The position numbers were made by a program, and so were the translations under genes. A DNA stretch of 64,000 bases from assembly GCA_016201045.1 (NCBI GenBank), contig JACQDM010000007.1, positions 62,001 to 126,000 of the forward strand, given 5' to 3'. The DNA comes from Afipia sp. (lineage in GTDB: Bacteria > Pseudomonadota > Alphaproteobacteria > Rhizobiales > Xanthobacteraceae). Under the pieces are notes generated by a model, which worked only from the letters and a program-made list of their open reading frames with translations, had not been told where the DNA came from and did no database searches. Below are positions 1 through 64,000 of this stretch, piece by piece (position 1 is the stretch's first letter; each line of letters starts with the position of its first letter).

Positions 1-1021
1 GTACGGCCGCCACGGAACGCCCACCACCAAGGCGCTTCAGGATGCGTTGATGGCGCTGGAAGGTCCGAACTGCGCGGGCGTCGGGCTTGCACCGTCAGGC
101 GTTGCGGCGATCACGACGGCGCTGATGGCGGTTCTCAAATCCGGCGATCATCTCCTCGTGATCGACAGCGCCTATCGGCCGACGCGAAACTTTTGTGACG
201 GCTTTCTCAAACGCTACGGCGTCGAGACGACCTATTTCGATCCGCTGATCGGCGAGAAGATAGAAGAGCTGTTCAAGCAGAATACCCGCGCGGTCATCGT
301 CGAGGCACCGGGGTCGCAGTCGTTCGAGATGCCGGACATTCCCGCCATCGCAGCCGTTGCACATCGCAAAGGTGCCTTGGTCATCGACGACAACACTTGG
401 GCGACCCCGCTCTATCACCGCTCGCTCGATCAGGGCATCGATATCAGCATTCAGGCCGCGACCAAATATATCGGCGGCCATTCCGACATCATGTTCGGAA
501 CGATCTCGGCGAACGCGAAAACCTGGCCGCAGATTGCCGAGGCGATCCGTCTGCTCGGCGTCTGTGCCGGACCGGACGACGTCTTTCTCGCGCTGCGCGG
601 GTTGCGCACGCTTGCGGTTCGGCTCGCCCATCACCAGCAGTCGGCGCTTGAGATGGCCCGATGGTTTGTTGACCGGCCGGAAGTGCTGCGCGTCATTCAC
701 CCTGCGCTCGAAAGCGATCCGGGTTACGCGATCTGGAAGCGCGATTTCACCGGCGCGACGGGACTGTTCAGCGTGGTGCTGAAGCCCGCGCCGAAAAAAG
801 CCGTCGATGCCATGCTCGATGCGCTGACGCTGTTCGGCATGGGCTATTCGTGGGGCGGCTTCGAGAGCCTTGTCATTCCATTCGACTGTTCGTCATACCG
901 GACGGCGACCAAATGGAATCCTGGCGGACCGGCACTTCGCTTTCACATCGGTCTTGAGAATATCGGCGACCTGAAGAATGACCTCGAACGCGGATTTGCG
1001 GCGCTGAAGGCTGCAAGCTGA
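1..1021 (+). CDS. metC: Cystathionine beta-lyase (5' truncated by window edge)
   Basis: PLP-dependent Cys/Met-metabolism enzyme, probably cleaving cystathionine to homocysteine, pyruvate and ammonia in methionine synthesis. The frame is open from base 2 and reads YGRHGTPTTKALQDAL before the first ATG at 47, which is the conserved N-terminal region of this family. The true start therefore lies upstream of the window. The PLP lysine sits in SIQAATKYIGGHSD, and the substrate-binding C-terminal motif WGGFESL is present. The gene converges on the LAB_N gene with only 5 bp between the stops. Other members of the family (cystathionine gamma-synthase, methionine gamma-lyase) are possible, but the WGGFESL context favours the beta-lyase. 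Confidence 0.88.
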   Translation, partial: YGRHGTPTTKALQDALMALEGPNCAGVGLAPSGVAAITTALMAVLKSGDHLLVIDSAYRPTRNFCDGFLKRYGVETTYFDPLIGEKIEELFKQNTRAVIVEAPGSQSFEMPDIPAIAAVAHRKGALVIDDNTWATPLYHRSLDQGIDISIQAATKYIGGHSDIMFGTISANAKTWPQIAEAIRLLGVCAGPDDVFLALRGLRTLAVRLAHHQQSALEMARWFVDRPEVLRVIHPALESDPGYAIWKRDFTGATGLFSVVLKPAPKKAVDAMLDALTLFGMGYSWGGFESLVIPFDCSSYRTATKWNPGGPALRFHIGLENIGDLKNDLERGFAALKAAS

Positions 1022-1026
1022 ATCGG

Positions 1027-1365
1027 TTAGCCGACGCTCTTCGAGCCCGATCCGCGATTTTTGACGATCAGCATGATGTTGCGGATGTAGATGATCGTCG
1101 CGAGGCTCTGCCCGACAATGATGACCGGCTCGCGCTTCGCGATACCGTATACGAGCGTCATCAATCCGCCGGCCATCGAGAAAAACCAGAACGCCATCGG
1201 CACAACGCTGTTGCCGGCCCGTTCGCTTGCGATCCACTGAACGAGAAAGCGCGCCGTGAATGCCAGCTGCGCGACAAGGCCAAAGGCCAGCCAGAAATCG
1301 AACTTCGCCACGAACACGTCGTACAGATAGTCGCTCATCATATGTCCAAACTGAATGAGCATCAT
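1027..1365 (-). CDS. Lipid A biosynthesis N-terminal (LAB_N) domain membrane protein
   Basis: Protein of about 112 aa with three hydrophobic segments, typical of the small LAB_N family (FWLAFGLVAQLAFTARFLVQW, then two more helices). These proteins resemble SMR-type carriers and are usually encoded beside polyprenyl-phosphate sugar transferases. I chose the ATG at 1365 rather than the longer track start. It overlaps the stop of the upstream glycosyltransferase as ATGA, which points to translational coupling. A role in moving or presenting a lipid-linked sugar is inference from the neighbours. Confidence 0.8.
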   Translation of the reverse strand: MMLIQFGHMMSDYLYDVFVAKFDFWLAFGLVAQLAFTARFLVQWIASERAGNSVVPMAFWFFSMAGGLMTLVYGIAKREPVIIVGQSLATIIYIRNIMLIVKNRGSGSKSVG

Positions 1366-2117
1366 TTTACCTCGGTTGCGGCCGGCGTCGGCTTCTTGCG
1401 GCGAATGAGCCACCACACGCCGAAGAGGTCCATGATTCCGATCCACAGCCGATCGAAGAATCCGTAGTTGGAAACGCCAGAATGTCTTGGGCGGTCGATG
1501 ACATCGACGTAGGCAATGTCATATCCCTCGCGGCGCACGAGCGCTGGCAGAAACCGATGCAGGCCGTCGAAATACGGCATCATCAGAAACACATCGCGAC
1601 GAAACGCCTTCAGGCCGCAGCCGGTGTCGCGGGTGCCATCGTGCAGGATCATGTTGCGGATGCCGTTGGCGGCGCGCGACTGGAATTTCTTGAAGCCGGT
1701 ATCCTTGCGTCCGACGCGCTGACCTGCCGCAAGGCCGACTCCATTGCCGCCCTTCTCGATCGCCGAGATCAGATCCGGCAGAAAGGCGGGATTGTTCTGG
1801 CCGTCGCCGTCGAGCGTCGCCACGATGGCGCCCCGCGCCGCGCGAACGCCGCTGCGCACGGCTGCAGACTGGCCCGACGATTTGGCGTGATCGATGCGGC
1901 GCAGATTTTTCCGCGCGTTCATTTCCGTCGCAAGGCGTGCCGGCGTGGAATCGGTCGAGCCGTCGTTGACGTAGATGATTTCATAGTTCCAGCGACTGTC
2001 GAGCGCAGCGGCAATCTCCGCGATCAACGGGGAAATATTGTTCTCCTCGTTGCGCACCGGCACCACGATGGACACGTCGGCAGCAGGCACAACTGAGGAA
2101 ATGGATCGGTCGGTCAT
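1362..2117 (-). CDS. Family 2 glycosyltransferase, polyprenyl-phosphate sugar synthase type
   Basis: A 251-aa GT2 enzyme of the dolichol-phosphate-mannose synthase / ArnC type. The N-terminal half has the nucleotide-sugar fold: VSIVVPVRNEENNI, YVNDGSTDST, and the metal-binding LDGDGQNNP. The acceptor-site region DTGCGLKAFRRDVF is present. The C-terminus has only a short hydrophobic stretch (LWIGIMDLFGVWWLI), not the two full membrane helices of ArnC. It probably attaches a sugar to a C55 lipid phosphate on the cytoplasmic face. It is coupled to LAB_N by an ATGA overlap and follows the PAP2 and GT39 genes on the same strand after a 55-bp gap. Confidence 0.85.
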   Translation of the reverse strand: MTDRSISSVVPAADVSIVVPVRNEENNISPLIAEIAAALDSRWNYEIIYVNDGSTDSTPARLATEMNARKNLRRIDHAKSSGQSAAVRSGVRAARGAIVATLDGDGQNNPAFLPDLISAIEKGGNGVGLAAGQRVGRKDTGFKKFQSRAANGIRNMILHDGTRDTGCGLKAFRRDVFLMMPYFDGLHRFLPALVRREGYDIAYVDVIDRPRHSGVSNYGFFDRLWIGIMDLFGVWWLIRRKKPTPAATEVK

Positions 2118-2172
2118 GGCCTTGCACTATCCGCGCGAAATCGCCGGATTTTCCGGCGTCCGGCGAGGCTTA

Positions 2173-3015
2173 TTATGGTGCTGAACGCCTGCGGGCAACC
2201 CTTTTGACGGCATTCCAGGAGGGCTGCTGAAGCGGCGTAATCGAGCCGTCATCCTTGATCTTGAAGCCGAGATGCCTCGCGGCGAACCAATATCGCACCA
2301 GCATCGCACCTATGACACCGACAAGAGCGCCGGCCATCACATCGCTTGGATGATGCGCCAGCAAAACGACGCGGCTGACGCAGATCAGAATCGTAAAAAT
2401 CCACATCGCGACGGTCAGGCGCGGCCACAGCGTTGCTATGGCGAACGCCATGGCGGCCGCCGTCAAGGCGTGGCCGGACGGAAAGCTGGCATAGGCTTCA
2501 ACGCGCGCGAAGGGCGAAAAATTATAGGCATTGGCGTCCCCGCCGACGAACGGCCGCCCACGCCCCACTGAAATCTTGATCAGTTCACCGATGATCCGCG
2601 CGGTCAGCACCGAGAAGAAAATATACTGAAGGCGAATTCCGAACAACGCCAAGGCGAGCCGCGACGAATTGTGCAGCCGGGGCAAAGTCAGAATGACAAG
2701 CAGCAGCGCGGCAACGAGTGCGCCAAGCACGAATTCGGATTTGGCAAATTCCGTAAACACCCGGACCGCAAACAGATCGGGGCTGCCGCGCGGCGGCATC
2801 AATCGTATCGCGGAAACGTCGATCAGGAACATCGATGCACCGACCGCGACTGCCGTGACAATCGACAGCAAGAGCCAGCGCCGCGCCATGACACGCCGCG
2901 CCTGCTGGCGGCGCGAATGCGACGGCGCACCGAACAGCCGCAAAAACGACGTCCTGACGATCAAAGCCAATTGCCGGACATAGCTCGCGGATTGCACGGC
3001 GGCTGAAGCTGGCAC
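2173..3015 (-). CDS. PAP2-family lipid phosphatase
   Basis: A 280-aa integral membrane phosphatase. The three conserved motifs are visible: KISVGRGRP, SFPSGHALTAA, and SRVVLLAHHPSDV, which supplies the catalytic histidine and aspartate. About six hydrophobic segments are seen. The start is a GTG at 3015 that overlaps the TAG stop of the upstream GT39 gene by one base (TAGTG). Enzymes of this family remove phosphate from lipid A (LpxE/LpxF) or from undecaprenyl diphosphate. The setting between glycan-lipid genes makes lipid A dephosphorylation or carrier recycling likely, but the substrate cannot be read from the sequence. Confidence 0.85.
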   Translation of the reverse strand: MPASAAVQSASYVRQLALIVRTSFLRLFGAPSHSRRQQARRVMARRWLLLSIVTAVAVGASMFLIDVSAIRLMPPRGSPDLFAVRVFTEFAKSEFVLGALVAALLLVILTLPRLHNSSRLALALFGIRLQYIFFSVLTARIIGELIKISVGRGRPFVGGDANAYNFSPFARVEAYASFPSGHALTAAAMAFAIATLWPRLTVAMWIFTILICVSRVVLLAHHPSDVMAGALVGVIGAMLVRYWFAARHLGFKIKDDGSITPLQQPSWNAVKRVARRRSAP

Positions 3016-4763
3016 TACTCCGTTCCCTCGGAACGGAACACGGCCACCGAAATCGAGCGGCCCTGCGAAATGTTGAAACCGTCGATGCGATCGCCGACGG
3101 CATAACGAAGCCCGATGGCTTCGGCACGCTGCGCGAACGCGCGTTCTTCACGCGCCTCGACCAGCGCAAACCGGCAGCTTCCCTGCAGCAGAAAGTCGGC
3201 CGCCCCCGAACCGTTGGTCAGAAGCGTCGATGTGCCCACCATGAAGACGAGGCTCGGCTCCTGAAATCCGGCGGCCGCTGCAACAGGCTTGACGCATTCG
3301 ACGCTGCGCAGCGAGCGGGCGATCTGCACACTTGGAAACAGAGGCGACAGCGACGGGATCACCGCGCCATAAATGCAGACGGCCAGAAACCACGCAGCAG
3401 CCACCGCATTGAGCAACGAATGCTCGCCGCGCTGATTGTCAAACAGCCACCATGCGAATAAGCCGAAGATCATCGCGCCCGCAGCGAACGGCCACGCAGG
3501 GAACTGCGGCTGATGCAGCATTGCGATGGCAACAATGATCGCGCCGATCGCTGCAACCAGCGGCAGCACGAACCACCATGCCGCGCCACGCGCGATCCAC
3601 GGCGTCTGTGACAGCACCCGCCGCTCCAGCGCGCCAACAATCAGGATTGCGATGGCAGGATAAAGCGGCAGCACGTAGTGCGGCAGCTTGGTGATGACGA
3701 GTTCAAACACGATCCATGCCGGCAAAACCCATGCGAGCAGAAACTGCGCACCGGGTTCACGCCGCGCACGCCACACCGCCGGAACGGCCATGCCCGCGAG
3801 TGCCGATCCCGGCCAGAACGTCACCCAGAACAGAACGAAATAGAGTCCCGGCGGCGCGCCGTGCGACTCCATCGGGCTCGCGATCTTGTTCAGCATGTCG
3901 CCGCCGAGCGAGTTCTCGAAGAAGCTCTCGCCCGATTTCAAAAAGATCGCGACGAACCAAGGTAATACGAGGACGAGCATCCACATCAGCCCCCACAACG
4001 GCCGCAAGCGCCACAGCCATGCGACGGAGCGGTCGAGGATCGCAAGCGTCACAACGGTGAGCGCCACGAACATTAGGATCAGCGGGCCTTTGAGCAAAAT
4101 GCCGCCCGCCATTCCGGTCCAGAAAATTGCGGGCAGCGTCCACGGCGGGTGCGCGGCATTGTCACCGCGCTGCCATTGCAGATAAACGCGCGCCATCGCG
4201 CCCATCACCGCAGTTGTCGTCAGCAGCAGCATCGCATCGGTTTTTGCGAGACGCGCCTCGACACCGAGCAGGATAGAACTGCACATGATGAGACCGGCGA
4301 GCAGCGCGCCGCGACGCGTTACGAATCCGAGCGCAGTCCAATACGTCAGCAGCACCGCACCGATTGCCCCGATCAGCGAGGGAACGCGATAAAGCCAGAT
4401 GCGGATTTGTGCGTTCGGCAATCCGAGCTTGGACACGGTTTCGACGGCGGCCGCCTGCAGCCAGTAAATGCCGACGGGCTTTTTGTAGCGAACCTCGTCC
4501 TGAAATCGGATGTCGACAAAATCCTTGTTCTCCACCATCTGCTTTGTGGCCTGCGCAAAGCGCGCCTCGTCGCGATCGACCGGCGGAATGTTGAAAAATC
4601 CGGGGAGGAAAAACATCAGCGCGCACAGCATGAGCATGGCGACGGCGCGCGCATGGTTGGCCGACGCAAAATCCAGAACCCGTACCAGTCCGCTGCCGGG
4701 ATTTTTCCGGGTAACAGGCTCGCGGGGAGCGCCAAATCGGGGACGCGGGTAGATGTCGGTCAT
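3015..4763 (-). CDS. ArnT-like family 39 glycosyltransferase
   Basis: A 582-aa multi-spanning membrane protein of the GT39/ArnT kind, which transfers a sugar from a polyprenyl phosphate donor to lipid A or another envelope acceptor in the periplasm. The family signature PPVDRDEARFAQATKQM lies in the first periplasmic loop and carries the acidic catalytic residues; RYKKPVGIYWLQA follows. About a dozen hydrophobic helices follow, then a soluble C-terminal domain. It is first in a minus-strand run with PAP2 (one-base stop/start overlap), GT2 and LAB_N. Known ArnT donors are L-Ara4N or GalA; in this bacterial group mannose and galacturonate on lipid A are also known, so the sugar is left open. 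Confidence 0.85.
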   Translation of the reverse strand: MTDIYPRPRFGAPREPVTRKNPGSGLVRVLDFASANHARAVAMLMLCALMFFLPGFFNIPPVDRDEARFAQATKQMVENKDFVDIRFQDEVRYKKPVGIYWLQAAAVETVSKLGLPNAQIRIWLYRVPSLIGAIGAVLLTYWTALGFVTRRGALLAGLIMCSSILLGVEARLAKTDAMLLLTTTAVMGAMARVYLQWQRGDNAAHPPWTLPAIFWTGMAGGILLKGPLILMFVALTVVTLAILDRSVAWLWRLRPLWGLMWMLVLVLPWFVAIFLKSGESFFENSLGGDMLNKIASPMESHGAPPGLYFVLFWVTFWPGSALAGMAVPAVWRARREPGAQFLLAWVLPAWIVFELVITKLPHYVLPLYPAIAILIVGALERRVLSQTPWIARGAAWWFVLPLVAAIGAIIVAIAMLHQPQFPAWPFAAGAMIFGLFAWWLFDNQRGEHSLLNAVAAAWFLAVCIYGAVIPSLSPLFPSVQIARSLRSVECVKPVAAAAGFQEPSLVFMVGTSTLLTNGSGAADFLLQGSCRFALVEAREERAFAQRAEAIGLRYAVGDRIDGFNISQGRSISVAVFRSEGTE

Positions 4764-4813
4764 CGGCTTCGCTTACGCCGAAACCATCATGGGGACAACC
4801 GCTTGGCGGTAGC

Positions 4814-6931
4814 CTACTGAATTCTCACGACAACTGTGTCTGCGGCACCCGTGGCATCCATCACGGTCAGCCGCACGAATCCGGGACCCGGCGGATCGAT
4901 CAGTTTCTGGCGGCGGCTGTCGATGTCGCCGACCGCCACACCGTTGACCAGCATCGTCATCGGCAGCACGCCGCCGGCAACTTTCACCGGCAACGTCGCT
5001 GTATTCGCTTCGCCCGCGCTGTTTGCATCGATCCGCGAGCCGTTGAGCGGAAACTGGATGCGAAGAGCCTGCTCGCTTCCAGTGCGGATGAAATCGCCAG
5101 CCGGGCGAAAACGCCGCAGCGGCAACGGCAGCTTCGCGTTGGTTGCGATCAGCGTGCCCTTCGGTGCTTTCGGCAGCGCTGCAGGCGACTTGCCGGTGCG
5201 CGCGAATGCATCGAACAGGATCGGGGCTGCGGCTGTTCTGCCGGTCAAGCCGGTGACCGGCGCGCCATCCGGGCGTCCAACCCAGACGCCGATGGTCATG
5301 CGTCCGTCGAAACCGATCGACCACGCGTCGCGATAGCCGTAACTCGTGCCGGTCTTGAACGCGATGCGGTGTGACGGCGCGTTGTCGGGCGGCGGCGTTC
5401 CGATCAGGATATTTCCGACCTGCCACGCTGCGGAGGCTTCGACGAGCCGCCGCACGTCTTGCTCGCCACCGCCATCTCTTACGATCTCGCGTAACGGCAT
5501 GGTGTTGCCGAGCCGCGCCAGACCCGAATACAACCGCACCAGATCGCTCAGCGTGATGCCGACGCCGCCGAGGCCCATCGCAAGACCCGGTACTTCGTCC
5601 TTCGGAAGAATCAAGTTCGCGCCGGCCTGACGGATGCGCGCGGTCAGGCGGCTCGACCCGACGCGGTCCAAGAGCGCAATCGCAGGAACGTTGAGCGACA
5701 TTTGCAAAGCACGGCGGATCGCGACCGTACCCTGAAACGTCATGTCGAAATTCTCCGGCGCGTAGGAGCCGTAACGAATGGGCCGATCCTCGATCAGGCT
5801 TTCCGGATTGACGAAACCGTCCTCGAACGCGAGACCGTAGATGAAGGGCTTGAGCGTCGAGCCGGGCGAACGCACCGCGCGCGTCATGTCCACCTGCCCG
5901 GCGCGGCGCGCATCGAAATAATCGGGCGAACCGATATGCGCGATGACTTCGCCGGTCGCATTGTCGACCGCGAGGATTCCAATCGACGCGCTGGCGTTGA
6001 ACGAAGACATCCGGTCGCGCGCCAGCGCTTCGAGATTTTTCTGAATTGTTGCATCGAGCGTCAGCCGGATGACCGGCGACTCTTTCAAGACGGCGACAGC
6101 CTGCACAGTCGCGTGCGGCGCAAGGATCGGCATCGCCTTGCGCAATGACGGCACCGGCTCGATCAGCGCGCGGGAGGCGTCGTCTTGCGGTACGCGGCCC
6201 TCCGCAACCAGACGCATCAGCACCCGGTCGCGCGCCGAGCGTGCCGCATCCGAAAACCGATCCAGCCGCCGCGTTTCCGGCGACTGCGGCAGCGCGACCA
6301 GAAGTGCGCTCTCGGCCAGCGAAAGCCGCTTCGGCTCCTTGCCGAAATAGGCGAACGAGGCAGCGCGCACGCCTTCGAGATTTCCGCCGAATGGCGCGAG
6401 CGTCAGATAAAGATCGAGAATCTCATCCTTGCTCAGTTGCCGCTCGATCTGCAAGGCACGGACGATCTGCCGCAACTTTGCAGAGACCGAACGCTCCTGG
6501 CGCGGCTCGATCAGCCGCGCGAGCTGCATCGTGATCGTCGATCCGCCCGAGACGATGTGCCCGCGCGTTGCGATCTGAAATGCCGCGCGCATCAGAGCGA
6601 GCGGATCGACGCCGGGGTGCGACCGGAAGCGGCGGTCCTCATAGCCGAGCAGCAGGTCGACATAGTCGGGATCGACGTTCGATAAGGTGCTGACCGGCAG
6701 CCGCCAGCGTCCGTCCGGCATCGCGAACGCACGCAGCAGCTTTCCGTTGCGGTCGACAACGACGGTCGACGCGCGCCGCGCCTGTTCGAGCGGCAATGGC
6801 GGAAGCCACGCGATCCAGATCGCAAAAACAGACAATCCGACCGCCAAAGCGATGCCGAGCGCGATGGATGCGCGCCTGGCGTATCGCCATCGCCGATCGA
6901 CAGACGGCTTCATGGTCGCTGCGGCTGTCAT
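4814..6931 (-). CDS. pbpC: Penicillin-binding protein 1C
   Basis: A 705-aa bifunctional class A PBP. After an N-terminal membrane anchor (IALGIALAVGLSVFAIWI) comes the glycosyltransferase domain with GYEDRRFRSHPGVDP, GGSTITMQLARL and the ALLVALPQSPE box. The transpeptidase domain has the three active-site motifs SPGSTLKP, SLN and KTGTS. The C-terminal region matches the biPBP_C domain peculiar to PBP1C. Its start overlaps the stop of the alpha-2-macroglobulin gene by 4 bp (ATGA), the classic yfhM-pbpC pairing. It completes murein repair in the periplasm. Confidence 0.95.
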   Translation of the reverse strand: MTAAATMKPSVDRRWRYARRASIALGIALAVGLSVFAIWIAWLPPLPLEQARRASTVVVDRNGKLLRAFAMPDGRWRLPVSTLSNVDPDYVDLLLGYEDRRFRSHPGVDPLALMRAAFQIATRGHIVSGGSTITMQLARLIEPRQERSVSAKLRQIVRALQIERQLSKDEILDLYLTLAPFGGNLEGVRAASFAYFGKEPKRLSLAESALLVALPQSPETRRLDRFSDAARSARDRVLMRLVAEGRVPQDDASRALIEPVPSLRKAMPILAPHATVQAVAVLKESPVIRLTLDATIQKNLEALARDRMSSFNASASIGILAVDNATGEVIAHIGSPDYFDARRAGQVDMTRAVRSPGSTLKPFIYGLAFEDGFVNPESLIEDRPIRYGSYAPENFDMTFQGTVAIRRALQMSLNVPAIALLDRVGSSRLTARIRQAGANLILPKDEVPGLAMGLGGVGITLSDLVRLYSGLARLGNTMPLREIVRDGGGEQDVRRLVEASAAWQVGNILIGTPPPDNAPSHRIAFKTGTSYGYRDAWSIGFDGRMTIGVWVGRPDGAPVTGLTGRTAAAPILFDAFARTGKSPAALPKAPKGTLIATNAKLPLPLRRFRPAGDFIRTGSEQALRIQFPLNGSRIDANSAGEANTATLPVKVAGGVLPMTMLVNGVAVGDIDSRRQKLIDPPGPGFVRLTVMDATGAADTVVVRIQ

Positions 6932-9900
6932 TTCGCCGGGCTCACCTCGACAGTGCCCGTGCCGGTGCGGCCATAGCGCGAGGGGTTATACATGTCCTCG
7001 ACATAGGCTTGCGGCAGCACGTACTTACCGGGCGAAACCGCGCGCACGACGTAAGCCACGGTAAACACCGGACTGTCGTCGCCTGCGCGTTCGATCGACG
7101 CGCTGAAACGGTCATCGCGGAATTCGGTGTTCTCCGGATCCTCGCCGTCCTGAATCCAGTCGAGCGTTCCGGTATCGCCGGACGACACGAGCTTCGGATT
7201 GTCGATCTCGAGTCCTGCCGGCAGATAATCAGCCACCATGATATGCCCGAACTCCGGCTTCGGTTCGGTAATCTTCAATACCACCGCGAAACGGTCGTTC
7301 TGCTTGGCTTTTGAAATGTCCACCGGCTTGCCGTCGAGCGTGAAATAGTTGCGCTCGATCTTGAAGCCGTTGGATGCCGCAGGTTCCGGCGTGATCGGCG
7401 CGCCGGTTACGGAGACCACGGCCTGCACCGGCGTGTCGCCGGTGTTGACGATCCGCACCGGCTTCGCCGCCATCTCGGCGCTTCGGTAACTGCGATAGAG
7501 CGCGTTCTTTGCCGGCGCACCGTCGACGGACAGCGAAACGCCATTCGCTTCCTTGGCGAGCGCACGCGAGGCGAGAACGAGCCACGCATTCTCCTGCGTC
7601 GAAGTGTAAGGCGTCAGTCCGCGCGCCGCTTCCACGCGCTCGACGGCGAGTGTCAGCGTTGCCTTCGGTGCATTGCCTTCGCTTGCAAGCGAGACCAGTG
7701 CCGCAGCGTCACGCAGCGACGAGCCGTAATCGCTGCGGCCAAATTCGAGTACAGGTTTCGGCTGGAGGCTGTCGACAGCCGCCGCATAGACGCGCTCGGC
7801 GCGAACACGGTCACCGACAAGCGCGAGCGCGGCGGCGAGCTGCGCCTTTGCAATCGGCGTTGCGATGTTCTTCAGTTTGGTGTCGGCGAGATAACGCAGA
7901 TCGCCGATCGGGGCCGCGCCGTTTTTTGCGAGGACATAGAGGCCGTAGGCGAGATCGCGCCCGCCATCCTTTTCCGGCTCGTCGGCATTGACGACGGAGT
8001 TGCGGATGCGATCCAGCGCCGTCTTGAACAGAATGTCCGGCACCACGAAACCCTTTTCGCGCGCACGCGTCAGGAAGTCGGTCACATACGCATCCAGCCA
8101 CGCATCGTCGCCACCGGCGGACCACAGCCCGAACGATCCATTCGATCCCTGACGCGCGAGCAGCCGGTCGATGGCATCCTTGATGCGCTGATCCACGGCC
8201 GTATCCATCGCCAGATGCGCTTCGGCCGCGAGGTCGTTGACGTAAAGCAACGGCATCGCGCGGCTGGTGATCTGCTCGGAACAGCCGAACGGATAACGGT
8301 CCAGCGCCTTGAGGATTGTCGCCGCATCGAGCGCGGTCGAAAGGCCGACCGACAACTGCACGCCACCAGTGCCCGGCACGAGATCGGCGAACATGTCCGA
8401 GGTCAGAACAAGGCTTTCGCCCTTCGCCAATGTCCGCACCGAACGCCGCGCAAGAATTTGCGTCGCGGGCTTCACGTCGAGCGCATAGTGCCGCGCCAAC
8501 GTAAGGCCGTTCGGGCCCTTGATATCGACGTCGAGATTGGCTTGCCCCGCGCCACTCGGCGCATCGATGGCCAGCGCGACGGTGCTGCGCTGTTTCGAGG
8601 CGAGCCGCATCGTCGTTGCGGGATTGCCGAACAGCGACACCGGCCCTGTTGTCTTGACGTTGATGACGTAGTCGCCGGCAGCGCCTTCGACATTGTCGAG
8701 ATCGAGGTTCATCGTACCGCGGTCGCCCGCCAGCAGAAAGCGCGGCAAGGTCGCCGTGAGCACGACAGGATCGCGGATCGTCACATCTGTATTGGCGCGG
8801 CCTACTTTCGTTGCGCTCCATGCAACGGCCATTACGCGTGCAGTCCCCGCGAACTCAGGAATGTCGAACGACACGTCCGCCATGCCGTTTGAGCCAACGG
8901 TGACGATCCCCGAATAAAGCGCGAGAGGCTTCTGTGTCGGCGGGCTGCCCTGCAGTTCTGCACCCGCACCATCGCCGCCTGTTCGGATCTGGCCGCGCGT
9001 GCCTTGCATGCCGTCGATCAGTTGTCCGTAAAGATCGCGGATTTCAGACGTCATTGCGCGCTGGCCGAGATAGTAATCGTCCGGCGCAGGCGGCTTGTAG
9101 TTCGTCAGATTGAGAATGCCGACATCGACAGCCGCGAGGACGACTTTCACGTCCTCGCCGCGCCCGGCGCCTTCGACCTTCACCGGCAACTTCAATGTCG
9201 AGTTCGGACGAATGAGCGCAGGCGGAGACAGGCTGACCTTGAGTGTGCGTTCGGACTTGTCGATACCGAACCATTTCAGGCCGATGGAGCGTCCGGGCAT
9301 CCGCTGGGCTGCGGCATCGAGCGGACGGCGCAACGTCGCAACGACATAAGCACCCGTTCCCCAATCCTTGCCGACCGAAACGTTGATCTTGTTCTGGCCT
9401 TCCTTGATGTCGGAAGTCTGCGTCGTCAGGAGACGATCGCCGAGCACGTTGATCGTCAGTTTTCCAGCGGAGCGCGCGTTGACGGACACGATCATCGTAT
9501 CGCCGGACTTGTATTCCGGCTTGTCGATCGAGGTCTCGAGCAGGTCCGGCGTGTCGGCGCTGCCGTCGGAATACCAGCCGACATCGAACTGCACCGAGGT
9601 AATCGGCCCGTCGGCGTCGGTCGATTTGACGTCGAGGCGATAACGCCCCGGCTGAGGTGTCGACCCGATGCGCGCGGGCTTGTCGGCGGCGATCGTCAGG
9701 TCGCCGTCGGCTACACGCTTGGTGGATTTCACCGGCTCGTAGTCCCACGATGAGCCTTGGCGATACCATTGGTAACGCGACTCGATCTTCATCAGTTCGT
9801 AGCGCAGCCCGGAACGCGCCAGCGACTTGCCGTCGGGCGAGACGAAGACAACATCGAAATTGGCCGGATCGCCTTCGGCGACATTCTTGTCGGCGAACAG

Positions 9901-12168
9901 CGGCTTCACGCCGATCATGGCCACTGCGGGTGCGACGGGAAGCGTCAGCTTGCGTTCGACCGCGCGACCGCCGGTTTCCACCATGCGGACGAAAATCTGG
10001 GCTTCCTGCGGCCTTGTGGAGGATGGCGGCTTCGCGAGAGGCACTTTGATCGTCGCTTTGCCGTTCGCGTCGGCGTCGGGAAGGTTTTCGAGCGGGGTGC
10101 GCTCATTGCTGGACGTTTCCTCGTCCGCGACACCGAATTTGTAGCCGTCATAGCCCGGCCGATTTGCCGCCGGCGCAACCAGCAAATCGCCCTCTAAGGA
10201 AAGCCCGGAAGCCGGTGCGCCGTAAAGGAAATGTCCGTCCACCTCAACTTCTACTGGAACTTCAGGAGAGAGCGATTTAGCCTTGGTATTTAAGGCAAAT
10301 TCGATGCGATCCGGCACATAATCTTCGACCATGAAGGTGGTCTCGCCAACGGACGGCGCCTTCGGGTCGGTGAAGGCCCGGACGCGCCAGGTGCCGGTCG
10401 GAACGGCTGAATTCAGCGGCAGCGTCAGAGCGTGGCCACCGGCCCCCTGATCTGGGATGGTGCTGCGGCGGAATTCGACCCCGTCAGGCCGCTCCACGAC
10501 CAAAGTCAGCGGCGCGCCAACGGCCGCGTTGCCCTTCCCATCACGTAGCAGCGCCGTCAGGTACACGGTCTCGCCGGAGCGGTAGACACCACGCTCGGCA
10601 TAGACGAACGCATCGGGCCCGGCAGGCACCGTGCGGCCCGACACGCCCCGGTCGCTGAGATCGAAGGCGTTGGATTTCAGGCTCAGGAACGCGTAATCGC
10701 CCTTCTCTCCACCGGCCGTGAGCATCGCCGGCGAAAGGCCGCCCTCGCCGCGTGCCAGTCCCGCCTCGAACAGCACATGACCGGCGCTGTCAGTTTTCCT
10801 GGTGGCAAGAATTTCATTGTTGCGCGCGACCAGCCGCACTTCGGTCCCGTAACTTGGCGCGGTCGTTGCCAGCGAATTGATGAAGACGTGGATGCCGTCA
10901 TTGCCGGAGTAAGCGGTCAGGCCAAGATCGGACACGATGAACCACTGCGTCGCCAGCGTTCCCGAGTAATAGTCGTCGTCACCGCTCGTGACCGACGAAG
11001 ATCCCGGTCCCTTCGGCGCCGCCGTCATCACATAGACGCCGGGCTGCAACTCGCCCACCGACTGGTCAACCGGGAATGCGGTCACGACATCGGCGTTGAG
11101 CGTGGAGGCGGTCGCAAGTTCGCCGCTCCAGACCTTCACGCCTTTTTCGTCGCCGAGCGCGCTCAGTTCGTAGCTTTCGAGGCTCCGCTGGAAATCGCCA
11201 TCGACAACCGAATTGATGAGGTTGCGGTCGCCAATGCGAAACACACTCACCGACACCGACGGCGTGTTGACGCTGACCATCGGAATGCCCTTCTGCCCTG
11301 TGCGCGGCAGCACATAGGCGCGGCCGGTGAAGCGGACGAACGGCTTGCGGTCGCGCACGTAAATGTTGAACTCGGCCGACTTCGGCAGCGTCTCTTTCAC
11401 CGTCGAGGGAATTCCGGCGCGAAGGTTGATCGTGTAACGCTCGCCATGCTTGAGGCCTTCGACACAGAGCTGCTTATCTTCGGATGTCAGCGCGGGTTTG
11501 TCGTTGCCGGTTTGGGTGACGAACGGCGCGAAATCGACACGCTTCGCCAAATCCTCCGAAAACTGGAAGCACGCGCGCGGCGAGGCGGAATCCGAGTCAA
11601 TGCTGTAGTCCATCAGGCGAAAGCCGTGATCGTCGCGTAATTTCTCGTACTGCGCACGAATGTCGGCGACCTCGCGCTGATCCAATGACAGTCGAAGTGC
11701 ATCCAGCGCCGGCCGCCACAGCTTGCGTTCGGCGAGAGCGCGTCCAAGCACCGCGAGCGCGTCGGCCTCCTCGTTGCTGTTGGCGGCGCGCTGATAGGCG
11801 ATATAGGCCGCCGTCGAAGCCCGTTCGTTGAAAAAGGTTTGTTCGCGGCTGTCGGAGGCGCGGATCTGCAGAATTGTACGGGCCAATCGAAGCCAGTTGC
11901 CGCTGTCGTCCGGCGCGACCACGGCGGTCTGTCCAAGGAGCGTCAGCGCGCCGCGCAGGTCGCTTTTCTTGAAGGCCGCGTCGATATCGGACTTCAGTGT
12001 CGCCGGCGTTTTGTTGACGACGCCCGCCTCCGTTTTGATCTGCGCCTCGAGGCGTATCGCCGAGTCTGCCAGATCATCACGCTTGAAAGCCTTGTCGGCG
12101 GCCTGTGCCGAACTCAAGGCAAGCGCCAGCGCTGCGCCAAACGACAACGCGCGAACCAACCCAATCAT
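6928..12168 (-). CDS. yfhM: Bacterial alpha-2-macroglobulin
   Basis: A very large periplasmic protease-trap protein of about 1746 aa, built from repeated macroglobulin beta-domains, a bait region and a thioester domain. The thioester motif is intact: YPFGCSEQITSRAMP near residue 1296 fits the C-x-E-Q rule. I moved the start from the track position to the ATG at 12168, because it follows AGGGAG at good spacing and yields a clean signal peptide (MIGLVRALSFGAALALALSSAQA). Unlike E. coli YfhM there is no lipobox cysteine, so the protein should be soluble or otherwise tethered. It is coupled to pbpC, consistent with the idea that it guards the cell while PBP1C repairs breaches. Confidence 0.93.
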   Translation of the reverse strand: MIGLVRALSFGAALALALSSAQAADKAFKRDDLADSAIRLEAQIKTEAGVVNKTPATLKSDIDAAFKKSDLRGALTLLGQTAVVAPDDSGNWLRLARTILQIRASDSREQTFFNERASTAAYIAYQRAANSNEEADALAVLGRALAERKLWRPALDALRLSLDQREVADIRAQYEKLRDDHGFRLMDYSIDSDSASPRACFQFSEDLAKRVDFAPFVTQTGNDKPALTSEDKQLCVEGLKHGERYTINLRAGIPSTVKETLPKSAEFNIYVRDRKPFVRFTGRAYVLPRTGQKGIPMVSVNTPSVSVSVFRIGDRNLINSVVDGDFQRSLESYELSALGDEKGVKVWSGELATASTLNADVVTAFPVDQSVGELQPGVYVMTAAPKGPGSSSVTSGDDDYYSGTLATQWFIVSDLGLTAYSGNDGIHVFINSLATTAPSYGTEVRLVARNNEILATRKTDSAGHVLFEAGLARGEGGLSPAMLTAGGEKGDYAFLSLKSNAFDLSDRGVSGRTVPAGPDAFVYAERGVYRSGETVYLTALLRDGKGNAAVGAPLTLVVERPDGVEFRRSTIPDQGAGGHALTLPLNSAVPTGTWRVRAFTDPKAPSVGETTFMVEDYVPDRIEFALNTKAKSLSPEVPVEVEVDGHFLYGAPASGLSLEGDLLVAPAANRPGYDGYKFGVADEETSSNERTPLENLPDADANGKATIKVPLAKPPSSTRPQEAQIFVRMVETGGRAVERKLTLPVAPAVAMIGVKPLFADKNVAEGDPANFDVVFVSPDGKSLARSGLRYELMKIESRYQWYRQGSSWDYEPVKSTKRVADGDLTIAADKPARIGSTPQPGRYRLDVKSTDADGPITSVQFDVGWYSDGSADTPDLLETSIDKPEYKSGDTMIVSVNARSAGKLTINVLGDRLLTTQTSDIKEGQNKINVSVGKDWGTGAYVVATLRRPLDAAAQRMPGRSIGLKWFGIDKSERTLKVSLSPPALIRPNSTLKLPVKVEGAGRGEDVKVVLAAVDVGILNLTNYKPPAPDDYYLGQRAMTSEIRDLYGQLIDGMQGTRGQIRTGGDGAGAELQGSPPTQKPLALYSGIVTVGSNGMADVSFDIPEFAGTARVMAVAWSATKVGRANTDVTIRDPVVLTATLPRFLLAGDRGTMNLDLDNVEGAAGDYVINVKTTGPVSLFGNPATTMRLASKQRSTVALAIDAPSGAGQANLDVDIKGPNGLTLARHYALDVKPATQILARRSVRTLAKGESLVLTSDMFADLVPGTGGVQLSVGLSTALDAATILKALDRYPFGCSEQITSRAMPLLYVNDLAAEAHLAMDTAVDQRIKDAIDRLLARQGSNGSFGLWSAGGDDAWLDAYVTDFLTRAREKGFVVPDILFKTALDRIRNSVVNADEPEKDGGRDLAYGLYVLAKNGAAPIGDLRYLADTKLKNIATPIAKAQLAAALALVGDRVRAERVYAAAVDSLQPKPVLEFGRSDYGSSLRDAAALVSLASEGNAPKATLTLAVERVEAARGLTPYTSTQENAWLVLASRALAKEANGVSLSVDGAPAKNALYRSYRSAEMAAKPVRIVNTGDTPVQAVVSVTGAPITPEPAASNGFKIERNYFTLDGKPVDISKAKQNDRFAVVLKITEPKPEFGHIMVADYLPAGLEIDNPKLVSSGDTGTLDWIQDGEDPENTEFRDDRFSASIERAGDDSPVFTVAYVVRAVSPGKYVLPQAYVEDMYNPSRYGRTGTGTVEVSPAK

Positions 12169-12456
12169 GTGAAAACTCCCTGCCAGCGGACGAAAGCCGC
12201 CTTGGAACCCAGACAATGCGCGAATCGTGACCGACTCATGGCCGTGGCGCTAACCTGCAAAATACATTCATCCCGGCGTCGGCCAGTCGCCGGCCCTGCC
12301 TTTTGCAACGCCGCAAGTTTAATTTGCGAACGGGCAAAAACAACGGTCGGTGTTGAAGCTGAGACGGAGGCAATGGCCTTCGGGTTCAAAACTGCTGTCG
12401 AAAATCCGCCCGTGGTCCGGGGTTTTTTCACTCTTGGGATGATATGACAGCGGCAC

Positions 12457-12533
12457 GGTCCCATAGCTCAACTGGATAGAGCACCAGATTTCTACTCTGG
12501 GGGTTTCAGGTTCGAATCCTGATGGGATCGCCA
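12457..12533 (+). tRNA. tRNA-Arg (anticodon TCT)
   Basis: A 77-nt cloverleaf can be drawn with an encoded CCA end. The acceptor GGTCCCA pairs with TGGGATC (one G-T pair), the D arm is GCTC/GAGC, the anticodon stem is CCAGA/TCTGG with loop TTTCTAC, and the T arm is TCAGG TTCGAAT CCTGA. The anticodon reads TCT. No mobile element is seen next to it in this window. Confidence 0.95.
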
Positions 12534-12591
12534 AACTCGTCAAAAAACCCCGCTCAATGGTCCGGGTAAGTTTGATCGCCGTAGATCTCGG

Positions 12592-13419
12592 TCAGAAGCG
12601 GTAGTTCGCGCCGATGCGCACGACGTTGAAATCCAGATCGCTGAAATTAGCGAAAAATGACGAGGGCGGCGCTCCGACAATGGCAACTGAGCGTGTGCTT
12701 GTCGTTCCCAAATTCACATAGAGATACTCGACCTTGAATGTGAAATTCTGCCAAGCGGCATATTCAATTCCGGCACCAGCGGTGTAGCCGGTCGCGATCG
12801 TCGAGGACGATCCGGCAAAACACACATTGTTGTTGGGCGGCGCGCAAGCGAAGCTAAATCCAAGACCTACACCGCCGCCGCCGCCCGGTTGACTGTAAAT
12901 GACATTTTCTTTCACTGAGCCGTAGGCAAAGCCGCCTGTGCCGTAGACAAGCAATTTGTCACTCGGCAACCATCCCAATCGGGCACGAAACGTTCCGAAC
13001 CAGTCAACATTCTGCGTTGCGGTGACGCTCGCCGGATTGCCGCCCACGCCACCGGACAGGAAAGCAGAAGTGCCCGTTCCCTTGATGTCGGCGCCGTTAA
13101 AATCGGCCTCCAAGCCAAACAGCCAGTTTCGATCGAATTGCCAGTTGTAGCCAATCTGGCCACCGCCGATCACACCTTTGACGTCGTAAGCAGTGGCTGC
13201 CGGTTGATTGAGAAACGCAAAGAGTGGGTCGCCGGGAGTAAAGCTGACCGTGGGATCGTTGAAGGCATACCCAACGTTGGCGCCGACATAGAATCCGTTC
13301 CAGCTATATGCCGGCTGCGCTGGAGGGGCTTTGGTATAAACGCGCGCTGGTAAATCGGCGGCTTGCGCGGTCGCCCACACGAGCGGCGCAAAGGCTATCG
13401 CAATCAAAACATTTCGCAC
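12592..13419 (-). CDS. Outer-membrane beta-barrel protein (Omp25/31-like porin family)
   Basis: About 275 aa with a signal peptide (VLIAIAFAPLVWATAQAADLP) and alternating beta-strands typical of the rhizobial small outer-membrane proteins: YSWNGFYVGANVGY at the first strand, IGYNWQFDRNWLFGLEADF in the middle, and a C-terminal VVRIGANYRF ending in aromatic F, the usual barrel-assembly signal. I prefer a GTG start at 13419, preceded by GGGGGA, over the track's TTG at 13431. It is convergent with nothing and is preceded by the tRNA-Arg gene on the other strand. Its exact role (structural or pore) is not visible. Confidence 0.85.
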   Translation of the reverse strand: MRNVLIAIAFAPLVWATAQAADLPARVYTKAPPAQPAYSWNGFYVGANVGYAFNDPTVSFTPGDPLFAFLNQPAATAYDVKGVIGGGQIGYNWQFDRNWLFGLEADFNGADIKGTGTSAFLSGGVGGNPASVTATQNVDWFGTFRARLGWLPSDKLLVYGTGGFAYGSVKENVIYSQPGGGGGVGLGFSFACAPPNNNVCFAGSSSTIATGYTAGAGIEYAAWQNFTFKVEYLYVNLGTTSTRSVAIVGAPPSSFFANFSDLDFNVVRIGANYRF

Positions 13420-13578
13420 CGAATCCCCCAAAAGTGCTTGAAATACTTTGGAACCTTAGCCGTTCGTCTGAACAAAGCTGTAGCCGTATCGCAACACCGT
13501 TGGGAATCGTCATCCTCATATAGCCTATTTCCTTTCACAGAATTCAGTGCTGTTTTGGCAACCCACGCAGGAGGCAGG

Positions 13579-15579
13579 ATGATTCCGACGCGCCATTCCC
13601 CCGCCCTCGCGATCAGGTTTTCGTTGACCGCAATCGCATTGCTCGCGCTGCCTTCGACGGTCGAATCCGCGCGCGCTCAGGACGCGACCGTGAGCTGTCA
13701 GGATGCGGCGGAGTTGGCCATTCTTCCGGTGCCTGTTGCACCATGGAAGGGAGCGCCACTGCGGGTCATCTTTGCCGCCGAAAAACCTCTCGATGGCGAA
13801 TTGTCACTGACGGCACCTGACGGCAACGCTGCAGCAGCATCGCGCGATCGTCGCGGCGGGCCGCCCTACTTCTGGATCGTCGAGGTCTCCAAACCGCGCG
13901 CCGGCATGTGGCGCGCGACACTGACCCGCGACACGGCACCCGCGAACTGCAAATCCATCACCCGCGAAATTGCCGTTCGCGATGACGAACCGCCGAAGCC
14001 GACCCAAACCGCAGGCAGCGTCTGGCCGCTGCGCGGCAGCTGGAATCGCGCGACGGAAAATCTCTATTCCGCATGGATCGAGAAGCTGTTCGATTCACCG
14101 CTCGACGATCCGCCATCGTGGAAGGCGCTGCATGAAGTGTTGCGCGACAAATCGCGCAACGTGCTTTTCAACTATCTCGGCCTCAATGAGGACGAGATGA
14201 AGCAGGTCTTCAAGCCCGACTGCGCGGACATGCCGTATTTTCTGCGCGCCTATTTCGCTTTCAAGATGGGCCTGCCGTTCGGCTATTCGAAGTGCACGCG
14301 CGGCACGGCGACCGGCGCTCCGCGATGTCCGCAATGGTTCAACATCCAGAATCTCGAACCGCCGCGCGCGCCTCCGCCGGAAAAACTCGAAGCGGATGAG
14401 GCTCCTCCTCCAACTACGTCGCTCAATCCGTTCGCGTCGGCATCCCGCGCTCCGGCACCCCCGCCACCGCCGCCGCCTGCTCCCGTGACGCCGAAGCGCA
14501 CCGGACTGTTTCCGGCGTTCGCCCAATACATTCCGGTGATCGGCGATTCCGTTCATTCCGGCTCAGGACGCACGGCCGCGACTGACGACAACACCGACTA
14601 TTATCCGGTTGCGCTGTCGCAAGAGACGCTGCGGCCCGGCACGATGTATGCGGATCCATATGGGCATCTGTTGATGCTGACGCGCCGCGTGGCGCAGACC
14701 GGCGACAACGCCGGTGTATTTCTCGCAGCCGATGCGCAGCCTGACGGCACAGTTGCCATTAAGCGTTTCTGGCGAGGCAATTTCCTTTTTGCGCAGGAAG
14801 CGGCTTTCGGCGGCGCAGGGTTCAAGCATTTCCGTCCCATCGTGCGGACCAAGGACGGCAATCTGCGTCGGCTGACCAATGCAGAGATTTCGCGCGATCC
14901 TGAATACGGAGATTTCTCACTCGAACAATCGAAGATGGGCGTCGAGGAGTTCTACGATCGCATGGATGACGTGCAGTCGCCCTCACCGCTCGATCCGTTC
15001 CGCGCAACGAAGGAGGCGATCATCGCGCTCGACGAGCAGGTGAAGGCACGCGTCACATCGGTCGAGAATGGCCGCAAATATCTCAACAGCGGCAAGGGCG
15101 AAGCCTCGATGCCCGAAGGACCCGCTATTTTCGAGACGACCGGCGCGTGGGAAGATTTCGCAACGCCGTCGCGCGATCTGCGCATCCTGATTGCGATCGA
15201 TGTGGTGCGGGGCTTTCCCGACCGCGTCGCGCGCAAGCCCGAGCGCTATGCGATGCCGAAGGACAAGAGCGTTGCGGAAGTGAAAACCGAACTGCAAAGC
15301 ATGCTGAGTTCAGAACTCGCGACGCGAAAATTTTCATACACGAGGACCGACGGATCGCCATGGGCGCTATCAGTGAAGGATGTGCTGGATCGCGCGCCAC
15401 TGCTGGAAATGGCTTACAACGTCAACGACTGCGTCGAATTGCGTTGGGGCGCCGATGCAAAGAGCGACGAATCCTCGACTTGCAAGAAACATGCGCCGGC
15501 GGCGCAGCGCGCGAAGATGGACAAATATCGCGTGTGGTTTCACGAGCGCAAGCGGCCCGTGCGGATGGGCGGCGCTTAA
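13579..15579 (+). CDS. Exported protein of unknown function, proline-rich linker
   Basis: I do not recognise a known enzyme family. The ATG at 13579 has a strong GGAGG-type site and starts a signal peptide (FSLTAIALLALPSTVESARAQ), so I prefer it to the longer track start. The 666-aa protein has an N-terminal domain of about 130 residues that looks beta-rich, a proline-rich stretch near residue 290 (APPPPPPPAPVTP), and a conserved-looking C-terminal part. Paired cysteines (CKSITRE, CPQWFNIQNLE, CVELRWG, CKKHAP) suggest disulphides in the periplasm. It converges on glnII across two stem-loops. Confidence 0.75.
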   Translation: MIPTRHSPALAIRFSLTAIALLALPSTVESARAQDATVSCQDAAELAILPVPVAPWKGAPLRVIFAAEKPLDGELSLTAPDGNAAAASRDRRGGPPYFWIVEVSKPRAGMWRATLTRDTAPANCKSITREIAVRDDEPPKPTQTAGSVWPLRGSWNRATENLYSAWIEKLFDSPLDDPPSWKALHEVLRDKSRNVLFNYLGLNEDEMKQVFKPDCADMPYFLRAYFAFKMGLPFGYSKCTRGTATGAPRCPQWFNIQNLEPPRAPPPEKLEADEAPPPTTSLNPFASASRAPAPPPPPPPAPVTPKRTGLFPAFAQYIPVIGDSVHSGSGRTAATDDNTDYYPVALSQETLRPGTMYADPYGHLLMLTRRVAQTGDNAGVFLAADAQPDGTVAIKRFWRGNFLFAQEAAFGGAGFKHFRPIVRTKDGNLRRLTNAEISRDPEYGDFSLEQSKMGVEEFYDRMDDVQSPSPLDPFRATKEAIIALDEQVKARVTSVENGRKYLNSGKGEASMPEGPAIFETTGAWEDFATPSRDLRILIAIDVVRGFPDRVARKPERYAMPKDKSVAEVKTELQSMLSSELATRKFSYTRTDGSPWALSVKDVLDRAPLLEMAYNVNDCVELRWGADAKSDESSTCKKHAPAAQRAKMDKYRVWFHERKRPVRMGGA

Positions 15580-15612
15580 GCGAAACAGTCGTGTCTCATT
15601 TGGAAAAATGAA

Positions 15613-15640
15613 TCGAGGGGAAGCCAGACCTTCCCCTCGA
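15613..15640. other. Perfect 11-bp stem-loop between convergent genes
   Basis: TCGAGGGGAAG pairs perfectly with CTTCCCCTCGA around a 6-nt loop. There is no T-run on the plus side; on the minus side the stem is followed by TTCATTTTTCC, so it could help end glnII transcripts that pass the first hairpin. Its function is inferred from position only. Confidence 0.5.
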
Positions 15641-15685
15641 CTCGCATCCAAACCAAAAGGGGTAACAAATGGTTTGGAAATAGAA

Positions 15686-15722
15686 ACGCGGCCGGGATTT
15701 TAAATCCGGGCCGCGTTTTTTT
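15686..15722 (+). terminator. Rho-independent terminator between the unknown exported gene and glnII
   Basis: ACGCGGCC-G-GGATTT folds back on AAATCC-G-GGCCGCGT with one internal G-G mismatch, followed by seven Ts on the plus strand. On the minus strand the stem is followed by TTTCTATTTCC, so it may also serve glnII, whose stop codon is only a few bases away. Confidence 0.75.
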
Positions 15723-15724
15723 GC

Positions 15725-16759
15725 TTAGGCTGCCGCCTTCTTGCCTGTCGGCACTTCCGAGATCGTCTTCAGGATCTGCGAAGCGATCTGGTAGGGGTCG
15801 CCCTGCGAATTCGGACGGCGATCTTCGAGGTAGCCCTTGTAGCCGTTGTTCATGAAGGAGTGCGGAACGCGGATCGATGCACCGCGATCGGCGAGACCGT
15901 AACTGAACTTGTTCCACGGAGCCGTCTCGTGCTTGCCGGTCAGACGCTTGTCGTTGTCCGGGCCGTAAACAGCGATATGGTCCATCAGGTTCTTGTCGAA
16001 CGCTTTCATCAGCGCCTCGAAATACTCCTTGCCGCCGACCGTGCGCATATACTCGGTGGAGAAGTTGGCGTGCATCCCCGAACCGTTCCAGTCCGTGTCG
16101 CCGAGCGGCTTGCAGTGGAATTCGATGTCGATGCCGTACTTCTCGGTGAGACGCAGCATCAGGTAGCGGGCCATCCACATTTCGTCAGCGGCGCGCTTGG
16201 AGCCTTTGCCGAAAATCTGGAATTCCCACTGGCCCTTCGCGACTTCCGCGTTGATGCCTTCATGGTTGATGCCAGCGGCGAGACAGAGATTGAGATGCTC
16301 TTCGACGATCTCACGCGCGACCGAGCCGACGTTCTTGTAGCCGACGCCGGTGTAATACGGACCCTGCGGCGGCGGGTAGCCTTCTGCCGGGAAGCCGAGC
16401 GGGCGGCCGTCCTTGTAGAAGAAATATTCCTGCTCGAAACCGAACCATGCGCCGGCATCGTCGAGAATGGTTGCGCGCTTGTTCGACGAATGCGGAGTCT
16501 TGCCATCCGGCATCATCACTTCGCACATCACGAGAGCGCCGTTGACGCGCGCTGCATCGGGATAAACTGCGACAGGCTTCAGCACGCAATCGGAGCTGTG
16601 GCCTTCTGCCTGGTTGGTCGAACTTCCGTCGAAGCCCCACAGCGGAAGTTCTTCGAGTTTCGGGAAGCTGGCGAAATCCTTCAGCTGCGTCTTGCCGCGC
16701 AAACTCGGCACAGGCGTGTAACCATCGAGCCAAATATACTCGAGCTTATACTTTGTCAT
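15725..16759 (-). CDS. glnII: Glutamine synthetase type II (eukaryote-like)
   Basis: A 344-aa ATP-dependent glutamate-ammonia ligase of the GSII class found in rhizobia and relatives. Landmarks are the N-terminal WGFDGSST, the metal site EQEYFF, GINAEVAKGQWEFQ, and the C-terminal NKFSYGLADRGASIRVP. I chose the ATG at 16759 (MTKYKLEYIWLDG), preceded by GAGAGA, which matches the family start; the track start adds 18 unlikely residues. A sigma-54 type promoter lies upstream, as expected for NtrC-controlled nitrogen-limitation expression. It is divergent from a gstI-like gene, the arrangement known from Rhizobium. Confidence 0.95.
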   Translation of the reverse strand: MTKYKLEYIWLDGYTPVPSLRGKTQLKDFASFPKLEELPLWGFDGSSTNQAEGHSSDCVLKPVAVYPDAARVNGALVMCEVMMPDGKTPHSSNKRATILDDAGAWFGFEQEYFFYKDGRPLGFPAEGYPPPQGPYYTGVGYKNVGSVAREIVEEHLNLCLAAGINHEGINAEVAKGQWEFQIFGKGSKRAADEMWMARYLMLRLTEKYGIDIEFHCKPLGDTDWNGSGMHANFSTEYMRTVGGKEYFEALMKAFDKNLMDHIAVYGPDNDKRLTGKHETAPWNKFSYGLADRGASIRVPHSFMNNGYKGYLEDRRPNSQGDPYQIASQILKTISEVPTGKKAAA

Positions 16760-17263
16760 TTCGATCTCTCTTCGTTGATGCGTCAGGTGAGTAACCGAAA
16801 GCCTGATGGTCACCCGACGCCTACCCGGCCACCACGGCTGGTCCTTACCAAAGCATTAAATATGCCAATCTGCCGCACCGCACTGCTGGCCGCCAGAAAT
16901 GGAACTTAGCCCCGGTTTGAAGGTAAAATTGACACTCTTCCCGCGCCGTTCGCAAGCGATTTTGCTTCATTCGACAGCACTCGCGCGAAGGCGCTCATCA
17001 AAGCGGCACCTCACGCTGTCACAGACACTTTCGGCGAAAAATCGCTGCTTCAGCAGCCCGCAAATCCAAATCTGCACAAAGATTAGCGTTTTTCTGATTT
17101 GTTCTTAATCAGTTTGCATCTCAGTTGAGCAGGAACGATATGCTCCTTCACGAGTCGACGCATAGCAACGGCGTCAACGCGACAGAGTTTCGTAACGAGT
17201 CAGGCGCAGCATCGAAGGGATCGAGCGCAGCGTTACGAGGAGACACGGCGAAGGAGAACAACA
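16760..17263. promoter_or_regulatory. Divergent control region between glnII and the gstI-like gene
   Basis: This 504-bp spacer holds no convincing gene. It contains the glnII sigma-54 promoter at 16852-16867 and a short hairpin, CTGATT-7 nt-AATCAG, at 17094-17112. The gstI-like gene has a clear AAGGAG site at its right end. I looked for a paired NtrC operator and saw only isolated GCACC half-sites, so no operator is claimed. Confidence 0.6.
16852..16867 (-). promoter_or_regulatory. Sigma-54 (-24/-12) promoter of glnII
   Basis: On the minus strand the sequence TGGCATATTTAATGCT matches the TGGCAC-N5-TTGCW consensus at 9 of 11 fixed positions and keeps the essential GG and GC at the correct spacing. 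Transcription would start near 16841 and give a leader of about 80 nt before the glnII ATG. Confidence 0.7.
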
Positions 17264-17485
17264 ATGAATGCGAACACCAATGGGGGATCGGCAAAGATCT
17301 ACCAATTTCCCGAAGGCGGCCGAAGGTCACTGAACAACCGCCGCTTCAATGACGCCGTGCCGTCGGGCTTCGGCGCGCAGGTCATCAGCGAAGCGACCTA
17401 TGGAAGCTGGTACCACGACGAAGCGATCCGGGAGTCGCAGCGCGCCAAGACGACTATCGTTCCGCTGAACTTCCCACGCCACTGA
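17264..17485 (+). CDS. GstI-like small protein (DUF2735), probable glnII expression regulator
   Basis: A 73-aa protein with the conserved opening AKIYQFPEGGRR and the central YGSWYHDEAIRES typical of the DUF2735 family. The translation start is well supported by AAGGAG 8 nt upstream. In Rhizobium leguminosarum the small gene divergent from glnII encodes GstI, reported to inhibit glnII translation. The same divergent position here, with a nitrogen-controlled promoter on the other side, supports an equivalent role, though I infer this from position and a short motif. It is followed directly by glutaminase on the opposite strand. Confidence 0.75.
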   Translation: MNANTNGGSAKIYQFPEGGRRSLNNRRFNDAVPSGFGAQVISEATYGSWYHDEAIRESQRAKTTIVPLNFPRH

Positions 17486-17510
17486 TCTTCGGCGTCACGC
17501 GCCGAAGATC
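17484..17510. other. Perfect hairpin overlapping both convergent stop codons
   Basis: GATCTTCGGCG and CGCCGAAGATC form an 11-bp stem around TCACG. It covers the last two bases of the gstI-like TGA and the TGA of glsA on the other strand. There is no T-run on either side, so it is more likely an mRNA 3'-end stabiliser or a Rho-related element than a simple terminator. Confidence 0.5.
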
Positions 17511-18436
17511 GACCAGCCGAGCCGCTTCGTAAGGAGTTCGAGCGCAACTCGGCCGAGATGCGAGTTGCCCGCTGCGTCCAGTCCCGGAGACCACGCAGCG
17601 ATAGAGGCCTTGCCCGGCGCAATCGCGAGCACGCCTCCGCCGACGCCGCTCTTTCCCGGCAGCCCCACGCGAAAAGCAAATTCTCCCGACCCGTCGTAGT
17701 GTCCGCACGTCAGCATCACCGCATTGATGCGGCGGGCGCGCTCGGCAGGCACGACGGATAGTCCGGTCGATGGATTGACGCCGTGATGCGCGAGAAAACG
17801 CCCCGCCATCGCGAGCTGACGGCAGGACATCGCAATCGCGCATTGGTGGAAGTAGACGCCGAGAACGAGATTGACCGGGTTCTCGATCACGCCGAACGAT
17901 TTCATGTAATTCGCCAGCGCAGCGTTGCGAAATCCGGTCTGCTGTTCGGATGACGCAACATTCTCGTCGATCTTGATGGTGTCGTCGTCGGCGAGGAAAT
18001 GCATGAACCGCAGAATTTCGCCGAGTGCCTCGCGCGGCTGATGGCCCGACAGGATGACATCGGTAACGGCGATGGCACCTGCGTTGATAAACGGATTGCG
18101 CGGAATGCCGCGCTCGCGTTCCAGCTGAACGATGGAGTTGAACGGACTGCCCGAAGGCTCCCGACCGACCCGTCGCCACAGATGCTCGCCGATCTTTCCG
18201 AGCGCAAGCGTGAGCGTGAAGACTTTGGAGACGCTCTGGATCGAGAACGGCGTGTCGTAGTCGCCGCCCGCGCCGACATTGCCCGCTTCGTCGATGACGT
18301 AGAGACCGAAGCCGCTGTTGTGGACACGCGCAAGTTCCGGAATGTACGACGCAACCTCGCCGCGATCGGTCCGCTGCTTCATCTCCTCGGCGATTTCCTT
18401 GACGACGGCGTCAAGATTGGGCGTGGCGTGAACCAT
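17495..18436 (-). CDS. glsA: Glutaminase
   Basis: A 313-aa serine-dependent beta-lactamase-fold glutaminase that hydrolyses glutamine to glutamate and ammonia. The catalytic S-x-x-K is S68/K71 in [12 protein letters not shown]; other family blocks are [27 protein letters not shown] and the C-terminal [14 protein letters not shown]. Length is normal. Placed beside glnII and the gstI-like gene, it makes this a glutamine synthesis/breakdown cluster. The next gene downstream of its start, on the same strand, is a gamma-glutamylcyclotransferase-like gene. Confidence 0.95.
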
Positions 18437-18443
18437 CTTGCTT

Positions 18444-18857
18444 TCACTTGTTACGCTTGGCGGGCGCTATCCAGTCGAGATGACCGCGCTCGTCGGTGAC
18501 GCAATACGGCACCTGTTCCTTCTTATCCCAATATGCACGGCAGCCAACATAGATAAACGCGCGGGCTGCCTGCCCGCCGTCGCCCGACAGCATCACATCT
18601 GTCTCGACGCGCTCATACATTCCGATCCCGACGCTTTCGAGTTCGTCGAGCGTAGCTAAAGTCCGGTCGTCGATATCGAACACTTCGCCGCTGACTTGCC
18701 GAAGGTCCGGCCCGCTGTCGCGCAGCACGGGGAAACGGCCGTCGAGCATGCGATACCGTGTCAGCGTGTACGCCTCGCCGACAAATAGCGAATTTTCGAG
18801 AAAGCGGAAATTCCGGAAGCCGCGCTTCAAAGTGCCGTAGACAAAGACGCGAGGCAT
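18444..18857 (-). CDS. Gamma-glutamylcyclotransferase-like (AIG2/GGCT fold) protein
   Basis: A 137-aa small protein with the hallmark [11 protein letters not shown] at the N-terminus and LDELESVG...YERVETDV, which holds the usual catalytic glutamate of the cyclotransferase fold. Proteins of this fold release 5-oxoproline from gamma-glutamyl amines or peptides. It ends 7 bp before the glsA start on the same strand, so the two are probably co-transcribed, and a gamma-glutamyl or glutamine-related role fits the setting. The substrate is not known. Confidence 0.85.
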
Positions 18858-18882
18858 TCAGCAAGCATTTCCTTCGACAGCG

Positions 18883-20391
18883 CTAGCGGCGCGCCACGAA
18901 CAACATGGATTTCTGGTCCGACGCCGTATTGGCGGATTTTGGATCAGCCCCGTCAAGCCTCGTCAGGACGTCCTCGATCGGAAAATCAGCCCATGCGTGA
19001 GTGACGAAGTCGCGGTGGGAAATATCGCCAGCCGGCAGGAAGGTGACGCTGCCCGGCAGACGGTTCGGCTTCAATTCAGCACCGTAGGAAATCGACCTGT
19101 CGTCCAGTAATCGTTCAAGCTCGACGTTCCGCCCTCGGGTATGCGGGGTATAGGAGCTTACGAAAAATGCCGAGCGGTTGCTTGCGATCCAGTCCGCGAA
19201 TTTGTCCATGCCCGCATAGAGCGCATCGAGCAGGACGATACCCCTGATGCGCTGATTGAGGCCCCCGCGATCGAGCACAGACAGCGTCGGGCCGAATCCG
19301 CCGCTATAAGCGACGATTACGATCGGCATTTTTGCGAATGCCTTGGCTGCACGCGCGTCGCCATTCAGCTTGGCGAATTTCACGGCGGCCTCGTCCATGA
19401 ACCGTTTGAAGCCGTCCTTTTCCCAGAATTTGCCAGCGCTGGAGTCGGCGGCATTCACGGCGAACTGCGGTGCGACCATCACCGCATTCACGCCGGAGGC
19501 CGAAATCTGCGCGGGCACCTGCTGGCGATCGCGCACGTCGTCCGCAAGATTGGCCCCGTGACCGTGGAAAAACACGACGATGACGCCGGGCTTGTTCGCG
19601 TCGAATCCTTGCGGAATATGCAGCAGCGCGCGGCGGTCGTTGAAGACTTCGGATTCCTTCAGCACCCGCCCGCGGAAATTGGTATGGCCGCGATTGGCCC
19701 CCTCGCCGCGATCGAGAAAACGCCGCTCCGAATTCGGCATATTGCCGTTATAGGGGAAAGGCGCATTGTCGAAATCGACCAACACGGTTTTCGCTTCACG
19801 GCTCGCCGAATTGCGTGGCGGTGTAGCGGCTTGCGGCCGCGGTGTCGCCCTCGGGGCAATATCATCCTGCGGTGTAGCGCTGGCGATCCGATCTGCGCGC
19901 GGGGTGCTGGTCGCCTGCCGCGTTCTGGTCTCAAGCGCGCCGAAGCTGCGCGCAATAATTTCGGCGGGCGCGACGGTGTTACGCTGCACTTTGGAGTCGG
20001 GAATGCGCGGAGGTTCGGGATCGCCGTCCTTCGCGCGAACCGACATCGAAGAAAAATTGTTGCGCTCGATGTCGTCCGCCGGTGCAGTCGAGATCTGCTG
20101 GCTCAGGCGTGATCCCCCACCCAGCTTTCCGTAAAGGAACGCCGCGCTTCCGAACATCGTCGCGACAAAGAGGAAGGCGCAGGTATACAGCGCATAACGG
20201 GCGCGGCGAAGTTCGAGAACGGCTTCGTCGGTGGACGTATTCCCTCGCGTCTCGACCACGACATAGCGTTCGGGACGGCGGATCGATGCGGGATCTGGAT
20301 TGAAGCGGCGCGCACGCTGGACTGCGCCCTGCGGCAGCGAGGGTCGCTGGAAAGACTGCGGCGCTGGCGAATTGCGATGGCCAGTTTGCAC
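18883..20391 (-). CDS. Membrane-anchored alpha/beta-hydrolase-like protein
   Basis: About 502 aa. A cytoplasmic N-terminal part is followed by one membrane helix (YALYTCAFLFVATMFGSAAFLYG), a long low-complexity linker rich in A, T, P and R, and a C-terminal domain resembling an alpha/beta hydrolase. Visible parts are VVFFHGHGANL (oxyanion region), a nucleophile elbow AYSGGFGP in place of the usual G-x-S-x-G, and a late histidine in DISHRDFVTH. I moved the start to a GTG at 20391, preceded by GGGGA; the track uses a TTG 12 codons earlier with no clear ribosome site. The substrate is unknown. Confidence 0.7.
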   Translation of the reverse strand: MQTGHRNSPAPQSFQRPSLPQGAVQRARRFNPDPASIRRPERYVVVETRGNTSTDEAVLELRRARYALYTCAFLFVATMFGSAAFLYGKLGGGSRLSQQISTAPADDIERNNFSSMSVRAKDGDPEPPRIPDSKVQRNTVAPAEIIARSFGALETRTRQATSTPRADRIASATPQDDIAPRATPRPQAATPPRNSASREAKTVLVDFDNAPFPYNGNMPNSERRFLDRGEGANRGHTNFRGRVLKESEVFNDRRALLHIPQGFDANKPGVIVVFFHGHGANLADDVRDRQQVPAQISASGVNAVMVAPQFAVNAADSSAGKFWEKDGFKRFMDEAAVKFAKLNGDARAAKAFAKMPIVIVAYSGGFGPTLSVLDRGGLNQRIRGIVLLDALYAGMDKFADWIASNRSAFFVSSYTPHTRGRNVELERLLDDRSISYGAELKPNRLPGSVTFLPAGDISHRDFVTHAWADFPIEDVLTRLDGADPKSANTASDQKSMLFVARR

Positions 20392-20601
20392 GTGGTCCCC
20401 ATCCAAATGGCCGCGAAATCTCACCAATCAGTGTGGTCGGAATTGGGAGACGTTACCGCCGACAGCCACCCGTCCATTGCCGAAATTCACGGCAAAGCGG
20501 CCAAAACACGCAAATAACCAGTCAATTTAGAAACCTTGCCGGTTAACAACGCATTAATTTCGCGTTGGTTCGCGCGTGAATTCGGTTTCTGCGTGCGGAG
20601 G

Positions 20602-21813
20602 CTAAAACGGCCAGAGCCTGCGCAGTTGCGGCCGGTCATCGACCGGCGGTCTGGCAGGCGGGCGTTGGACACGAGGCGGAGGTGCTTCGGATGGAGTAAC
20701 TTCAGGCGCTATGTTGGGCTCCAACGTTCGGGTCGCCAACAGCATGTTCGACTCGTTGTTCCGCCAGCGATACCCGATCCCAAAATCGAGAGGAACTGGC
20801 GTTACGGTGCGATAGAGATCGACCATCTGCGGCTGGAAGGTGCCGGGGAAAATTTCAATCGGACCAAGATAGCGGCCGAGCGGCTGGAATTGCCACGCCT
20901 TGCGGTTGAAGTAGCCCAACGGAATTCCAGAATCGTCCTGCAGGATCAAATCGCTCCTTGCGAGCAGAAAACTGCGGATGGTCCTGAAGTTTCCGCCATG
21001 CATCAGATACGACGCGCTCTTGACGAAGCTGTCGCCCCTGCCGAGTTTGTCGCAAAACGCCAGGAAGCCGCTCACCTTCAAACCGGAATCCGACAGATCG
21101 GTGCTGAAGTAGTAGAGCGTCTGCTTGCGGCCATCCTTGCCGTCCGAGAACACGACCTTCACCGCGGGCGCGTTCGACTTCACATTGGCTTCGGTCGCCG
21201 GATGTTCGACGCCGTCATTGTCGATCTTCACATAGCTGATGTCGTGGATCGTCTTGCCCGCGCGAACGAGAAACACCGCAATGATCGGAGTAGTCCCGAA
21301 CACCGGGCCGTTACGCAGCTGGCTCTTCATGTCTTTCGTTCTGAAGAACGACAAGGTCAAAAGCGTATTCATCGAATACGCGAGGTTCTGCAGCGAGCCG
21401 AACAGCGTTCCCGGCGAAAGCGTATTCAGCGGCGGAATGTTGCCGACCGGCTCGAGGCCGGCCATCACGTATGTCGTCGCGTTCGGGAAGAACGAGACCG
21501 CATGCAGGGAGTCGGGACCCGCGAACATGTAATACATCGTGTCGTGGGTTTTGGTCAGGTTCGCTTTCGCAAACGCGCGAATCTTGGAGAGATGGCGCTT
21601 CTCGGTCTGATCGAAGATGCCGTCCATGTAGCGGGCATGCCGCTGCCAGTTCGGATCCCTGGCGATTGCCGCCAGCGGCGAATCCGCGGACGGCTGCATG
21701 CCGGCTAGAAAACGCGCAGTGTCGTCCGGCGTCGCAACATCGGCGGCGCGTGCGGGCAAAGACGAAAACGCCAGCGCGCATGCAAAGGCGGCGGCGAGCT
21801 TAAATCTGAACAT
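20602..21813 (-). CDS. Exported protein of unknown function
   Basis: A 403-aa protein with a standard signal peptide (FKLAAAFACALAFSSLPARA). The mature part contains YYMFAGPDSLHAVSFFPNATTYVMAGLEPVG and a C-terminal proline/arginine-rich tail (EAPPPRVQRPPARPP). I cannot name the family. It sits 17 bp from the amino-acid permease stop on the same strand and so may share its transcript. Confidence 0.75.
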   Translation of the reverse strand: MFRFKLAAAFACALAFSSLPARAADVATPDDTARFLAGMQPSADSPLAAIARDPNWQRHARYMDGIFDQTEKRHLSKIRAFAKANLTKTHDTMYYMFAGPDSLHAVSFFPNATTYVMAGLEPVGNIPPLNTLSPGTLFGSLQNLAYSMNTLLTLSFFRTKDMKSQLRNGPVFGTTPIIAVFLVRAGKTIHDISYVKIDNDGVEHPATEANVKSNAPAVKVVFSDGKDGRKQTLYYFSTDLSDSGLKVSGFLAFCDKLGRGDSFVKSASYLMHGGNFRTIRSFLLARSDLILQDDSGIPLGYFNRKAWQFQPLGRYLGPIEIFPGTFQPQMVDLYRTVTPVPLDFGIGYRWRNNESNMLLATRTLEPNIAPEVTPSEAPPPRVQRPPARPPVDDRPQLRRLWPF

Positions 21814-21830
21814 TGCTGGTGATCGCTGTG

Positions 21831-23180
21831 TCAGGAAATGCGGGATGAATCAGTTGATGCAGCATTGGAAAACAGATGAGACATAGCATAGATCGCAAGG
21901 CCCGCGAGCATTATGCCAACGCCCGCGACCGATTGCAGCGGCCGGTTCGTGATCAGGTAATACATCATGAACAGCATCACGGTGAGGAAAATCAAAGGCG
22001 TCACCGGATAACCCCAAGCCCGGTATGGGCGCGGAATTCCGGGCTTTCGAATGCGCAGAACGATGACGCCGAGCACGGTCAGAAACGAAGACAGCGTCAG
22101 GCTGAACTGGATGAAATCCAGCACCGCCTCGAAGCTCTGGCTCAACAGAAGGACGGTCGCGACGGTCAGCTGAAGCAAAATGGCACGTGCCGGCACTTCG
22201 GTTTTCGATTTCTGCGCAAAGAAACGCAGCAGCGGGATGTCCTCACCCATCGTCATGGTGACCCGCGGCCCGATCCACACCATCGCGCTGATCGAGGAGA
22301 TCAGTCCAAGGCAGATCAATCCCGCAACAATGCGTCCGCCGAATTCCCCGAAGATCGACGTGCCTGCGACCATTGCAACATCGAGCTGGCCCGATAGCGC
22401 CGAGATCGGCGTCGTGAACAGGAACACCGCGTTGAGCAGAACGTAGAGCACGATCACGATCAACGTGCCGAAAAACAGCGCCCGCGGCAGCACATGGTCG
22501 GGATCGCGCAGTTCGCCGATAATGTACGTCGCGGCATTCCAGCCCGAGTAGGAATACATCACGAAGACGAGGCTGATGAAAAACGGCGCGCTGACGATAT
22601 GCGTGAAATCGACCGCGCTCGGTGCGAATGAAACCGGCTGAGACTTTCCAAGGACGAACCCTGCACCGATGAAGACGACAATCATCGCGAGCTTCAGCGC
22701 CGTCCACAGATTCTGGAACAGGCTGATATGGCGGAGTCCTTTCAAATGGATAAGTGACACGGCGCAGATGACGATCAGTCCCGACAGCAACGGTGGAATG
22801 CTCGGCACGATGGATTTGAAGTAGACGCCGAATGCCATCGCGGCCAACGCGATCGGAGCGGCAAAGCCAACGGTTCCCGACAACCACCCAGCGAGAAAGC
22901 CAAGTGCGGGATGATAGGCGCGGCGCAAAAAATTGTACTCGCCGCTCGATCGCGGAAACATCGATGCGAGTTCAGCATAGGAAATCGCGCCGCACATCGC
23001 GACAACGCCGCCGACCAGCCACAGAAGTAAAATCGAAAAGCCGGACGTGATGTCCTTGACCTGAAAACCAAGACTGGTGAAAACGCCGACACCCACCATA
23101 TCCGCAACGACGATTGCAGTGGCCGTCACGAGCGAGACTTTCGCGGCAGACGCTCCGCCGGAAGCAGCGTTAGACATCAA
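21831..23180 (-). CDS. APC-family amino acid permease
   Basis: A 449-aa transporter with about 12 membrane segments. The opening VTATAIVVADMVGVGVFTSLG is the unwound TM1 signature of the amino acid/polyamine/organocation superfamily, followed by GAISYAELASMFPRSSGEYNFL. It probably carries an amino acid by proton symport or exchange across the inner membrane; the substrate cannot be told from sequence. A 190-bp spacer with no clear operator separates it from the divergent DUF6481 gene. Confidence 0.88.
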   Translation of the reverse strand: MMSNAASGGASAAKVSLVTATAIVVADMVGVGVFTSLGFQVKDITSGFSILLLWLVGGVVAMCGAISYAELASMFPRSSGEYNFLRRAYHPALGFLAGWLSGTVGFAAPIALAAMAFGVYFKSIVPSIPPLLSGLIVICAVSLIHLKGLRHISLFQNLWTALKLAMIVVFIGAGFVLGKSQPVSFAPSAVDFTHIVSAPFFISLVFVMYSYSGWNAATYIIGELRDPDHVLPRALFFGTLIVIVLYVLLNAVFLFTTPISALSGQLDVAMVAGTSIFGEFGGRIVAGLICLGLISSISAMVWIGPRVTMTMGEDIPLLRFFAQKSKTEVPARAILLQLTVATVLLLSQSFEAVLDFIQFSLTLSSFLTVLGVIVLRIRKPGIPRPYRAWGYPVTPLIFLTVMLFMMYYLITNRPLQSVAGVGIMLAGLAIYAMSHLFSNAASTDSSRIS

Positions 23181-23369
23181 AGTAATTTCCCGCCCGGGAC
23201 AGGCATTATGAAGGCAACCATCTTGGAAATTGGCCGGATTCGCAGAACTTTCAACGGATAATCGCCCGATATGCGCAAATTTGTGGCGATGTCATTCGTA
23301 GCGTGGAAAATCTGCTAAAAGCCTGCCCGTCCTAGACCGATATCCGACCATTAGAGAGATCATAGGCCC

Positions 23370-23714
23370 ATGGGGTTCAAAGAACCGAGCTTTCTCGACC
23401 GGCAATCTGCCGCTCAGAATTCACGAAAAAGCATTCTGGAGAAGTTCAAGACAAAGCCCGCAGCCGACGATCCGGCGGTACGAAAACGTGCGGCGGAACG
23501 TCAGGCGCAACAAGAGGCTCAAGCCAAAGCGCAGAAGCTGAAAGACGCGGAAAGAACGGCAAAGAAGGCGCGCGAGGTCGAACTCGCGGCTCAGGCCGCC
23601 GCCGAAGCGTTGCGCCTCGAGAAGGAAAAGCAGGCTGCTGCCGCCGCACTGAAGGCGGAGCAGAAGGCCGCGCGCGATGCCCGTTACGCGGCACGGAAAG
23701 CAAAAAAGAAGTAG
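23370..23714 (+). CDS. DUF6481 family small charged protein
   Basis: A 114-aa protein, almost entirely helical and highly charged: MGFKEPSFLDRQSAAQNSRK, then a lysine/alanine/glutamate-rich coiled coil ending in KAKKK. This matches the alphaproteobacterial DUF6481 family, whose function is unknown. The strongly basic C-terminus could bind nucleic acid, but that is only a guess. The gene ends before a GC-rich hairpin. Confidence 0.8.
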   Translation: MGFKEPSFLDRQSAAQNSRKSILEKFKTKPAADDPAVRKRAAERQAQQEAQAKAQKLKDAERTAKKAREVELAAQAAAEALRLEKEKQAAAAALKAEQKAARDARYAARKAKKK

Positions 23715-23727
23715 CAAACCCGACGCC

Positions 23728-23749
23728 GCCTGCGCCCGAAGGCGCAGGC
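23728..23749. terminator. Weak stem-loop terminator between convergent genes
   Basis: GCCTGCGCC and GGCGCAGGC form a 9-bp stem with a CGAA tetraloop. No proper T-run follows on either strand, so termination would be weak or Rho-assisted. Confidence 0.5.
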
Positions 23750-23765
23750 CTGTTCGCCGACGGAT

Positions 23766-24008
23766 TTACTTCTTCATCTCGTCCTTTTTCATCGAGTCCT
23801 TCGACATGGAGTCCTTGGACATAGAGTCCTTGGACATCGAATCCTTGGTCATCGCATCCTTCTTCATGCCGTCCTTCTTCATGCCGTCGTCTTTCGACAT
23901 CGTATCCTTCGTCATCTTGTCCTGAGCGAAAGCCACCGGCGCGAAGGCGAGGCCCATGGAAACGATTGCTGCCGAAACGGCGATTGCGATGCGGTTGGTG
24001 CGTGTCAT
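23766..24008 (-). CDS. Pentapeptide MXKDX repeat protein
   Basis: An 80-aa exported protein. A signal peptide (IAIAVSAAIVSMGLAFAPVAFA) is followed by about nine tandem M-x-K-D-x units (MTKDT MSKDD GMKKD GMKKD AMTKD SMSKD...), the family known by that repeat. The mature peptide is methionine- and lysine-aspartate-rich and unstructured-looking. Methionine clusters could bind copper, but the function is unproven. The DNA repeat itself makes this locus prone to copy-number change between strains. Confidence 0.88.
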   Translation of the reverse strand: MTRTNRIAIAVSAAIVSMGLAFAPVAFAQDKMTKDTMSKDDGMKKDGMKKDAMTKDSMSKDSMSKDSMSKDSMKKDEMKK

Positions 24009-24056
24009 CTGTAAATTCCTCTGGAAAGCGTTTAGACGAATAGCCGTCTTCGAGGT

Positions 24057-24170
24057 CTACGGACGCACGCCGCCGTTGTTACCAGCCGCCTGAAAGACTT
24101 TTTCGTGATTGCCCGTCGGCGCTGGAATTTCGGCGCTGCCTTCGGGTTCTGGTTCAGGATGATCGAACAT
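24057..24170 (-). CDS. Possible 37-aa small ORF
   Basis: An open frame too short for the track, starting MFDHPEPEPEGSAEIPAP and ending NNGGVRP, with GGAACGGTG directly before the ATG. It lies in the 360-bp gap between the MXKDX gene and the TRAP operon. The codon pattern is plausible but there is no family I recognise. The rest of this gap (24171-24370) shows no other gene or clear promoter. Confidence 0.3.
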   Translation of the reverse strand: MFDHPEPEPEGSAEIPAPTGNHEKVFQAAGNNGGVRP

Positions 24171-24370
24171 CACCGTTCCGCGCCATTCCGCCACGCTATG
24201 TGCGATGCAGCAAAGATGGCACTCTGCATTCGGTTAGGGCACAATCGGGGAAGATAGGGCTTCATACCAAAGGGTTACATCGCAGCTTATGCATGCTCGG
24301 CCGCAGACTGCTAAAAAGTCCGGCGGAATCAACGCAAATCAAAAACAGAAACTTTCAAGGGAGAACCAAC

Positions 24371-25384
24371 ATGATTACCCGACGACACGTCCTCGCATCC
24401 GCGATTGCCGCGCCGGCCATCCTGCGTTTCAGCGATGTGCATGCCGCGACCACGTTGAAAATCTCGCACCAGTTTCCAGGTGGCACCATTGACAAAGGCG
24501 ATTTCCGCGACCGCCTGTCGCGCATGTTTGCGCAGGAAGTGAACAAGCGCAGCAAGGGTGACATCGTCGCCGAAGTGTATCCGGGTTCTTCGTTGATGAA
24601 GACGAACGCGCAGTTCGCAGCGATGCGCAAAGGCGCACTCGACATCAGCCTCTACCCGCTGCCCTACGCCGGTGGCGAATTGCCGGAAACCAATATCGGC
24701 CTGATGCCGGGTCTCGTGTCGAGCTACGATCAGGGTCTTGCCTGGAAGAACAAGCCGATCGGCAAGGCGCTGACGGACTTCCTTGCCGACAAGGGCATCA
24801 TTGTCCTGACCTGGGTCTGGCAGGCCGGCGGCGTCGCCAGCCGCGCACGGCCGCTTGTGACGCCTGACGATGCCAAGGGCATGAAGGTGCGCGGTGGTTC
24901 GCGCGAGATGGACATGGTGCTTCAGACCGCCGGCGCAGCCGTGCTTTCCGTGCCGTCGAACGAAATCTACGCGGCGATGCAGACCGGCGCGTGCGACGCC
25001 GGCATTACATCCTCGACCAGCCTGATCTCGTTCCGCCTTGAAGAAGTTTCCAAGCATCTGACGTCGGGCGCGGGCCAGTCCTATTGGTTCATGCTCGAGC
25101 CGCTTTTGATGTCGAAGTCGATTTTCGATGCTCTGCCGAAGAACCATCAGGACATTCTCCTGTCCGTCGGCACCGAACTCGAAGCCTTCGGCCGCAAGGG
25201 TGCGCAGGACGACGATGTCGAGGTCGTCAAAGTGTACGAGAAGGCCGGCGCGAAGGTCAGCGCGCTCGACGCCGCAACCGTCGGCAAGTGGCGTGACATC
25301 GCGCGCGACACCGCGTGGAAGGACTACACCGCGAAGACCGCAACGTCTGCGCAGCTGATGAAGCTGGCTGCCGACGCCGCATGA
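24371..25384 (+). CDS. TRAP transporter solute-binding protein (DctP family)
   Basis: A 337-aa periplasmic binding protein for a TRAP uptake system. I chose the ATG at 24371, preceded by AAGGGAG; it gives a short twin-arginine-like leader (MITRRHVLASAIAAPAIL) and removes 57 unlikely residues. Family blocks are LKISHQFPGGTIDK, AEVYPGSSLMK and VRGGSREMDMVLQTAGA. The stop overlaps the DctQ start as ATGA. The ligand is probably an organic acid; sequence alone does not tell which. Confidence 0.9.
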   Translation: MITRRHVLASAIAAPAILRFSDVHAATTLKISHQFPGGTIDKGDFRDRLSRMFAQEVNKRSKGDIVAEVYPGSSLMKTNAQFAAMRKGALDISLYPLPYAGGELPETNIGLMPGLVSSYDQGLAWKNKPIGKALTDFLADKGIIVLTWVWQAGGVASRARPLVTPDDAKGMKVRGGSREMDMVLQTAGAAVLSVPSNEIYAAMQTGACDAGITSSTSLISFRLEEVSKHLTSGAGQSYWFMLEPLLMSKSIFDALPKNHQDILLSVGTELEAFGRKGAQDDDVEVVKVYEKAGAKVSALDAATVGKWRDIARDTAWKDYTAKTATSAQLMKLAADAA

Positions 25385-25935
25385 CGCACGGGCTGGTCGA
25401 AGATCGGCCCCAGGCAACGGCTGCCGTCCCGAGCAATGCGCTCGTGGCGGCAGTCGGTCGTGCATTGGCCGCCCTCAATTACGTGATCGTTATCCTTGCG
25501 GCGGCCGCCCTGATTTTGGCTTGCGTGATCCTGACTTACAGCGTCTTGACGCGGAGCATCTTTCATTCGGCCACCTATTGGCAGGACGAAGCAGCCGTCT
25601 TCTTGATCGTCGGCGCGACGTTCTTGACGGCGGCGGCGGTGCAGAGCACGCGCGGCCATATCGGCATCGAGGCCTTCGTCGGAATCCTCTCGCCACTGGC
25701 CAATCGCATTCGACAGATTCTCGTCGATGTCGCCAGCTTTGCGTTTTGCACTTTCTTCTCATGGAAGTCCTGGACTCTTGCACATGAAGCGTGGGTTGAC
25801 GGCACAGTCTCGAATTCGACATGGGGTCCGCCGCTCGTTATCCCCTACGTGTTGATGTCGCTCGGAATGACGCTTCTCTGCATACAGATCCTGCTGCAGA
25901 TCGTCGCAACGCTGGGCAGGACGAAAAATTCATGA
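25381..25935 (+). CDS. TRAP transporter small permease (DctQ family)
   Basis: A 184-aa inner-membrane protein with four hydrophobic helices, including YVIVILAAAALILACVILTYSVLTRSIF and the DctQ-typical WQDEAAVFLIVGATFLTAAAVQ. The start at 25381 overlaps the DctP stop (ATGA), and the end overlaps the DctM start the same way, so the three subunits are translationally coupled. The track start lies 22 codons upstream within dctP and is unlikely. Confidence 0.9.
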   Translation: MTHGLVEDRPQATAAVPSNALVAAVGRALAALNYVIVILAAAALILACVILTYSVLTRSIFHSATYWQDEAAVFLIVGATFLTAAAVQSTRGHIGIEAFVGILSPLANRIRQILVDVASFAFCTFFSWKSWTLAHEAWVDGTVSNSTWGPPLVIPYVLMSLGMTLLCIQILLQIVATLGRTKNS

Positions 25936-27287
25936 CGGTTCTCGGGATCGGAATCAGCTACGGCATCGCAACGCTGGTGGCGATGTTTTCAGGCATGCCG
26001 ATTGCGTTCGCACTCGGCGCGGTCGCTGTTGTCTTCATGGCGATCTACATGCCGTCGGCGTCGCTCGATACGGTCACGCAGAACGTCTACGAGGAAATGG
26101 CCTCGATCACGCTTCTGTCGATTCCGCTTTTCATCCTGAAGGGCGCGGCAATCGGCAAATCGAAAGCCGGACAAGATCTCTACACGGCTCTGCACGCGTG
26201 GCTGCACAAAATCCCCGGCGGGCTCGGAATAGCCAACGTCTTCGCCTGCGCACTGTTCGCGGCGATGGCGGGTTCTTCTCCCGCAACCTGCTCCGCAATC
26301 GGCTCTGCGGGTATTCCGGAAATGCGCAAGCGCGGCTATTCCGGCGGGTTCGCAGCCGGAATTATCGCAGCCGGCGGAACGCTCGGAATTCTGCTGCCGC
26401 CATCGATCACGATGATCCTGTTCGCCGTCGCCGCCGAGCAATCGCTGGGGCGGCTGTTCCTCGCAGGCATAGGGCCCGGATTGCTGCTGGTCGCATTGTT
26501 CGCGATCTATGCAGTAATGAAATATCGCCAGGAATACGCAACCGCCAAAGCCGCATACGAGGCGACAGGCCGCAATTCGGAGATTCTACGCCACGACGAA
26601 TACACGATGGCCGAGCGCTTCAACGTGCTGCCGCGTGTGCTGCCGTTCGTCACGCTGCTGACCGGCGTGATGATCGCGCTCTACGGCGGTTATGCGACGC
26701 CTTCGGAAACGGCAGGCCTCGGCGGTCTTCTTGCGCTGCTGCTGATCGCGATGATCTACGGCGTGTGGCGGCCGACGGATCTCGCGCCGATTCTGACGTC
26801 GACCATCCGCGAATCCACCATGCTGATGCTGATCATCGGCATGTCGCTGCTCTATTCTTACGTGATGAGCTATCTCACGATCTCGCAATCGGCGGCGAAT
26901 GCCATCGTCGCGATGCAGTTGCCGAAATGGGAATTGCTTGCGGCCATCCTTTTGATGACGGTGGTGCTCGGCTTCTTCCTTCCGCCGGTATCCATCATCC
27001 TGATGACCGCGCCGATCATTCTGCCGCCGCTGCGCGCAGCGGGTTTCGACATCATCTGGTTCGGCGTCGTCATGACCATCGTGATGGAAATGGGTCTGAT
27101 CCATCCGCCGGTTGGATTGAACATCTTTGTTATTCGCAATGTCGCGCCGGACATTCCGCTGTCAGAGGTGATCTGGGGCACGCTGCCGTTCGTGCTGCTG
27201 ATGATGCTGGCGGTGCTGCTGCTTTGCTTCTTCCCCAGCATCTCAACATATCTGCCGGACCTCGTGATGGGACCGGCGGTGCGCTGA
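25932..27287 (+). CDS. TRAP transporter large permease (DctM family)
   Basis: A 451-aa multi-spanning permease. Visible blocks are ALFAAMAGSSPATCSAIGSAGIPEM, GGTLGILLPPSITMILF and GLIHPPVGLNIFVI, all typical of DctM, which carries the sodium-coupled transport path. The start at 25932 overlaps the dctQ stop. It ends three bases before the convergent HMG-CoA lyase gene, so the transporter may feed the leucine/organic-acid pathway next door (inference). Confidence 0.92.
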   Translation: MTVLGIGISYGIATLVAMFSGMPIAFALGAVAVVFMAIYMPSASLDTVTQNVYEEMASITLLSIPLFILKGAAIGKSKAGQDLYTALHAWLHKIPGGLGIANVFACALFAAMAGSSPATCSAIGSAGIPEMRKRGYSGGFAAGIIAAGGTLGILLPPSITMILFAVAAEQSLGRLFLAGIGPGLLLVALFAIYAVMKYRQEYATAKAAYEATGRNSEILRHDEYTMAERFNVLPRVLPFVTLLTGVMIALYGGYATPSETAGLGGLLALLLIAMIYGVWRPTDLAPILTSTIRESTMLMLIIGMSLLYSYVMSYLTISQSAANAIVAMQLPKWELLAAILLMTVVLGFFLPPVSIILMTAPIILPPLRAAGFDIIWFGVVMTIVMEMGLIHPPVGLNIFVIRNVAPDIPLSEVIWGTLPFVLLMMLAVLLLCFFPSISTYLPDLVMGPAVR

Positions 27288-27290
27288 CCG

Positions 27291-28193
27291 TCAGGCGCGC
27301 TTGCTTGCATTGATCGCCGAAGCGACGCGGCTGACGGGTGTACGTCCGATAAGGCGACAGATATCGTTGGTTGCCGCGACCAGCTTTGTCATGTCCACGC
27401 CGGTCGATATCCCCATACCCTCAAGCATGTAGACGACATCCTCGGTCGCGACGTTTCCCGTCGCGCCCGGCGCATAGGGGCAACCGCCGAGACCGCCTGC
27501 AGCGGAGTCGATGACGCGCGCGCCCTCCTCCATTCCCGCATAGAGGTTGGCGAGCGCCTGCCCGTAAGTGTCGTGAAAATGCATTCCGAGATTTGCAATC
27601 GGTACGTCCGCCGACACCACGCGTAACATTTGCCGCGCTTTCGCCGGCGTGCCGACGCCAATCGTGTCGCCGAGCGACACTTCGTAGCAGCCCGCATCCC
27701 ACAGGCGTTTGGCAACGGCGGCGACTGCTGCAGGTCTAACGTCGCCATCGTAAGGACAACCCAGTACGCACGACACATAGCCACGAACCTTGATGCGGTC
27801 GGCCTTCGCATGTTCGATCACGGGCGTGAAGCGCTCGATCGATTCCGCGATGGAGCAGTTAATGTTCGCCTTCGAGAAGCCCTCCGAGGCAGAAGCGAAC
27901 ACAGCGATGACCTTCGCTCCAGCAGCTTTTGCCGCCGCGTAGCCTTTCTCGTTCGGAACGAGAACATGAAACTCGTAACCGGGATGGCGATCGACCGCGC
28001 GAAGCACCCGATCTGAATCCGTCATCTGCGGCACTGCGCGTGGTGAAACGAAGCTGCCGACCTCGATGGTATGCAGACCGGCCTTCACCAAATTTTCGAC
28101 GAACGCAACTCGACCCTCGACGCTTACCGGCGTCTTTTCGTTTTGAAGCCCGTCGCGCGGGCCGACTTCGACAATCCGGACATGGTCGGTCAT
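27291..28193 (-). CDS. mvaB: Hydroxymethylglutaryl-CoA lyase
   Basis: A 300-aa TIM-barrel lyase that splits HMG-CoA into acetoacetate and acetyl-CoA, the last step of leucine breakdown. It has VRIVEVGPRDGLQNEK at the start, the substrate-loop region CVLGCPYDGDV, metal-binding GMHFHDTYGQALAN and the C-terminal GGLGGCPYAPGATGN with the catalytic cysteine. I prefer the ATG at 28193, which follows GAGG, over the track start eight codons earlier. It is last in a minus-strand operon with the two carboxylase subunits. Confidence 0.93.
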   Translation of the reverse strand: MTDHVRIVEVGPRDGLQNEKTPVSVEGRVAFVENLVKAGLHTIEVGSFVSPRAVPQMTDSDRVLRAVDRHPGYEFHVLVPNEKGYAAAKAAGAKVIAVFASASEGFSKANINCSIAESIERFTPVIEHAKADRIKVRGYVSCVLGCPYDGDVRPAAVAAVAKRLWDAGCYEVSLGDTIGVGTPAKARQMLRVVSADVPIANLGMHFHDTYGQALANLYAGMEEGARVIDSAAGGLGGCPYAPGATGNVATEDVVYMLEGMGISTGVDMTKLVAATNDICRLIGRTPVSRVASAINASKRA

Positions 28194-28200
28194 CGCGGCC

Positions 28201-30246
28201 TCACGACTTTGCCGCATCCTTGGCCGGCTCGATTTCAGCCAGTTCGACGCCTTCCTGAACGATGTCGCCGACCTTGCATTTCAGTTGTTTGACCGTGCCA
28301 GCGAACGGCGCGCGTAACGTCTGCTCCATCTTCATCACTTCGAGTGTCAGGATCGGCGCACCCTTTTCTACCGTCGCCCCGGACTCAACCAGCAGCGCGA
28401 CGACCGTTCCGGGCAGCGGCGCGACGACGCGATCGGCTCCGGCCTGTTCTTCATCCTCGGTGCCGAATGGATCGGCCCAATGCATCTCGAACCGGCCGTT
28501 GCGAGTCCTGACATAGACTTCGCGCCCGTCCAGCAATCCTGCGACGTGGTACTTGACGTCATCGAGAACAAGATCGATCCCGCCTCGCGCCGGGACCGAA
28601 CTGGTAAATGCGATCACTTTGCCGTCGATCGAAAGCGTCGACGGCACCCGGCCGTAACGCAGTGATACCTTGCGCTCAATTCCGTCGGCCTGCCGGAACA
28701 GGAACCGGCGATGACGCGCGCCGACGGCCGCCCAGCCTCTGGCGGCGCGCCAAGGCGAATGAGCATCGCGTGCGGCGGCCGCATCCTCACTGCGCAGGAT
28801 TGCAGCCACAGCAGCACCGAGTTCAATCTCCGTAAGCGCCGGCTGCTCCGGCGTCAGCTTCGCCAACTCGCGCTCGATGAATCCCGTATCGATCTTGTTG
28901 TCGCGTACCTGCGGATGCGTAATGAGCGCGGACAAGAACGGAATATTGGTTACGACGCCGCGAATGTCCGCCTCTTCCAGGCCGCGATTGAGCCGCGAGA
29001 TGGCAAGGTCGCGTGTTGGCGCGAAGGCAATGAACTTCGCCAGCATCGCGTCGTAGTTCGGAGAAACCACATTGCCCTCGCCGTATCCGCTGTCGATGCG
29101 CAATCCATCGACGGCCTCCGGCATCTGCCACGTGCGCAGCGCGCCAACCGACGGCATGAAATTCTTGTTCGGATTTTCGGCGTAGACACGAGCTTCGATG
29201 GCGTGGCCGTTCAGCCTGATCTCGTTCTGCGTCAAGGGCAGTTCTTCGCCAAACGCTACACGCAGCTGCCATTCGACGAGATCGACGCCCGAAATCAATT
29301 CGGTGACGGGATGTTCGACCTGAAGCCGCGTGTTCATCTCGATGAAGAAGAATTCTTTTCCGTCCGAGACAAACTCGATGGTGCCCGCGCCGACGTAGTT
29401 CACGGCACCTGCTGCCTTGCGCGCCGCCTCGCAGACTGCCTCGCGCTGTTTGGAGCTGAGCGTCGGAGACGGCGCTTCCTCGATCACTTTCTGATGGCGA
29501 CGCTGCAGCGTACATTCGCGCTCGAATAGAGAAACTAGATTGCCGTGGCTGTCGCCGACGATTTGGACTTCGATATGCCGGGGATTGTCGACATATTTTT
29601 CGATCAGCATGCTGTCGTCACCGAATGCGGCAAGCGCCTCGCGCTTGGCACTGACGACTGCAGCGGACAATTCGCTCGCTGCACGAACCACGCGCATGCC
29701 TCGCCCGCCGCCGCCCGCGGATGCTTTCACCAGAACAGGGAAACCCGCCTTCTCCGCCGCCTTCGCAAGCGTCGCATCGTCCTGCGCTTCGCCGTGATAG
29801 CCGGGCACCAGCGGAACGCCGGCTTTTTCCATAAGAATTTTCGAGCCTGACTTCGAGCCCATCGCTTCCATCATCTCGGCGGTCGGACCGACGAACACGA
29901 TGCTGGCTTCCGCGCACCGGCGCGCGAAATCGGCGTTCTCCGACAGGAACCCGTAACCGGGATGGATAGCTTCCGCACCAGTCTTCGCCGCCGCTTCAAG
30001 CACGCGATCGATGTTGAGATAGCTGTCGCGCGCGCGCGCGGGTCCGAGCAATACGGCCTCGTCCGCCATCTTCACATGCAGCGCATCGGCGTCTGCTTCT
30101 GAATAGACCGCGACGGTGCGCAAACCCATCGCGCGCGCGGTGCGAATGACGCGACATGCGATCTCGCCACGGTTGGCGATCAGCAACGTGTTGAAACGGC
30201 GATAGAGCGGCTTGCCAGATGCGACGGCCTTCAACGGTTTTGCCAT
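28201..30246 (-). CDS. mccA: Biotin-dependent methylcrotonyl-CoA carboxylase, alpha subunit
   Basis: About 681 aa. A biotin carboxylase half (LLIANRGEIACRVIRTA, GGGGRGMRVV, FIEMNTRLQVEHPVTE) is followed by a linker and a biotin carrier domain with LEVMKMEQTLRAPFAG, whose lysine takes biotin. The neighbouring beta subunit and HMG-CoA lyase point to 3-methylcrotonyl-CoA rather than propionyl- or acetyl-CoA. The first track codon is a GTG overlapping the mccB stop (TAGTG); I prefer the adjacent ATG at 30246, with AGGA upstream. Confidence 0.9.
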   Translation of the reverse strand: MAKPLKAVASGKPLYRRFNTLLIANRGEIACRVIRTARAMGLRTVAVYSEADADALHVKMADEAVLLGPARARDSYLNIDRVLEAAAKTGAEAIHPGYGFLSENADFARRCAEASIVFVGPTAEMMEAMGSKSGSKILMEKAGVPLVPGYHGEAQDDATLAKAAEKAGFPVLVKASAGGGGRGMRVVRAASELSAAVVSAKREALAAFGDDSMLIEKYVDNPRHIEVQIVGDSHGNLVSLFERECTLQRRHQKVIEEAPSPTLSSKQREAVCEAARKAAGAVNYVGAGTIEFVSDGKEFFFIEMNTRLQVEHPVTELISGVDLVEWQLRVAFGEELPLTQNEIRLNGHAIEARVYAENPNKNFMPSVGALRTWQMPEAVDGLRIDSGYGEGNVVSPNYDAMLAKFIAFAPTRDLAISRLNRGLEEADIRGVVTNIPFLSALITHPQVRDNKIDTGFIERELAKLTPEQPALTEIELGAAVAAILRSEDAAAARDAHSPWRAARGWAAVGARHRRFLFRQADGIERKVSLRYGRVPSTLSIDGKVIAFTSSVPARGGIDLVLDDVKYHVAGLLDGREVYVRTRNGRFEMHWADPFGTEDEEQAGADRVVAPLPGTVVALLVESGATVEKGAPILTLEVMKMEQTLRAPFAGTVKQLKCKVGDIVQEGVELAEIEPAKDAAKS

Positions 30247-30248
30247 CA

Positions 30249-31853
30249 CTACATCCTGAACACGCCGAAGCGCGTCGGCTCGACCGGCGCGTTCGCCGCC
30301 GCTGACAGGCCGAGTCCGAGAACGAGCCGGGTGTCGGCCGGATCGATCACGCCATCATCCCATAGTCGCGCGGTCGCGTAATATGGGTGGCCCTGCGATT
30401 CATATTGTGCGCGGATGGGGCTGCGGAACGCGTCTTCTTCCTCGGACGACCATTTGCCGCCTTTCGCCTCGATATTGTCGCGGCGCAGCTGGCTGAGCAC
30501 CATCGCTGCCTGCTCGCCGCCCATCACCGAGATGCGCGCATTCGGCCACATCCACAAAAAGCGCGGACTGTAGGCGCGGCCGCACATGCCGTAATTGCCC
30601 GCGCCGTAAGAACCGCCGATCACGACGGTAAACTTTGGCACCGATGCGGTCGCCACCGCTGTGACGAGTTTAGCACCGTCGCGCGCGATGCCGCCGGCCT
30701 CATATTTCTTGCCGACCATGAAGCCTGTGATGTTCTGCAGGAACAGCAACGGAATGTTTCGCTGGCTGCACAGTTCAATGAAATGTGCGCCCTTGAGCGA
30801 ACTCTCGCTAAACAAAATTCCATTGTTGGCGATAATGCCGACCGGATAACCCCAGATATGCGCAAAACCGCAAACCAATGTCGTGCCATATAGCTTCTTG
30901 AACTCCTCGAACTCCGAGCCGTCGACAATGCGGGCGATGATCTCGCGAACATCGAACGGCTTGCGCGCATCCACCGGCACGACGCCGTAGATATCTTCGC
31001 GCGCGAACAGCGGTTCGCGCGGCTCGCGTAATCCGGTGGCGGACGATTTCGGCGGATTGAGATTGCCGACGATACGTCGTGCGATCCCGATCGCGTGGGC
31101 GTCGTTCTGCGCGTAGTGATCGGTCACGCCGGACTGACGGCTGTGAACGTCCGCGCCGCCGAGTTCTTCTGCGGTGACGATCTCACCCGTCGCAGCCTTC
31201 ACCAGCGGCGGCCCGCCGAGAAAGATCGTGCCCTGGTTGCGAACGATAATGCTTTCGTCCGACATCGCAGGTACGTATGCGCCGCCGGCCGTACACGATC
31301 CCATCACGATAGCGATTTGCGGGACGCCCTGCGCAGACATGTTGGCCTGATTATAGAAGATGCGGCCGAAATGTTTTTCGTCCGGAAAAATCTCGTCCTG
31401 CTGCGGCAGGAATGCGCCGCCGGAGTCCACCATGTAGATGCAAGGCAAATTGTTCTGCCGCGCGATGTCCTGCGCGCGCAGATGCTTCTTCACCGTCATC
31501 GGATAATAAGTTCCGCCGCTGATCGTGGCGTCGTTGGCAACGATGACGCACTCGCGGCCTGCCACGCGGCCGATACCCGTCACAATGCTGGCGGAATGAA
31601 CCGCGCCGCCGTAGAGGCCGTAAGCCGCCATCGGCGAGAATTCGAGGAACGCCGTACCCGGATCGATCAAGAGATCGACGCGATCACGCGCCAGCATTTT
31701 TCCACGCGCAGTGTGCTTGGCGCGCGACGCCTCGCCTCCACCGCCCGCAACCTCGGACAATTTCTCGCGCAGATCGGCGACCAGAGCGCGCATCGCCTCG
31801 GCGTTGCGCGCGAAGTCATCCGATTTCGGATCGAGAGTGGAATGAAGAGCCAT
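30249..31853 (-). CDS. mccB: Methylcrotonyl-CoA carboxylase, beta (carboxyltransferase) subunit
   Basis: A 534-aa carboxyltransferase, the normal length of MccB. It carries [32 protein letters not shown] and [23 protein letters not shown]. It moves the carboxyl group from biotin on MccA to methylcrotonyl-CoA in leucine catabolism. The start at 31853 ([17 protein letters not shown]) is preceded by GGAAGG. It is the first gene of the mccB-mccA-mvaB run; the isovaleryl-CoA dehydrogenase often found here is not in the window. Confidence 0.92.
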
Positions 31854-32073
31854 GACCTTCCGCAAATGCTATTGTGCGCCGCAACCGGATCGCATGCGGT
31901 TCACAGCCAAAATGTCACCGCAGACCCATCGGGCGCAACCACAACTTTCTTGTGTTGCGCGACAGCTCGTTGGACGTCGGCGAGACTAGTGCGTCCGGTC
32001 GTGATGAAATGTCTTGCGACCGACATTCCGGGGATCAGCGCCGGTCCGTCGCGGGTGCAGGCCGAGGTGTGCT

Positions 32074-32379
32074 TTAATGAGTCCAGGGCTCGCTGCGGCG
32101 AAACGCGAAATTGTCGGCATACGCCTTGATGCGCGGCTTCAGCTCTTGCGGCTCCAGCACCTGATACGGAATGCCCTCGCGCTCACAATACGCGATTGCC
32201 TCTTCCTTGGTGTCGAAGTGAATCGACAGTTGTTGCTTCATGTCGCCGGAACTGGTCCAACCCATCAACGGCTCGATCACGCGCGGCTGCTCCGGCTCAT
32301 AGTCGAGCTGCCATTCTTTCGTCTTGGCCCAGCCCGATTGCATGGCATTTTTGGCCGGTTTGAAAATTCGTGCGGTCAT
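32074..32379 (-). CDS. NDUFS4-like complex I accessory subunit
   Basis: A 101-aa protein matching the ETC complex I subunit conserved region (18 kDa / NDUFS4): MTARIFKPAKNAMQSGWAKTKEW, EPLMGWTSSGDMKQQLSIHFDTKEEAIAYCE, ending DNFAFRRSEPWTH. In alphaproteobacteria this accessory subunit binds NADH dehydrogenase I near the matrix-arm junction. It is encoded alone here, away from the nuo operon. The 210 bp between it and mccB show nothing else convincing. Confidence 0.9.
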   Translation of the reverse strand: MTARIFKPAKNAMQSGWAKTKEWQLDYEPEQPRVIEPLMGWTSSGDMKQQLSIHFDTKEEAIAYCEREGIPYQVLEPQELKPRIKAYADNFAFRRSEPWTH

Positions 32380-32607
32380 GAATTCAAAACCTTGGAGCCT
32401 TTTGGCGGATGGATGAAAGCACCATCACGATAGATGAAAAGCATGTGATTCTGCCGCCCTTTGCCAGCAAGATTTCAGGCAGCGACACAATGGACGGTTG
32501 GTATCCTTAAATTTGGTATAGTCTGTTGCAAACACGATGACAATCTGGGCCGCCGCCCGATACCTTCCCGCACAACTGCGATCCGCCCCGCATTTCAAAG
32601 CCGCCCC

Positions 32608-33783
32608 ATGGATATTAAAGCAACCCTTCCCGAAAAAGGCCGCGACCTGCGGCTCGATTTTTTCCGTGGCATCGCCAATTGGTGGATTTTTCTCGACCAT
32701 ATCCCGCACAACGTCGTCAACTGGGCGACACCGCGCAACTACGGCTTCAGCGATGCTGCAGACCTGTTCGTTTTCATTTCCGGGTACACCGCCTCGTTCG
32801 TCTACGCCAAGCTCATGCTGGATCGTGGATTCATTGTCGGTTCGACGCGGCTGTGGAAGCGTGTCTGGCAGCTCTACGTCGCGCACGTTCTGCTGTTCGT
32901 CATCTATATCGCTGCAATCGGCTGGGTCGCGCTGCGTTACAACGATCCTGACATCATCAACGAGTTCAATGTTGCGGGGCTCGTTGACAATCCGATCCAG
33001 ACGCTGACGCAGGGATTGTTGCTGCGCTTCAAGCCGGTCAATCTCGACGTGCTGCCGCTCTACATCATTCTGATGGGATTCTTCCCGCCGGTTCTTTGGT
33101 TGATGCTGCGCAAGCCCGACCTCGTGATGCTTGCATCCCTCGCGCTGTATTTCGCTGCGCGCCAGTTCGGCTGGAATTTCTCCGCATATCCACAAGGCAG
33201 CTGGTACTTCGATCCCTATACGTGGCAGTTGCTGTTCGTGTTCGGCGCGTGGTTTGCGCTCGGCGGCGCGCGCGAGTCACAATCCGTCATCAATTCGCGA
33301 TGGCTTTTGATCGCGGGCACGGCCTATCTGATTTTCGCGCTCATCATGACGATGGCCGGACGATTCGAGGCGTTCGGCGATCTATTCCCGCGCTGGCTCT
33401 ACGATGCCTTTAACCCGAACGACAAGACGTTCCTCGCTCCCTATCGCGTTCTGCATTTTGTCGTGATCGCCTTCTTCGTCACGCGCTTCGTCAAGAAGGA
33501 TTGGCGGGGACTCGAATGGAAGATCTTCGATCCGCTGATCAAATGCGGACAGCAATCGCTGCAAGTGTTTTGCGTGGGTGTATTCTTGTCCTTCGTCGCG
33601 CACTTCGCGCTGCTCTTGAGCTATGGCTCGTTCTGGGCCCAGCTCGGCGTCAGCCTCGGAGGCATCGCGATCCTCACGGGTGTGGCCTATTACGGAAACT
33701 GGTCGAAGAAGCAGGACAAGCCGTCGCGCCCCGCTTCACCCTCCGGCACAGCTGGCGTCAAACCCGCGGCGGCTGCGAATTAA
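32608..33783 (+). CDS. OpgC domain membrane protein
   Basis: A 391-aa protein with about ten membrane helices. RDLRLDFFRGIANWWIFLDHIPHN is the acyltransferase-3-like opening of the OpgC family, followed by GFSDAADLFVFISGYTASFVYAK. OpgC-type proteins modify osmoregulated periplasmic glucans, for example by succinylation. The start at 32608 removes 49 residues of the track ORF that read through the upstream leader; its ribosome site is weak. The C-terminal tail is soluble and Ala/Pro-rich. Confidence 0.85.
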   Translation: MDIKATLPEKGRDLRLDFFRGIANWWIFLDHIPHNVVNWATPRNYGFSDAADLFVFISGYTASFVYAKLMLDRGFIVGSTRLWKRVWQLYVAHVLLFVIYIAAIGWVALRYNDPDIINEFNVAGLVDNPIQTLTQGLLLRFKPVNLDVLPLYIILMGFFPPVLWLMLRKPDLVMLASLALYFAARQFGWNFSAYPQGSWYFDPYTWQLLFVFGAWFALGGARESQSVINSRWLLIAGTAYLIFALIMTMAGRFEAFGDLFPRWLYDAFNPNDKTFLAPYRVLHFVVIAFFVTRFVKKDWRGLEWKIFDPLIKCGQQSLQVFCVGVFLSFVAHFALLLSYGSFWAQLGVSLGGIAILTGVAYYGNWSKKQDKPSRPASPSGTAGVKPAAAAN

Positions 33784-33808
33784 AAGACACGCGCATGGGT
33801 GCGCGCTC

Positions 33809-33910
33809 TTACATTTGCATGACGAAGACGATCGCGACCGTCAGAAGGGTGGCCACAGCACCCAGAACACGGTCGCGTTGGCGTGCAAACACGATTTCTC
33901 TCTCGGACAT
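33809..33910 (-). CDS. Small 33-aa single-span membrane protein
   Basis: A short frame absent from the track, reading MSEREIVFARQRDRVLGAVA then one hydrophobic helix ending VFVMQM. AAGGG lies at good distance before the ATG, and codon choice is like that of the neighbouring genes. It lies between OpgC and tRNA-Pro. I do not know its function. Confidence 0.55.
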   Translation of the reverse strand: MSEREIVFARQRDRVLGAVATLLTVAIVFVMQM

Positions 33911-34073
33911 GGCAAACCCTTACGGCGACTGGGCCGTTGAGGTTGCAATGCGCGAGGGTACGCGCGGTTCCTGCGTCGCGCGAATATTTCCCCGGACTTA
34001 GAACAGGTGCGGCGCTCACAAGGCGACCCGAACGGAAGATCGCCAAGAAAGGTCAGCAAATCATTGGGTTAGA

Positions 34074-34150
34074 TGGTCGGGGCAGCAGGATTCGAACCTG
34101 CGACCTGCGGTACCCAAAACCGCCGCGCTACCAGGCTACGCTATACCCCG
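34074..34150 (-). tRNA. tRNA-Pro (anticodon TGG)
   Basis: On the minus strand a 77-nt cloverleaf with encoded CCA is seen: acceptor CGGGGTA, anticodon stem GCGGT/ACCGC with loop TTTGGGT giving TGG, and T arm GCAGG TTCGAAT CCTGC. The 3' end pairs as TGCCCCG followed by ACCA. Confidence 0.95.
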
Positions 34151-34229
34151 AGCGGACAGTCGTTACACGGTTCGTTCCGGCCCAGCAAGGCGGCCGGGCC
34201 GCCGAAATATCCCGCAATAGGCGACCTGC

Positions 34230-35660
34230 TCAGTAGTCGTGACCCATGCGGTCACGCCGACCCATGCCGCCGAGAACGCCGCCAAGAATAGCCGCTCCGC
34301 CGATAATTGCCGCCTCTTCTTCAGGCGACGGACCTCGGCGATAGACCACCGGGGGCTGCGGAGGCGGACGGCGCGGCGGAGGCGCTACGTCGACGCGCTT
34401 CGGCGGAGGGATCGGCGAGGATTTCGACGGCGGTCCGCAAGGGCACATCGGTCCGGCGAGCGAAGCCTGTTGCGGGCCAGCCGGATTCGATCCAGCGTTC
34501 GGCGCACCACCGCCACCGGCCGCCGGCGTTGCCGCCGCTACCGCATTCAACGGACGGTTCAGTGCGCGCTCGAGGAGCTTGCGTGCGGTCGCGGCAAGAT
34601 CGCTGTTGGGATAGCTCGCAAGGAACGCGCGGTATGCGCCCGGCGTGTTCGCATTGACCACGCCGCTCCACGTGATCATTTCGCGGCGGCGTTCGATCAC
34701 GACTTTCAGCCGCGCCACGAATGGAGACTGCGGATAGAGTTCGACGAACGCCTGATAGCCTTCCACAGAGTCATCGGCGACGACGAGATCGTAGGCGGCC
34801 TGAACCGCCTGCCCCTGCAACAGCTGACGCCATTCGGCGACCGTGCGCGTCCCGCTCTTCGAGCCCGGCTTCACGCCCGATCCCGGGAAGAAATAGAAGT
34901 CGCTGGTCAGCGACGAACTTTCCCACGGGATCTGCTGACCGTCGGTCGATTTGTTCACCGCAAGACGTACTTTCTTGAAAGCGTCCTCGATCGCGAGGCC
35001 CGGCTCACGTGCCGAAACGACCAGCGCGCTCGTATAAGGGCTGTTCACGCCGCTGCCGTCGAGCGCCTCGGTGCCCGGCGAAGTCGAGAAAGAAACGAAT
35101 GAGCCAGCCGCATTCGCCTTGGTGTCGACCAATGCCAATCCGTGCCCAGCAATTTTATTGATGGAGTTGAACGGATCGTTGCGGCACGCATCCAGCATGA
35201 CGATGCGCATCTTCGTCGGCACGGAGGCAATGGTATTCATCACGTCATTGAGACGCACCGCCTGCAACGGCACGTCCGACTCTCGATCAAGCGTGACATC
35301 GACGGGTACGAGATAGTTCTCGCCGTCGATCTGCAGCCCGTGACCCGCATAGTACAGCAGTGCAACAGTGTCGGATCCGCGCCCCGCGATCTTGGCCGCG
35401 AAATCGCCGATGACCTGACGCATCTCATTCTGCGACAGATTCAGCGCCGTTTTGACATCGAAACCGGCCGCCTGCAGCATTTCGGACGTCAGCTTGGCGT
35501 CGTTGGTCGGATTCGTCAGCGCCGGTACGCTTTTATAGGCGGATTGGCCGATAACAAGCGCGACGCGGTTCTCGGCGGATGCCGTGTTTGTAACGAAAAA
35601 AAGTGACGTCACGGCAAATGCGGCAAGAGAAAAAAATCGAGAGCGAACCGGAGTAATCAT
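34230..35660 (-). CDS. Caspase-like (peptidase C14) protein
   Basis: A 476-aa exported protein. After a signal peptide (FSLAAFAVTSLFFVTNTASA) comes a caspase-like domain with the His/Cys dyad visible as LLYYAGHGLQ and VMLDACRNDPF. The middle part contains helical repeats (AYDLVVADDSVEGYQAF, SYPNSDLAATARKLLE), the kind seen in bacterial metacaspase-like proteins. The tail is proline-rich and ends with a glycine-rich hydrophobic stretch (GGAAILGGVLGGMG). I chose the ATG at 35660, preceded by GGAGG. Its substrate and possible role in cell death or signalling are unknown. Confidence 0.88.
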   Translation of the reverse strand: MITPVRSRFFSLAAFAVTSLFFVTNTASAENRVALVIGQSAYKSVPALTNPTNDAKLTSEMLQAAGFDVKTALNLSQNEMRQVIGDFAAKIAGRGSDTVALLYYAGHGLQIDGENYLVPVDVTLDRESDVPLQAVRLNDVMNTIASVPTKMRIVMLDACRNDPFNSINKIAGHGLALVDTKANAAGSFVSFSTSPGTEALDGSGVNSPYTSALVVSAREPGLAIEDAFKKVRLAVNKSTDGQQIPWESSSLTSDFYFFPGSGVKPGSKSGTRTVAEWRQLLQGQAVQAAYDLVVADDSVEGYQAFVELYPQSPFVARLKVVIERRREMITWSGVVNANTPGAYRAFLASYPNSDLAATARKLLERALNRPLNAVAAATPAAGGGGAPNAGSNPAGPQQASLAGPMCPCGPPSKSSPIPPPKRVDVAPPPRRPPPQPPVVYRRGPSPEEEAAIIGGAAILGGVLGGMGRRDRMGHDY

Positions 35661-35785
35661 GGCAGCCTCCATCGCGGAAATTTGACTGAGTATGGCATCC
35701 TTTTACCGCTCGTGCCAATGCGTTGGTATATCGCACCCGGCCGCAGGTTCATGCGGAGTCATTGCAAAATCAAAGCGATGCTCGT

Positions 35786-36256
35786 CTAGCGCGATTTGAA
35801 CAGCGGATGCGCAACCCGATCGCCGGGCTCGATGCCGTATTTCTTGGCTGTTCAGCCGATCACTTCAAGAACGCCTTTGGTCAGCCCACCTGACGGAATA
35901 ATTTTCTCCGACTGCGGCTCCGTATTCTCGGCGATACGGATAATTCGTCCGTCGGAGCGAATGAAAATCATGTCGAGCGGAATATAGGTGTTCTTCATCC
36001 ACATCGAGACCTGCTGTTCGGGAGAAAAATCGAACAGCATGCCGCGACCTTCAGGCAGTTCCTTCCTGAACATCAAGCCGGTTTCGCGCTCCTGATCGGT
36101 CGTCGCCATCTCGACGCTGAAGACATGCACGCCGGATTTGCTGACGATCTCCAGCGACTGCACTTCGGCTGCCGAAGCAACGCGAGAGAACGACAGCAAG
36201 AGCGCAAGCAAGGCACCGAACCGAAAAGCGCGCCCGGCCGATTTTTTGAAATTCAT
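35786..36256 (-). pseudogene. DUF192 protein, interrupted by a premature stop
   Basis: An exported DUF192 protein starting at the ATG at 36256 (MNFKKSAGRAFRFGALLALL). The conserved core is complete: GLMFRKELPEGRGMLFDF and MKNTYIPLDMIFIRSDGRI. Reading stops at TGA (35852-35854) straight after GVLEVIG, but the same frame continues for 21 codons (TAKKYGIEPGDRVAHPLFKSR) to a second stop at 35786. That tail is exactly the normal C-terminus of the family, so one G-to-T change (GGA to TGA) probably truncated the gene. A sequencing error or stop readthrough are alternatives. Confidence 0.8.
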
Positions 36257-36377
36257 GCGAAACGATCCCGAGGAAGCAACCGGCAGCCTAGCCCGCCGAT
36301 CATGGCGAATACCAGACGGCGAACGCTTCGCGCGCCGCCGATCACGAGGATGTGGCAGAGAACGATAAGATTGATAG

Positions 36378-37040
36378 TCAGTGAGACGAAAGACCCGGCG
36401 CACCAGTTTCAGGTTGGATCTCGGCGGCCATCATGCCCTTCGATCCGGGCCCGAACCGCACCAGCACATATTGACCGGGGCGCAACTCGGTCATGCCATA
36501 GCGGCGCAAGGTTTCCATGTGAACGAAAATATCCGGCGTACCTTCACCGCAGGTCAGGAAGCCGAACCCGCGGAGCCTGTTGAACCACTTCACCTGCGCC
36601 CGCTCGAGGCCGCTCGTCGGCGTCACGCTGACATGCGTGCGCGGCGGCATCATCTGCGCGGGATGGATCGCGGTCGATTCATCCATCGATAGAATACGGA
36701 ACGCCTGATAGCCCTTCTGCCGCTGTACGCATTCGCAAACCAGACGCGCGCCTTCGTAGGCGGTCTGATAGCCGTCGCGCCGCAAAACGGTGACGTGCAG
36801 CAGAACGTCCGGCCATCCATTGTCAGGGACGATGAAGCCGTAGCCCTTGGACGCATCGAACCATTTGATGACGCCCGATATTTCGACCAGCGAGACGGCG
36901 GCATCGTCACCAGCGAATGGAGTGCTAGAGAGATTCCGATTGTCCGTGCCGGAAAATTGGGCTGGTTCAATATTGCGAGGGCCGGACCCTGCTAACGCTG
37001 GACCGCCAAGCCTTTTGGACTCAATTCCGTCCGAACCCAT
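36378..37040 (-). CDS. Tandem cold-shock-domain protein
   Basis: About 220 aa with two cold-shock domains: SGVIKWFDASKGYGFI...DVLLHVTVLRR and AQVKWFNRLRGFGFLT...DIFVHMETLRR. Each has the RNP1-like KGYGFI/RGFGFL and RNP2-like motif for single-strand nucleic acid binding. The N-terminal 60 residues look unstructured. I place the start at the ATG at 37040 (MGSDGIESKR); an ATG ten codons upstream is also possible, and the track start is unlikely. The upstream 200-bp spacer shows nothing specific. Confidence 0.85.
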   Translation of the reverse strand: MGSDGIESKRLGGPALAGSGPRNIEPAQFSGTDNRNLSSTPFAGDDAAVSLVEISGVIKWFDASKGYGFIVPDNGWPDVLLHVTVLRRDGYQTAYEGARLVCECVQRQKGYQAFRILSMDESTAIHPAQMMPPRTHVSVTPTSGLERAQVKWFNRLRGFGFLTCGEGTPDIFVHMETLRRYGMTELRPGQYVLVRFGPGSKGMMAAEIQPETGAPGLSSH

Positions 37041-37239
37041 GACCCCCGGACCCCAAACTGTGCGGCCCATCACATATGTGATGACCTGCGTGCGGCACTG
37101 CGCGTTGCAATAAAACGAGCGATGCGGCGCGCGAATCTCTTGATTCGACGTTAACACTCTCGCAAGGCCCGAAAAGCCAAAAAACAAATCAGACGCGAGC
37201 TATGAACAACCTTGCGCGGCCACGAATCAAATCCGCTAT

Positions 37240-38013
37240 TCAGTTGCCGATGAAGGGTCCAAGTGTCTCGCCGATATCATGATTGATGACGAGGTCGGCG
37301 ATCTCGTCCTGATCGGTCGGCTCATTGTTGATAATGACCAGCTTTGCGCCGCAGTTGCGTGCCAGCAGCGGAAATCCAGCGGCCGGCCAAACGACAAGCG
37401 AAGAGCCGATCGCGAGAAATAGGTCGCAATGCTGCGTCAATTCGGTTGCGCGCCGCATGTCTTCCTCTGGCATGGCCTGACCGAACGAAATCGTCGCCGA
37501 CTTCACCGGATCGCCGCAGGTCTCGCAATCCGGTGCTTCGCCGCTGTCGTCGAACCGGGATCTGACCCAGTCGATCTCATAACGGTGGCCGCAACCGATG
37601 CACTTGGCGAAAGTCGTGTTGCCGTGCAGTTCGATCACATGCTCGGCGGCAAAACCGGATCGCTGATGCAGATTGTCGATGTTTTGCGTGATGATCGCAG
37701 GCACCTTGCCGGCCTTATAGAGTGAGGCGAGTGCCCTATGCCCTCGCCCCGGTTTTGCGCCCGCAAAACTCGGCTCCATTGCAAAGCGCCTGCGCCATGC
37801 CTCGTCCCGCGCATCCTGGCTTGCGACGAACTCGTCGAACGGGATCGGGCGGTTCTTCGTCCACAGCCCACCCGGCGAACGAAAATCGGGAATGCCGCAT
37901 TCGGTCGAAATTCCCGCGCCGGTAAACGGAATGATGGACCTTGCCTCGGCGATCATATCGCCGAGTTTTTCAATCCCGCTTTGCAGACTGGAAACAATCA
38001 TCCGCGCGATCAT
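37240..38013 (-). CDS. cobB: NAD-dependent protein deacylase, sirtuin
   Basis: A 257-aa Sir2 enzyme. NAD-binding IPFTGAGISTECGIPDFRS, TQNIDNLHQRSG, the catalytic histidine in IELHGNTTFAKC, and a four-cysteine zinc site (CIGCG ... CETCG) are all present. It removes acyl groups from lysines using NAD+, with acetyl-CoA synthetase a common target. It follows DUF805 by 6 bp on the same strand. The ATG at 38001 is an alternative start. Confidence 0.95.
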   Translation of the reverse strand: MIARMIVSSLQSGIEKLGDMIAEARSIIPFTGAGISTECGIPDFRSPGGLWTKNRPIPFDEFVASQDARDEAWRRRFAMEPSFAGAKPGRGHRALASLYKAGKVPAIITQNIDNLHQRSGFAAEHVIELHGNTTFAKCIGCGHRYEIDWVRSRFDDSGEAPDCETCGDPVKSATISFGQAMPEEDMRRATELTQHCDLFLAIGSSLVVWPAAGFPLLARNCGAKLVIINNEPTDQDEIADLVINHDIGETLGPFIGN

Positions 38014-38019
38014 GCCAAG

Positions 38020-38364
38020 TTAAAGAGGATCCGGCCCGAAGCGGTTTGGACCTGCTGTCCCGCGAAAGCAAAACCAAATCAGAATGATCACGGCTCCCAC
38101 GCCGGTCAGCGTCAACAGCAGCCACCAGGCGGTGTGATCGAGATCGTGGAAGCGCCGGAACGCCACCGCAAGCCCGGGCAGAAAAAGCACGAGCGAAACG
38201 ACACCGCTAAAAATTCCAAACCCGACGAAGCCGTCCATCACGCCGGCCACCAGCGTCGCGATCATGGAGAACAACGTCCAAAACCAATATTCCGACCGCG
38301 ACGCGCGACCATCGAAGCCTACAAAATTTTTGAAACCCGAATTGACAGCCTGCCCGAAATCCAT
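38020..38364 (-). CDS. DUF805 membrane protein
   Basis: A 114-aa inner-membrane protein with about three to four helices. GFDGRASRSEYWFWTLF and AVAFRRFHDLDHTAWW are the two hallmark blocks of the DUF805 family. Its function is unknown. It lies 6 bp upstream of cobB and is probably co-transcribed. Confidence 0.9.
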   Translation of the reverse strand: MDFGQAVNSGFKNFVGFDGRASRSEYWFWTLFSMIATLVAGVMDGFVGFGIFSGVVSLVLFLPGLAVAFRRFHDLDHTAWWLLLTLTGVGAVIILIWFCFRGTAGPNRFGPDPL

Positions 38365-38528
38365 GGACGCCCTCCCATTCCAATCATCGATAGTCGCGCG
38401 AAGGCAAAATGCTGTCGAGAGAGCTGCATCACATTTTTGTAGATGCGAAACGACTGCTGGGTCGTGGCGTTAGGTGCACGAGCACGGATCAAATATCCGG
38501 TCACAATTTTCAGCAATTGGGAGGCAGA

Positions 38529-38765
38529 ATGCCCTACGCGCTGTTTTGCCAGAATGTGAAAATCAGCAGGGCCTATCCGACCGAAGCCGACGTCTGGAGG
38601 CATGCGTCGCAGAATGACCTCGTCGATGTTGCATCGGCCGAGGAGCAGCCGACGCCCAAGCCTGCGCTAGACAACGACTATGAAATCCGCAAATGCGAAG
38701 CCGACGCGCCCGAAAAGAACCATGACGCGAAGGTCACCGATTTTGTGCTCCCCTTTCCCACATAG
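38529..38765 (+). CDS. Small hypothetical protein
   Basis: A 78-aa protein starting MPYALFCQNVKISRAYPTEADVWRH after a strong GGGAGG site; the track start is 40 codons too long. It has the look of a conserved small protein of this bacterial family (DNDYEIRKCEAD near the C-terminus), but I know no function. Its end is close to a strong terminator on the opposite strand. Confidence 0.75.
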   Translation: MPYALFCQNVKISRAYPTEADVWRHASQNDLVDVASAEEQPTPKPALDNDYEIRKCEADAPEKNHDAKVTDFVLPFPT

Positions 38766-38782
38766 ACACTGAAATCGAATCC

Positions 38783-38810
38783 AAAAAAAGCCCGGCTCGG
38801 GAGCCGGGCT
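38783..38810 (-). terminator. Strong rho-independent terminator
   Basis: On the minus strand AGCCCGGCTC pairs with GAGCCGGGCT around CC, followed by seven Ts. It ends the Gly/Tyr-rich gene at 38822. On the plus strand TTTCGATTTTG follows the stem, so it may also stop transcripts of the small gene at 38529. Confidence 0.85.
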
Positions 38811-38821
38811 TTCGATTTTGC

Positions 38822-39136
38822 TTAGTAGTAACTCGTGCCGCCATAAGTGGTCGATTCACCCATCGGGCTCGGATCGTTGTTGTGGTTGTTGTTGTAGTAG
38901 TAATGCGGACGCGCGTAATAGTAGCCGCCGCCGTAATACGGCGTCTCGTAGCCGTAAGCTCCGTAATACGGGCTGTTGTACGCATTATACGAACTCGCGG
39001 CAGCACCCGCAGCTAGCGCGCCGGCGGCGATACCGAAGCCTATGGCTGCCGCGTTGCGTCCGCCGCGTGCTTCGGCTGGCGCCGAAACGGCGGCGATGGT
39101 TGCGACCGTGGCCAAGGCGATTGCAATCTTTTTCAT
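38822..39136 (-). CDS. Exported Gly/Ala/Tyr-rich small protein
   Basis: A 104-aa protein with a signal peptide (IAIALATVATIAAVSAPAEA), then an alanine/glycine-rich hydrophobic helix (IGFGIAAGALAAGAAASS) and a tail dominated by tyrosine, glycine and asparagine (YYGGGYYYARPHYYYNNN). This composition suggests a membrane- or surface-associated low-complexity protein. Its function is not known. Confidence 0.78.
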   Translation of the reverse strand: MKKIAIALATVATIAAVSAPAEARGGRNAAAIGFGIAAGALAAGAAASSYNAYNSPYYGAYGYETPYYGGGYYYARPHYYYNNNHNNDPSPMGESTTYGGTSYY

Positions 39137-39301
39137 GGATCAACCCTTTCGTTACCTGGGCATAACGAGTCACTCCCGAAAAGGTTCCCACCGGCAAAAT
39201 CGAATTCTGTCGGAGGCGGCGCTAGGCTTGCCCGCCATATACGACTAGAAAGCAGCAAGGCAAAAACGGCTGACCAAACAATCGGCTTTAGGGAGTGAGG
39301 C

Positions 39302-39751
39302 ATGCGCTACCTGCACACGATGCTGCGCGTCAGAAATCTCAATATCGCGATGAAATTCTATCGCGACGCGCTGGGGCTGAAAGAGGTGCGGCGCATCGAC
39401 AACGACAAAGCACGCTTCACCCTCTTATTCCTGTGTGCTCCCGAGGATGAAGGCCTGCTGAAACAAGTGAAGGGCCGCGGCGCTCCGTTGGTAGAATTGA
39501 CTTACAACTGGGACGAAGAGAAGTACGGCGAGGACCGCTACTTCGGACACCTCGCTTACGAAGTCGATGACATTTACGCGACCTGCGAACGGTTGATGAA
39601 ACTCAGCATCACCATCAATCGTCCGCCGCGCGACGGTCAGATGGCATTCATCCGCTCGCCGGATCTCCATTCAATCGAGTTGCTGCAGAAGGGCGACGCC
39701 AAGCCGCCAGCCGAACCCTGGGCATCGATGCCGAACACCGGACATTGGTAA
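39302..39751 (+). CDS. gloA: Glyoxalase I / VOC family protein
   Basis: A 149-aa protein built of two beta-alpha-beta-beta-beta units. The opening MRYLHTMLRVRNLNIAMKFYRDALGL and the metal ligands H5, E in LVELTYN, H in FGHLAYEVDD and E in SIELLQ match lactoylglutathione lyase. It would detoxify methylglyoxal with glutathione. The region between the last helix and the C-terminus (AEPWASMPNTGHW) is typical of the alphaproteobacterial form. Confidence 0.88.
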   Translation: MRYLHTMLRVRNLNIAMKFYRDALGLKEVRRIDNDKARFTLLFLCAPEDEGLLKQVKGRGAPLVELTYNWDEEKYGEDRYFGHLAYEVDDIYATCERLMKLSITINRPPRDGQMAFIRSPDLHSIELLQKGDAKPPAEPWASMPNTGHW

Positions 39752-39836
39752 CAAGCGCCACTTTCGTTCCGATGGCGGAACATCGCTTCCTGATTTGCGT
39801 TGTCGCTCTATCAATATTTACGATGGAGGAACCAAC

Positions 39837-39917
39837 ATGGGACGCGGATTGCTGTTGTGGTTGCTTGGCGTACCGATTCCGGTGATCATTCTGCTGTGGC
39901 TGTTCTTCGGACGGTGA
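39837..39917 (+). CDS. 26-aa membrane microprotein
   Basis: A gene too short for the track: MGRGLLLWLLGVPIPVIILL then WLFFGR. It has a textbook GGAGGAACCAAC before the ATG and a strong terminator 14 bp after the stop, so it forms its own transcription unit. The peptide is a single membrane helix broken by proline. Similar microproteins seem common in this bacterial family; function unknown. Confidence 0.75.
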   Translation: MGRGLLLWLLGVPIPVIILLWLFFGR

Positions 39918-39931
39918 GCAAAAAATAAAAA

Positions 39932-39953
39932 CCCCGCTTGTGCGGGGCTTTTT
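39932..39953 (+). terminator. Rho-independent terminator of the 26-aa gene
   Basis: CCCCGC-TTGT-GCGGGG followed by CTTTTT. It lies just after the microprotein stop codon. Confidence 0.85.
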
Positions 39954-39969
39954 CGTTTCTCATTTGAAG

Positions 39970-40296
39970 TCACGGTCTCCGGCAGTCGCCCAGTCCTTCG
40001 ACGACCTTGACCAGCTTGTTGTCCGCCGCCTTCAGGATGCACATTTCAACTTCCTTGCCGGCGGGAACCGGCTTTGTGCAAATGATCTGCGGGTTATCGT
40101 CGTAGACCTCGGTTCCGAACTTACAATTCGCGAGGCATGACGCGGTTGTACTAAGTGGATTGGTGAGAGACACGCTCGCCGACTCAGCTCCCGGCAGGAT
40201 CGTGCACGTCACAGCAACGGACTCTGCGTCTGCATTCTGTTGTGCCAGGCAAGAACAACAGAAAATCAAAACCAGCAGAATTCCATGCGAACGCAT
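39970..40296 (-). CDS. Exported cysteine-containing hypothetical protein
   Basis: A 108-aa protein with a hydrophobic leader (ILLVLIFCCSCLAQQ) that may be a signal peptide or a lipoprotein leader. The mature part has spaced cysteines (VTCTIL, SCLANCKFG, IICTKP, MCILKA, DCRRP), suggesting a disulphide-bonded periplasmic fold. I recognise no family. It converges on the microprotein terminator. Confidence 0.65.
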   Translation of the reverse strand: MRSHGILLVLIFCCSCLAQQNADAESVAVTCTILPGAESASVSLTNPLSTTASCLANCKFGTEVYDDNPQIICTKPVPAGKEVEMCILKAADNKLVKVVEGLGDCRRP

Positions 40297-40525
40297 TTCA
40301 AAACCTTCCTAAGCCTGAACAACGTAACAATCCTCAAAAGGATTGACGACTGACACCGCTCCAGTCGCCTCTTGTGCGACGCAACATTTCGTATCCAGGT
40401 TAGTTATCCGAAAAATTGAGGCCCGCGATACCGCCCGCTGACCGAAAGTCATGTTGTATCGACCATGCCGTTTCGATACCTAGTCGATGGCGGAGCCGCA
40501 AGGACCGCAAGCTAGGGTCCGCTTT

Positions 40526-41386
40526 ATGCTCCGCCGGAACTTCGTTTCCAGACGATCCCCATGTGTCGCCGCATTTTGCGCAGCGCTCATCGTTAGCGCG
40601 CTTCATGTTGTCCCCGCTGCTGCGGAAGATCTCACGTCGAACGTCGCGCCGGCCGCGACGGACGATCTCGATGCGGTGTTCGCCAGTCAGCCGTGCAAGC
40701 TGACCAAGAGCCTTACGCAGTTCGACGCCCCGATGGCGCGTCTGTCGAAGCGCATCAATTCGCACGAGCCAGTTACGATTATTGCGATTGGTTCGTCATC
40801 GACGGCCGGCGCGGGCGCAAGTTCTGCGGCGTTCTCTTATCCGAGTCGGCTTGCTCGCGAATTGAAGCGGCGCTTTCCGCTTGAATCGTTCGCCGTCCTG
40901 AATCTCGGGAAGAACGGCGAAGAAGCGTCCCAGATGATGGTGCGGCTCGACGTGGCGCTGACGCGCGATCCGGATCTCGTGATCTGGCAGGTCGGCACCA
41001 ATGCGATTTTACGCGACTCGAGCGTCGATGAGGTCAGCGCTGCCGTCGAAGCCGGCGTTCAGCGGGTCAAGGCGAACGGGACAGACATTCTTTTGCTCGA
41101 TCCGCAATTCTCACCGGCTGTGAACTCTAAATCGGAGACGCACAGCATGATCGGCGCGATCGGCGCGATCGCAAAGCGCGCGCACATTCCTCTGTTCCGG
41201 CGCTACGTCGCCATGCAGCACTGGCACGACGATCAATCTCTGTCCTTCGAGCATTTTATCCGGCCCGACGGCATTCACCTGAATGACTGGGGCTATGCCT
41301 GCCTTGCGCGCACCCTTGCGGATAACATCGCAACTGCGGTCGCGCGATCGCGCGCCGTTGCGGACGTCAAATCATCAATCCAATAA
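40526..41386 (+). CDS. SGNH/GDSL-family hydrolase
   Basis: A 286-aa exported esterase-like protein. The nucleophile block is IIAIGSSSTAGAGASS (GSSS in place of GDSL), followed by NLGKNGEEA (Gly), WQVGTNAIL (Asn) and a C-terminal PDGIHLNDWGY carrying Asp and His. The signal peptide is CVAAFCAALIVSALHVVPAAA. I chose the ATG at 40526; the track start 13 codons earlier has no ribosome site. Substrates could be acyl groups on surface glycans (inference). Confidence 0.85.
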   Translation: MLRRNFVSRRSPCVAAFCAALIVSALHVVPAAAEDLTSNVAPAATDDLDAVFASQPCKLTKSLTQFDAPMARLSKRINSHEPVTIIAIGSSSTAGAGASSAAFSYPSRLARELKRRFPLESFAVLNLGKNGEEASQMMVRLDVALTRDPDLVIWQVGTNAILRDSSVDEVSAAVEAGVQRVKANGTDILLLDPQFSPAVNSKSETHSMIGAIGAIAKRAHIPLFRRYVAMQHWHDDQSLSFEHFIRPDGIHLNDWGYACLARTLADNIATAVARSRAVADVKSSIQ

Positions 41387-41429
41387 ACCGCGTTTGCTGC
41401 TTTGCGGACGCGAGGTCTGCTCTTGGCGG

Positions 41430-42116
41430 CTATTGCGCGGCGAATTGCGACAGCACCTGCTTGCAAGCGGGTGACAACGCGGGCGCGTTCGCGACAAGAC
41501 ACTGAATGATGCGTCCGCCGCCTGGATCGATGCCACCGCAGATCGCACGAACATCGCCGCCGCAAGCTGACCGCAGCACAAATAATTCTTCGCGCGGCCG
41601 CATCGGACGGAGCACGAGAGTTGGCGCAGGTGCTGCTGCGGGTGCTGGCGGCGGACTTACGGTCGCCGCACTTGCCGGCGGTTGGCTCGCTGCGGGCGTT
41701 GCGGTTTTTGCGCCCGATCCCCCACTGTTGGCCGGCTTAGCCGGAGGCGCGCTCGTCGCAGCTTTGGGAGCCGGTGACGGCAGGGGCGCTATCGTGGTCG
41801 CAGCTGGCGCGGAATCTGTCTTTGGCTGAGGCGCGGTCTCTGCCTTTGGTTCGGGAGCGGCGGGTTCGATCGCGCTTACGGCGCTCTGACAGGCGGCCGA
41901 GAGCTTCGCCATGTTTTTCTGAAGACACTGAAGCGATGCCATGCCGCCCGGCGGCACGCTTGCGCAGTTTGCCTCATAGTCGGAGCGGCAGGACGAGCGG
42001 ATCGCGCTTCGTTGTGCGTCGGTCGGCTGCTGCGCAACCGCCGCCGCCGCAGTTCCGGCGACGATCGTCGTGGCAAGAACATATCGCATTGTCGCGCGGC
42101 TGAACACTTCAATCAT
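41430..42116 (-). CDS. Cysteine-rich repeat exported protein
   Basis: About 228 aa. A signal peptide (YVLATTIVAGTAAAAVAQQ) is followed by one cysteine-rich unit (CRSDYEANCASVPPGGMASLQCLQKN), a long Pro/Ala linker (more than 90 residues) and a second similar unit (CGGDVRAICGGIDPGGGRIIQCLVAN). The two C-x9-C-x12-C-like units resemble the cysteine-rich repeat of Golgi GLG1-type proteins. I prefer the ATG at 42116. It is the last gene before the accessory region. Confidence 0.75.
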   Translation of the reverse strand: MIEVFSRATMRYVLATTIVAGTAAAAVAQQPTDAQRSAIRSSCRSDYEANCASVPPGGMASLQCLQKNMAKLSAACQSAVSAIEPAAPEPKAETAPQPKTDSAPAATTIAPLPSPAPKAATSAPPAKPANSGGSGAKTATPAASQPPASAATVSPPPAPAAAPAPTLVLRPMRPREELFVLRSACGGDVRAICGGIDPGGGRIIQCLVANAPALSPACKQVLSQFAAQ

Positions 42117-42422
42117 GTCGGCAATCCCATTGCTGAACTGCAAAAAGTCGCTCACCAAAAAAGGCATTGGCGATTGACAACCCAGCAGACTATTTTTCCG
42201 CTGGCGGTTCAATGACGGGAATTGTGAAAGAAGGCCGTGGCGCCCCTAGCGGAATCCATCTCAGATCATAAGCCATTGCCAAATTTATAATAATTCAGCT
42301 CCATTACGCTGATATACCCGCAAATGTACCCGCATAAAAGCAGAGTAAGAGAGCACGCGGGTGTTTGCTGTAGAGACGCGGCGAGTGTCGCATTCCTTCT
42401 AGGAGCTGCGGAATCTCGTCTC
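42117..42422. other. Gene-poor junction at left edge of the accessory region
   Basis: About 306 bp with no supported gene. It holds two close copies of TACCCGCA (TACCCGCAAATGTACCCGCAT near 42315-42335) and a drop in GC. This would fit an old attachment or junction site, but no integrase and no matching second copy can be shown in this window. Confidence 0.35.
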
Positions 42423-42653
42423 TTAAGCAGTTACCCGCGCTTGGAAACCGGTGTGCTTGCGTGCCCCATAATCGCGCGGTGTCCATTCTTCCCCAGCTTC
42501 TAATTCGGAAACATCTATCTCCAACTTGGATGACTCGATGATCTCGCCACCCATGATGTCCGCACCTTTGGCTGTCGCCATCCGACGTGAAGTTGACCAG
42601 CCATCGGTCGAGATATCGTAAAATCGCACCCTATAGACAATAACCTTCCCCAT
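42423..42653 (-). CDS. Small hypothetical protein, phage/plasmid-like
   Basis: A 76-aa protein (MGKVIVYRVRFYDISTDGWS... VTA). AGGAG lies 9 nt upstream of the ATG at 42653, which I prefer to the track start. The sequence is a beta-rich domain with KLEIDVSELEAGEEW. No family is recognised. It follows the 62-aa gene by 16 bp on the same strand. Confidence 0.65.
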   Translation of the reverse strand: MGKVIVYRVRFYDISTDGWSTSRRMATAKGADIMGGEIIESSKLEIDVSELEAGEEWTPRDYGARKHTGFQARVTA

Positions 42654-42669
42654 TTGCGTTGATCTCCTG

Positions 42670-42858
42670 TTATCGACCGGCAATTCCAGATGCCTTGTCG
42701 AGAATTTTTTCCATCAAGGCTGCGCACTCTTGCGCTGTCTTCTGATCCGAAAACAGCAGCGTCAAATTCGGTGACTTGCCATGCTCGCCAAGAGTAAAAC
42801 CCGGCCCGGCATGAGGACCGATCTGCACACTTTGAACGTCGCCAATTTTCCAAGACAT
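42670..42858 (-). CDS. Small hypothetical protein
   Basis: A 62-aa protein (MSWKIGDVQSVQIGPHAGPG ...) with GGGAG well placed before the ATG. It resembles a short beta-sheet protein with an amphipathic C-terminal helix (TAQECAALMEKILDKAS). Function unknown. Probably one transcript with the 76-aa gene. Confidence 0.6.
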   Translation of the reverse strand: MSWKIGDVQSVQIGPHAGPGFTLGEHGKSPNLTLLFSDQKTAQECAALMEKILDKASGIAGR

Positions 42859-42939
42859 GAACGTCTCCCTGCCATCGCAATAAGGATGCGCAATCGTGGC
42901 GGATCGTTGTCCGTCGGATTTAATGCGGGTTAAATTTAG

Positions 42940-43110
42940 TTAGCCCCGGAACGCGCGCCATATCCAGTAGCCGAGCGTGACCCAAATTATCGCCGATACG
43001 CAGAACAGGCCGACATACTCAATCCAGCTCGTCCCCCTGGACTTCGCAACCGGCGCGTCCAGCTCGCGTGCGCCACCTTCAATGACTTTGAATTTGAGCT
43101 GCTTGTCCAT
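42940..43110 (-). CDS. Small single-span membrane protein
   Basis: A 56-aa protein starting MDKQLKFKVIEGGARELD, with one C-terminal membrane helix (YVGLFCVSAIIWVTLGYWIW). The start lies 2 bp after the stop of the upstream 96-aa gene, which makes the track's longer start unlikely. Function unknown. Confidence 0.55.
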   Translation of the reverse strand: MDKQLKFKVIEGGARELDAPVAKSRGTSWIEYVGLFCVSAIIWVTLGYWIWRAFRG

Positions 43111-43112
43111 CG

Positions 43113-43403
43113 TCACTCGTAGTGGCTCGCGTCCATCCGATCTAATGCCTCTTGGCCCCATCGCTCAATCTCTTCCGCCGTCCACTCACGCCGACCGCGC
43201 GTGTATCCGTGGGAGCATGCCGCACGCCACAACTCGGCATCCACGCGAAATCGCTCGACCTCGATCTCAAAAAATTCGTTCGCAAGGATCAACGCGATGA
43301 TCGTCGCGCGCATGTCGCCGCCACTGACCGCAATTGCCTGATCCGCCGCAGCCTCAAGCCTCTGCATTTCGGTCTGCGATGATCTTTCGACTGCTACTGC
43401 CAT
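43113..43403 (-). CDS. Small helical hypothetical protein
   Basis: A 96-aa, mostly helical protein (MQRLEAAADQAIAVSGGDMR, IALILANEFFEIEVERFRVD, WTAEEIERWGQEALDRMDA). It is immediately followed by the membrane microprotein. No family is recognised. The next gene on the other strand is 70 bp away, so promoters for both directions probably lie there. Confidence 0.6.
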   Translation of the reverse strand: MAVAVERSSQTEMQRLEAAADQAIAVSGGDMRATIIALILANEFFEIEVERFRVDAELWRAACSHGYTRGRREWTAEEIERWGQEALDRMDASHYE

Positions 43404-43473
43404 CGCGCGACCCTGCTTGACTACGAGCGGTGAGGTTCTTATTTTGTTCTTCGACAGTCAAGCGGACCGAACC

Positions 43474-43734
43474 ATGGAACTCTCATTCATCCGCGCCGAG
43501 ATTGAACGCATGCGGACGCAGATCGGCTGCCAGCGCAATGATATTCAAACGCTTCGCCGAGTCGGCATCAGCACAGTCTCCGCGAAAGAACTTTTGTCGA
43601 GGGTACCGAATAAGTTAGACGAATTTTTCGAGAAGCGGGATGAACTAAAAGGCAAGGAAAGCGATCAAAAACGGTTGCCATCAGTCGAATCACAACCCGG
43701 ATGGACTCCGAAAGCCGATTTTGTCAAGATATAG
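43474..43734 (+). CDS. Small charged helical protein upstream of CBASS
   Basis: An 86-aa protein from the ATG at 43474 (MELSFIRAEIERMRTQIGCQ...). The track start uses a TTG without support. The N-terminal half looks like a coiled coil, and the middle VGISTVSAKELLSRVPNKLDEF like a small helical domain. It ends 109 bp before the CD-NTase gene on the same strand; whether it belongs to the defence operon is unknown. Confidence 0.5.
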   Translation: MELSFIRAEIERMRTQIGCQRNDIQTLRRVGISTVSAKELLSRVPNKLDEFFEKRDELKGKESDQKRLPSVESQPGWTPKADFVKI

Positions 43735-43842
43735 TACGTCGAAGAATATTTTTTGGCAGCCCTTGTCCCGCCTTGCTGCCATTCCATTGCACCCCAACTA
43801 AAGTCGCACCCCGACGCCCGGGGCGAACAATGGAGCAGTAAA

Positions 43843-45090
43843 ATGAACGTTGCGTACTCCGGGCCGTGGCCCAAGCTTGACGAGAACGACGCCCTCTTGA
43901 TGGACGTCGCCCGCCGCATCCAGTTGACAAAGACCAAGCACGAAGCAGCCGAGACGAACTTTCGGGCGCTGTGCAACCATGTGGACCGCGAAGGCAGTCC
44001 CTTGGAAAACAAAGTCGTCGAATGTTACCCCAGCGGCAGCTTCGCGACGGGCACCGCTATCGCCTCGCGCGTTGCTCAAAGCCAGCATGACGTTGACGTG
44101 GTGATCGAACTCGACGTGCCGTCGAACTCTGCACCGAAGCAAATTCTCGATTTGCTTTTCACCGCCATCAACGGCGACCCCGGCAGCCGCTACCACGGTA
44201 AGGTGACCAAGAACAGCCGTTGCGTCACCGTCGATTATGAAGACGGCACGACCGTCGATCTGATGCCTGTCTCACGCATCACCGGCCCCGAGCGAGCGGG
44301 TCACCTCTTCCATCACAAGCCGGAAAGCTCAGAGTCATTCCACAAGCAGGTGAACCCGTGGGGCTTCGCAAAGCATTTCAACGACCACGTCAAGTTTGAT
44401 CCGGCATTCTATGACTTGTTCAAAGGCCGTCGCGTTCTTGTCGAAGGCACACTGCTTGAGAAGGCAGAGACTCAGCCCATGCCGGTCCATGCGCCCATCG
44501 ATGAGAAGTCACCTCGCGTCGTCGCCCTGCAACTCATCAAGCGCAATCGCGACATCGCATGGCGTGCTGCTTCACGTCGCGATCTTCGCAAGCCACCCTC
44601 CGTTGTGCTGGCCGCAATCGCGCTCGATGCAGGTCCGGTTCACCTCAGTCTGTTGGAAGAAGTCGTCGCAGTCGCGAACCATATCAGGGTTCGCTTGGCG
44701 GAGACGCATGGACCGAGAGGCACGGTGCAGGTGTTCAACCCGTCTTATGCACCCGATGAGTTCACCGACCGCTGGCCGGAAAACAAATCGGCGCAGGCGC
44801 AATACTCGGAAGATCTCCGCAAACTGGTTGTCGCGCTCCACAAGCTCAAGAGCGAAGACCTCAGCCTCGCCGAAAAACGCGAAGTGTTGAAGGCGCTGTT
44901 CGGTGAGACGGCGGCGGCGTATGCCGTCGAGAGTACACTGGATGCTCGTCGCCGCGAAATGCAGGCGGGTCGCATGCACATCGATGGCGCGGGCAAAGTC
45001 CTCGGTGTTGCGGCGCCCGTTGTCGTCGGCATGCGCAGCACTGCGGCCCGCGCGGCAACGCGCGAAGGCGGCGGCAATTTCAGGGAATGA
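43843..45090 (+). CDS. CBASS CD-NTase (cyclic oligonucleotide synthase)
   Basis: A 415-aa cGAS/DncV-like nucleotidyltransferase, the sensor enzyme of a CBASS anti-phage operon. The active site is complete: G65-S66 in YPSGSFATGTAI, D83-x-D85 in QHDVDVVIEL, and the third acidic residue D139 in TVDLMPVSR. The C-terminal half is helical (OAS1-C-like). The C-terminus ends EGGGNFRE, exposed as expected when an E2-like partner modifies it. I chose the ATG at 43843 with GGAG upstream. Its stop overlaps the E2-like start (ATGA). Product identity (for example cGAMP) cannot be read from the sequence, though patatin effectors usually respond to cGAMP. Confidence 0.88.
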   Translation: MNVAYSGPWPKLDENDALLMDVARRIQLTKTKHEAAETNFRALCNHVDREGSPLENKVVECYPSGSFATGTAIASRVAQSQHDVDVVIELDVPSNSAPKQILDLLFTAINGDPGSRYHGKVTKNSRCVTVDYEDGTTVDLMPVSRITGPERAGHLFHHKPESSESFHKQVNPWGFAKHFNDHVKFDPAFYDLFKGRRVLVEGTLLEKAETQPMPVHAPIDEKSPRVVALQLIKRNRDIAWRAASRRDLRKPPSVVLAAIALDAGPVHLSLLEEVVAVANHIRVRLAETHGPRGTVQVFNPSYAPDEFTDRWPENKSAQAQYSEDLRKLVVALHKLKSEDLSLAEKREVLKALFGETAAAYAVESTLDARRREMQAGRMHIDGAGKVLGVAAPVVVGMRSTAARAATREGGGNFRE

Positions 45091-45572
45091 AAACGATCAA
45101 GCAACAGATCGAAGCCATGTCAGTCCGCTGGCCTGGCTTCGAAGTCAAATTCCAAGACGCGCACAACGTCGGATGGGAAGGTATCGTGACGCCCGCAAAA
45201 CGTCCGTACCTGCTCCGTGTTGGATACGACGTACCGAAAAACATTCTTGAAAATCGCACGTTGCACAACTCTCAACCCGGCGTTCAGGTACTTAAGCCTG
45301 TCCTCGAACGGCATGCAGATTACGAGGAAGGCCCGATACCACACGTCTATCGCAACAAGGCGGACGAGAAACTTCCGTACTTGTGCCTGTTCAGCCCTGA
45401 GCTGCGCGAATGGACGCCTGACGATCTTCTTGCCGACACGACCATTTTCTGGGCGGTCGAGTGGCTCTACTTCTATGAAGGCTGGCTGCTGACTCGCAAA
45501 TGGTATGGCGGCGGACGCCATGTGCCTCGTCCCGATGATGGGGGCAAGCAACTTGATCGAGCGGCGGTCTAG
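45087..45572 (+). CDS. E2-like ubiquitin-conjugating protein of type II-short CBASS
   Basis: A 161-aa protein with the sequence pattern of CBASS E2 domains: RWPGFEVKFQDAHNVGWEG, PHVYRN, then the presumed catalytic cysteine C100 in LPYLCLFSPELREW, and WAVEWLYFYEGWLLTRKWYGGG. Unlike Cap2 of full type II systems there is no fused E1 domain and no JAB protease (Cap3) nearby. Such stand-alone E2 systems are called type II-short and are thought to attach the CD-NTase through the cysteine. The gene overlaps the CD-NTase by 4 bp and the patatin gene by at least several codons. Confidence 0.82.
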   Translation: MKTIKQQIEAMSVRWPGFEVKFQDAHNVGWEGIVTPAKRPYLLRVGYDVPKNILENRTLHNSQPGVQVLKPVLERHADYEEGPIPHVYRNKADEKLPYLCLFSPELREWTPDDLLADTTIFWAVEWLYFYEGWLLTRKWYGGGRHVPRPDDGGKQLDRAAV

Positions 45573-46605
45573 CGGAACGCTTCAAGGATTGCGCGACCCG
45601 CTGCCATGGCCTGCGGGAAAGCCCTTTCGCATCCTGTCCATCGACGGCGGCGGCATCCGCGGCATCTTGCCCGCAGCAATTTTGACAAAGCTGGAAGAGA
45701 AATATCTGCCGGGAAAATCGGTCGGCGACTATTTCGATCTCATCACCGGCACCTCGACTGGCGGCATCATTGCGCTGGCGCTTTCGCTCGGGCTGACGGC
45801 AAGGACCATCCTCGACATCTACACGCAACATGGCGCAGAAGTATTTCCGCCGACCGATCCCGGCTTTCTGAAAATTCGGTCTGGCCTGCGGTTCCTCCGC
45901 AACTCGCGCTACTACACATACGACTCCGATAAGTTGCTCCGCCAACTTGAGCGCGTCTTCGGACAGACTGTCATCGGCGCAGCGCAACGACGTTTGTGTA
46001 TTCCGACTTTTGATGGCTTCACCGAGGTCAACGTCTTCAAGACACCGCATCACGCAGACTACAAACGCGACTGGCGAGAGTTGATGATTACGGCAGCGAT
46101 GGCGACCGCAGCCGCTCCGTCATATTTCCCGGTTTACAAGGATCGAGGTCGCTTCTTTGCTGATGGAGGCGTCTGGGCGAACAATCCGGTGATGGTCGGA
46201 CTAGTGGATGCGCTCGCGTGCTACCAGATTGAGCGGCGTCAGGTTCACATTCTGTCGATAGGATCAGGTGATACGGAAATCGAAATCAGCGCGAAACAAG
46301 TTTCGCTTGGCGGCTTCTGGTACTGGCGTGACATCATCTCGTCCGCGATGCATCTGCAAAGTCAGAATGCGCTGGGTCAAGCTGGCCTCTTGATCGGTCG
46401 CGACCAACTCATTCGATTGAACGCGCTACCGATGCCGGCGAACCCGATTGCGATGGATGACTTCGCGCGTTCGAGAGACGAATTACCGCAGATCGCCGCA
46501 CGCCTCGTTGACGAGCAAGGTGACCTTATTCGTGATCGTTTTCTATTTGCGCCTGCTGATCCATACGAAGCGAAGTATGGTCCGCGCGCGGCATTGAGCG
46601 CATAG
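45505..46605 (+). CDS. capV: CBASS patatin-like phospholipase effector
   Basis: Up to 366 aa. The patatin core is complete: oxyanion box LSIDGGGIRGIL, nucleophile GTSTGG in LITGTSTGGIIAL, and the catalytic aspartate in FADGGVWANNP. CapV-type effectors are activated by a cyclic nucleotide and degrade the inner membrane, killing the infected cell. The start is unresolved: ATGs at 45505, 45520 and 45535 or a TTG at 45553 (with GGGGGC) all overlap the end of the E2-like gene. Effector-last gene order differs from the common effector-first order. Confidence 0.88.
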   Translation: MAADAMCLVPMMGASNLIERRSSGTLQGLRDPLPWPAGKPFRILSIDGGGIRGILPAAILTKLEEKYLPGKSVGDYFDLITGTSTGGIIALALSLGLTARTILDIYTQHGAEVFPPTDPGFLKIRSGLRFLRNSRYYTYDSDKLLRQLERVFGQTVIGAAQRRLCIPTFDGFTEVNVFKTPHHADYKRDWRELMITAAMATAAAPSYFPVYKDRGRFFADGGVWANNPVMVGLVDALACYQIERRQVHILSIGSGDTEIEISAKQVSLGGFWYWRDIISSAMHLQSQNALGQAGLLIGRDQLIRLNALPMPANPIAMDDFARSRDELPQIAARLVDEQGDLIRDRFLFAPADPYEAKYGPRAALSA

Positions 46606-46795
46606 TCGCGCGCCCGAATAGCCATGACGACGATCAGAAAGTGAACAAAGACTGCCTCACTTAAACACGCAGTCCAACACTGCTCAGCTTCGAAGAAAAT
46701 TTGTGACCTCCAGGATGAGGTACGATCTCTACAACCACTTTCAGGCTGTGGATAGAAAGTAAAACGCTGTTTCCTACCGCGGTATCATAAGGCCT

Positions 46796-47374
46796 ATGTA
46801 TACCGACCCGTTGCAGCCTCTAGCGACAACCGCCGACAACGAATTCACCCTCACCATCGACGACGCTCTTTCACTTTACGCCGCCGCCGGTATCCCCCGG
46901 ACACCTCGCAGCATTCAAAGATACTGCGCGAAAGAGCACCTCTCCTCTCGTCGGGTTGAGACCGAATTCGGCGAAAAATATCTCATTACGCGCGCGTCAG
47001 TTGAGAAGCATATAGCATACATCAAAGAAGTCACACCGACGACAAGTCGCGACCTGCCGCGGCAGGTCGCGGCAAGTGTCGCCGCAGAAAATAGCGGCGA
47101 TTTGCTGCGACAGCAGGCAGCGACAACCACCGACGAGCTGCGACTTGTCGCGACAAGTCCGGACCTGTCGCGCTATGTCGCGCGTTTGGAAGGGGATGTT
47201 GATTTCTTGCGCGGACAAATGGAAGTGAAGGACAATCAGATTAAGGAAATGACTGAGCGCGCACGGGAAACGAATGTGCTGATCGCTGGACTTCAAAAAA
47301 TGTTATCGCCATTATTAAGCGCTCCGAAAGACCGCCGCGATGGGGGAGATGAAAACTCTCCGACAACACACTAG
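46796..47374 (+). CDS. HTH/coiled-coil plasmid protein (replication or partition accessory)
   Basis: A 192-aa protein directly before the replication initiator. An N-terminal winged-helix/MerR-like part (DDALSLYAAAGIPRTPRSIQRYC, KYLITRASVEKHIAYI) is followed by a repeat-rich middle (TSRDLPRQVAASVA and TSPDLSRYVARL) and a C-terminal coiled coil (DVDFLRGQMEVKDNQIKEM). Proteins of this layout occur beside repA in plasmids of this group. The repeated peptides coincide with long DNA palindromes inside the gene. A role in replication control or partition is inference from position. Confidence 0.65.
   Translation: MYTDPLQPLATTADNEFTLTIDDALSLYAAAGIPRTPRSIQRYCAKEHLSSRRVETEFGEKYLITRASVEKHIAYIKEVTPTTSRDLPRQVAASVAAENSGDLLRQQAATTTDELRLVATSPDLSRYVARLEGDVDFLRGQMEVKDNQIKEMTERARETNVLIAGLQKMLSPLLSAPKDRRDGGDENSPTTH
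47048..47071. repeat. 24-bp perfect palindrome inside coding sequence
   Basis: CGCGACCTGCCG followed by its exact reverse complement CGGCAGGTCGCG. It lies in the gene at 46796 and belongs to a field of TGTCGC/GCGACA-type motifs. It could be a protein-binding operator or a partition site. Confidence 0.8.
47142..47159. repeat. 18-bp perfect palindrome inside coding sequence
   Basis: GACTTGTCG/CGACAAGTC. It shares the CGACAAGTC core with a site near 47040, and GACAAGTC(G/C)(C/G)GACCTG(C/T)CGC recurs at 47041 and 47153 as a direct repeat. Confidence 0.8.
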
Positions 47375-47430
47375 CCATCCACAGCGCTTGCCAGACTTAC
47401 AAAGTTTCCATGTCATAATTGACGCAACAT

Positions 47431-48921
47431 ATGGAAGCCGCACAAGCAACTCAAAACTCACAAACAATTGCGACCGAGCCGGTCTATCTGGAAAATACTT
47501 TGCTCCGGATTTTTGGTGTTTTGTTTTGTCACGATCCAAAACGAGCACGCACCCGAACTGAAAAGATCGAAATCAATCGCGGTGTCAGCGACAAGAATAT
47601 TACCGTCCGTTTCGATCCCGAATATGCACAGCCTGGACCATTCGCACACAAAGTTGCGATGGCCGTCATCCGCAAACAATCTCGTTTCGGTTCACCAGCG
47701 CAAAAACAGATTTCATTTTCGCAACGCGAGTTAATGCGTTTGACCGGACGCAAAACATGGGGCGGTCATGACAGTGAAGAATTGATCCGCGCGTTACGCC
47801 AAATCCGCTACACCCATGTTCTGGCCAGCTTCAAGAAAGATGAGCGTTTCGTTGAACACGACTTCAGTGTCTTCAATGAGGTGATGATTGAGCGCCGCGC
47901 TGCGATCACTGATCCGATTGTTGCCTGCACTGTTGTGATTTCCGATCCCATCATTCAGTCGCTCAACGACAAACATTTTACCTGTCTCAACCACGCGCTC
48001 TTACAGGAAGTGAGTTCAATTGCCGGTGCGTTCTACATGCGGCTGTTTCATCACTTCGCGTCGCATTACGATGGCAAGCATTTGGACCGAGTGTCGTTCA
48101 AAAAGCGTTATGACGATATTTGCGTTGAATGGTTGGGCGGTCTCAGCGTCCTGAAATACAAATCGGCAATTGAGCGCGACCAGATCGGAACGCATCTCGA
48201 TCAACTGGTCCAAACTGGCTTTTTAAAATCTTACGCCATCACACCTGCGGAAACCCGCGAAGGTTTTGTTCTCACGTTTCGTCCGGGTGCCCGATTCGTG
48301 GCCGACTACAACTCGTTTTATGTCCGCCGCAACCAGGGCGACTTCCAGTTCAACTTTCACGACGAAAGCCGTTCGATAGGGGAGCCGCACCAAGTTGCTT
48401 ATTTGTTTATCGAAAAACGAACGGGCCAAAAGCGAGAGGGCATTCCTTACGTTTCCTCGAAAGAGGTAGAGACCGCCAAGGGTTTGCTGGCTGCCATTCC
48501 GCTGGAACAGATGGATGCTTTTCTAAACTATGCGCTAAGTGAAGCGGAACGGACACGGTTTGATCTCCAAACACTTGGAGGTGTCCGGCTCTATTTGAAT
48601 AGCTACCTTCAGACGCGTGAGCGCCGAGCGACGCAAAAAGCGAGGGCTGCCGCCCAACAGGCCCAGGACCAAGAAGAAGGGCTTCGTGCCGACTACAATC
48701 GCTATCTGCGCACCGCCGCAGCGGAGTTGTTCAACAGTCTCACCTCGCCGGAGCAAACCGCCATTGAAAGCCTCGCGCGAGCCAAAGCGCGACCTCCTCT
48801 TGGCAACACAGGTTATCTCTCGCATACGTTCTTTGAAATGGAACGCACGCGTCTCACGATCGATCGCCATCCCGGCAAGCTTCTTTCCTTTGATCAGTGG
48901 AAGGCCGAAAACGTCCGTTAG
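47431..48921 (+). CDS. repA: Replication initiator protein A (RepA)
   Basis: A 496-aa protein of the alphaproteobacterial plasmid/element initiator family (RPA). Typical blocks are RGVSDKNITVRFDPEYAQPGPFAHKVAMAVIRK, QISFSQRELMRLTGRKTWGG, and VSSIAGAFYMRLFHHFASHYDG. The C-terminal third has a basic linker (TRERRATQKARAAAQQAQDQ). It should bind iterons at an origin to start replication of the element. Four repeats of matching style lie directly after the stop codon. I use the ATG at 47431; the track begins at a TTG. Confidence 0.88.
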   Translation: MEAAQATQNSQTIATEPVYLENTLLRIFGVLFCHDPKRARTRTEKIEINRGVSDKNITVRFDPEYAQPGPFAHKVAMAVIRKQSRFGSPAQKQISFSQRELMRLTGRKTWGGHDSEELIRALRQIRYTHVLASFKKDERFVEHDFSVFNEVMIERRAAITDPIVACTVVISDPIIQSLNDKHFTCLNHALLQEVSSIAGAFYMRLFHHFASHYDGKHLDRVSFKKRYDDICVEWLGGLSVLKYKSAIERDQIGTHLDQLVQTGFLKSYAITPAETREGFVLTFRPGARFVADYNSFYVRRNQGDFQFNFHDESRSIGEPHQVAYLFIEKRTGQKREGIPYVSSKEVETAKGLLAAIPLEQMDAFLNYALSEAERTRFDLQTLGGVRLYLNSYLQTRERRATQKARAAAQQAQDQEEGLRADYNRYLRTAAAELFNSLTSPEQTAIESLARAKARPPLGNTGYLSHTFFEMERTRLTIDRHPGKLLSFDQWKAENVR

Positions 48922-48932
48922 ACACGTAAGGG

Positions 48933-49016
48933 GTGGGGTATTTGACCCAAGCAGTGGGGGGGTTGACCGTAGTGAGCGGGGGGTTTGACCCAAGAGACCG
49001 GGGGGTTTGACCCAAA
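48933..49016 (+). repeat. Four iteron-like direct repeats (putative origin)
   Basis: Four imperfect copies of a G-run plus TTTGACCCAA: GTGGGGTATTTGACCCAAG, GTGGGGGGTTGACCGTAG, GCGGGGGGTTTGACCCAAG and CGGGGGGTTTGACCCAAAG. The TTGAC cores start at 48942, 48963, 48985 and 49007, so spacing is 21, 22 and 22 bp, about two helical turns. This is the layout expected of RepA iterons. The next 100 bp are AT-rich (CATATATTCTTATAGATTCTACACATGTG), fitting an unwinding region. Confidence 0.75.
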
Positions 49017-49232
49017 GATTTTGAAGTTGGAAAGCGATTTAATGAGACAGGGCAACGGCTTTTCGGTTTGCCAACTTTCTCTCATATATTCTTATAGATT
49101 CTACACATGTGTGAATTCTTCTTTTGAATGGAAAAAGTTACGCAACAAAATTGGAAAGTCGTCAAGAAACTTGCCCTTCAAAGACGATTCGAGCTTCGCA
49201 ACTCGGCTCGAAATCAACCCGGTCAAAATTAA

Positions 49233-49316
49233 AATATGGCTCTGTTAAGCCACCAATCAGAATAAGGGTCGCAGAACTAATCTTGTGCGACGTATTTAAT
49301 ATGGCTCTGTTGAGCC
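49233..49316 (+). repeat. Pair of direct repeats with internal hairpin
   Basis: AATATGGCTCTGTTAAGCC (49233) and AATATGGCTCTGTTGAGCC (49298) differ by one base and lie 65 bp apart. The second forms a GGCTC-TGTT-GAGCC hairpin followed by GTTTTCTCTTT. They are in the gene-free gap between the iterons and the toxin-antitoxin pair, where no convincing ORF is seen. Confidence 0.6.
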
Positions 49317-49413
49317 GTTTTCTCTTTGCGTCCTCCTTTCGCTTGAACGAAGCATCGGTTGTCAGAGTTATCACTTGCCCGACATTTGATTGCCTCTATG
49401 CTACAATGGTTGC

Positions 49414-49626
49414 ATGAGCAAATTGCTTGAAAAGGTGATCGCCAAAGTTCGCAAGTTGCCCGACGACGAGCAAGACTTGGTTGCCGGGCGCTTGATGGAG
49501 CACTTCGATGAAGTCTCATCAGACGCCGACCGCGTATCGATAGACGAGGCACGCGAGGCTTACGCGAACGGCGACTTTGCCGTGCTCGCCAAATGGAAAC
49601 ATGACATGGGGATTAGCGATAACTAG
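49414..49626 (+). CDS. Antitoxin of a RelE/ParE-type module
   Basis: A 70-aa protein (MSKLLEKVIAKVRKLPDDEQDLVAGRLMEHFDE...), whose helix with LP-x-E/D-EQ is typical of small addiction-module antitoxins. A -10-like TACAAT ends 6 nt before the ATG, with CCGACA 17 bp upstream, so the mRNA may be leaderless. The reading frame overlaps the toxin by 26 bp. Confidence 0.72.
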   Translation: MSKLLEKVIAKVRKLPDDEQDLVAGRLMEHFDEVSSDADRVSIDEAREAYANGDFAVLAKWKHDMGISDN

Positions 49627-49858
49627 TCCCGCAGGACGTGACCTCCGTCATATTCCGGCCAGCGAGCTAAAACGGATCAATGCCGTTTTTGAGGCCATGA
49701 TTGATGATCCTTACGGCGGCGATACCAGAATGTTACGCGGCACGAATGGCGCGTCCCGACGCCGAGTTGGCCATTGGCGCATCCTGTTCGAACTCGATTT
49801 GCAACGGCATGTGATCGTTATCTTGGGCGTCAAACGCCGCCGCTCCCATACCTACTAA
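49601..49858 (+). CDS. RelE/ParE-family toxin
   Basis: An 85-aa protein from the ATG at 49601 (MTWGLAITSPAGRDLRHIP). The C-terminal pattern VGHWRILFELD...VIVILGVKRRRSHTY is the usual RelE-fold ending with basic and aromatic catalytic residues. RelE toxins cut mRNA on the ribosome; ParE relatives poison gyrase. It is coupled to the antitoxin by overlap. The track start eight codons earlier is in the antitoxin. Confidence 0.78.
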   Translation: MTWGLAITSPAGRDLRHIPASELKRINAVFEAMIDDPYGGDTRMLRGTNGASRRRVGHWRILFELDLQRHVIVILGVKRRRSHTY

Positions 49859-49989
49859 TGCCGCAAAGCGTACAGCTATGCGCCGCTATGTTCATATTGC
49901 CGGGTTCCCAATCTTTCTCTATGATCCGCGATGCCCGCTAGCTGGTTTCTCTTAACCAATGGGCGTCGACGCTCTTCACGGAGTGGTCG

Positions 49990-50184
49990 ATGAACATGTT
50001 GAGAAGGCTGGTATCGAAAAAGGAACTGAAATCGATTTATGGTATTCCCTACTCGCCCGCGCACATTGCGCGCCTTGAGAAGGCTCAAAAATTTCCCATC
50101 CGGGTAAATCTTGGACTTTGCAGGGTGGCTTGGTACGCGGACGAGATCGAAGCCTGGATCGACTCACGTCCTCGCGCTGCGTAA
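49990..50184 (+). CDS. AlpA-like HTH regulator
   Basis: A 64-aa DNA-binding protein, MRS-type fold of the AlpA/excisionase family: LRRLVSKKELKSIYGIPYSPAHIARLEKAQKFP ... CRVAWYADEIEAWIDSR. GGAG lies 9 nt before the ATG. Such proteins act as excisionase or activators in prophages and integrative elements. A perfect terminator-like hairpin follows its stop. Confidence 0.8.
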   Translation: MNMLRRLVSKKELKSIYGIPYSPAHIARLEKAQKFPIRVNLGLCRVAWYADEIEAWIDSRPRAA

Positions 50185-50213
50185 ATCGCAGACACTTTTT
50201 GAAGGGTTTTTTG

Positions 50214-50246
50214 GGCGGCAGGGTTCGAAACCTGCCGCCTATTTTC
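50214..50246 (+). terminator. Stem-loop terminator after the AlpA-like gene
   Basis: GGCGGCAGG and CCTGCCGCC form a 9-bp stem with an 8-nt loop, followed by TATTTTC. It separates the regulator from the ATPase gene. Confidence 0.65.
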
Positions 50247-50278
50247 TTGGAGCTTGGCAACTTTTCCTGTCACATCGC

Positions 50279-50319
50279 CCCGCCATATGGCGGGAATGCA
50301 CTGCGCTATACTGTATAGC
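50279..50319. promoter_or_regulatory. Two adjacent perfect palindromes upstream of the ATPase gene
   Basis: CCCGCCATATGGCGGG (16 bp, 50279-50294) and GCTATAC-T-GTATAGC (15 bp, 50305-50319). They lie in the 260-bp gap before the first transfer-like ATPase and look like operators or part of an origin of transfer. The rest of this gap (50320-50443) shows no gene. Confidence 0.55.
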
Positions 50320-50443
50320 CAAGTGCCAATTCACATTTTCACGTTACATTTCAACTGATTCCGCACACCAGCCGTCGGGCATTACGCCACGACCTTTCTT
50401 GTTTTTGCTTGATCTTTCTCATACCACCGCGCGCCTGCTTTGC

Positions 50444-51811
50444 ATGCGCGCTCAAGGACGTGTCCTTGATGGTATTTTGAAAGATACAAGCCAAAGCCCA
50501 CGTGAGTGGGAAAAACAAGAAAGGTCGTGGCGCTCAGCGCCACCGACGGACTGGTGTGCGGACTGGTACAATCAACCATGGACCGTTCTTTCGTTTACAC
50601 CTCGCCGCGCGCCACCGAACGAAGTCCCAGCACAGATAAAGTCACGGCTCGCGCGGCGGGTTATGTACGAAAGACACCTATACATCATCGGAAAATCCGG
50701 CAGCGGCAAATCCACATTTCTACAAAACACGATTTTGCAGAACCCTGGCGGCTTTTGCCTGATCGACCCGCATGGCGATTTAGCCGAAGCTGTCGCCGAC
50801 CGCACCGACTGCATCTACTTTGATCCGTCAGAGTTGCAGCTCGGCTTTAACGTCTTTGCGGATGTGCCGGAGCCTCATCGGCCATTGGTCGCGGCCCAAA
50901 TTGTTGCGTCTTTTAAAGCCATTTGGGGCGACAGTTGGGGGCCGCGCATGGAATGGATCTTGGTCAATGCGATCCGACTGTTGCTCGATAACGCGCAAAC
51001 TTTTTTGGGTCTGCCTCGACTTTTGACCGACGACGCCTATCGCGCCCGACTATTGCGCAACTGCACCGATCCAATCGTGCAAACATTTTGGGAAAAAGAG
51101 TTTGCTGCTTACGACGACCGATTCCGCAAAGAGGCTATCGCCCCAATCCAGAATAAAGTTGGTCAATTGTTGGCCAATCCGATTTTAAGAAACATCATTG
51201 GCCAGCACCGCAGTACGCTTCGACCGGGACGGATTATGAATGGCGGCCAACGCATCGTCGTCAATCTGGCAAAAGGCAAACTGGGCGATGCCCCATCGCA
51301 TCTGTTGGGCGCTTTATTGGTGTCTGCGTTCGCGCAAGCGGCAGAACAACGCGCAACAATCCCGGAAAAAGACCGAGTGCCATTCACCCTCTATGTCGAT
51401 GAGTTTCAGAACTTCGCCACCGAAAGCTTTGCCACCATCCTCTCAGAAGCCCGTAAGTACAAACTGTCGCTGGTCATCGCCCACCAATTCCTCGGTCAGT
51501 TGCCGGTGCAGTTACGTCAGGCGGTTTTTGGCAATGTCGGGACCATGATGGCGTTTCGGGTGGGAGCGGAAGATGCGCCATTGATTGCTTTGGAGTTGGG
51601 TTTAAAGAACGCCGAGATTTTGTCCGACCTGGATAACTTTCGGGCGTGGCTGCGGGTGGGTGGACCCTTCGGTCCGCAGATGATGGACACCGAACCCGCC
51701 GGTCCGCCACTCGGTCGATTGCCAGCGGTGAGGCGTAGGACCCGCGCCCGCTTTTGCCGCCCACCTCATCTGGTCAAACGGGAGATTGAAAGTTTTCTAA
51801 ATGCATCTTGA
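50444..51811 (+). CDS. VirD4/TraG-like DNA-translocating ATPase, first copy
   Basis: About 455 aa. Walker A IIGKSGSGKSTFLQN near residue 84, LIDPHGDLAEAV shortly after, and Walker B LYVDEFQNFATESF near 316, then the HerA/VirD4-type ARKYKLSLVIAHQFLGQL. There is no membrane helix before the ATPase core, unlike classical coupling proteins. The start is uncertain: ATG at 50444 or a TTG 27 bp later with AAGGA upstream; the track start is too early. The C-terminal GGPFGPQMMDTEPAG is glycine/proline-rich. It probably moves DNA or protein in transfer or replication of the element. Confidence 0.8.
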   Translation: MRAQGRVLDGILKDTSQSPREWEKQERSWRSAPPTDWCADWYNQPWTVLSFTPRRAPPNEVPAQIKSRLARRVMYERHLYIIGKSGSGKSTFLQNTILQNPGGFCLIDPHGDLAEAVADRTDCIYFDPSELQLGFNVFADVPEPHRPLVAAQIVASFKAIWGDSWGPRMEWILVNAIRLLLDNAQTFLGLPRLLTDDAYRARLLRNCTDPIVQTFWEKEFAAYDDRFRKEAIAPIQNKVGQLLANPILRNIIGQHRSTLRPGRIMNGGQRIVVNLAKGKLGDAPSHLLGALLVSAFAQAAEQRATIPEKDRVPFTLYVDEFQNFATESFATILSEARKYKLSLVIAHQFLGQLPVQLRQAVFGNVGTMMAFRVGAEDAPLIALELGLKNAEILSDLDNFRAWLRVGGPFGPQMMDTEPAGPPLGRLPAVRRRTRARFCRPPHLVKREIESFLNAS

Positions 51812-51865
51812 CGTTGCGTCCGTGGTTTTCGCAGAATACGGCGGGCAGAGAAATTGGGGGGACAC

Positions 51866-52243
51866 ATGTATCTCGTACTACGTCGCGATCAGCGAAAGAG
51901 TTTAACCGGAAAAATCATTTTTCAATTGGATGTCCAGGCCGAAATCACGCCTGAAGAAGTTGAAAACATCCAGCGCTACCGGTTGGGAGACACTCTTCTC
52001 TATTCCAAAGGCGAACTGACCGAGCGTGGATCGGGAATGTTAGGTCTGGCATCGCGCATGGCGTTCCACGCCATGAACATTTCAGTCAACATTAGCGAAC
52101 TTGTGAACGGCAAGCGGATCGAATGCAAAGACATTTTGGAAATGCTGGCTGTTGAAGAGCAAATCAGAGAAGCCGCAATAAGGTTCAAACAAGTGCTCCA
52201 CGCCGCAACATATTTTGGCGGGGAAGAAGCATTTGAAATCTAG
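51866..52243 (+). CDS. Small protein linking the two ATPase genes
   Basis: A 125-aa protein from the ATG at 51866 (MYLVLRRDQRKSLTGKIIFQLDVQAEI...), preceded by GGGGGG. It contains LGDTLLYSKGELTERGSG and a C-terminal helix (ILEMLAVEEQIREAAIRFKQVL). Its stop overlaps the start of the second ATPase, so the two are coupled. I know no family; a small partner of the ATPases is likely. Confidence 0.65.
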   Translation: MYLVLRRDQRKSLTGKIIFQLDVQAEITPEEVENIQRYRLGDTLLYSKGELTERGSGMLGLASRMAFHAMNISVNISELVNGKRIECKDILEMLAVEEQIREAAIRFKQVLHAATYFGGEEAFEI

Positions 52244-54338
52244 CAACATCTTTCACTGGGCATTCTCTAACATCCTGCAATGGTCAAACCTGCGGGCCTA
52301 TTTTGTCGGCTCATTGGCAGGCCGTGACCGGGAAGAGGTCCGCGATCTCTATGCGCGGGTCCGCGATGCTTACAACGCGTCGCCCTATTGCGCGGAAGAT
52401 GCGGCGTTTGAGTTCACTGAAAGTTTGCTCGAAGAGGTATTTCAAAAAGCAGGCGTGGTTGCCTCTCACAAGGTTCAGATTGCGTTTGGCAATGTTGTCT
52501 GGGAATTGTTGCACGGAGAGCCGGTGATTTTCGGGTTACCCGATGAGCCGGACTTTGGGCATATGTCACGCGGCTCGCTGCAACAAATGCGTGCGTTGTT
52601 GGTGGTCAAAGAGCGGATTCTCAATAACCCTGCGTTTTATGTCGATATCTGGCGTCAGAAGATCATCTATTTGCTCGCGGGACTTGTCGGATCATTTCCG
52701 TCCTTTGTATTCGACCCGGCGATCGAGGACGATGCGCCGGGCTTCAATGTCATGCTCATCGACGTGTGCTCCAATCCTGCGGAAGCCATCGAGCGGACCA
52801 TGGCAACGATGTATGACGACGACATTGTGCAGGCGGGATTGTTCGCGAGCGTCCGAAAATGCTTTGAGGACAATCTGGCCCGCGCCAGCGGCATCAACCC
52901 AAATGACCCAAGCCGTAGCCGAACGGTCAGAACACCGAACACCAGCAAAGACAGAAATCCCCGAGATCTTGTCGCTGACTTCCTGTCAGGAACGCCATTC
53001 CCCGATCTGTTTCTGGCCAGCGTCCCCTTTCCTCTTCCTGAACAGGCGCGTTTTGCTCATCAATGGATATTGGCACCGCAAGGAGCGGGAAAGACACAGG
53101 CGATCCAGTTTCAGTTTCTTCGTGATCTTCCCAAAGTTGCAAACAACGAAGCCAGCATCATCGTCATGGATAGTCAGGGCGACCTGATCCGGAATATCGC
53201 CGGGTTGAAAGTTTTTGCCGACGGTGAACCTCTTGACGGCAAACTGGTGCTGATCGAGCCCGACCCGGAATATCCACTGGCGCTCAATATCTTCGATATG
53301 GGGAAAGATCGGCTAGATCAGTATTCGGTGCGGGACAAAGAGCGCCTGACCAACAGCACGCTGGAGATGCTGACCTATGTGATCGGCAGTCTGTCCGAGA
53401 CTGAGATGACGCCAAAGCAGCAAACTCTGTTTCGCTATGTGCTGCGGGCCTGCATGCAGATTCCCGACGCCACGATCCATACTTTTGCCGAGTTGTTGTC
53501 CGGGACCGACAAATACCAGTCACACATCGAACGACTCGAAGGCCCGGCCAAACTGTTTTTCGAGACCCAGTTCAACGACGTCCAGTTTAAGCAAACCAAG
53601 CAGGAAGTCGCATGGCGGCTAATGTACCTTTTGGAAAATCCTACATTTGAGCGGATGTTTTCCAATCCGCGCTCGAAACTAGACCTGTATACCGAGTTGC
53701 AGTCTTCCAAAGTGATCCTCATAAATACTGACAAGGACTTGCTGAAAGACAAGCGCACCGAAATGTTTGGGCGCTTCTTCATCGCCATGCTTTTGCAGAG
53801 CGCACAGGAACGCGCGTCTTTGCAGCGTGAACATCGCATGCCGGTGTTTTGTTACATCGACGAGTGCCACGATTACATTGCAAACGATACCAATATCACC
53901 ACCCTGCTGGATCAGGCCCGAAAGATGAATATTGGTCTCATTCTGGCCAATCAAAGATGCGCTCAGGTCTCCCCCGCCGTGCTCGATGCCTTGTGCAACG
54001 TGTCTATCAAGCAGGCCCGCGCGCTAAGCGATAGCGATGCCCACACGCTTGCGCGAAATATGCAGACGACGCCAGAATTTTTATCGTCACAGCCAGAGCA
54101 GACTTTTGCCACCAGCATTCGCGGCGTCACAAGAAACGCGCTGTCGCTTCAGGTGCCATTTCTGCAACTTGAAAATCTGGAACGTATGTCAATCGAGGAT
54201 CAGGAAGATATCAGATCGCGGATGCGGCTCAACTATTGTGTTCCCGCTCAGCTTCCAAACATTCAACCGCCGCAACCGCCGGAGCCAATCGCCCCGGCTA
54301 ACGAAGTTGATACGCGACCCTCCACGGATTGGGGCTAA
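52233..54338 (+). CDS. Large VirD4/HerA-like ATPase, second copy
   Basis: About 701 aa. An N-terminal domain of 270 residues with no ATPase motifs is followed by Walker A ILAPQGAGKTQAIQF near 281, IVMDSQGDLIRNI, and Walker B FCYIDECHDYIANDTN near 539, then ARKMNIGLILANQRCAQVSP. The C-terminus is proline-rich (QPPQPPEPIAPANE). I use a TTG at 52233 with GGGGA upstream; it overlaps the small gene by 11 bp. Sequence differs strongly from the first ATPase, so the two are not recent duplicates. A transfer or packaging role is inferred. Confidence 0.78.
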   Translation: MKSSNIFHWAFSNILQWSNLRAYFVGSLAGRDREEVRDLYARVRDAYNASPYCAEDAAFEFTESLLEEVFQKAGVVASHKVQIAFGNVVWELLHGEPVIFGLPDEPDFGHMSRGSLQQMRALLVVKERILNNPAFYVDIWRQKIIYLLAGLVGSFPSFVFDPAIEDDAPGFNVMLIDVCSNPAEAIERTMATMYDDDIVQAGLFASVRKCFEDNLARASGINPNDPSRSRTVRTPNTSKDRNPRDLVADFLSGTPFPDLFLASVPFPLPEQARFAHQWILAPQGAGKTQAIQFQFLRDLPKVANNEASIIVMDSQGDLIRNIAGLKVFADGEPLDGKLVLIEPDPEYPLALNIFDMGKDRLDQYSVRDKERLTNSTLEMLTYVIGSLSETEMTPKQQTLFRYVLRACMQIPDATIHTFAELLSGTDKYQSHIERLEGPAKLFFETQFNDVQFKQTKQEVAWRLMYLLENPTFERMFSNPRSKLDLYTELQSSKVILINTDKDLLKDKRTEMFGRFFIAMLLQSAQERASLQREHRMPVFCYIDECHDYIANDTNITTLLDQARKMNIGLILANQRCAQVSPAVLDALCNVSIKQARALSDSDAHTLARNMQTTPEFLSSQPEQTFATSIRGVTRNALSLQVPFLQLENLERMSIEDQEDIRSRMRLNYCVPAQLPNIQPPQPPEPIAPANEVDTRPSTDWG

Positions 54339-54450
54339 CTTTGCGTGTTATTATTTTGAAGTGAACATTTTCGAACATATCGGCCGTAATCGCGCATGGT
54401 TGAACATCACGAACGTTTTCAAATTCTGATGGTCGCGTATTCAACAATGT

Positions 54451-55410
54451 ATGACACCTACTCCCCAAACAGGTTTTTCGCGGCGTTCCCGTCTGCATCG
54501 CAAGGCAACTGGAAAACCTCTGGCGCTCAGCCCGCGCGATCTTGAAGTATTCAAACTTCTAAACCGATATCGCTATCTTCGTTCAACCTTCATTCACTTG
54601 TTTGTAGGCGGATACAAAGTCGCTTTGATCAAGCGGCTCGGGATTCTGTATCACGATGGATATCTAGACCGGCCAAAACAGCAATGGCAGGTGATCAATG
54701 CTCGCTACATGCCTGCCGTCTACGAATTGGGCCGAAAGGGCGAGCAAGCGCTTCGCGCAGTTGGCGTTGCGGTCACCAACATGCCGAGCCAGCAGTTCTC
54801 ACATGCGCTAATGATTTGCGATATTCTAGGTTCAATCGAACTCGGCATCAAAGCCGATCCGCGGTTACGGCTGATCTCGTGGGGCGAGATTGTCGCTAAA
54901 CTGCCAGCCGCCACGAAAGCACAACGCAATCCGTTGGAGCTTCCCTGCAATATCTCGTTCACGTTTCCGCGCAGCAAGACAACCCATCGATTGTCAAAGC
55001 CGCTGATCCCTGACGCCGTGTTCGGCATCGAGTACAAGCCGTCAAAATCCTTTCGGTTCTTTGCACTGGAAGCGGATCGCAACAACGAGCCCGTCTTCCG
55101 CAATAACCTGTCGCAGACATCTTACTTGAGGAAAATTCTGCAATACCGGGAAATTGCCAAGGGTGCCTACAAATCCAATTGGGGGCTGCCGAACCTACTA
55201 GTGCTGAATGTCACCACCAGCCAACGGCACATGACCAACATCATCAAGCTAGTGAATGATCTGACCGGCAGCAAAGGCGCAAGCTACTTGCTTTTTAAGA
55301 CTATGCCGTCCTTGTCATCGCTTGAGAGGGCTCCTTTGCCGGACGCCTTGATGCTGACCGATCCTTGGCAACGTGCCGGGCATAGTTCGTTTGAGATTCA
55401 TAAACTTTGA
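54451..55410 (+). CDS. Replication-relaxation (Replic_Relax) family protein
   Basis: A 319-aa protein. The N-terminal winged-helix (LSPRDLEVFKLLNRYRYLRSTFIHLFVGG, YLDRP) matches the Replic_Relax family found on plasmids and mobilisable elements. The second half has PDAVFGIEYKPSKSFRFFALEADRNNEPV followed by a K-rich helix (LRKILQYREIAKG), a layout resembling PD-(D/E)XK nucleases. It may nick or process DNA for transfer. The start at 54451 has no obvious ribosome site. It lies 113 bp after the second ATPase. Confidence 0.75.
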   Translation: MTPTPQTGFSRRSRLHRKATGKPLALSPRDLEVFKLLNRYRYLRSTFIHLFVGGYKVALIKRLGILYHDGYLDRPKQQWQVINARYMPAVYELGRKGEQALRAVGVAVTNMPSQQFSHALMICDILGSIELGIKADPRLRLISWGEIVAKLPAATKAQRNPLELPCNISFTFPRSKTTHRLSKPLIPDAVFGIEYKPSKSFRFFALEADRNNEPVFRNNLSQTSYLRKILQYREIAKGAYKSNWGLPNLLVLNVTTSQRHMTNIIKLVNDLTGSKGASYLLFKTMPSLSSLERAPLPDALMLTDPWQRAGHSSFEIHKL

Positions 55411-55427
55411 AAGGAGGTGATGTAGTC

Positions 55428-55610
55428 GTGGATATCGATTTAGACCGCGTCAAAGATTTGATCTCAAAGCGCGATGAGATTGACGTAGAGCTTGTGAAGC
55501 TATTTAGCGGAAAGGGCGCGGCGAGAAAACCGCAGCAATGCTCGCATTGCAATCAAGAAGGCCACACCGCCCGCAACTGTCCAGGCAAGACCAGCGAGAG
55601 TCAGACATAG
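55428..55610 (+). CDS. CCHC zinc-knuckle microprotein
   Basis: A 60-aa protein from a GTG at 55428. The motif C38-S-H-C41-N-Q-E-G-H46-T-A-R-N-C51 is a textbook retroviral-type zinc knuckle (C-x2-C-x4-H-x4-C), preceded by an acidic helix (DIDLDRVKDLISKRDEIDVELVK). The leader carries AAGGAGGTGAT, the full anti-Shine-Dalgarno complement, ten bases before the GTG. A strong bidirectional terminator follows. Zinc knuckles bind single-stranded RNA or DNA; in bacteria they are rare. The role in this element is unknown. Confidence 0.8.
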   Translation: MDIDLDRVKDLISKRDEIDVELVKLFSGKGAARKPQQCSHCNQEGHTARNCPGKTSESQT

Positions 55611-55613
55611 AAA

Positions 55614-55645
55614 AAGGGAGGCGTTCGCGCCTCCCTTGCTTTTTT
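55614..55645. terminator. Bidirectional rho-independent terminator
   Basis: AAGGGAGGCG-TTCG-CGCCTCCCTT, a 10-bp perfect stem with a TTCG tetraloop. TTTTTT follows on the plus strand and TTTTT on the minus strand, so it serves both the zinc-knuckle gene and the minus-strand gene at 55644. Confidence 0.88.
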
Positions 55646-55871
55646 ACTCGTCGTCTTTTGGTGGGACCAGAATGAACTTGCCGTCCCAATTAAACGGAAC
55701 CATGTTGAGCGTCACCACCAGGCCGTCGCCTTCGTTGAAAGGCCACGCCGCGCCGATAGTCATCATGAAATCGCTGTCCGGCCTTTGCTTGGCTCTTGCG
55801 TTGTAAACAGGCCTTGCACCTTTCGGCTTCGCATCAGTCTCTTCTGTCGGCCTCGGTTTCGTCTTGGTCAT
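55644..55871 (-). CDS. Small hypothetical protein of the element
   Basis: A 75-aa protein from the ATG at 55871 (MTKTKPRPTEETDAKPKGARP), with AGGAG upstream. The C-terminal half has MMTIGAAWPFNEGDGLVVTLNMVPFNWDGKFIL, a beta-rich block seen in small proteins of rhizobial plasmids and islands. Function unknown. The stop sits inside the terminator. The track start is 16 codons too long. Confidence 0.65.
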   Translation of the reverse strand: MTKTKPRPTEETDAKPKGARPVYNARAKQRPDSDFMMTIGAAWPFNEGDGLVVTLNMVPFNWDGKFILVPPKDDE

Positions 55872-55963
55872 TATCCACTCCTGTTCGTGGTTGCGTCCAC
55901 CATCAATGATACAATCCAAATTGGACGTACCTTTCGGCTATCCCCACATCGCAGGAGACGACA

Positions 55964-56728
55964 ATGCCCTTCGTGGATTTTGCGGAGTTGAAAACCCGTG
56001 TTTCGATTGAAGATGCCGTCAGCCTTCTCGGCCTCACCCTCAAGCCTCACGGCTTGCAAAAGCGAGGCGGTTGCCCAACGTGCAAGGCCGGTGGCGAACG
56101 CGCACTCGTCGTCACCCCGTCAAAGGGATTATTCTATTGTTTTGCTCAGAAGACCGGCGGCGATCAAATTGCCCTCGTCGCTCATATCAAGGCTTGTACC
56201 TTGAGCGAGGCTGCCAGTTTTCTTGGCGGCGTAGTCACAAGCAAGATTACGATTCCTTCGACAGTTCCCCCAGCCCCGGCCAACAAAAAGCCAGGGTTCG
56301 ACCCGGAGGCGTATGCGGCGAGACTTGATCCGGCGCATGCGTCTCTGGCTTCAATCGGCATCTCTACTGAGACGTTGCGGATGTTTCACTCGGGTTTTGC
56401 GTCTTCGGGCAGTAACCGTGGACGCCTGGCTCTTCCCCTTCATGATCGTGACGGACATCTTCTTGGTTACTGCGGCCGAAGCGTGAGGAACGAAAGTCCA
56501 TTGCTGGTCTTCCCAAACGGGATCAATCCGCATGAGTTTATTTTCAATGCTCATCGGGTGATCGCGGGTGAACTTTATTTGGTTCGCGATCCGATCGATG
56601 TTTTGAAAGCTTTCGAGTCGGGCGTTGAAAACGTTGTTTCATTTCTGACAGAAATCACGCCGCAACAAATCGAGATGCTGGCAGCACTCATGGACAGCAA
56701 AAAATGTGAGACGGTCGCACTGTTCTAA
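55964..56728 (+). CDS. Primase-like protein with degenerate zinc and TOPRIM sites
   Basis: A 254-aa protein of DnaG-type layout: an N-terminal zinc region (GGCPTCKAGG, FYCFAQKTGGDQIALV), then RLALPLHDRDGHLLGYCGR and a TOPRIM-like GELYLVRDPIDVLKAFESG. Zinc ligands appear as C37-x2-C40 and C59 with Q62 in place of the usual fourth cysteine. The acidic EG...D of TOPRIM reads RDPID, so the glutamate is lost. It could still bind DNA but might be inactive as a primase. CAGGAG precedes the ATG. A terminator follows. Confidence 0.7.
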   Translation: MPFVDFAELKTRVSIEDAVSLLGLTLKPHGLQKRGGCPTCKAGGERALVVTPSKGLFYCFAQKTGGDQIALVAHIKACTLSEAASFLGGVVTSKITIPSTVPPAPANKKPGFDPEAYAARLDPAHASLASIGISTETLRMFHSGFASSGSNRGRLALPLHDRDGHLLGYCGRSVRNESPLLVFPNGINPHEFIFNAHRVIAGELYLVRDPIDVLKAFESGVENVVSFLTEITPQQIEMLAALMDSKKCETVALF

Positions 56729-56749
56729 AGCCCCTACGGGGGCTTTTTC
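56727..56749 (+). terminator. Rho-independent terminator after the primase-like gene
   Basis: AAAGCCCC-TACG-GGGGCTTTTT, partly overlapping the TAA stop codon, with TTTTTCTTT behind the stem. Confidence 0.82.
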
Positions 56750-56801
56750 TTTGTGCGGTACAATAGGGAGCGGACTGTTCCACACATCATGGAGGTTCGC
56801 C

Positions 56802-57662
56802 GTGAACACATCCAAGCTCTACGACGTCGTCACCGGCAACATCATTGCTGAACTGCAGGCGGGTGCCATCCCCTGGCTGAAGCCATGGAAAGGCGGAGGC
56901 ACCGGAATGCTACCCGCAAACGCCATCACCAAGCGGAGCTACTCCGGCATTAACATTTGTCTGCTTTGGTTTGAGGCCGACAAGCATTCTTACGCCAAGC
57001 ATCTGTGGCTCACTTATCAGCAAGCCAAGGCGCGCGGGGCGACGATCCGCAAAGGCGAGAAAGGCACGCATATTGTCTTCACCAAAAAACTTTCGGAGAA
57101 GGACACGAAGACGGACGAGCAGAAGAAGGTGCAAATGCTCAAGACGTTCTGCGTGTTCAACATCGCGCAGATCAACGGTCTGACGCTACCAGCCGAACCA
57201 GAGCCAATTGCGGAATGCGTCCGGCATGAAGCAGCCGAACACTTTATCGAAGCAACCAAAGCCGACATTCGCGGTGGCGGCGACCAGGCGTGTTACGTCC
57301 CTGCTTTGGATCGCGTGTTGATGCCGTTCCAGGGCTTCTTCATCAATCAGGAAGCCTTCTATTCAGTGACACTGCATGAACTCGGCCACTGGACCGGTGC
57401 GAAGCATCGCCTCAATCGCGATCTCTCTGGTGGATTTATCACGCGAAAGTACGCCTTCGAGGAACTGGTGGCCGAACTTACTTCTGCGTTTCTGTGTGCC
57501 CATCTTGGGCTACAGGCCGAGCTGCGGCACGCAGGCTATATTGAACACTATCTTGCGGTGCTGAAGGATGACGACCGCGCATTCTTTAAGGCCGCAGCCA
57601 AAGCTCAACAAGCGGCTGACTACCTGCGAGAATTCAGCGAAAAAGCGCGCGAAGACCAATGA
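56802..57662 (+). CDS. ardC: ArdC-type antirestriction / zincin-like protein
   Basis: A 286-aa protein of the ArdC family. An N-terminal ssDNA-binding part (VVTGNIIAELQAGAIPWLKPW ... NAITKRSYSGINICLLW) is followed by a metallopeptidase-like part with HELGHWTGAKHR near residue 190 and the later glutamate in FEELVAELTSAFL. Such proteins protect incoming plasmid DNA from restriction. The GTG at 56802 has GGAGG upstream; the track start is too early. It is the last recognised gene of the mobile region. Confidence 0.88.
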   Translation: MNTSKLYDVVTGNIIAELQAGAIPWLKPWKGGGTGMLPANAITKRSYSGINICLLWFEADKHSYAKHLWLTYQQAKARGATIRKGEKGTHIVFTKKLSEKDTKTDEQKKVQMLKTFCVFNIAQINGLTLPAEPEPIAECVRHEAAEHFIEATKADIRGGGDQACYVPALDRVLMPFQGFFINQEAFYSVTLHELGHWTGAKHRLNRDLSGGFITRKYAFEELVAELTSAFLCAHLGLQAELRHAGYIEHYLAVLKDDDRAFFKAAAKAQQAADYLREFSEKAREDQ

Positions 57663-57778
57663 ACGCGTATTCTTTGCCCCGCTCAGTTGCGGGGCAAATT
57701 TTTGTACAAAGATTTTTCAGAACAAAAAAATGAAATTTTCACCAATCGATCACAGGCGCAGCGCAACTTTTTTGGAAG

Positions 57779-58678
57779 TCAAACGTGAAGCACTGCCTCC
57801 TGTTGGCGAAGCGTTTCGTCCTCGACTTGAATCGTGACGTGATCAATACCAAATTTTTCTTTCAGACTGCGGCGAGCCTCCTGAAGTAATTCGCGTCCCG
57901 CGCGTATGTCGCTGACGACGAGATGGCAACTCATCGCATCGAAGCCAGATGTGATGGTCCAAACGTGCAGGTCATGCACCGCAACCACGCCAGGAATGCT
58001 CGTCAACTCTTTTTCTAGAAGTTCAACATCGATATTGGGTGGGGTGCCTTCCATCAGGATGTGGGTTACTTGTTTAAGCAAACTCCAAGTCCGAGGCACA
58101 ATGAACAGACCGATTCCGGCTCCGATGATCGGATCTGCGTGCGTCCATCCTTTCCACATCATCAGGAGTGCAGCGACAATCACGCCAATCGAACCCAGCA
58201 TGTCGCTCAGAACTTCGAAATAAGCGCCCTTGACGTTCAGACTTTCCGACGATCCGCCCGCCAACAGCCTCATACTAATCAGGTTGACGACCAACCCGAT
58301 GGACGCAACGACTAGCATTGGCGCGCTTCGGACTTCCGGGGGTGATTGGAAGCGTTGGTAAGCTTCGTAGAGGATATAGATCGTCAGTAAGAGCAAAACC
58401 ACGGCATTGGTGAGAGCCGACAGCACCTCCATCCTCAGATAACCGTAAGTCCGTTGCGGCGTTGCCTCGCGCGACGCAAAGCGTATCGCAAGCAGCGCCA
58501 GCGCCAATCCGCCGACGTCAGTCAACATGTGTGCTGCGTCTGCCAATAGCGCGAGGCTGCCGGTGACCAGACCACCGATGACCTCGGCAACCATATAGGT
58601 AGCCGTCAGCGCAAGCGCCCAGCCGAGCCTGCCCGCATGCTGCGCAGCCGCCGTTCCTGCCGAACCTTCACCGTGCAT
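57779..58678 (-). CDS. Cation diffusion facilitator (CzcD-like) transporter
   Basis: A 299-aa CDF exporter with six membrane helices. The zinc-site signatures LLADAAHMLTDVGGL in TM2 and YFEVLSDMLGSIGV in TM5 are present, and the cytoplasmic C-terminal domain (VAVHDLHVWTITSG) is complete. It exports Zn2+, Cd2+ or Co2+ from the cytoplasm by proton exchange. Its start overlaps the end of the upstream 190-aa gene by 11 bp. This is the left gene of the metal cluster. Confidence 0.92.
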   Translation of the reverse strand: MHGEGSAGTAAAQHAGRLGWALALTATYMVAEVIGGLVTGSLALLADAAHMLTDVGGLALALLAIRFASREATPQRTYGYLRMEVLSALTNAVVLLLLTIYILYEAYQRFQSPPEVRSAPMLVVASIGLVVNLISMRLLAGGSSESLNVKGAYFEVLSDMLGSIGVIVAALLMMWKGWTHADPIIGAGIGLFIVPRTWSLLKQVTHILMEGTPPNIDVELLEKELTSIPGVVAVHDLHVWTITSGFDAMSCHLVVSDIRAGRELLQEARRSLKEKFGIDHVTIQVEDETLRQQEAVLHV

Positions 58679-59240
58679 TCTTCAGGTCTCCGGAGTTTAG
58701 GTCTGAACGCGCAACGGGATTTCCAGCGGTAGAATTATCCGGCCCAGATAAGAAGCTGCGCCCGTTCCATTTCAAGACGCGCGCCGAAACCCCATTCTCA
58801 ATCCTGAGTTTAACAACGCCACGATCATTGGTCATCTTCACGTCGCGAGCGTGCGCGCTGAACACGAGCCGGTGGCGGCCGCGAGCCTCCGCGTAGACTT
58901 CGTGCAGGCAGCCATCTTCCCGGCATATGGCCGCACGGTTAGCGCATGCGAAGTCTTCAAAATGCAGCGAAACGAACTTCTGCCCATCGGCCTCAATTGA
59001 GACTGCGAAGTAATGCGCCGCCGATGCTTTGTTGCCGCAATCCCTCTCATGCTTGGAAATCTCGCGGCGGATATCCTTCGGCAAGGTTTCGACATGTTCG
59101 GAAGCCAAAGGATGTTCTGCTGCAAAACCGCCGCGCGCAGCGCCAGGATGCTGCATGTCGAATAGTCCCGCGAAGAGAACGATTAATCCCACTTTCACAG
59201 CCGAATATAAGTTCAGAATGTCCTGCGATTTTTGTCTCAT
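58668..59240 (-). CDS. Membrane-anchored hypothetical protein in metal cluster
   Basis: A 190-aa protein with one N-terminal hydrophobic segment (SAVKVGLIVLFAGLFDM) and then HPGAARGGFAAEHPLASEHVETLPKDIRREI. Two cysteines (ACANRAAICREDGCLHEV) may form a disulphide; the rest looks like a beta-sandwich. I recognise no family. It is coupled to the CDF gene by overlap and follows the ferritin-like gene by 4 bp. Confidence 0.6.
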   Translation of the reverse strand: MRQKSQDILNLYSAVKVGLIVLFAGLFDMQHPGAARGGFAAEHPLASEHVETLPKDIRREISKHERDCGNKASAAHYFAVSIEADGQKFVSLHFEDFACANRAAICREDGCLHEVYAEARGRHRLVFSAHARDVKMTNDRGVVKLRIENGVSARVLKWNGRSFLSGPDNSTAGNPVARSDLNSGDLKNAR

Positions 59241-59244
59241 CTCG

Positions 59245-59559
59245 TCAGTCCACTTTCTTTTCAGCCTTCTCCCCCAACTTGACGATGTCGCCCTTGGTGA
59301 ACAGGATTCCTTGAAGCTCTGTCCGCCAATCCTTTTTCTTGCGCAGAAGAAATTCGAGATTCATGCCGAAATGCTTGAACTCTTCTTTCTGAGCGTTGGC
59401 CATGATTGCCTTGGCATTCTTGTCCTTCTCGACGGACATCCGCTGCTCATACCAGCTGATCGCTTCCGCCTCCTCGATAAGTGACGTGATCATGCGCGCA
59501 AAGGTTCGGGTTTCCTGAGAGAGCTCTTCCGGCGGTTCGTGGTATTGATCAAAGCCCAT
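59245..59559 (-). CDS. Encapsulated-ferritin-like (EncFtn family) protein
   Basis: A 104-aa ferroxidase-type protein of two helices. The motif IEEAEAISWYEQRM followed by KEEFKHFGMNLEFLLRKKKDW fits the EncFtn family; E30, E32, W36, Y37, E60 and H63 align with the iron-site residues of the Rhodospirillum protein when offset by two. EncFtn dimers oxidise Fe(II) inside encapsulin shells. No encapsulin gene is next to it, and the C-terminus (GEKAEKKVD) lacks the usual cargo tag, so it may work free or in another context. Confidence 0.78.
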   Translation of the reverse strand: MGFDQYHEPPEELSQETRTFARMITSLIEEAEAISWYEQRMSVEKDKNAKAIMANAQKEEFKHFGMNLEFLLRKKKDWRTELQGILFTKGDIVKLGEKAEKKVD

Positions 59560-59781
59560 TTTTTCGTTCTCCTGATTTTGACCCAGCGACCAGATTGATG
59601 TCCGTGTGAACCCAGTTGTCTTGCAGCGTCGGCGCCAGGCTATCTGCCCCGAAGATAGTTATGCGATCCACCTGATGGTCCATGCCAATAAAATTTCACC
59701 TCCGTCATCCTGCCGCACGATTTTTTAGAACGTTTAGTGCAAATGCTTGCCTCAAGCTCTCTGACGCTTGGTTGCAGAGCA

Positions 59782-61095
59782 TCAGTGTTGACCCCGAACC
59801 GAATTCAATGTCTTGGAATTTGCAGGCGCAGTTGGCGATCGAAGAGTGAAATGAATTATTTCCAGCAATCGGCGGCCGTGCCATATGAAGAGCACCGAAG
59901 CAAGCGCCAGATAGACCCAGGCTAAGCCCGACAGAGTGGCTATCGTGCGTATTTCGTCGTTCCTGAAGTAGTAGGCCAAGCTAACCTGAATCAAAAACAG
60001 CAGCGCAAGTGCGGTCGCCGACAGAAGACCGAAACGCAGCCGCATGAGCAATGCGACGGCGAACAGGGATTGAGAGGCAGTAAGAAAAAACTCCTCGATT
60101 TGTCGCGCGTCCAACGGCAGTGCTGTCATACCGCCGGCGCCGACGGTCATCGCCAGCGGTAGCATGCCGACCAGAAGCGTCCACTGATTGATCTTGTCGC
60201 TGATCATGATGATAAGTCCGCCCGCGGCGCGCGCCCTTAGAACAAACAGAACGGCGATAGATACGGCGGGTGCTTCACTGGCGAGCGGCGCCAACCACTG
60301 GATCAGAAGGAATTCGTTGATGCCGAGGGCGCGGCCCGCTTCGATCATAGCTTCCGCGAAAGGCGCGGCGCTCCAGAGAATAATTCCACAGGCGGCGAGC
60401 CCGAGGCCTGCCATAACAATCCACTGCGTCCGAAGCGGCAAATCATTGAGCGCCGCGGCAGGTCCAGGCTCGTCCTCTTCATCCGGATTCTCGCTTTTGC
60501 GAACGTTGCGGACGCGCCAGACATATCCTCCATAGATTGCCACCAGCATCGTGAAATCGAAAAGGGTAATGTTTTCTTTAAATAAAATGACGAACGCGTA
60601 AAGGCTGGCGAGCAAAAGGAACGAGACTTCGATTGCGTTGTGGTTTGTCAGTTCGATGGCGCGATGCCGATCCTTGATCCAGTGCAGCAGCGCTAAAAGC
60701 GGCCATGCGACACCGACAAGCAGCCGATTCGCGCCGGTCATGTTGGCCGCAGCATAATGGACGTAAGGCGACTCCGGACCGGCCTGGCCGGCCTGGAAAG
60801 CGTAGTACATATCCACCGCATATTCCGGAAGGACCGTTATCAAGGCGACGGCCGCGAGGATCAGGCCCTGTGCGATGTGCCGCTCGGCGGCTTCCGCACC
60901 CCATGACAAAAGAAATCCGGCCGCAAGGATCGCAACGCCGAAGATTGCAGTGTCAACGACCGGTCCGATACGCCATCCCGCTGTTCGCAGAGCCAAGGCC
61001 GGTAGAGCGGCACACATTGCGATCCCAATGAGGATCAAAAAGCGCTTCATTGGCGTCCCGATAGGATTAGTGCCGAGACTGCTGTCAGAATTCAT
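59782..61095 (-). CDS. Na+/Ca2+ exchanger-type cation antiporter
   Basis: A 437-aa membrane protein with about 11 helices and the two alpha-repeats of the exchanger superfamily: GLILAAVALITVLPEYAVDM and QWLAPLASEAPAVSIAVLF. It exchanges calcium or another divalent ion for sodium or protons. I chose the ATG at 61095 (MNSDSSLG), preceded by GGGAACGGG; the track start 16 codons earlier lies in mgtC. It overlaps the end of the mgtC-like gene by 11 bp. Confidence 0.85.
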   Translation of the reverse strand: MNSDSSLGTNPIGTPMKRFLILIGIAMCAALPALALRTAGWRIGPVVDTAIFGVAILAAGFLLSWGAEAAERHIAQGLILAAVALITVLPEYAVDMYYAFQAGQAGPESPYVHYAAANMTGANRLLVGVAWPLLALLHWIKDRHRAIELTNHNAIEVSFLLLASLYAFVILFKENITLFDFTMLVAIYGGYVWRVRNVRKSENPDEEDEPGPAAALNDLPLRTQWIVMAGLGLAACGIILWSAAPFAEAMIEAGRALGINEFLLIQWLAPLASEAPAVSIAVLFVLRARAAGGLIIMISDKINQWTLLVGMLPLAMTVGAGGMTALPLDARQIEEFFLTASQSLFAVALLMRLRFGLLSATALALLFLIQVSLAYYFRNDEIRTIATLSGLAWVYLALASVLFIWHGRRLLEIIHFTLRSPTAPANSKTLNSVRGQH

Positions 61096-61681
61096 GCCCG
61101 TTCCCTTCCCGCTTAGCTTCCTTAGCCCGCCAGCGCCGCGCATCGAGCCGACCGATCAAAGGCAGGTATTGCAGTTCCAGGATCAGAATGACCAAGACGG
61201 TCACCAGTCCTGCAATGAGAAGTTCGCCAATCCCCGCGAGCATGCCAACCGCCGACGTTGCCCAAATGGCCGCTGCCGTGGTCAAGCCGCGGACGTTGCC
61301 ACCGTCCTTGAGGATCATCCCTCCGCCGAGAAAACCCACACCGGTGACGACGCCCGCCATTATCTTCTCCGCGGTCGCCGGAAAGTTCTCGACACCGACG
61401 GCCGTGAACGCGGCCGCTCCCAGGCTGACGAGCATGAAGGTACGGTCGCCGGCCTCAGAACCGCGAAACTCGCGTTCCCATCCGATAGGGAAAGCCAGCG
61501 CGACGGCAACGCCGATCCGGATAAGCAACGCGAGATCGAACCTGGTAGTAGCACCGGCGTCACCTGCCGCTGCGAGTGCGCTGCCTGTTGTCAGTCCGAA
61601 CGCGAGAGCGATGATCGCGGGTCGGGCCACTGCATGACGCGCGCCCTCTGTGATGGACAGTCGGCTCAATGCTTGAAACAT
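61085..61681 (-). CDS. mgtC: MgtC/SapB family protein
   Basis: A 198-aa inner-membrane protein. It has PIGWEREFRGSEAGDRTFMLVSLGAAAFT and GVVTGVGFLGGGMILKDGGNVRGLTTAAAIW, the MgtC core. MgtC-type proteins support growth at low Mg2+ and control of ATP synthase. This copy lacks the large C-terminal domain of the Salmonella protein. It is coupled to the exchanger gene downstream. Confidence 0.9.
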   Translation of the reverse strand: MFQALSRLSITEGARHAVARPAIIALAFGLTTGSALAAAGDAGATTRFDLALLIRIGVAVALAFPIGWEREFRGSEAGDRTFMLVSLGAAAFTAVGVENFPATAEKIMAGVVTGVGFLGGGMILKDGGNVRGLTTAAAIWATSAVGMLAGIGELLIAGLVTVLVILILELQYLPLIGRLDARRWRAKEAKREGNGHEF

Positions 61682-61732
61682 CGCGTCACTCTCAGGTTTG
61701 GGGCAAGCAGGAAAGCATTCAATTCTTCTTCC

Positions 61733-63919
61733 TCAAAACTTGAACGGCTCGGTCGTGGGCAAGCGGAGCAAGCGCAAGGCGTTCATCGTCACCAGAACCG
61801 TCGCACCGGTATCAGCGAGGATGGCCGGCCATAACCCCGTCAATCCGACGACGGTGGTGACAAGAAAGACGGCCTTGAGCCCAAGTGCGACCGCGATGTT
61901 CTGCCGGATGTTGATCATCGTCCGCTTCGACAGTTCGACCATTGCAGCAACGTCGGCGACCCGCCCATGCAGCACGGCGGCGTCGGCCGTTTCGAGCGCG
62001 ACGTCCGTCCCTCCGCCCATGGCGATGCCGACATCGGCTGCCGCTAAGGCTGGCGCGTCGTTGATGCCGTCGCCAATCTTGGCGACTGACCAGCCAGCTT
62101 GCTGATACTTGGTGACTATTTCCTGCTTGTCTTCCGGCAGCAGCTCCGATTGGACCTCCATCTGGAGTTGCTGACCGAGGGCATTCGCGGTTCGATGATG
62201 GTCGCCCGTCAACATTACTGTTTTGATTCCCATGTCGTTCAGTGCTTTGACGCCTGCTTTCGCGTCGGGACGAAGTTCGTCACGCATCGCGATTGCACCG
62301 GCCAGTTCGTGCGCAATGACGACCATCGAAACGGTTTTTCCCTCATGATTGAGCGCCGATATTTGTGCTGCCTGTTCCGAACTGATCGTCACGCGCTCAC
62401 CTGCGGCCTTGGGAGAACCGACGAAGACTTCCTGCCCCTCCACCATGGCGCGAACGCCCACTCCGCCCATCGCATTGGCGTCGGACGTCGGCGGTAACAA
62501 AATTTTCCGCTCTGCGGCTTTAGCAACGATGGCAATAGCAAGCGGATGGCTCGATCCGGTTTCGAGTGCTGCAGCAAAGCGCAAAACGTCTGCATCACTT
62601 CGGCCAAAGCCAATGATGTCTGTGACCTGCGGCTTGCCAGCCGTCAGCGTGCCGGTTTTGTCGAAGCATGCTAACGTGACTTTGCCAATTTGTTCGAGAA
62701 CGGCACCACCCTTCAGCAACAATCCTCGACGGGCTCCGGCTGACAGGCTGGCGGCAATCGCGGCGGGCGTTGAAATGACCAGAGCGCACGGGCACCCGAT
62801 AAGAAGAACGGCCAGTCCTTTATAAATCCAGCCATTCCAGGTTCCTCCAAATAGCAGCGGCGGAACGATGGCAACCAAAGCTGCGACGATAACGACTCCG
62901 GGCGTGTAATATCGGGAAAAGCGATCGATGAAGCGTTCGGTGGGAGCCTTAGATTCCTGCGCTTCTTCCACCAGTCGAACCACGCGGGCAATCGTGTTAT
63001 CCGCCGCCGCAGCCGTTACGCGAACCCGCAGCAGCCCGTCGCCGTTGACGGTACCGGCAAACAGATTCTCATCTCGCCCTTTCCGAACCGGCGTGCTTTC
63101 ACCGGTCACGGGCGCCTCGTCGATTGAACTCTCTCCGGAAATGATGGTGCCATCCGCCGGGATGCGGTCGCCGGGTCGAACCTGGATCGTGGCTCCAACT
63201 GAAAGCGTGTCTGCTTGGACTTCGCGAACTTGACCGTTTTCTTCGAGGCGAGCCGTTTTCGGAACGAGTTTGGTCAGATCTTGAATGCTTGCCCGGGCTC
63301 GACTTGCGGCAACGCCCTCCAGGAGTTCGCCGATCAGAAACAGGAATACGACGGTTGCCGCCTCTTCCGTCGCTCCGATAATCACTGCGCCGACCGCAGC
63401 GATACTCATCAGCATCTCGATCGAGGTCGGCGTGCCGGCGCGCGCTGCGGCTACGGCTCGACGTCCGATGGGAATAAGGCCTACCAGCAACGCAAGCAGA
63501 AACGCCCAGTGCTCGGTCGCCGGAGCGACCTTTCCGATAATAAAGGCCGTCGCCAGCGCCAATCCCGACGCGATGGTGAGCATCCCTTTCCGTGTTCGCC
63601 ACCAATGTTGGTCGCCTTCAGCGGGTTTAATGTTTTTCAGTTGGGGTTCCGCTGACGGTCCGCCATTTGTTGCTCGGTAGGATGCATTCTCGAAAAGTTC
63701 GCTGCTTGTAACCCTGTATCCGAGTTTCGCTATCTGATTTCGGATGAGGTCTTCATTGTCGTCGGTGACGACTGTCACCGTTCCCGCCGACACCGATACG
63801 ATCACATCGCTGACGCCCGGCATGCGTTGCAGGGCATTTTCAATCTTTAATGCGCAAGAGGTGCAATCCATGCCCTCCACGCGTAGACGAACTTTGGCGA
63901 GCATAGCGGTTTCAGTCAT
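61733..63919 (-). CDS. zntA: Heavy-metal P1B-type ATPase (Zn/Cd/Co class)
   Basis: A 728-aa metal exporter. An N-terminal heavy-metal domain with GMDCTSCALKIEN is followed by eight membrane helices, the transport motif IGCPCALVIS, the phosphorylation site FDKTGTLTAGKPQV, and GDGINDAPALAAADVGIAMGGG. The CPC plus the lack of a copper-type MxxSS pattern favours Zn2+/Cd2+ export. I prefer the ATG at 63919 (MTETAMLAKVR), with GGGAG upstream; the track start is possible. It is the right-most gene of the metal cluster and might share its control. Confidence 0.88.
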   Translation of the reverse strand: MTETAMLAKVRLRVEGMDCTSCALKIENALQRMPGVSDVIVSVSAGTVTVVTDDNEDLIRNQIAKLGYRVTSSELFENASYRATNGGPSAEPQLKNIKPAEGDQHWWRTRKGMLTIASGLALATAFIIGKVAPATEHWAFLLALLVGLIPIGRRAVAAARAGTPTSIEMLMSIAAVGAVIIGATEEAATVVFLFLIGELLEGVAASRARASIQDLTKLVPKTARLEENGQVREVQADTLSVGATIQVRPGDRIPADGTIISGESSIDEAPVTGESTPVRKGRDENLFAGTVNGDGLLRVRVTAAAADNTIARVVRLVEEAQESKAPTERFIDRFSRYYTPGVVIVAALVAIVPPLLFGGTWNGWIYKGLAVLLIGCPCALVISTPAAIAASLSAGARRGLLLKGGAVLEQIGKVTLACFDKTGTLTAGKPQVTDIIGFGRSDADVLRFAAALETGSSHPLAIAIVAKAAERKILLPPTSDANAMGGVGVRAMVEGQEVFVGSPKAAGERVTISSEQAAQISALNHEGKTVSMVVIAHELAGAIAMRDELRPDAKAGVKALNDMGIKTVMLTGDHHRTANALGQQLQMEVQSELLPEDKQEIVTKYQQAGWSVAKIGDGINDAPALAAADVGIAMGGGTDVALETADAAVLHGRVADVAAMVELSKRTMINIRQNIAVALGLKAVFLVTTVVGLTGLWPAILADTGATVLVTMNALRLLRLPTTEPFKF

Positions 63920-64000
63920 AGTTGCGGCTCCCGTGCGCGAGGTCGGATCCCTAGCCATCACCTGTTCTACTTCTTGAATTTTGCCTGTCCGGATTTTCCT

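Follow-up and report, generated by a model that had tools for sequence, protein, structure and literature searches.

Between ordinary chromosomal genes of an Afipia sp. genome lies a block of plasmid-like genes (46796-57662), which raises the question of what kind of element it belongs to and whether that element moves. The window, the whole stretch of DNA that was analysed, comprises 64,000 nucleotides (C8:62001-126000 of a host genome of 3.61 Mb in 10 contigs); window-style coordinates above 64000 are C8 positions minus 62000. An earlier note had proposed an integrated plasmid-like, probably mobilisable element that has its own replicon and lacks conjugation pore genes, and our analysis agrees with this. 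We take the block, with a probability of roughly 0.7, to form the replication and mobilisation core of a larger unit, namely an integrative mobilisable element that measures about 50.4 kb and has its own replicon. This element, here called element A, spans 42238-92603 and encloses the block; its in-window part covers 42238-64000, from where it runs on to 92603 (C8:154603). A sister genome, G206, carries a copy of element A and serves as the main point of comparison below.

Genes and hairpin of the core

The block was annotated by Pfam, NCBIfam and PADLOC scans, which bore out the earlier identification of RepA, AlpA, two VirD4/HerA-like ATPases, a Replic_Relax protein, a primase-like gene and ArdC. 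The conserved first gene of the core (46796-47374, + strand), which contains 10-bp-phased CGAC..GTCGCG repeats, encodes a DNA-binding-like protein (HTHcc) predicted to have a coiled-coil stretch. It is followed by the replication initiator RepA (47419-48921, +; PF10134 RPA, E 1e-6) and, directly after repA, by four iterons with 22-bp spacing (48925-49015, +; consensus approximately GGGGGGTTTGACCCAAG); the iteron-like repeats that had been reported here are therefore real. The iterons are conserved in G206, and in a further genome, G214, whose RepA is 62% identical, four 22-bp repeats with a different consensus occupy the same place. A Rep protein accompanied by adjacent direct repeats of about 22 bp that change together with it is the hallmark of an iteron replicon, and the arrangement is what a working pair should look like on sequence grounds. 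A tblastn search (E 1e-5) returned no relative of RepA from the plasmid collection.

Several small genes complete the core. A toxin-antitoxin pair (49390-49858, +) consists of an antitoxin-sized reading frame (49390-49626) followed by a ParE-like toxin (49577-49858) that scores slightly below the Pfam cut-off; the pair, also claimed previously, is 46-58% identical in other elements. Next comes an AlpA-like regulator (49993-50184, +; PF05930, 5e-7). Toward the right end of the block lie a small conserved core reading frame (55644-55919, -), a DnaG-like CHC2 zinc-finger protein that represents a partial primase (55964-56728, +) and an ArdC-like anti-restriction protein (56802-57662, +; PF08401 and PF18818).

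The center of the block is occupied by two ATPases, a small protein between them and the Replic_Relax protein. ATPase 1 (50663-51811, +) is TraG-D_C/VirD4-like and has the Walker A motif GKSGSGKS; its listed start at 50111 is too early, as single-base indels relative to G206 break the frame upstream, and the true start lies near 50663. It is followed by orf129 (51866-52243, +), a small conserved protein that matches no Pfam family, and by ATPase 2 (52215-54338, +; 707 aa), which is TrwB/CedD/HerA-like. Both ATPases display the Walker motifs and the RecA-like ATPase domain of a coupling protein. The N-terminal transmembrane helix of canonical VirD4 and TrwB was predicted in neither, and their maximum 19-residue hydropathies are 1.2 and 1.5, versus 2.4 in a membrane control; in MobB, the coupling protein of a MOBC plasmid, the transmembrane segment is essential (PMC7431656). 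The ATPases show weak similarity to HerA and mads_8, and a PDB sequence search with the ATPase 2 profile returned one weak HerA match. In the plasmid collection, ATPase 2 gave only 11 matches, none of which covered 80%.

The Replic_Relax protein (54451-55410, +) matches PF13814 with E 7e-11 and 43.1 bits, above the Pfam cut-off of 25.3. Its predicted structure (AF2, pLDDT 86.7) consists of an N-terminal winged helix, for which the best matches are MarR-like, and a second domain with a restriction-endonuclease-like fold. The closest PDB match of the latter is the endonuclease MunI (E 5e-4), so that the model combines a winged helix with a PD-(D/E)XK endonuclease fold, with low TM-scores to MunI. 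A PDB sequence search with the relaxase profile found only MarR-type winged helices. Among 14 homologues, E207, D209, K228 and Y232 are invariant and P187-D188 nearly so, resulting in the layout P187-D188 ... E207-x-D209 ... K228 ... Y232. According to a survey of streptococcal integrative mobilisable elements (IMEs), PF13814 proteins count as MOBC relaxases in CONJscan and are paired with VirD4 (PMC5357655). In a 2025 review, MOBC relaxases are presented as relatives of PD-(D/E)XK restriction endonucleases whose prototype, TraX, has a winged helix (PMC12857230). The PF13814 match and the modeled fold thus support a MOBC relaxase function for this candidate, where the earlier note had seen no relaxase.

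Between AlpA and ATPase 1, the DNA can form a hairpin of about 200 nt (50355-50568) with nested inverted repeats, strictly Watson-Crick pairing and perfect inner arms of 22 bp. It folds as one long branched structure with a DNA folding z-score of -14.4, the strongest fold in the left part of the element in a sliding scan. Hairpins of this kind precede the gene of ATPase 1 in at least nine elements, with counterparts in G206, G032 (two), G056, G063, L139, L142, L149 and L191. The region is read as non-coding because the 22-bp arms are identical in G206, whereas the loop differs by single-base indels. In a six-sequence alignment, two-sided changes occur at 15 pairs; several inner columns lose pairing between two subtypes, which may reflect misalignment of these hairpin subtypes. 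A structural RNA is a less likely reading than DNA, since wobble pairs are almost absent on either strand in most copies (0-4 of about 80). No Rfam family matched the hairpin or the rest of the core. Its natural reading from sequence is a candidate oriT or single-strand initiation site.

Probable mobilisation and its alternatives

Conjugative mobilisation by a MOBC-type relaxase is the likely use of these parts. We propose that the integrase would excise element A as a circle, which RepA acting at the iterons would maintain or amplify with the help of the toxin-antitoxin pair. The Replic_Relax/MOBC protein would then nick a site in cis, most likely the hairpin at 50355-50568, and the two ATPases with orf129 would bring the strand to the mating pore of a helper conjugative element. 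In the recipient, the primase-like protein and ArdC would aid establishment, and the integrase would finally insert the element at tRNA-Glu.

Inspection of secretion markers bears on the source of the pore. VirB4 (PF03135) was not found in the host genome, nor was VirB10/TrbI (PF03743) in five element-bearing genomes, and the cargo reading frames are efflux genes; a complete mating-pore (T4SS) set is thus missing from element A. VirB4 was present in 4 of 23 genomes positive for ATPase 2 and in 68 of 177 others (200 family genomes, Fisher p 0.06; the two draws of 200 had the same handles and are apparently one set). These counts do not point to a resident helper. The missing VirB4 and VirB10 could be explained by a helper that is present only transiently.

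These same observations fit an alternative that we regard as unlikely, in which the element is integrated as described and the ATPase-orf129-ATPase-nuclease module serves its replication, partition or defence rather than conjugation, with spread by transduction, transformation or a phage helper. Besides the lack of a resident T4SS and the tendency of VirB4 to be rarer in carriers, it would accommodate ATPases devoid of transmembrane helices and weakly similar to HerA and mads_8, and a nuclease with a restriction-endonuclease-like fold. However, the module is the constant backbone of these elements, while their defence cargo changes from one to the next. Moreover, PF13814 is the family classed as MOBC by CONJscan and found with VirD4 in streptococcal IMEs, the winged-helix layout of the protein is that of TraX, and a conserved cis hairpin precedes the module; all of these count against the alternative. 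Slightly more doubtful is the proposal that ATPase 1, orf129, ATPase 2, Replic_Relax and the hairpin of about 200 nt make up a DNA-processing or transfer machine that is undescribed and whose ATPases are soluble, common to tRNA islands and "non-mobilisable" plasmids of many proteobacterial species and independent of resident classical type IV secretion.

Boundaries, cargo and sister genome

Comparison with G206 locates the left end of the element. The left chromosomal flanks are 74-78% identical, followed by about 90% identity from exactly 42238, where both genomes read TGGCGCCCCTAGCGGAATCC. The sequence at this end (42238-42256), TGGCGC-CCCTAGCGGAATC, is a degenerate att copy of the 3' end of tRNA-Glu(TTC) with one base deleted (tRNA-Glu sequence for comparison: TGGCGCTCCCTAGCGGAATC). 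Because a search of the host genome with the left att sequence returned a single close copy, the att relation emerged only once comparison with relatives had identified the tRNA-Glu site. The right end (92560-92603, outside the window) is an exact 44-bp copy of the 3' end of the intact tRNA-Glu of the host, which lies at 106991-107065. Just inside the 92560 copy is a tyrosine integrase (91190-92449, -), apparently intact, with complete arm-binding, central and catalytic domains and, by inspection, its catalytic residues. Given the tRNA-Glu copies at 42238 and 92560 and an integrase just inside the latter, the island is read as two elements in tandem, A (42238-92603) and B (92603-107065); element B, about 14.5 kb long and with its own integrase (92724-94034), separates element A from the intact tRNA-Glu. 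Judged by these features, element A is integrated at a defined target, bounded by tRNA sequences and equipped with an integrase and a replicon of its own.

The earlier note had taken 46796-57662 as the limits of the element and had seen no integrase. Both points need revision: the sequence shared with G206 begins at 42238, includes a CBASS operon and passes 57662, and the integrase lies 27 kb past the window edge. The boundary repeats that it had suggested looking for do exist, as the two copies of the tRNA-Glu 3' end.

The additional sequence carries cargo on both sides of the block. Just upstream, one operon encodes a complete type II-short CBASS system with a CD-NTase (SMODS/oligonucleotide cyclase; 43753-45090, +), an E2-like protein (45087-45572, +; PADLOC E2, 3e-49) and a patatin-like phospholipase effector (45505-46605, +). 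Downstream, metal-resistance genes begin with cation efflux, EncFtn-like, MgtC and P-type ATPase genes (57779-63961, -) and continue beyond the window with CusA/B/C-type efflux, CusF and MerR genes.

In G206, element A stands alone at tRNA-Glu, element B being absent. The element is 88-96% identical between the two genomes, compared with 75-78% for the flanks, and the core reading frames are intact and 80-99% conserved. The G206 integrase, a 97% identical protein, abuts an intact tRNA-Glu, after which the right chromosomal flank follows at 77% identity. Part of the metal cargo is missing from G206: the sequence breaks after 57854, and similarity resumes in the sigma-factor and efflux region.

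Relatives that lack the block show the site without the element. Their left-flank genes normally lie near tRNA-Glu(TTC), followed by the genes found here at 107-131 kb. In five relatives, at most 1.5 kb separates tRNA-Glu from the left-flank genes: in G155, G212 and G203 the distance is 0.24-1.5 kb with the same arrangement, and in G208 and G124 it is 0.24-1.3 kb with the tRNA in the opposite orientation. ATPase 2 was found in 0 of 11 other genus members of the family sample, and among 28 other genomes of the genus only G206 has a close integrase. The empty sites, the distribution of ATPase 2 and the restriction of a close integrase to G206 together favour a real insertion. The possibility raised earlier that all close relatives hold the same genes at this locus is thus answered in the negative; the genes are absent in most, and several have a short tRNA-Glu site.

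It is improbable that element A is the decayed remnant of a plasmid captured by the chromosome that has lost its mobility. The degenerate left att copy and the moderate difference in GC content, about 50-54% in the block versus about 60% in the left part of the window, point in that direction. Against it stand the intact and conserved core frames, an integrase with complete domains and its catalytic residues, the higher identity to G206 within the element than in the flanks, and the occurrence of the core at different tRNAs in different lineages. An erroneous scaffold join between chromosome and plasmid contigs, conceivable in a host genome of 10 contigs that may be metagenome-derived, is very improbable, as the separate assembly of G206 reproduces both chromosome-element junctions, the element ends fall on tRNA att copies, and junctions of this kind occur in other species as well.

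Relatives and known systems

Other elements with the same gene order, as the earlier note had suggested seeking, were found in G056 and G063 and in part in G032. The shared order is HTHcc, replication gene, antitoxin-toxin, ATPase 1, orf129, ATPase 2, Replic_Relax, the small minus-strand reading frame and the primase-like gene. The replication gene is exchangeable: the place that RepA takes here is filled by another, HTH-type protein in G056, in G063 and in a second copy in G032. The G056 element has a 65% identical integrase adjoining tRNA-Phe; a search for a second att copy of this element within about 30-65 kb was negative. The G063 element is a 28.7-kb unit between 39-bp tRNA-Gly repeats, and in G032 two cores lie in a tandem array at tRNA-Gly. 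The defence-type genes beside the core vary, with CBASS here and, in the other elements, restriction-modification-like genes and a nucleotidyltransferase-like gene, all of which were identified by reading the sequence.

A profile scan of a species-representative genome collection revealed relatives of ATPase 2 on 196 contig stretches. In the best 80 of these loci, ATPase 2 is linked to orf129 in 68, to Replic_Relax in 50 and to ATPase 1 in 38. The core thus identifies a family of mobile elements that is widespread and has attracted little notice, in which a replicon, Replic_Relax, two coupling-type ATPases and the hairpin recur at tRNA genes, with phage defence and metal resistance as cargo. 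Our literature search of open-licence papers found no description of this family. What is new is the combination and the conserved module; the kind of element is already known.

Elements of the type of Salmonella genomic island 1 (SGI1) are described as cargo-bearing chromosomal islands that have their own integrase and a rep/oriV replicon active upon excision and that lack a complete pore (PMC7433901, PMC7826253). On that description, these integrative mobilisable elements resemble element A in island form, integrase, replicon, cargo and incomplete pore, whereas they target trmE instead of a tRNA gene and differ in the types of relaxase and ATPase; no SGI1 genes were identified in element A. 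CloDF13 and other MOBC mobilisable plasmids, with MobB as coupling protein and MobC as relaxase, likewise combine a relaxase of the restriction-endonuclease type with their own coupling-type ATPase and have no pore (PMC7431656, PMC12857230). Unlike these plasmids, element A has two ATPases without a predicted membrane anchor, in addition to orf129, the integrase and RepA. Class 8 of the streptococcal IMEs is similar in being integrated with a PF13814/MobC relaxase and VirD4 (PMC5357655), but has a serine integrase and no reported maintenance protein, in contrast to the tyrosine integrase, tRNA target and iteron replicon of element A.

Failure to recognise the mobility genes of many islands and plasmids leads to their being labelled non-mobilisable. 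If the module mobilises DNA, a large set of "immobile" elements may move, among them perhaps two plasmid relatives typed as non-mobilizable. On these circular plasmids, pRS11DPr5 of Methylomagnum ishizawai and a plasmid of Sulfitobacter mediterraneus, ATPase 2 and Replic_Relax occur together; they differ from element A in being free plasmids, in the divergence of their module copies and in their MOB-suite type, "non-mobilizable". Plasmid pRS11DPr5 additionally has orf129, rep genes and the CHC2 protein.

The tRNA-Glu locus

The tRNA-Glu gene that harbors element A also holds a second element in tandem, at 92603-107065 (contig position minus 62000; C8:154603-169065, stretch L063). This element has a tyrosine integrase of its own, encoded at 92724-94034. 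Its gene at 94648-96012 specifies an AAA protein, and a further product, 1092 aa long, matches no Pfam family. Compared with the relatives G155, G212, and G203, tRNA-Glu is inverted with respect to its flanking genes in G208 (L085) and G124 (L090); the corresponding region of the Afipia contig itself lies at 106991-107065 (L063). In the sister genome G206, only the last ~76 bp of the cation-efflux gene are left on contig C134 (L040), followed by transposase-like sequence, and ~13 kb of metal cargo is absent at this truncated gene.

Repeats within the HTHcc gene

Palindromic CGAC..GTCGCG repeats with a 10 bp phasing occupy 47040-47182 of the window, inside the HTHcc gene, and could be binding sites for the gene's own product.

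Related cores and modules elsewhere

The Methylomagnum ishizawai plasmid pRS11DPr5 (L217; circular, 35 kb) is typed as non-mobilizable and encodes ATPase 2, orf129, Replic_Relax, and CHC2, as well as multiubiquitin/ThiF genes. Because the ATPase 2 gene spans the start of the record, it is missing from the plasmid's gene list. In G032, C1:212100-299900 (L133/L042/L132/L041/L134) is a tandem array of tRNA-Gly 5'-half repeats, located at 219852, 224714, 253531, and 281759, inside which the related core is present twice.
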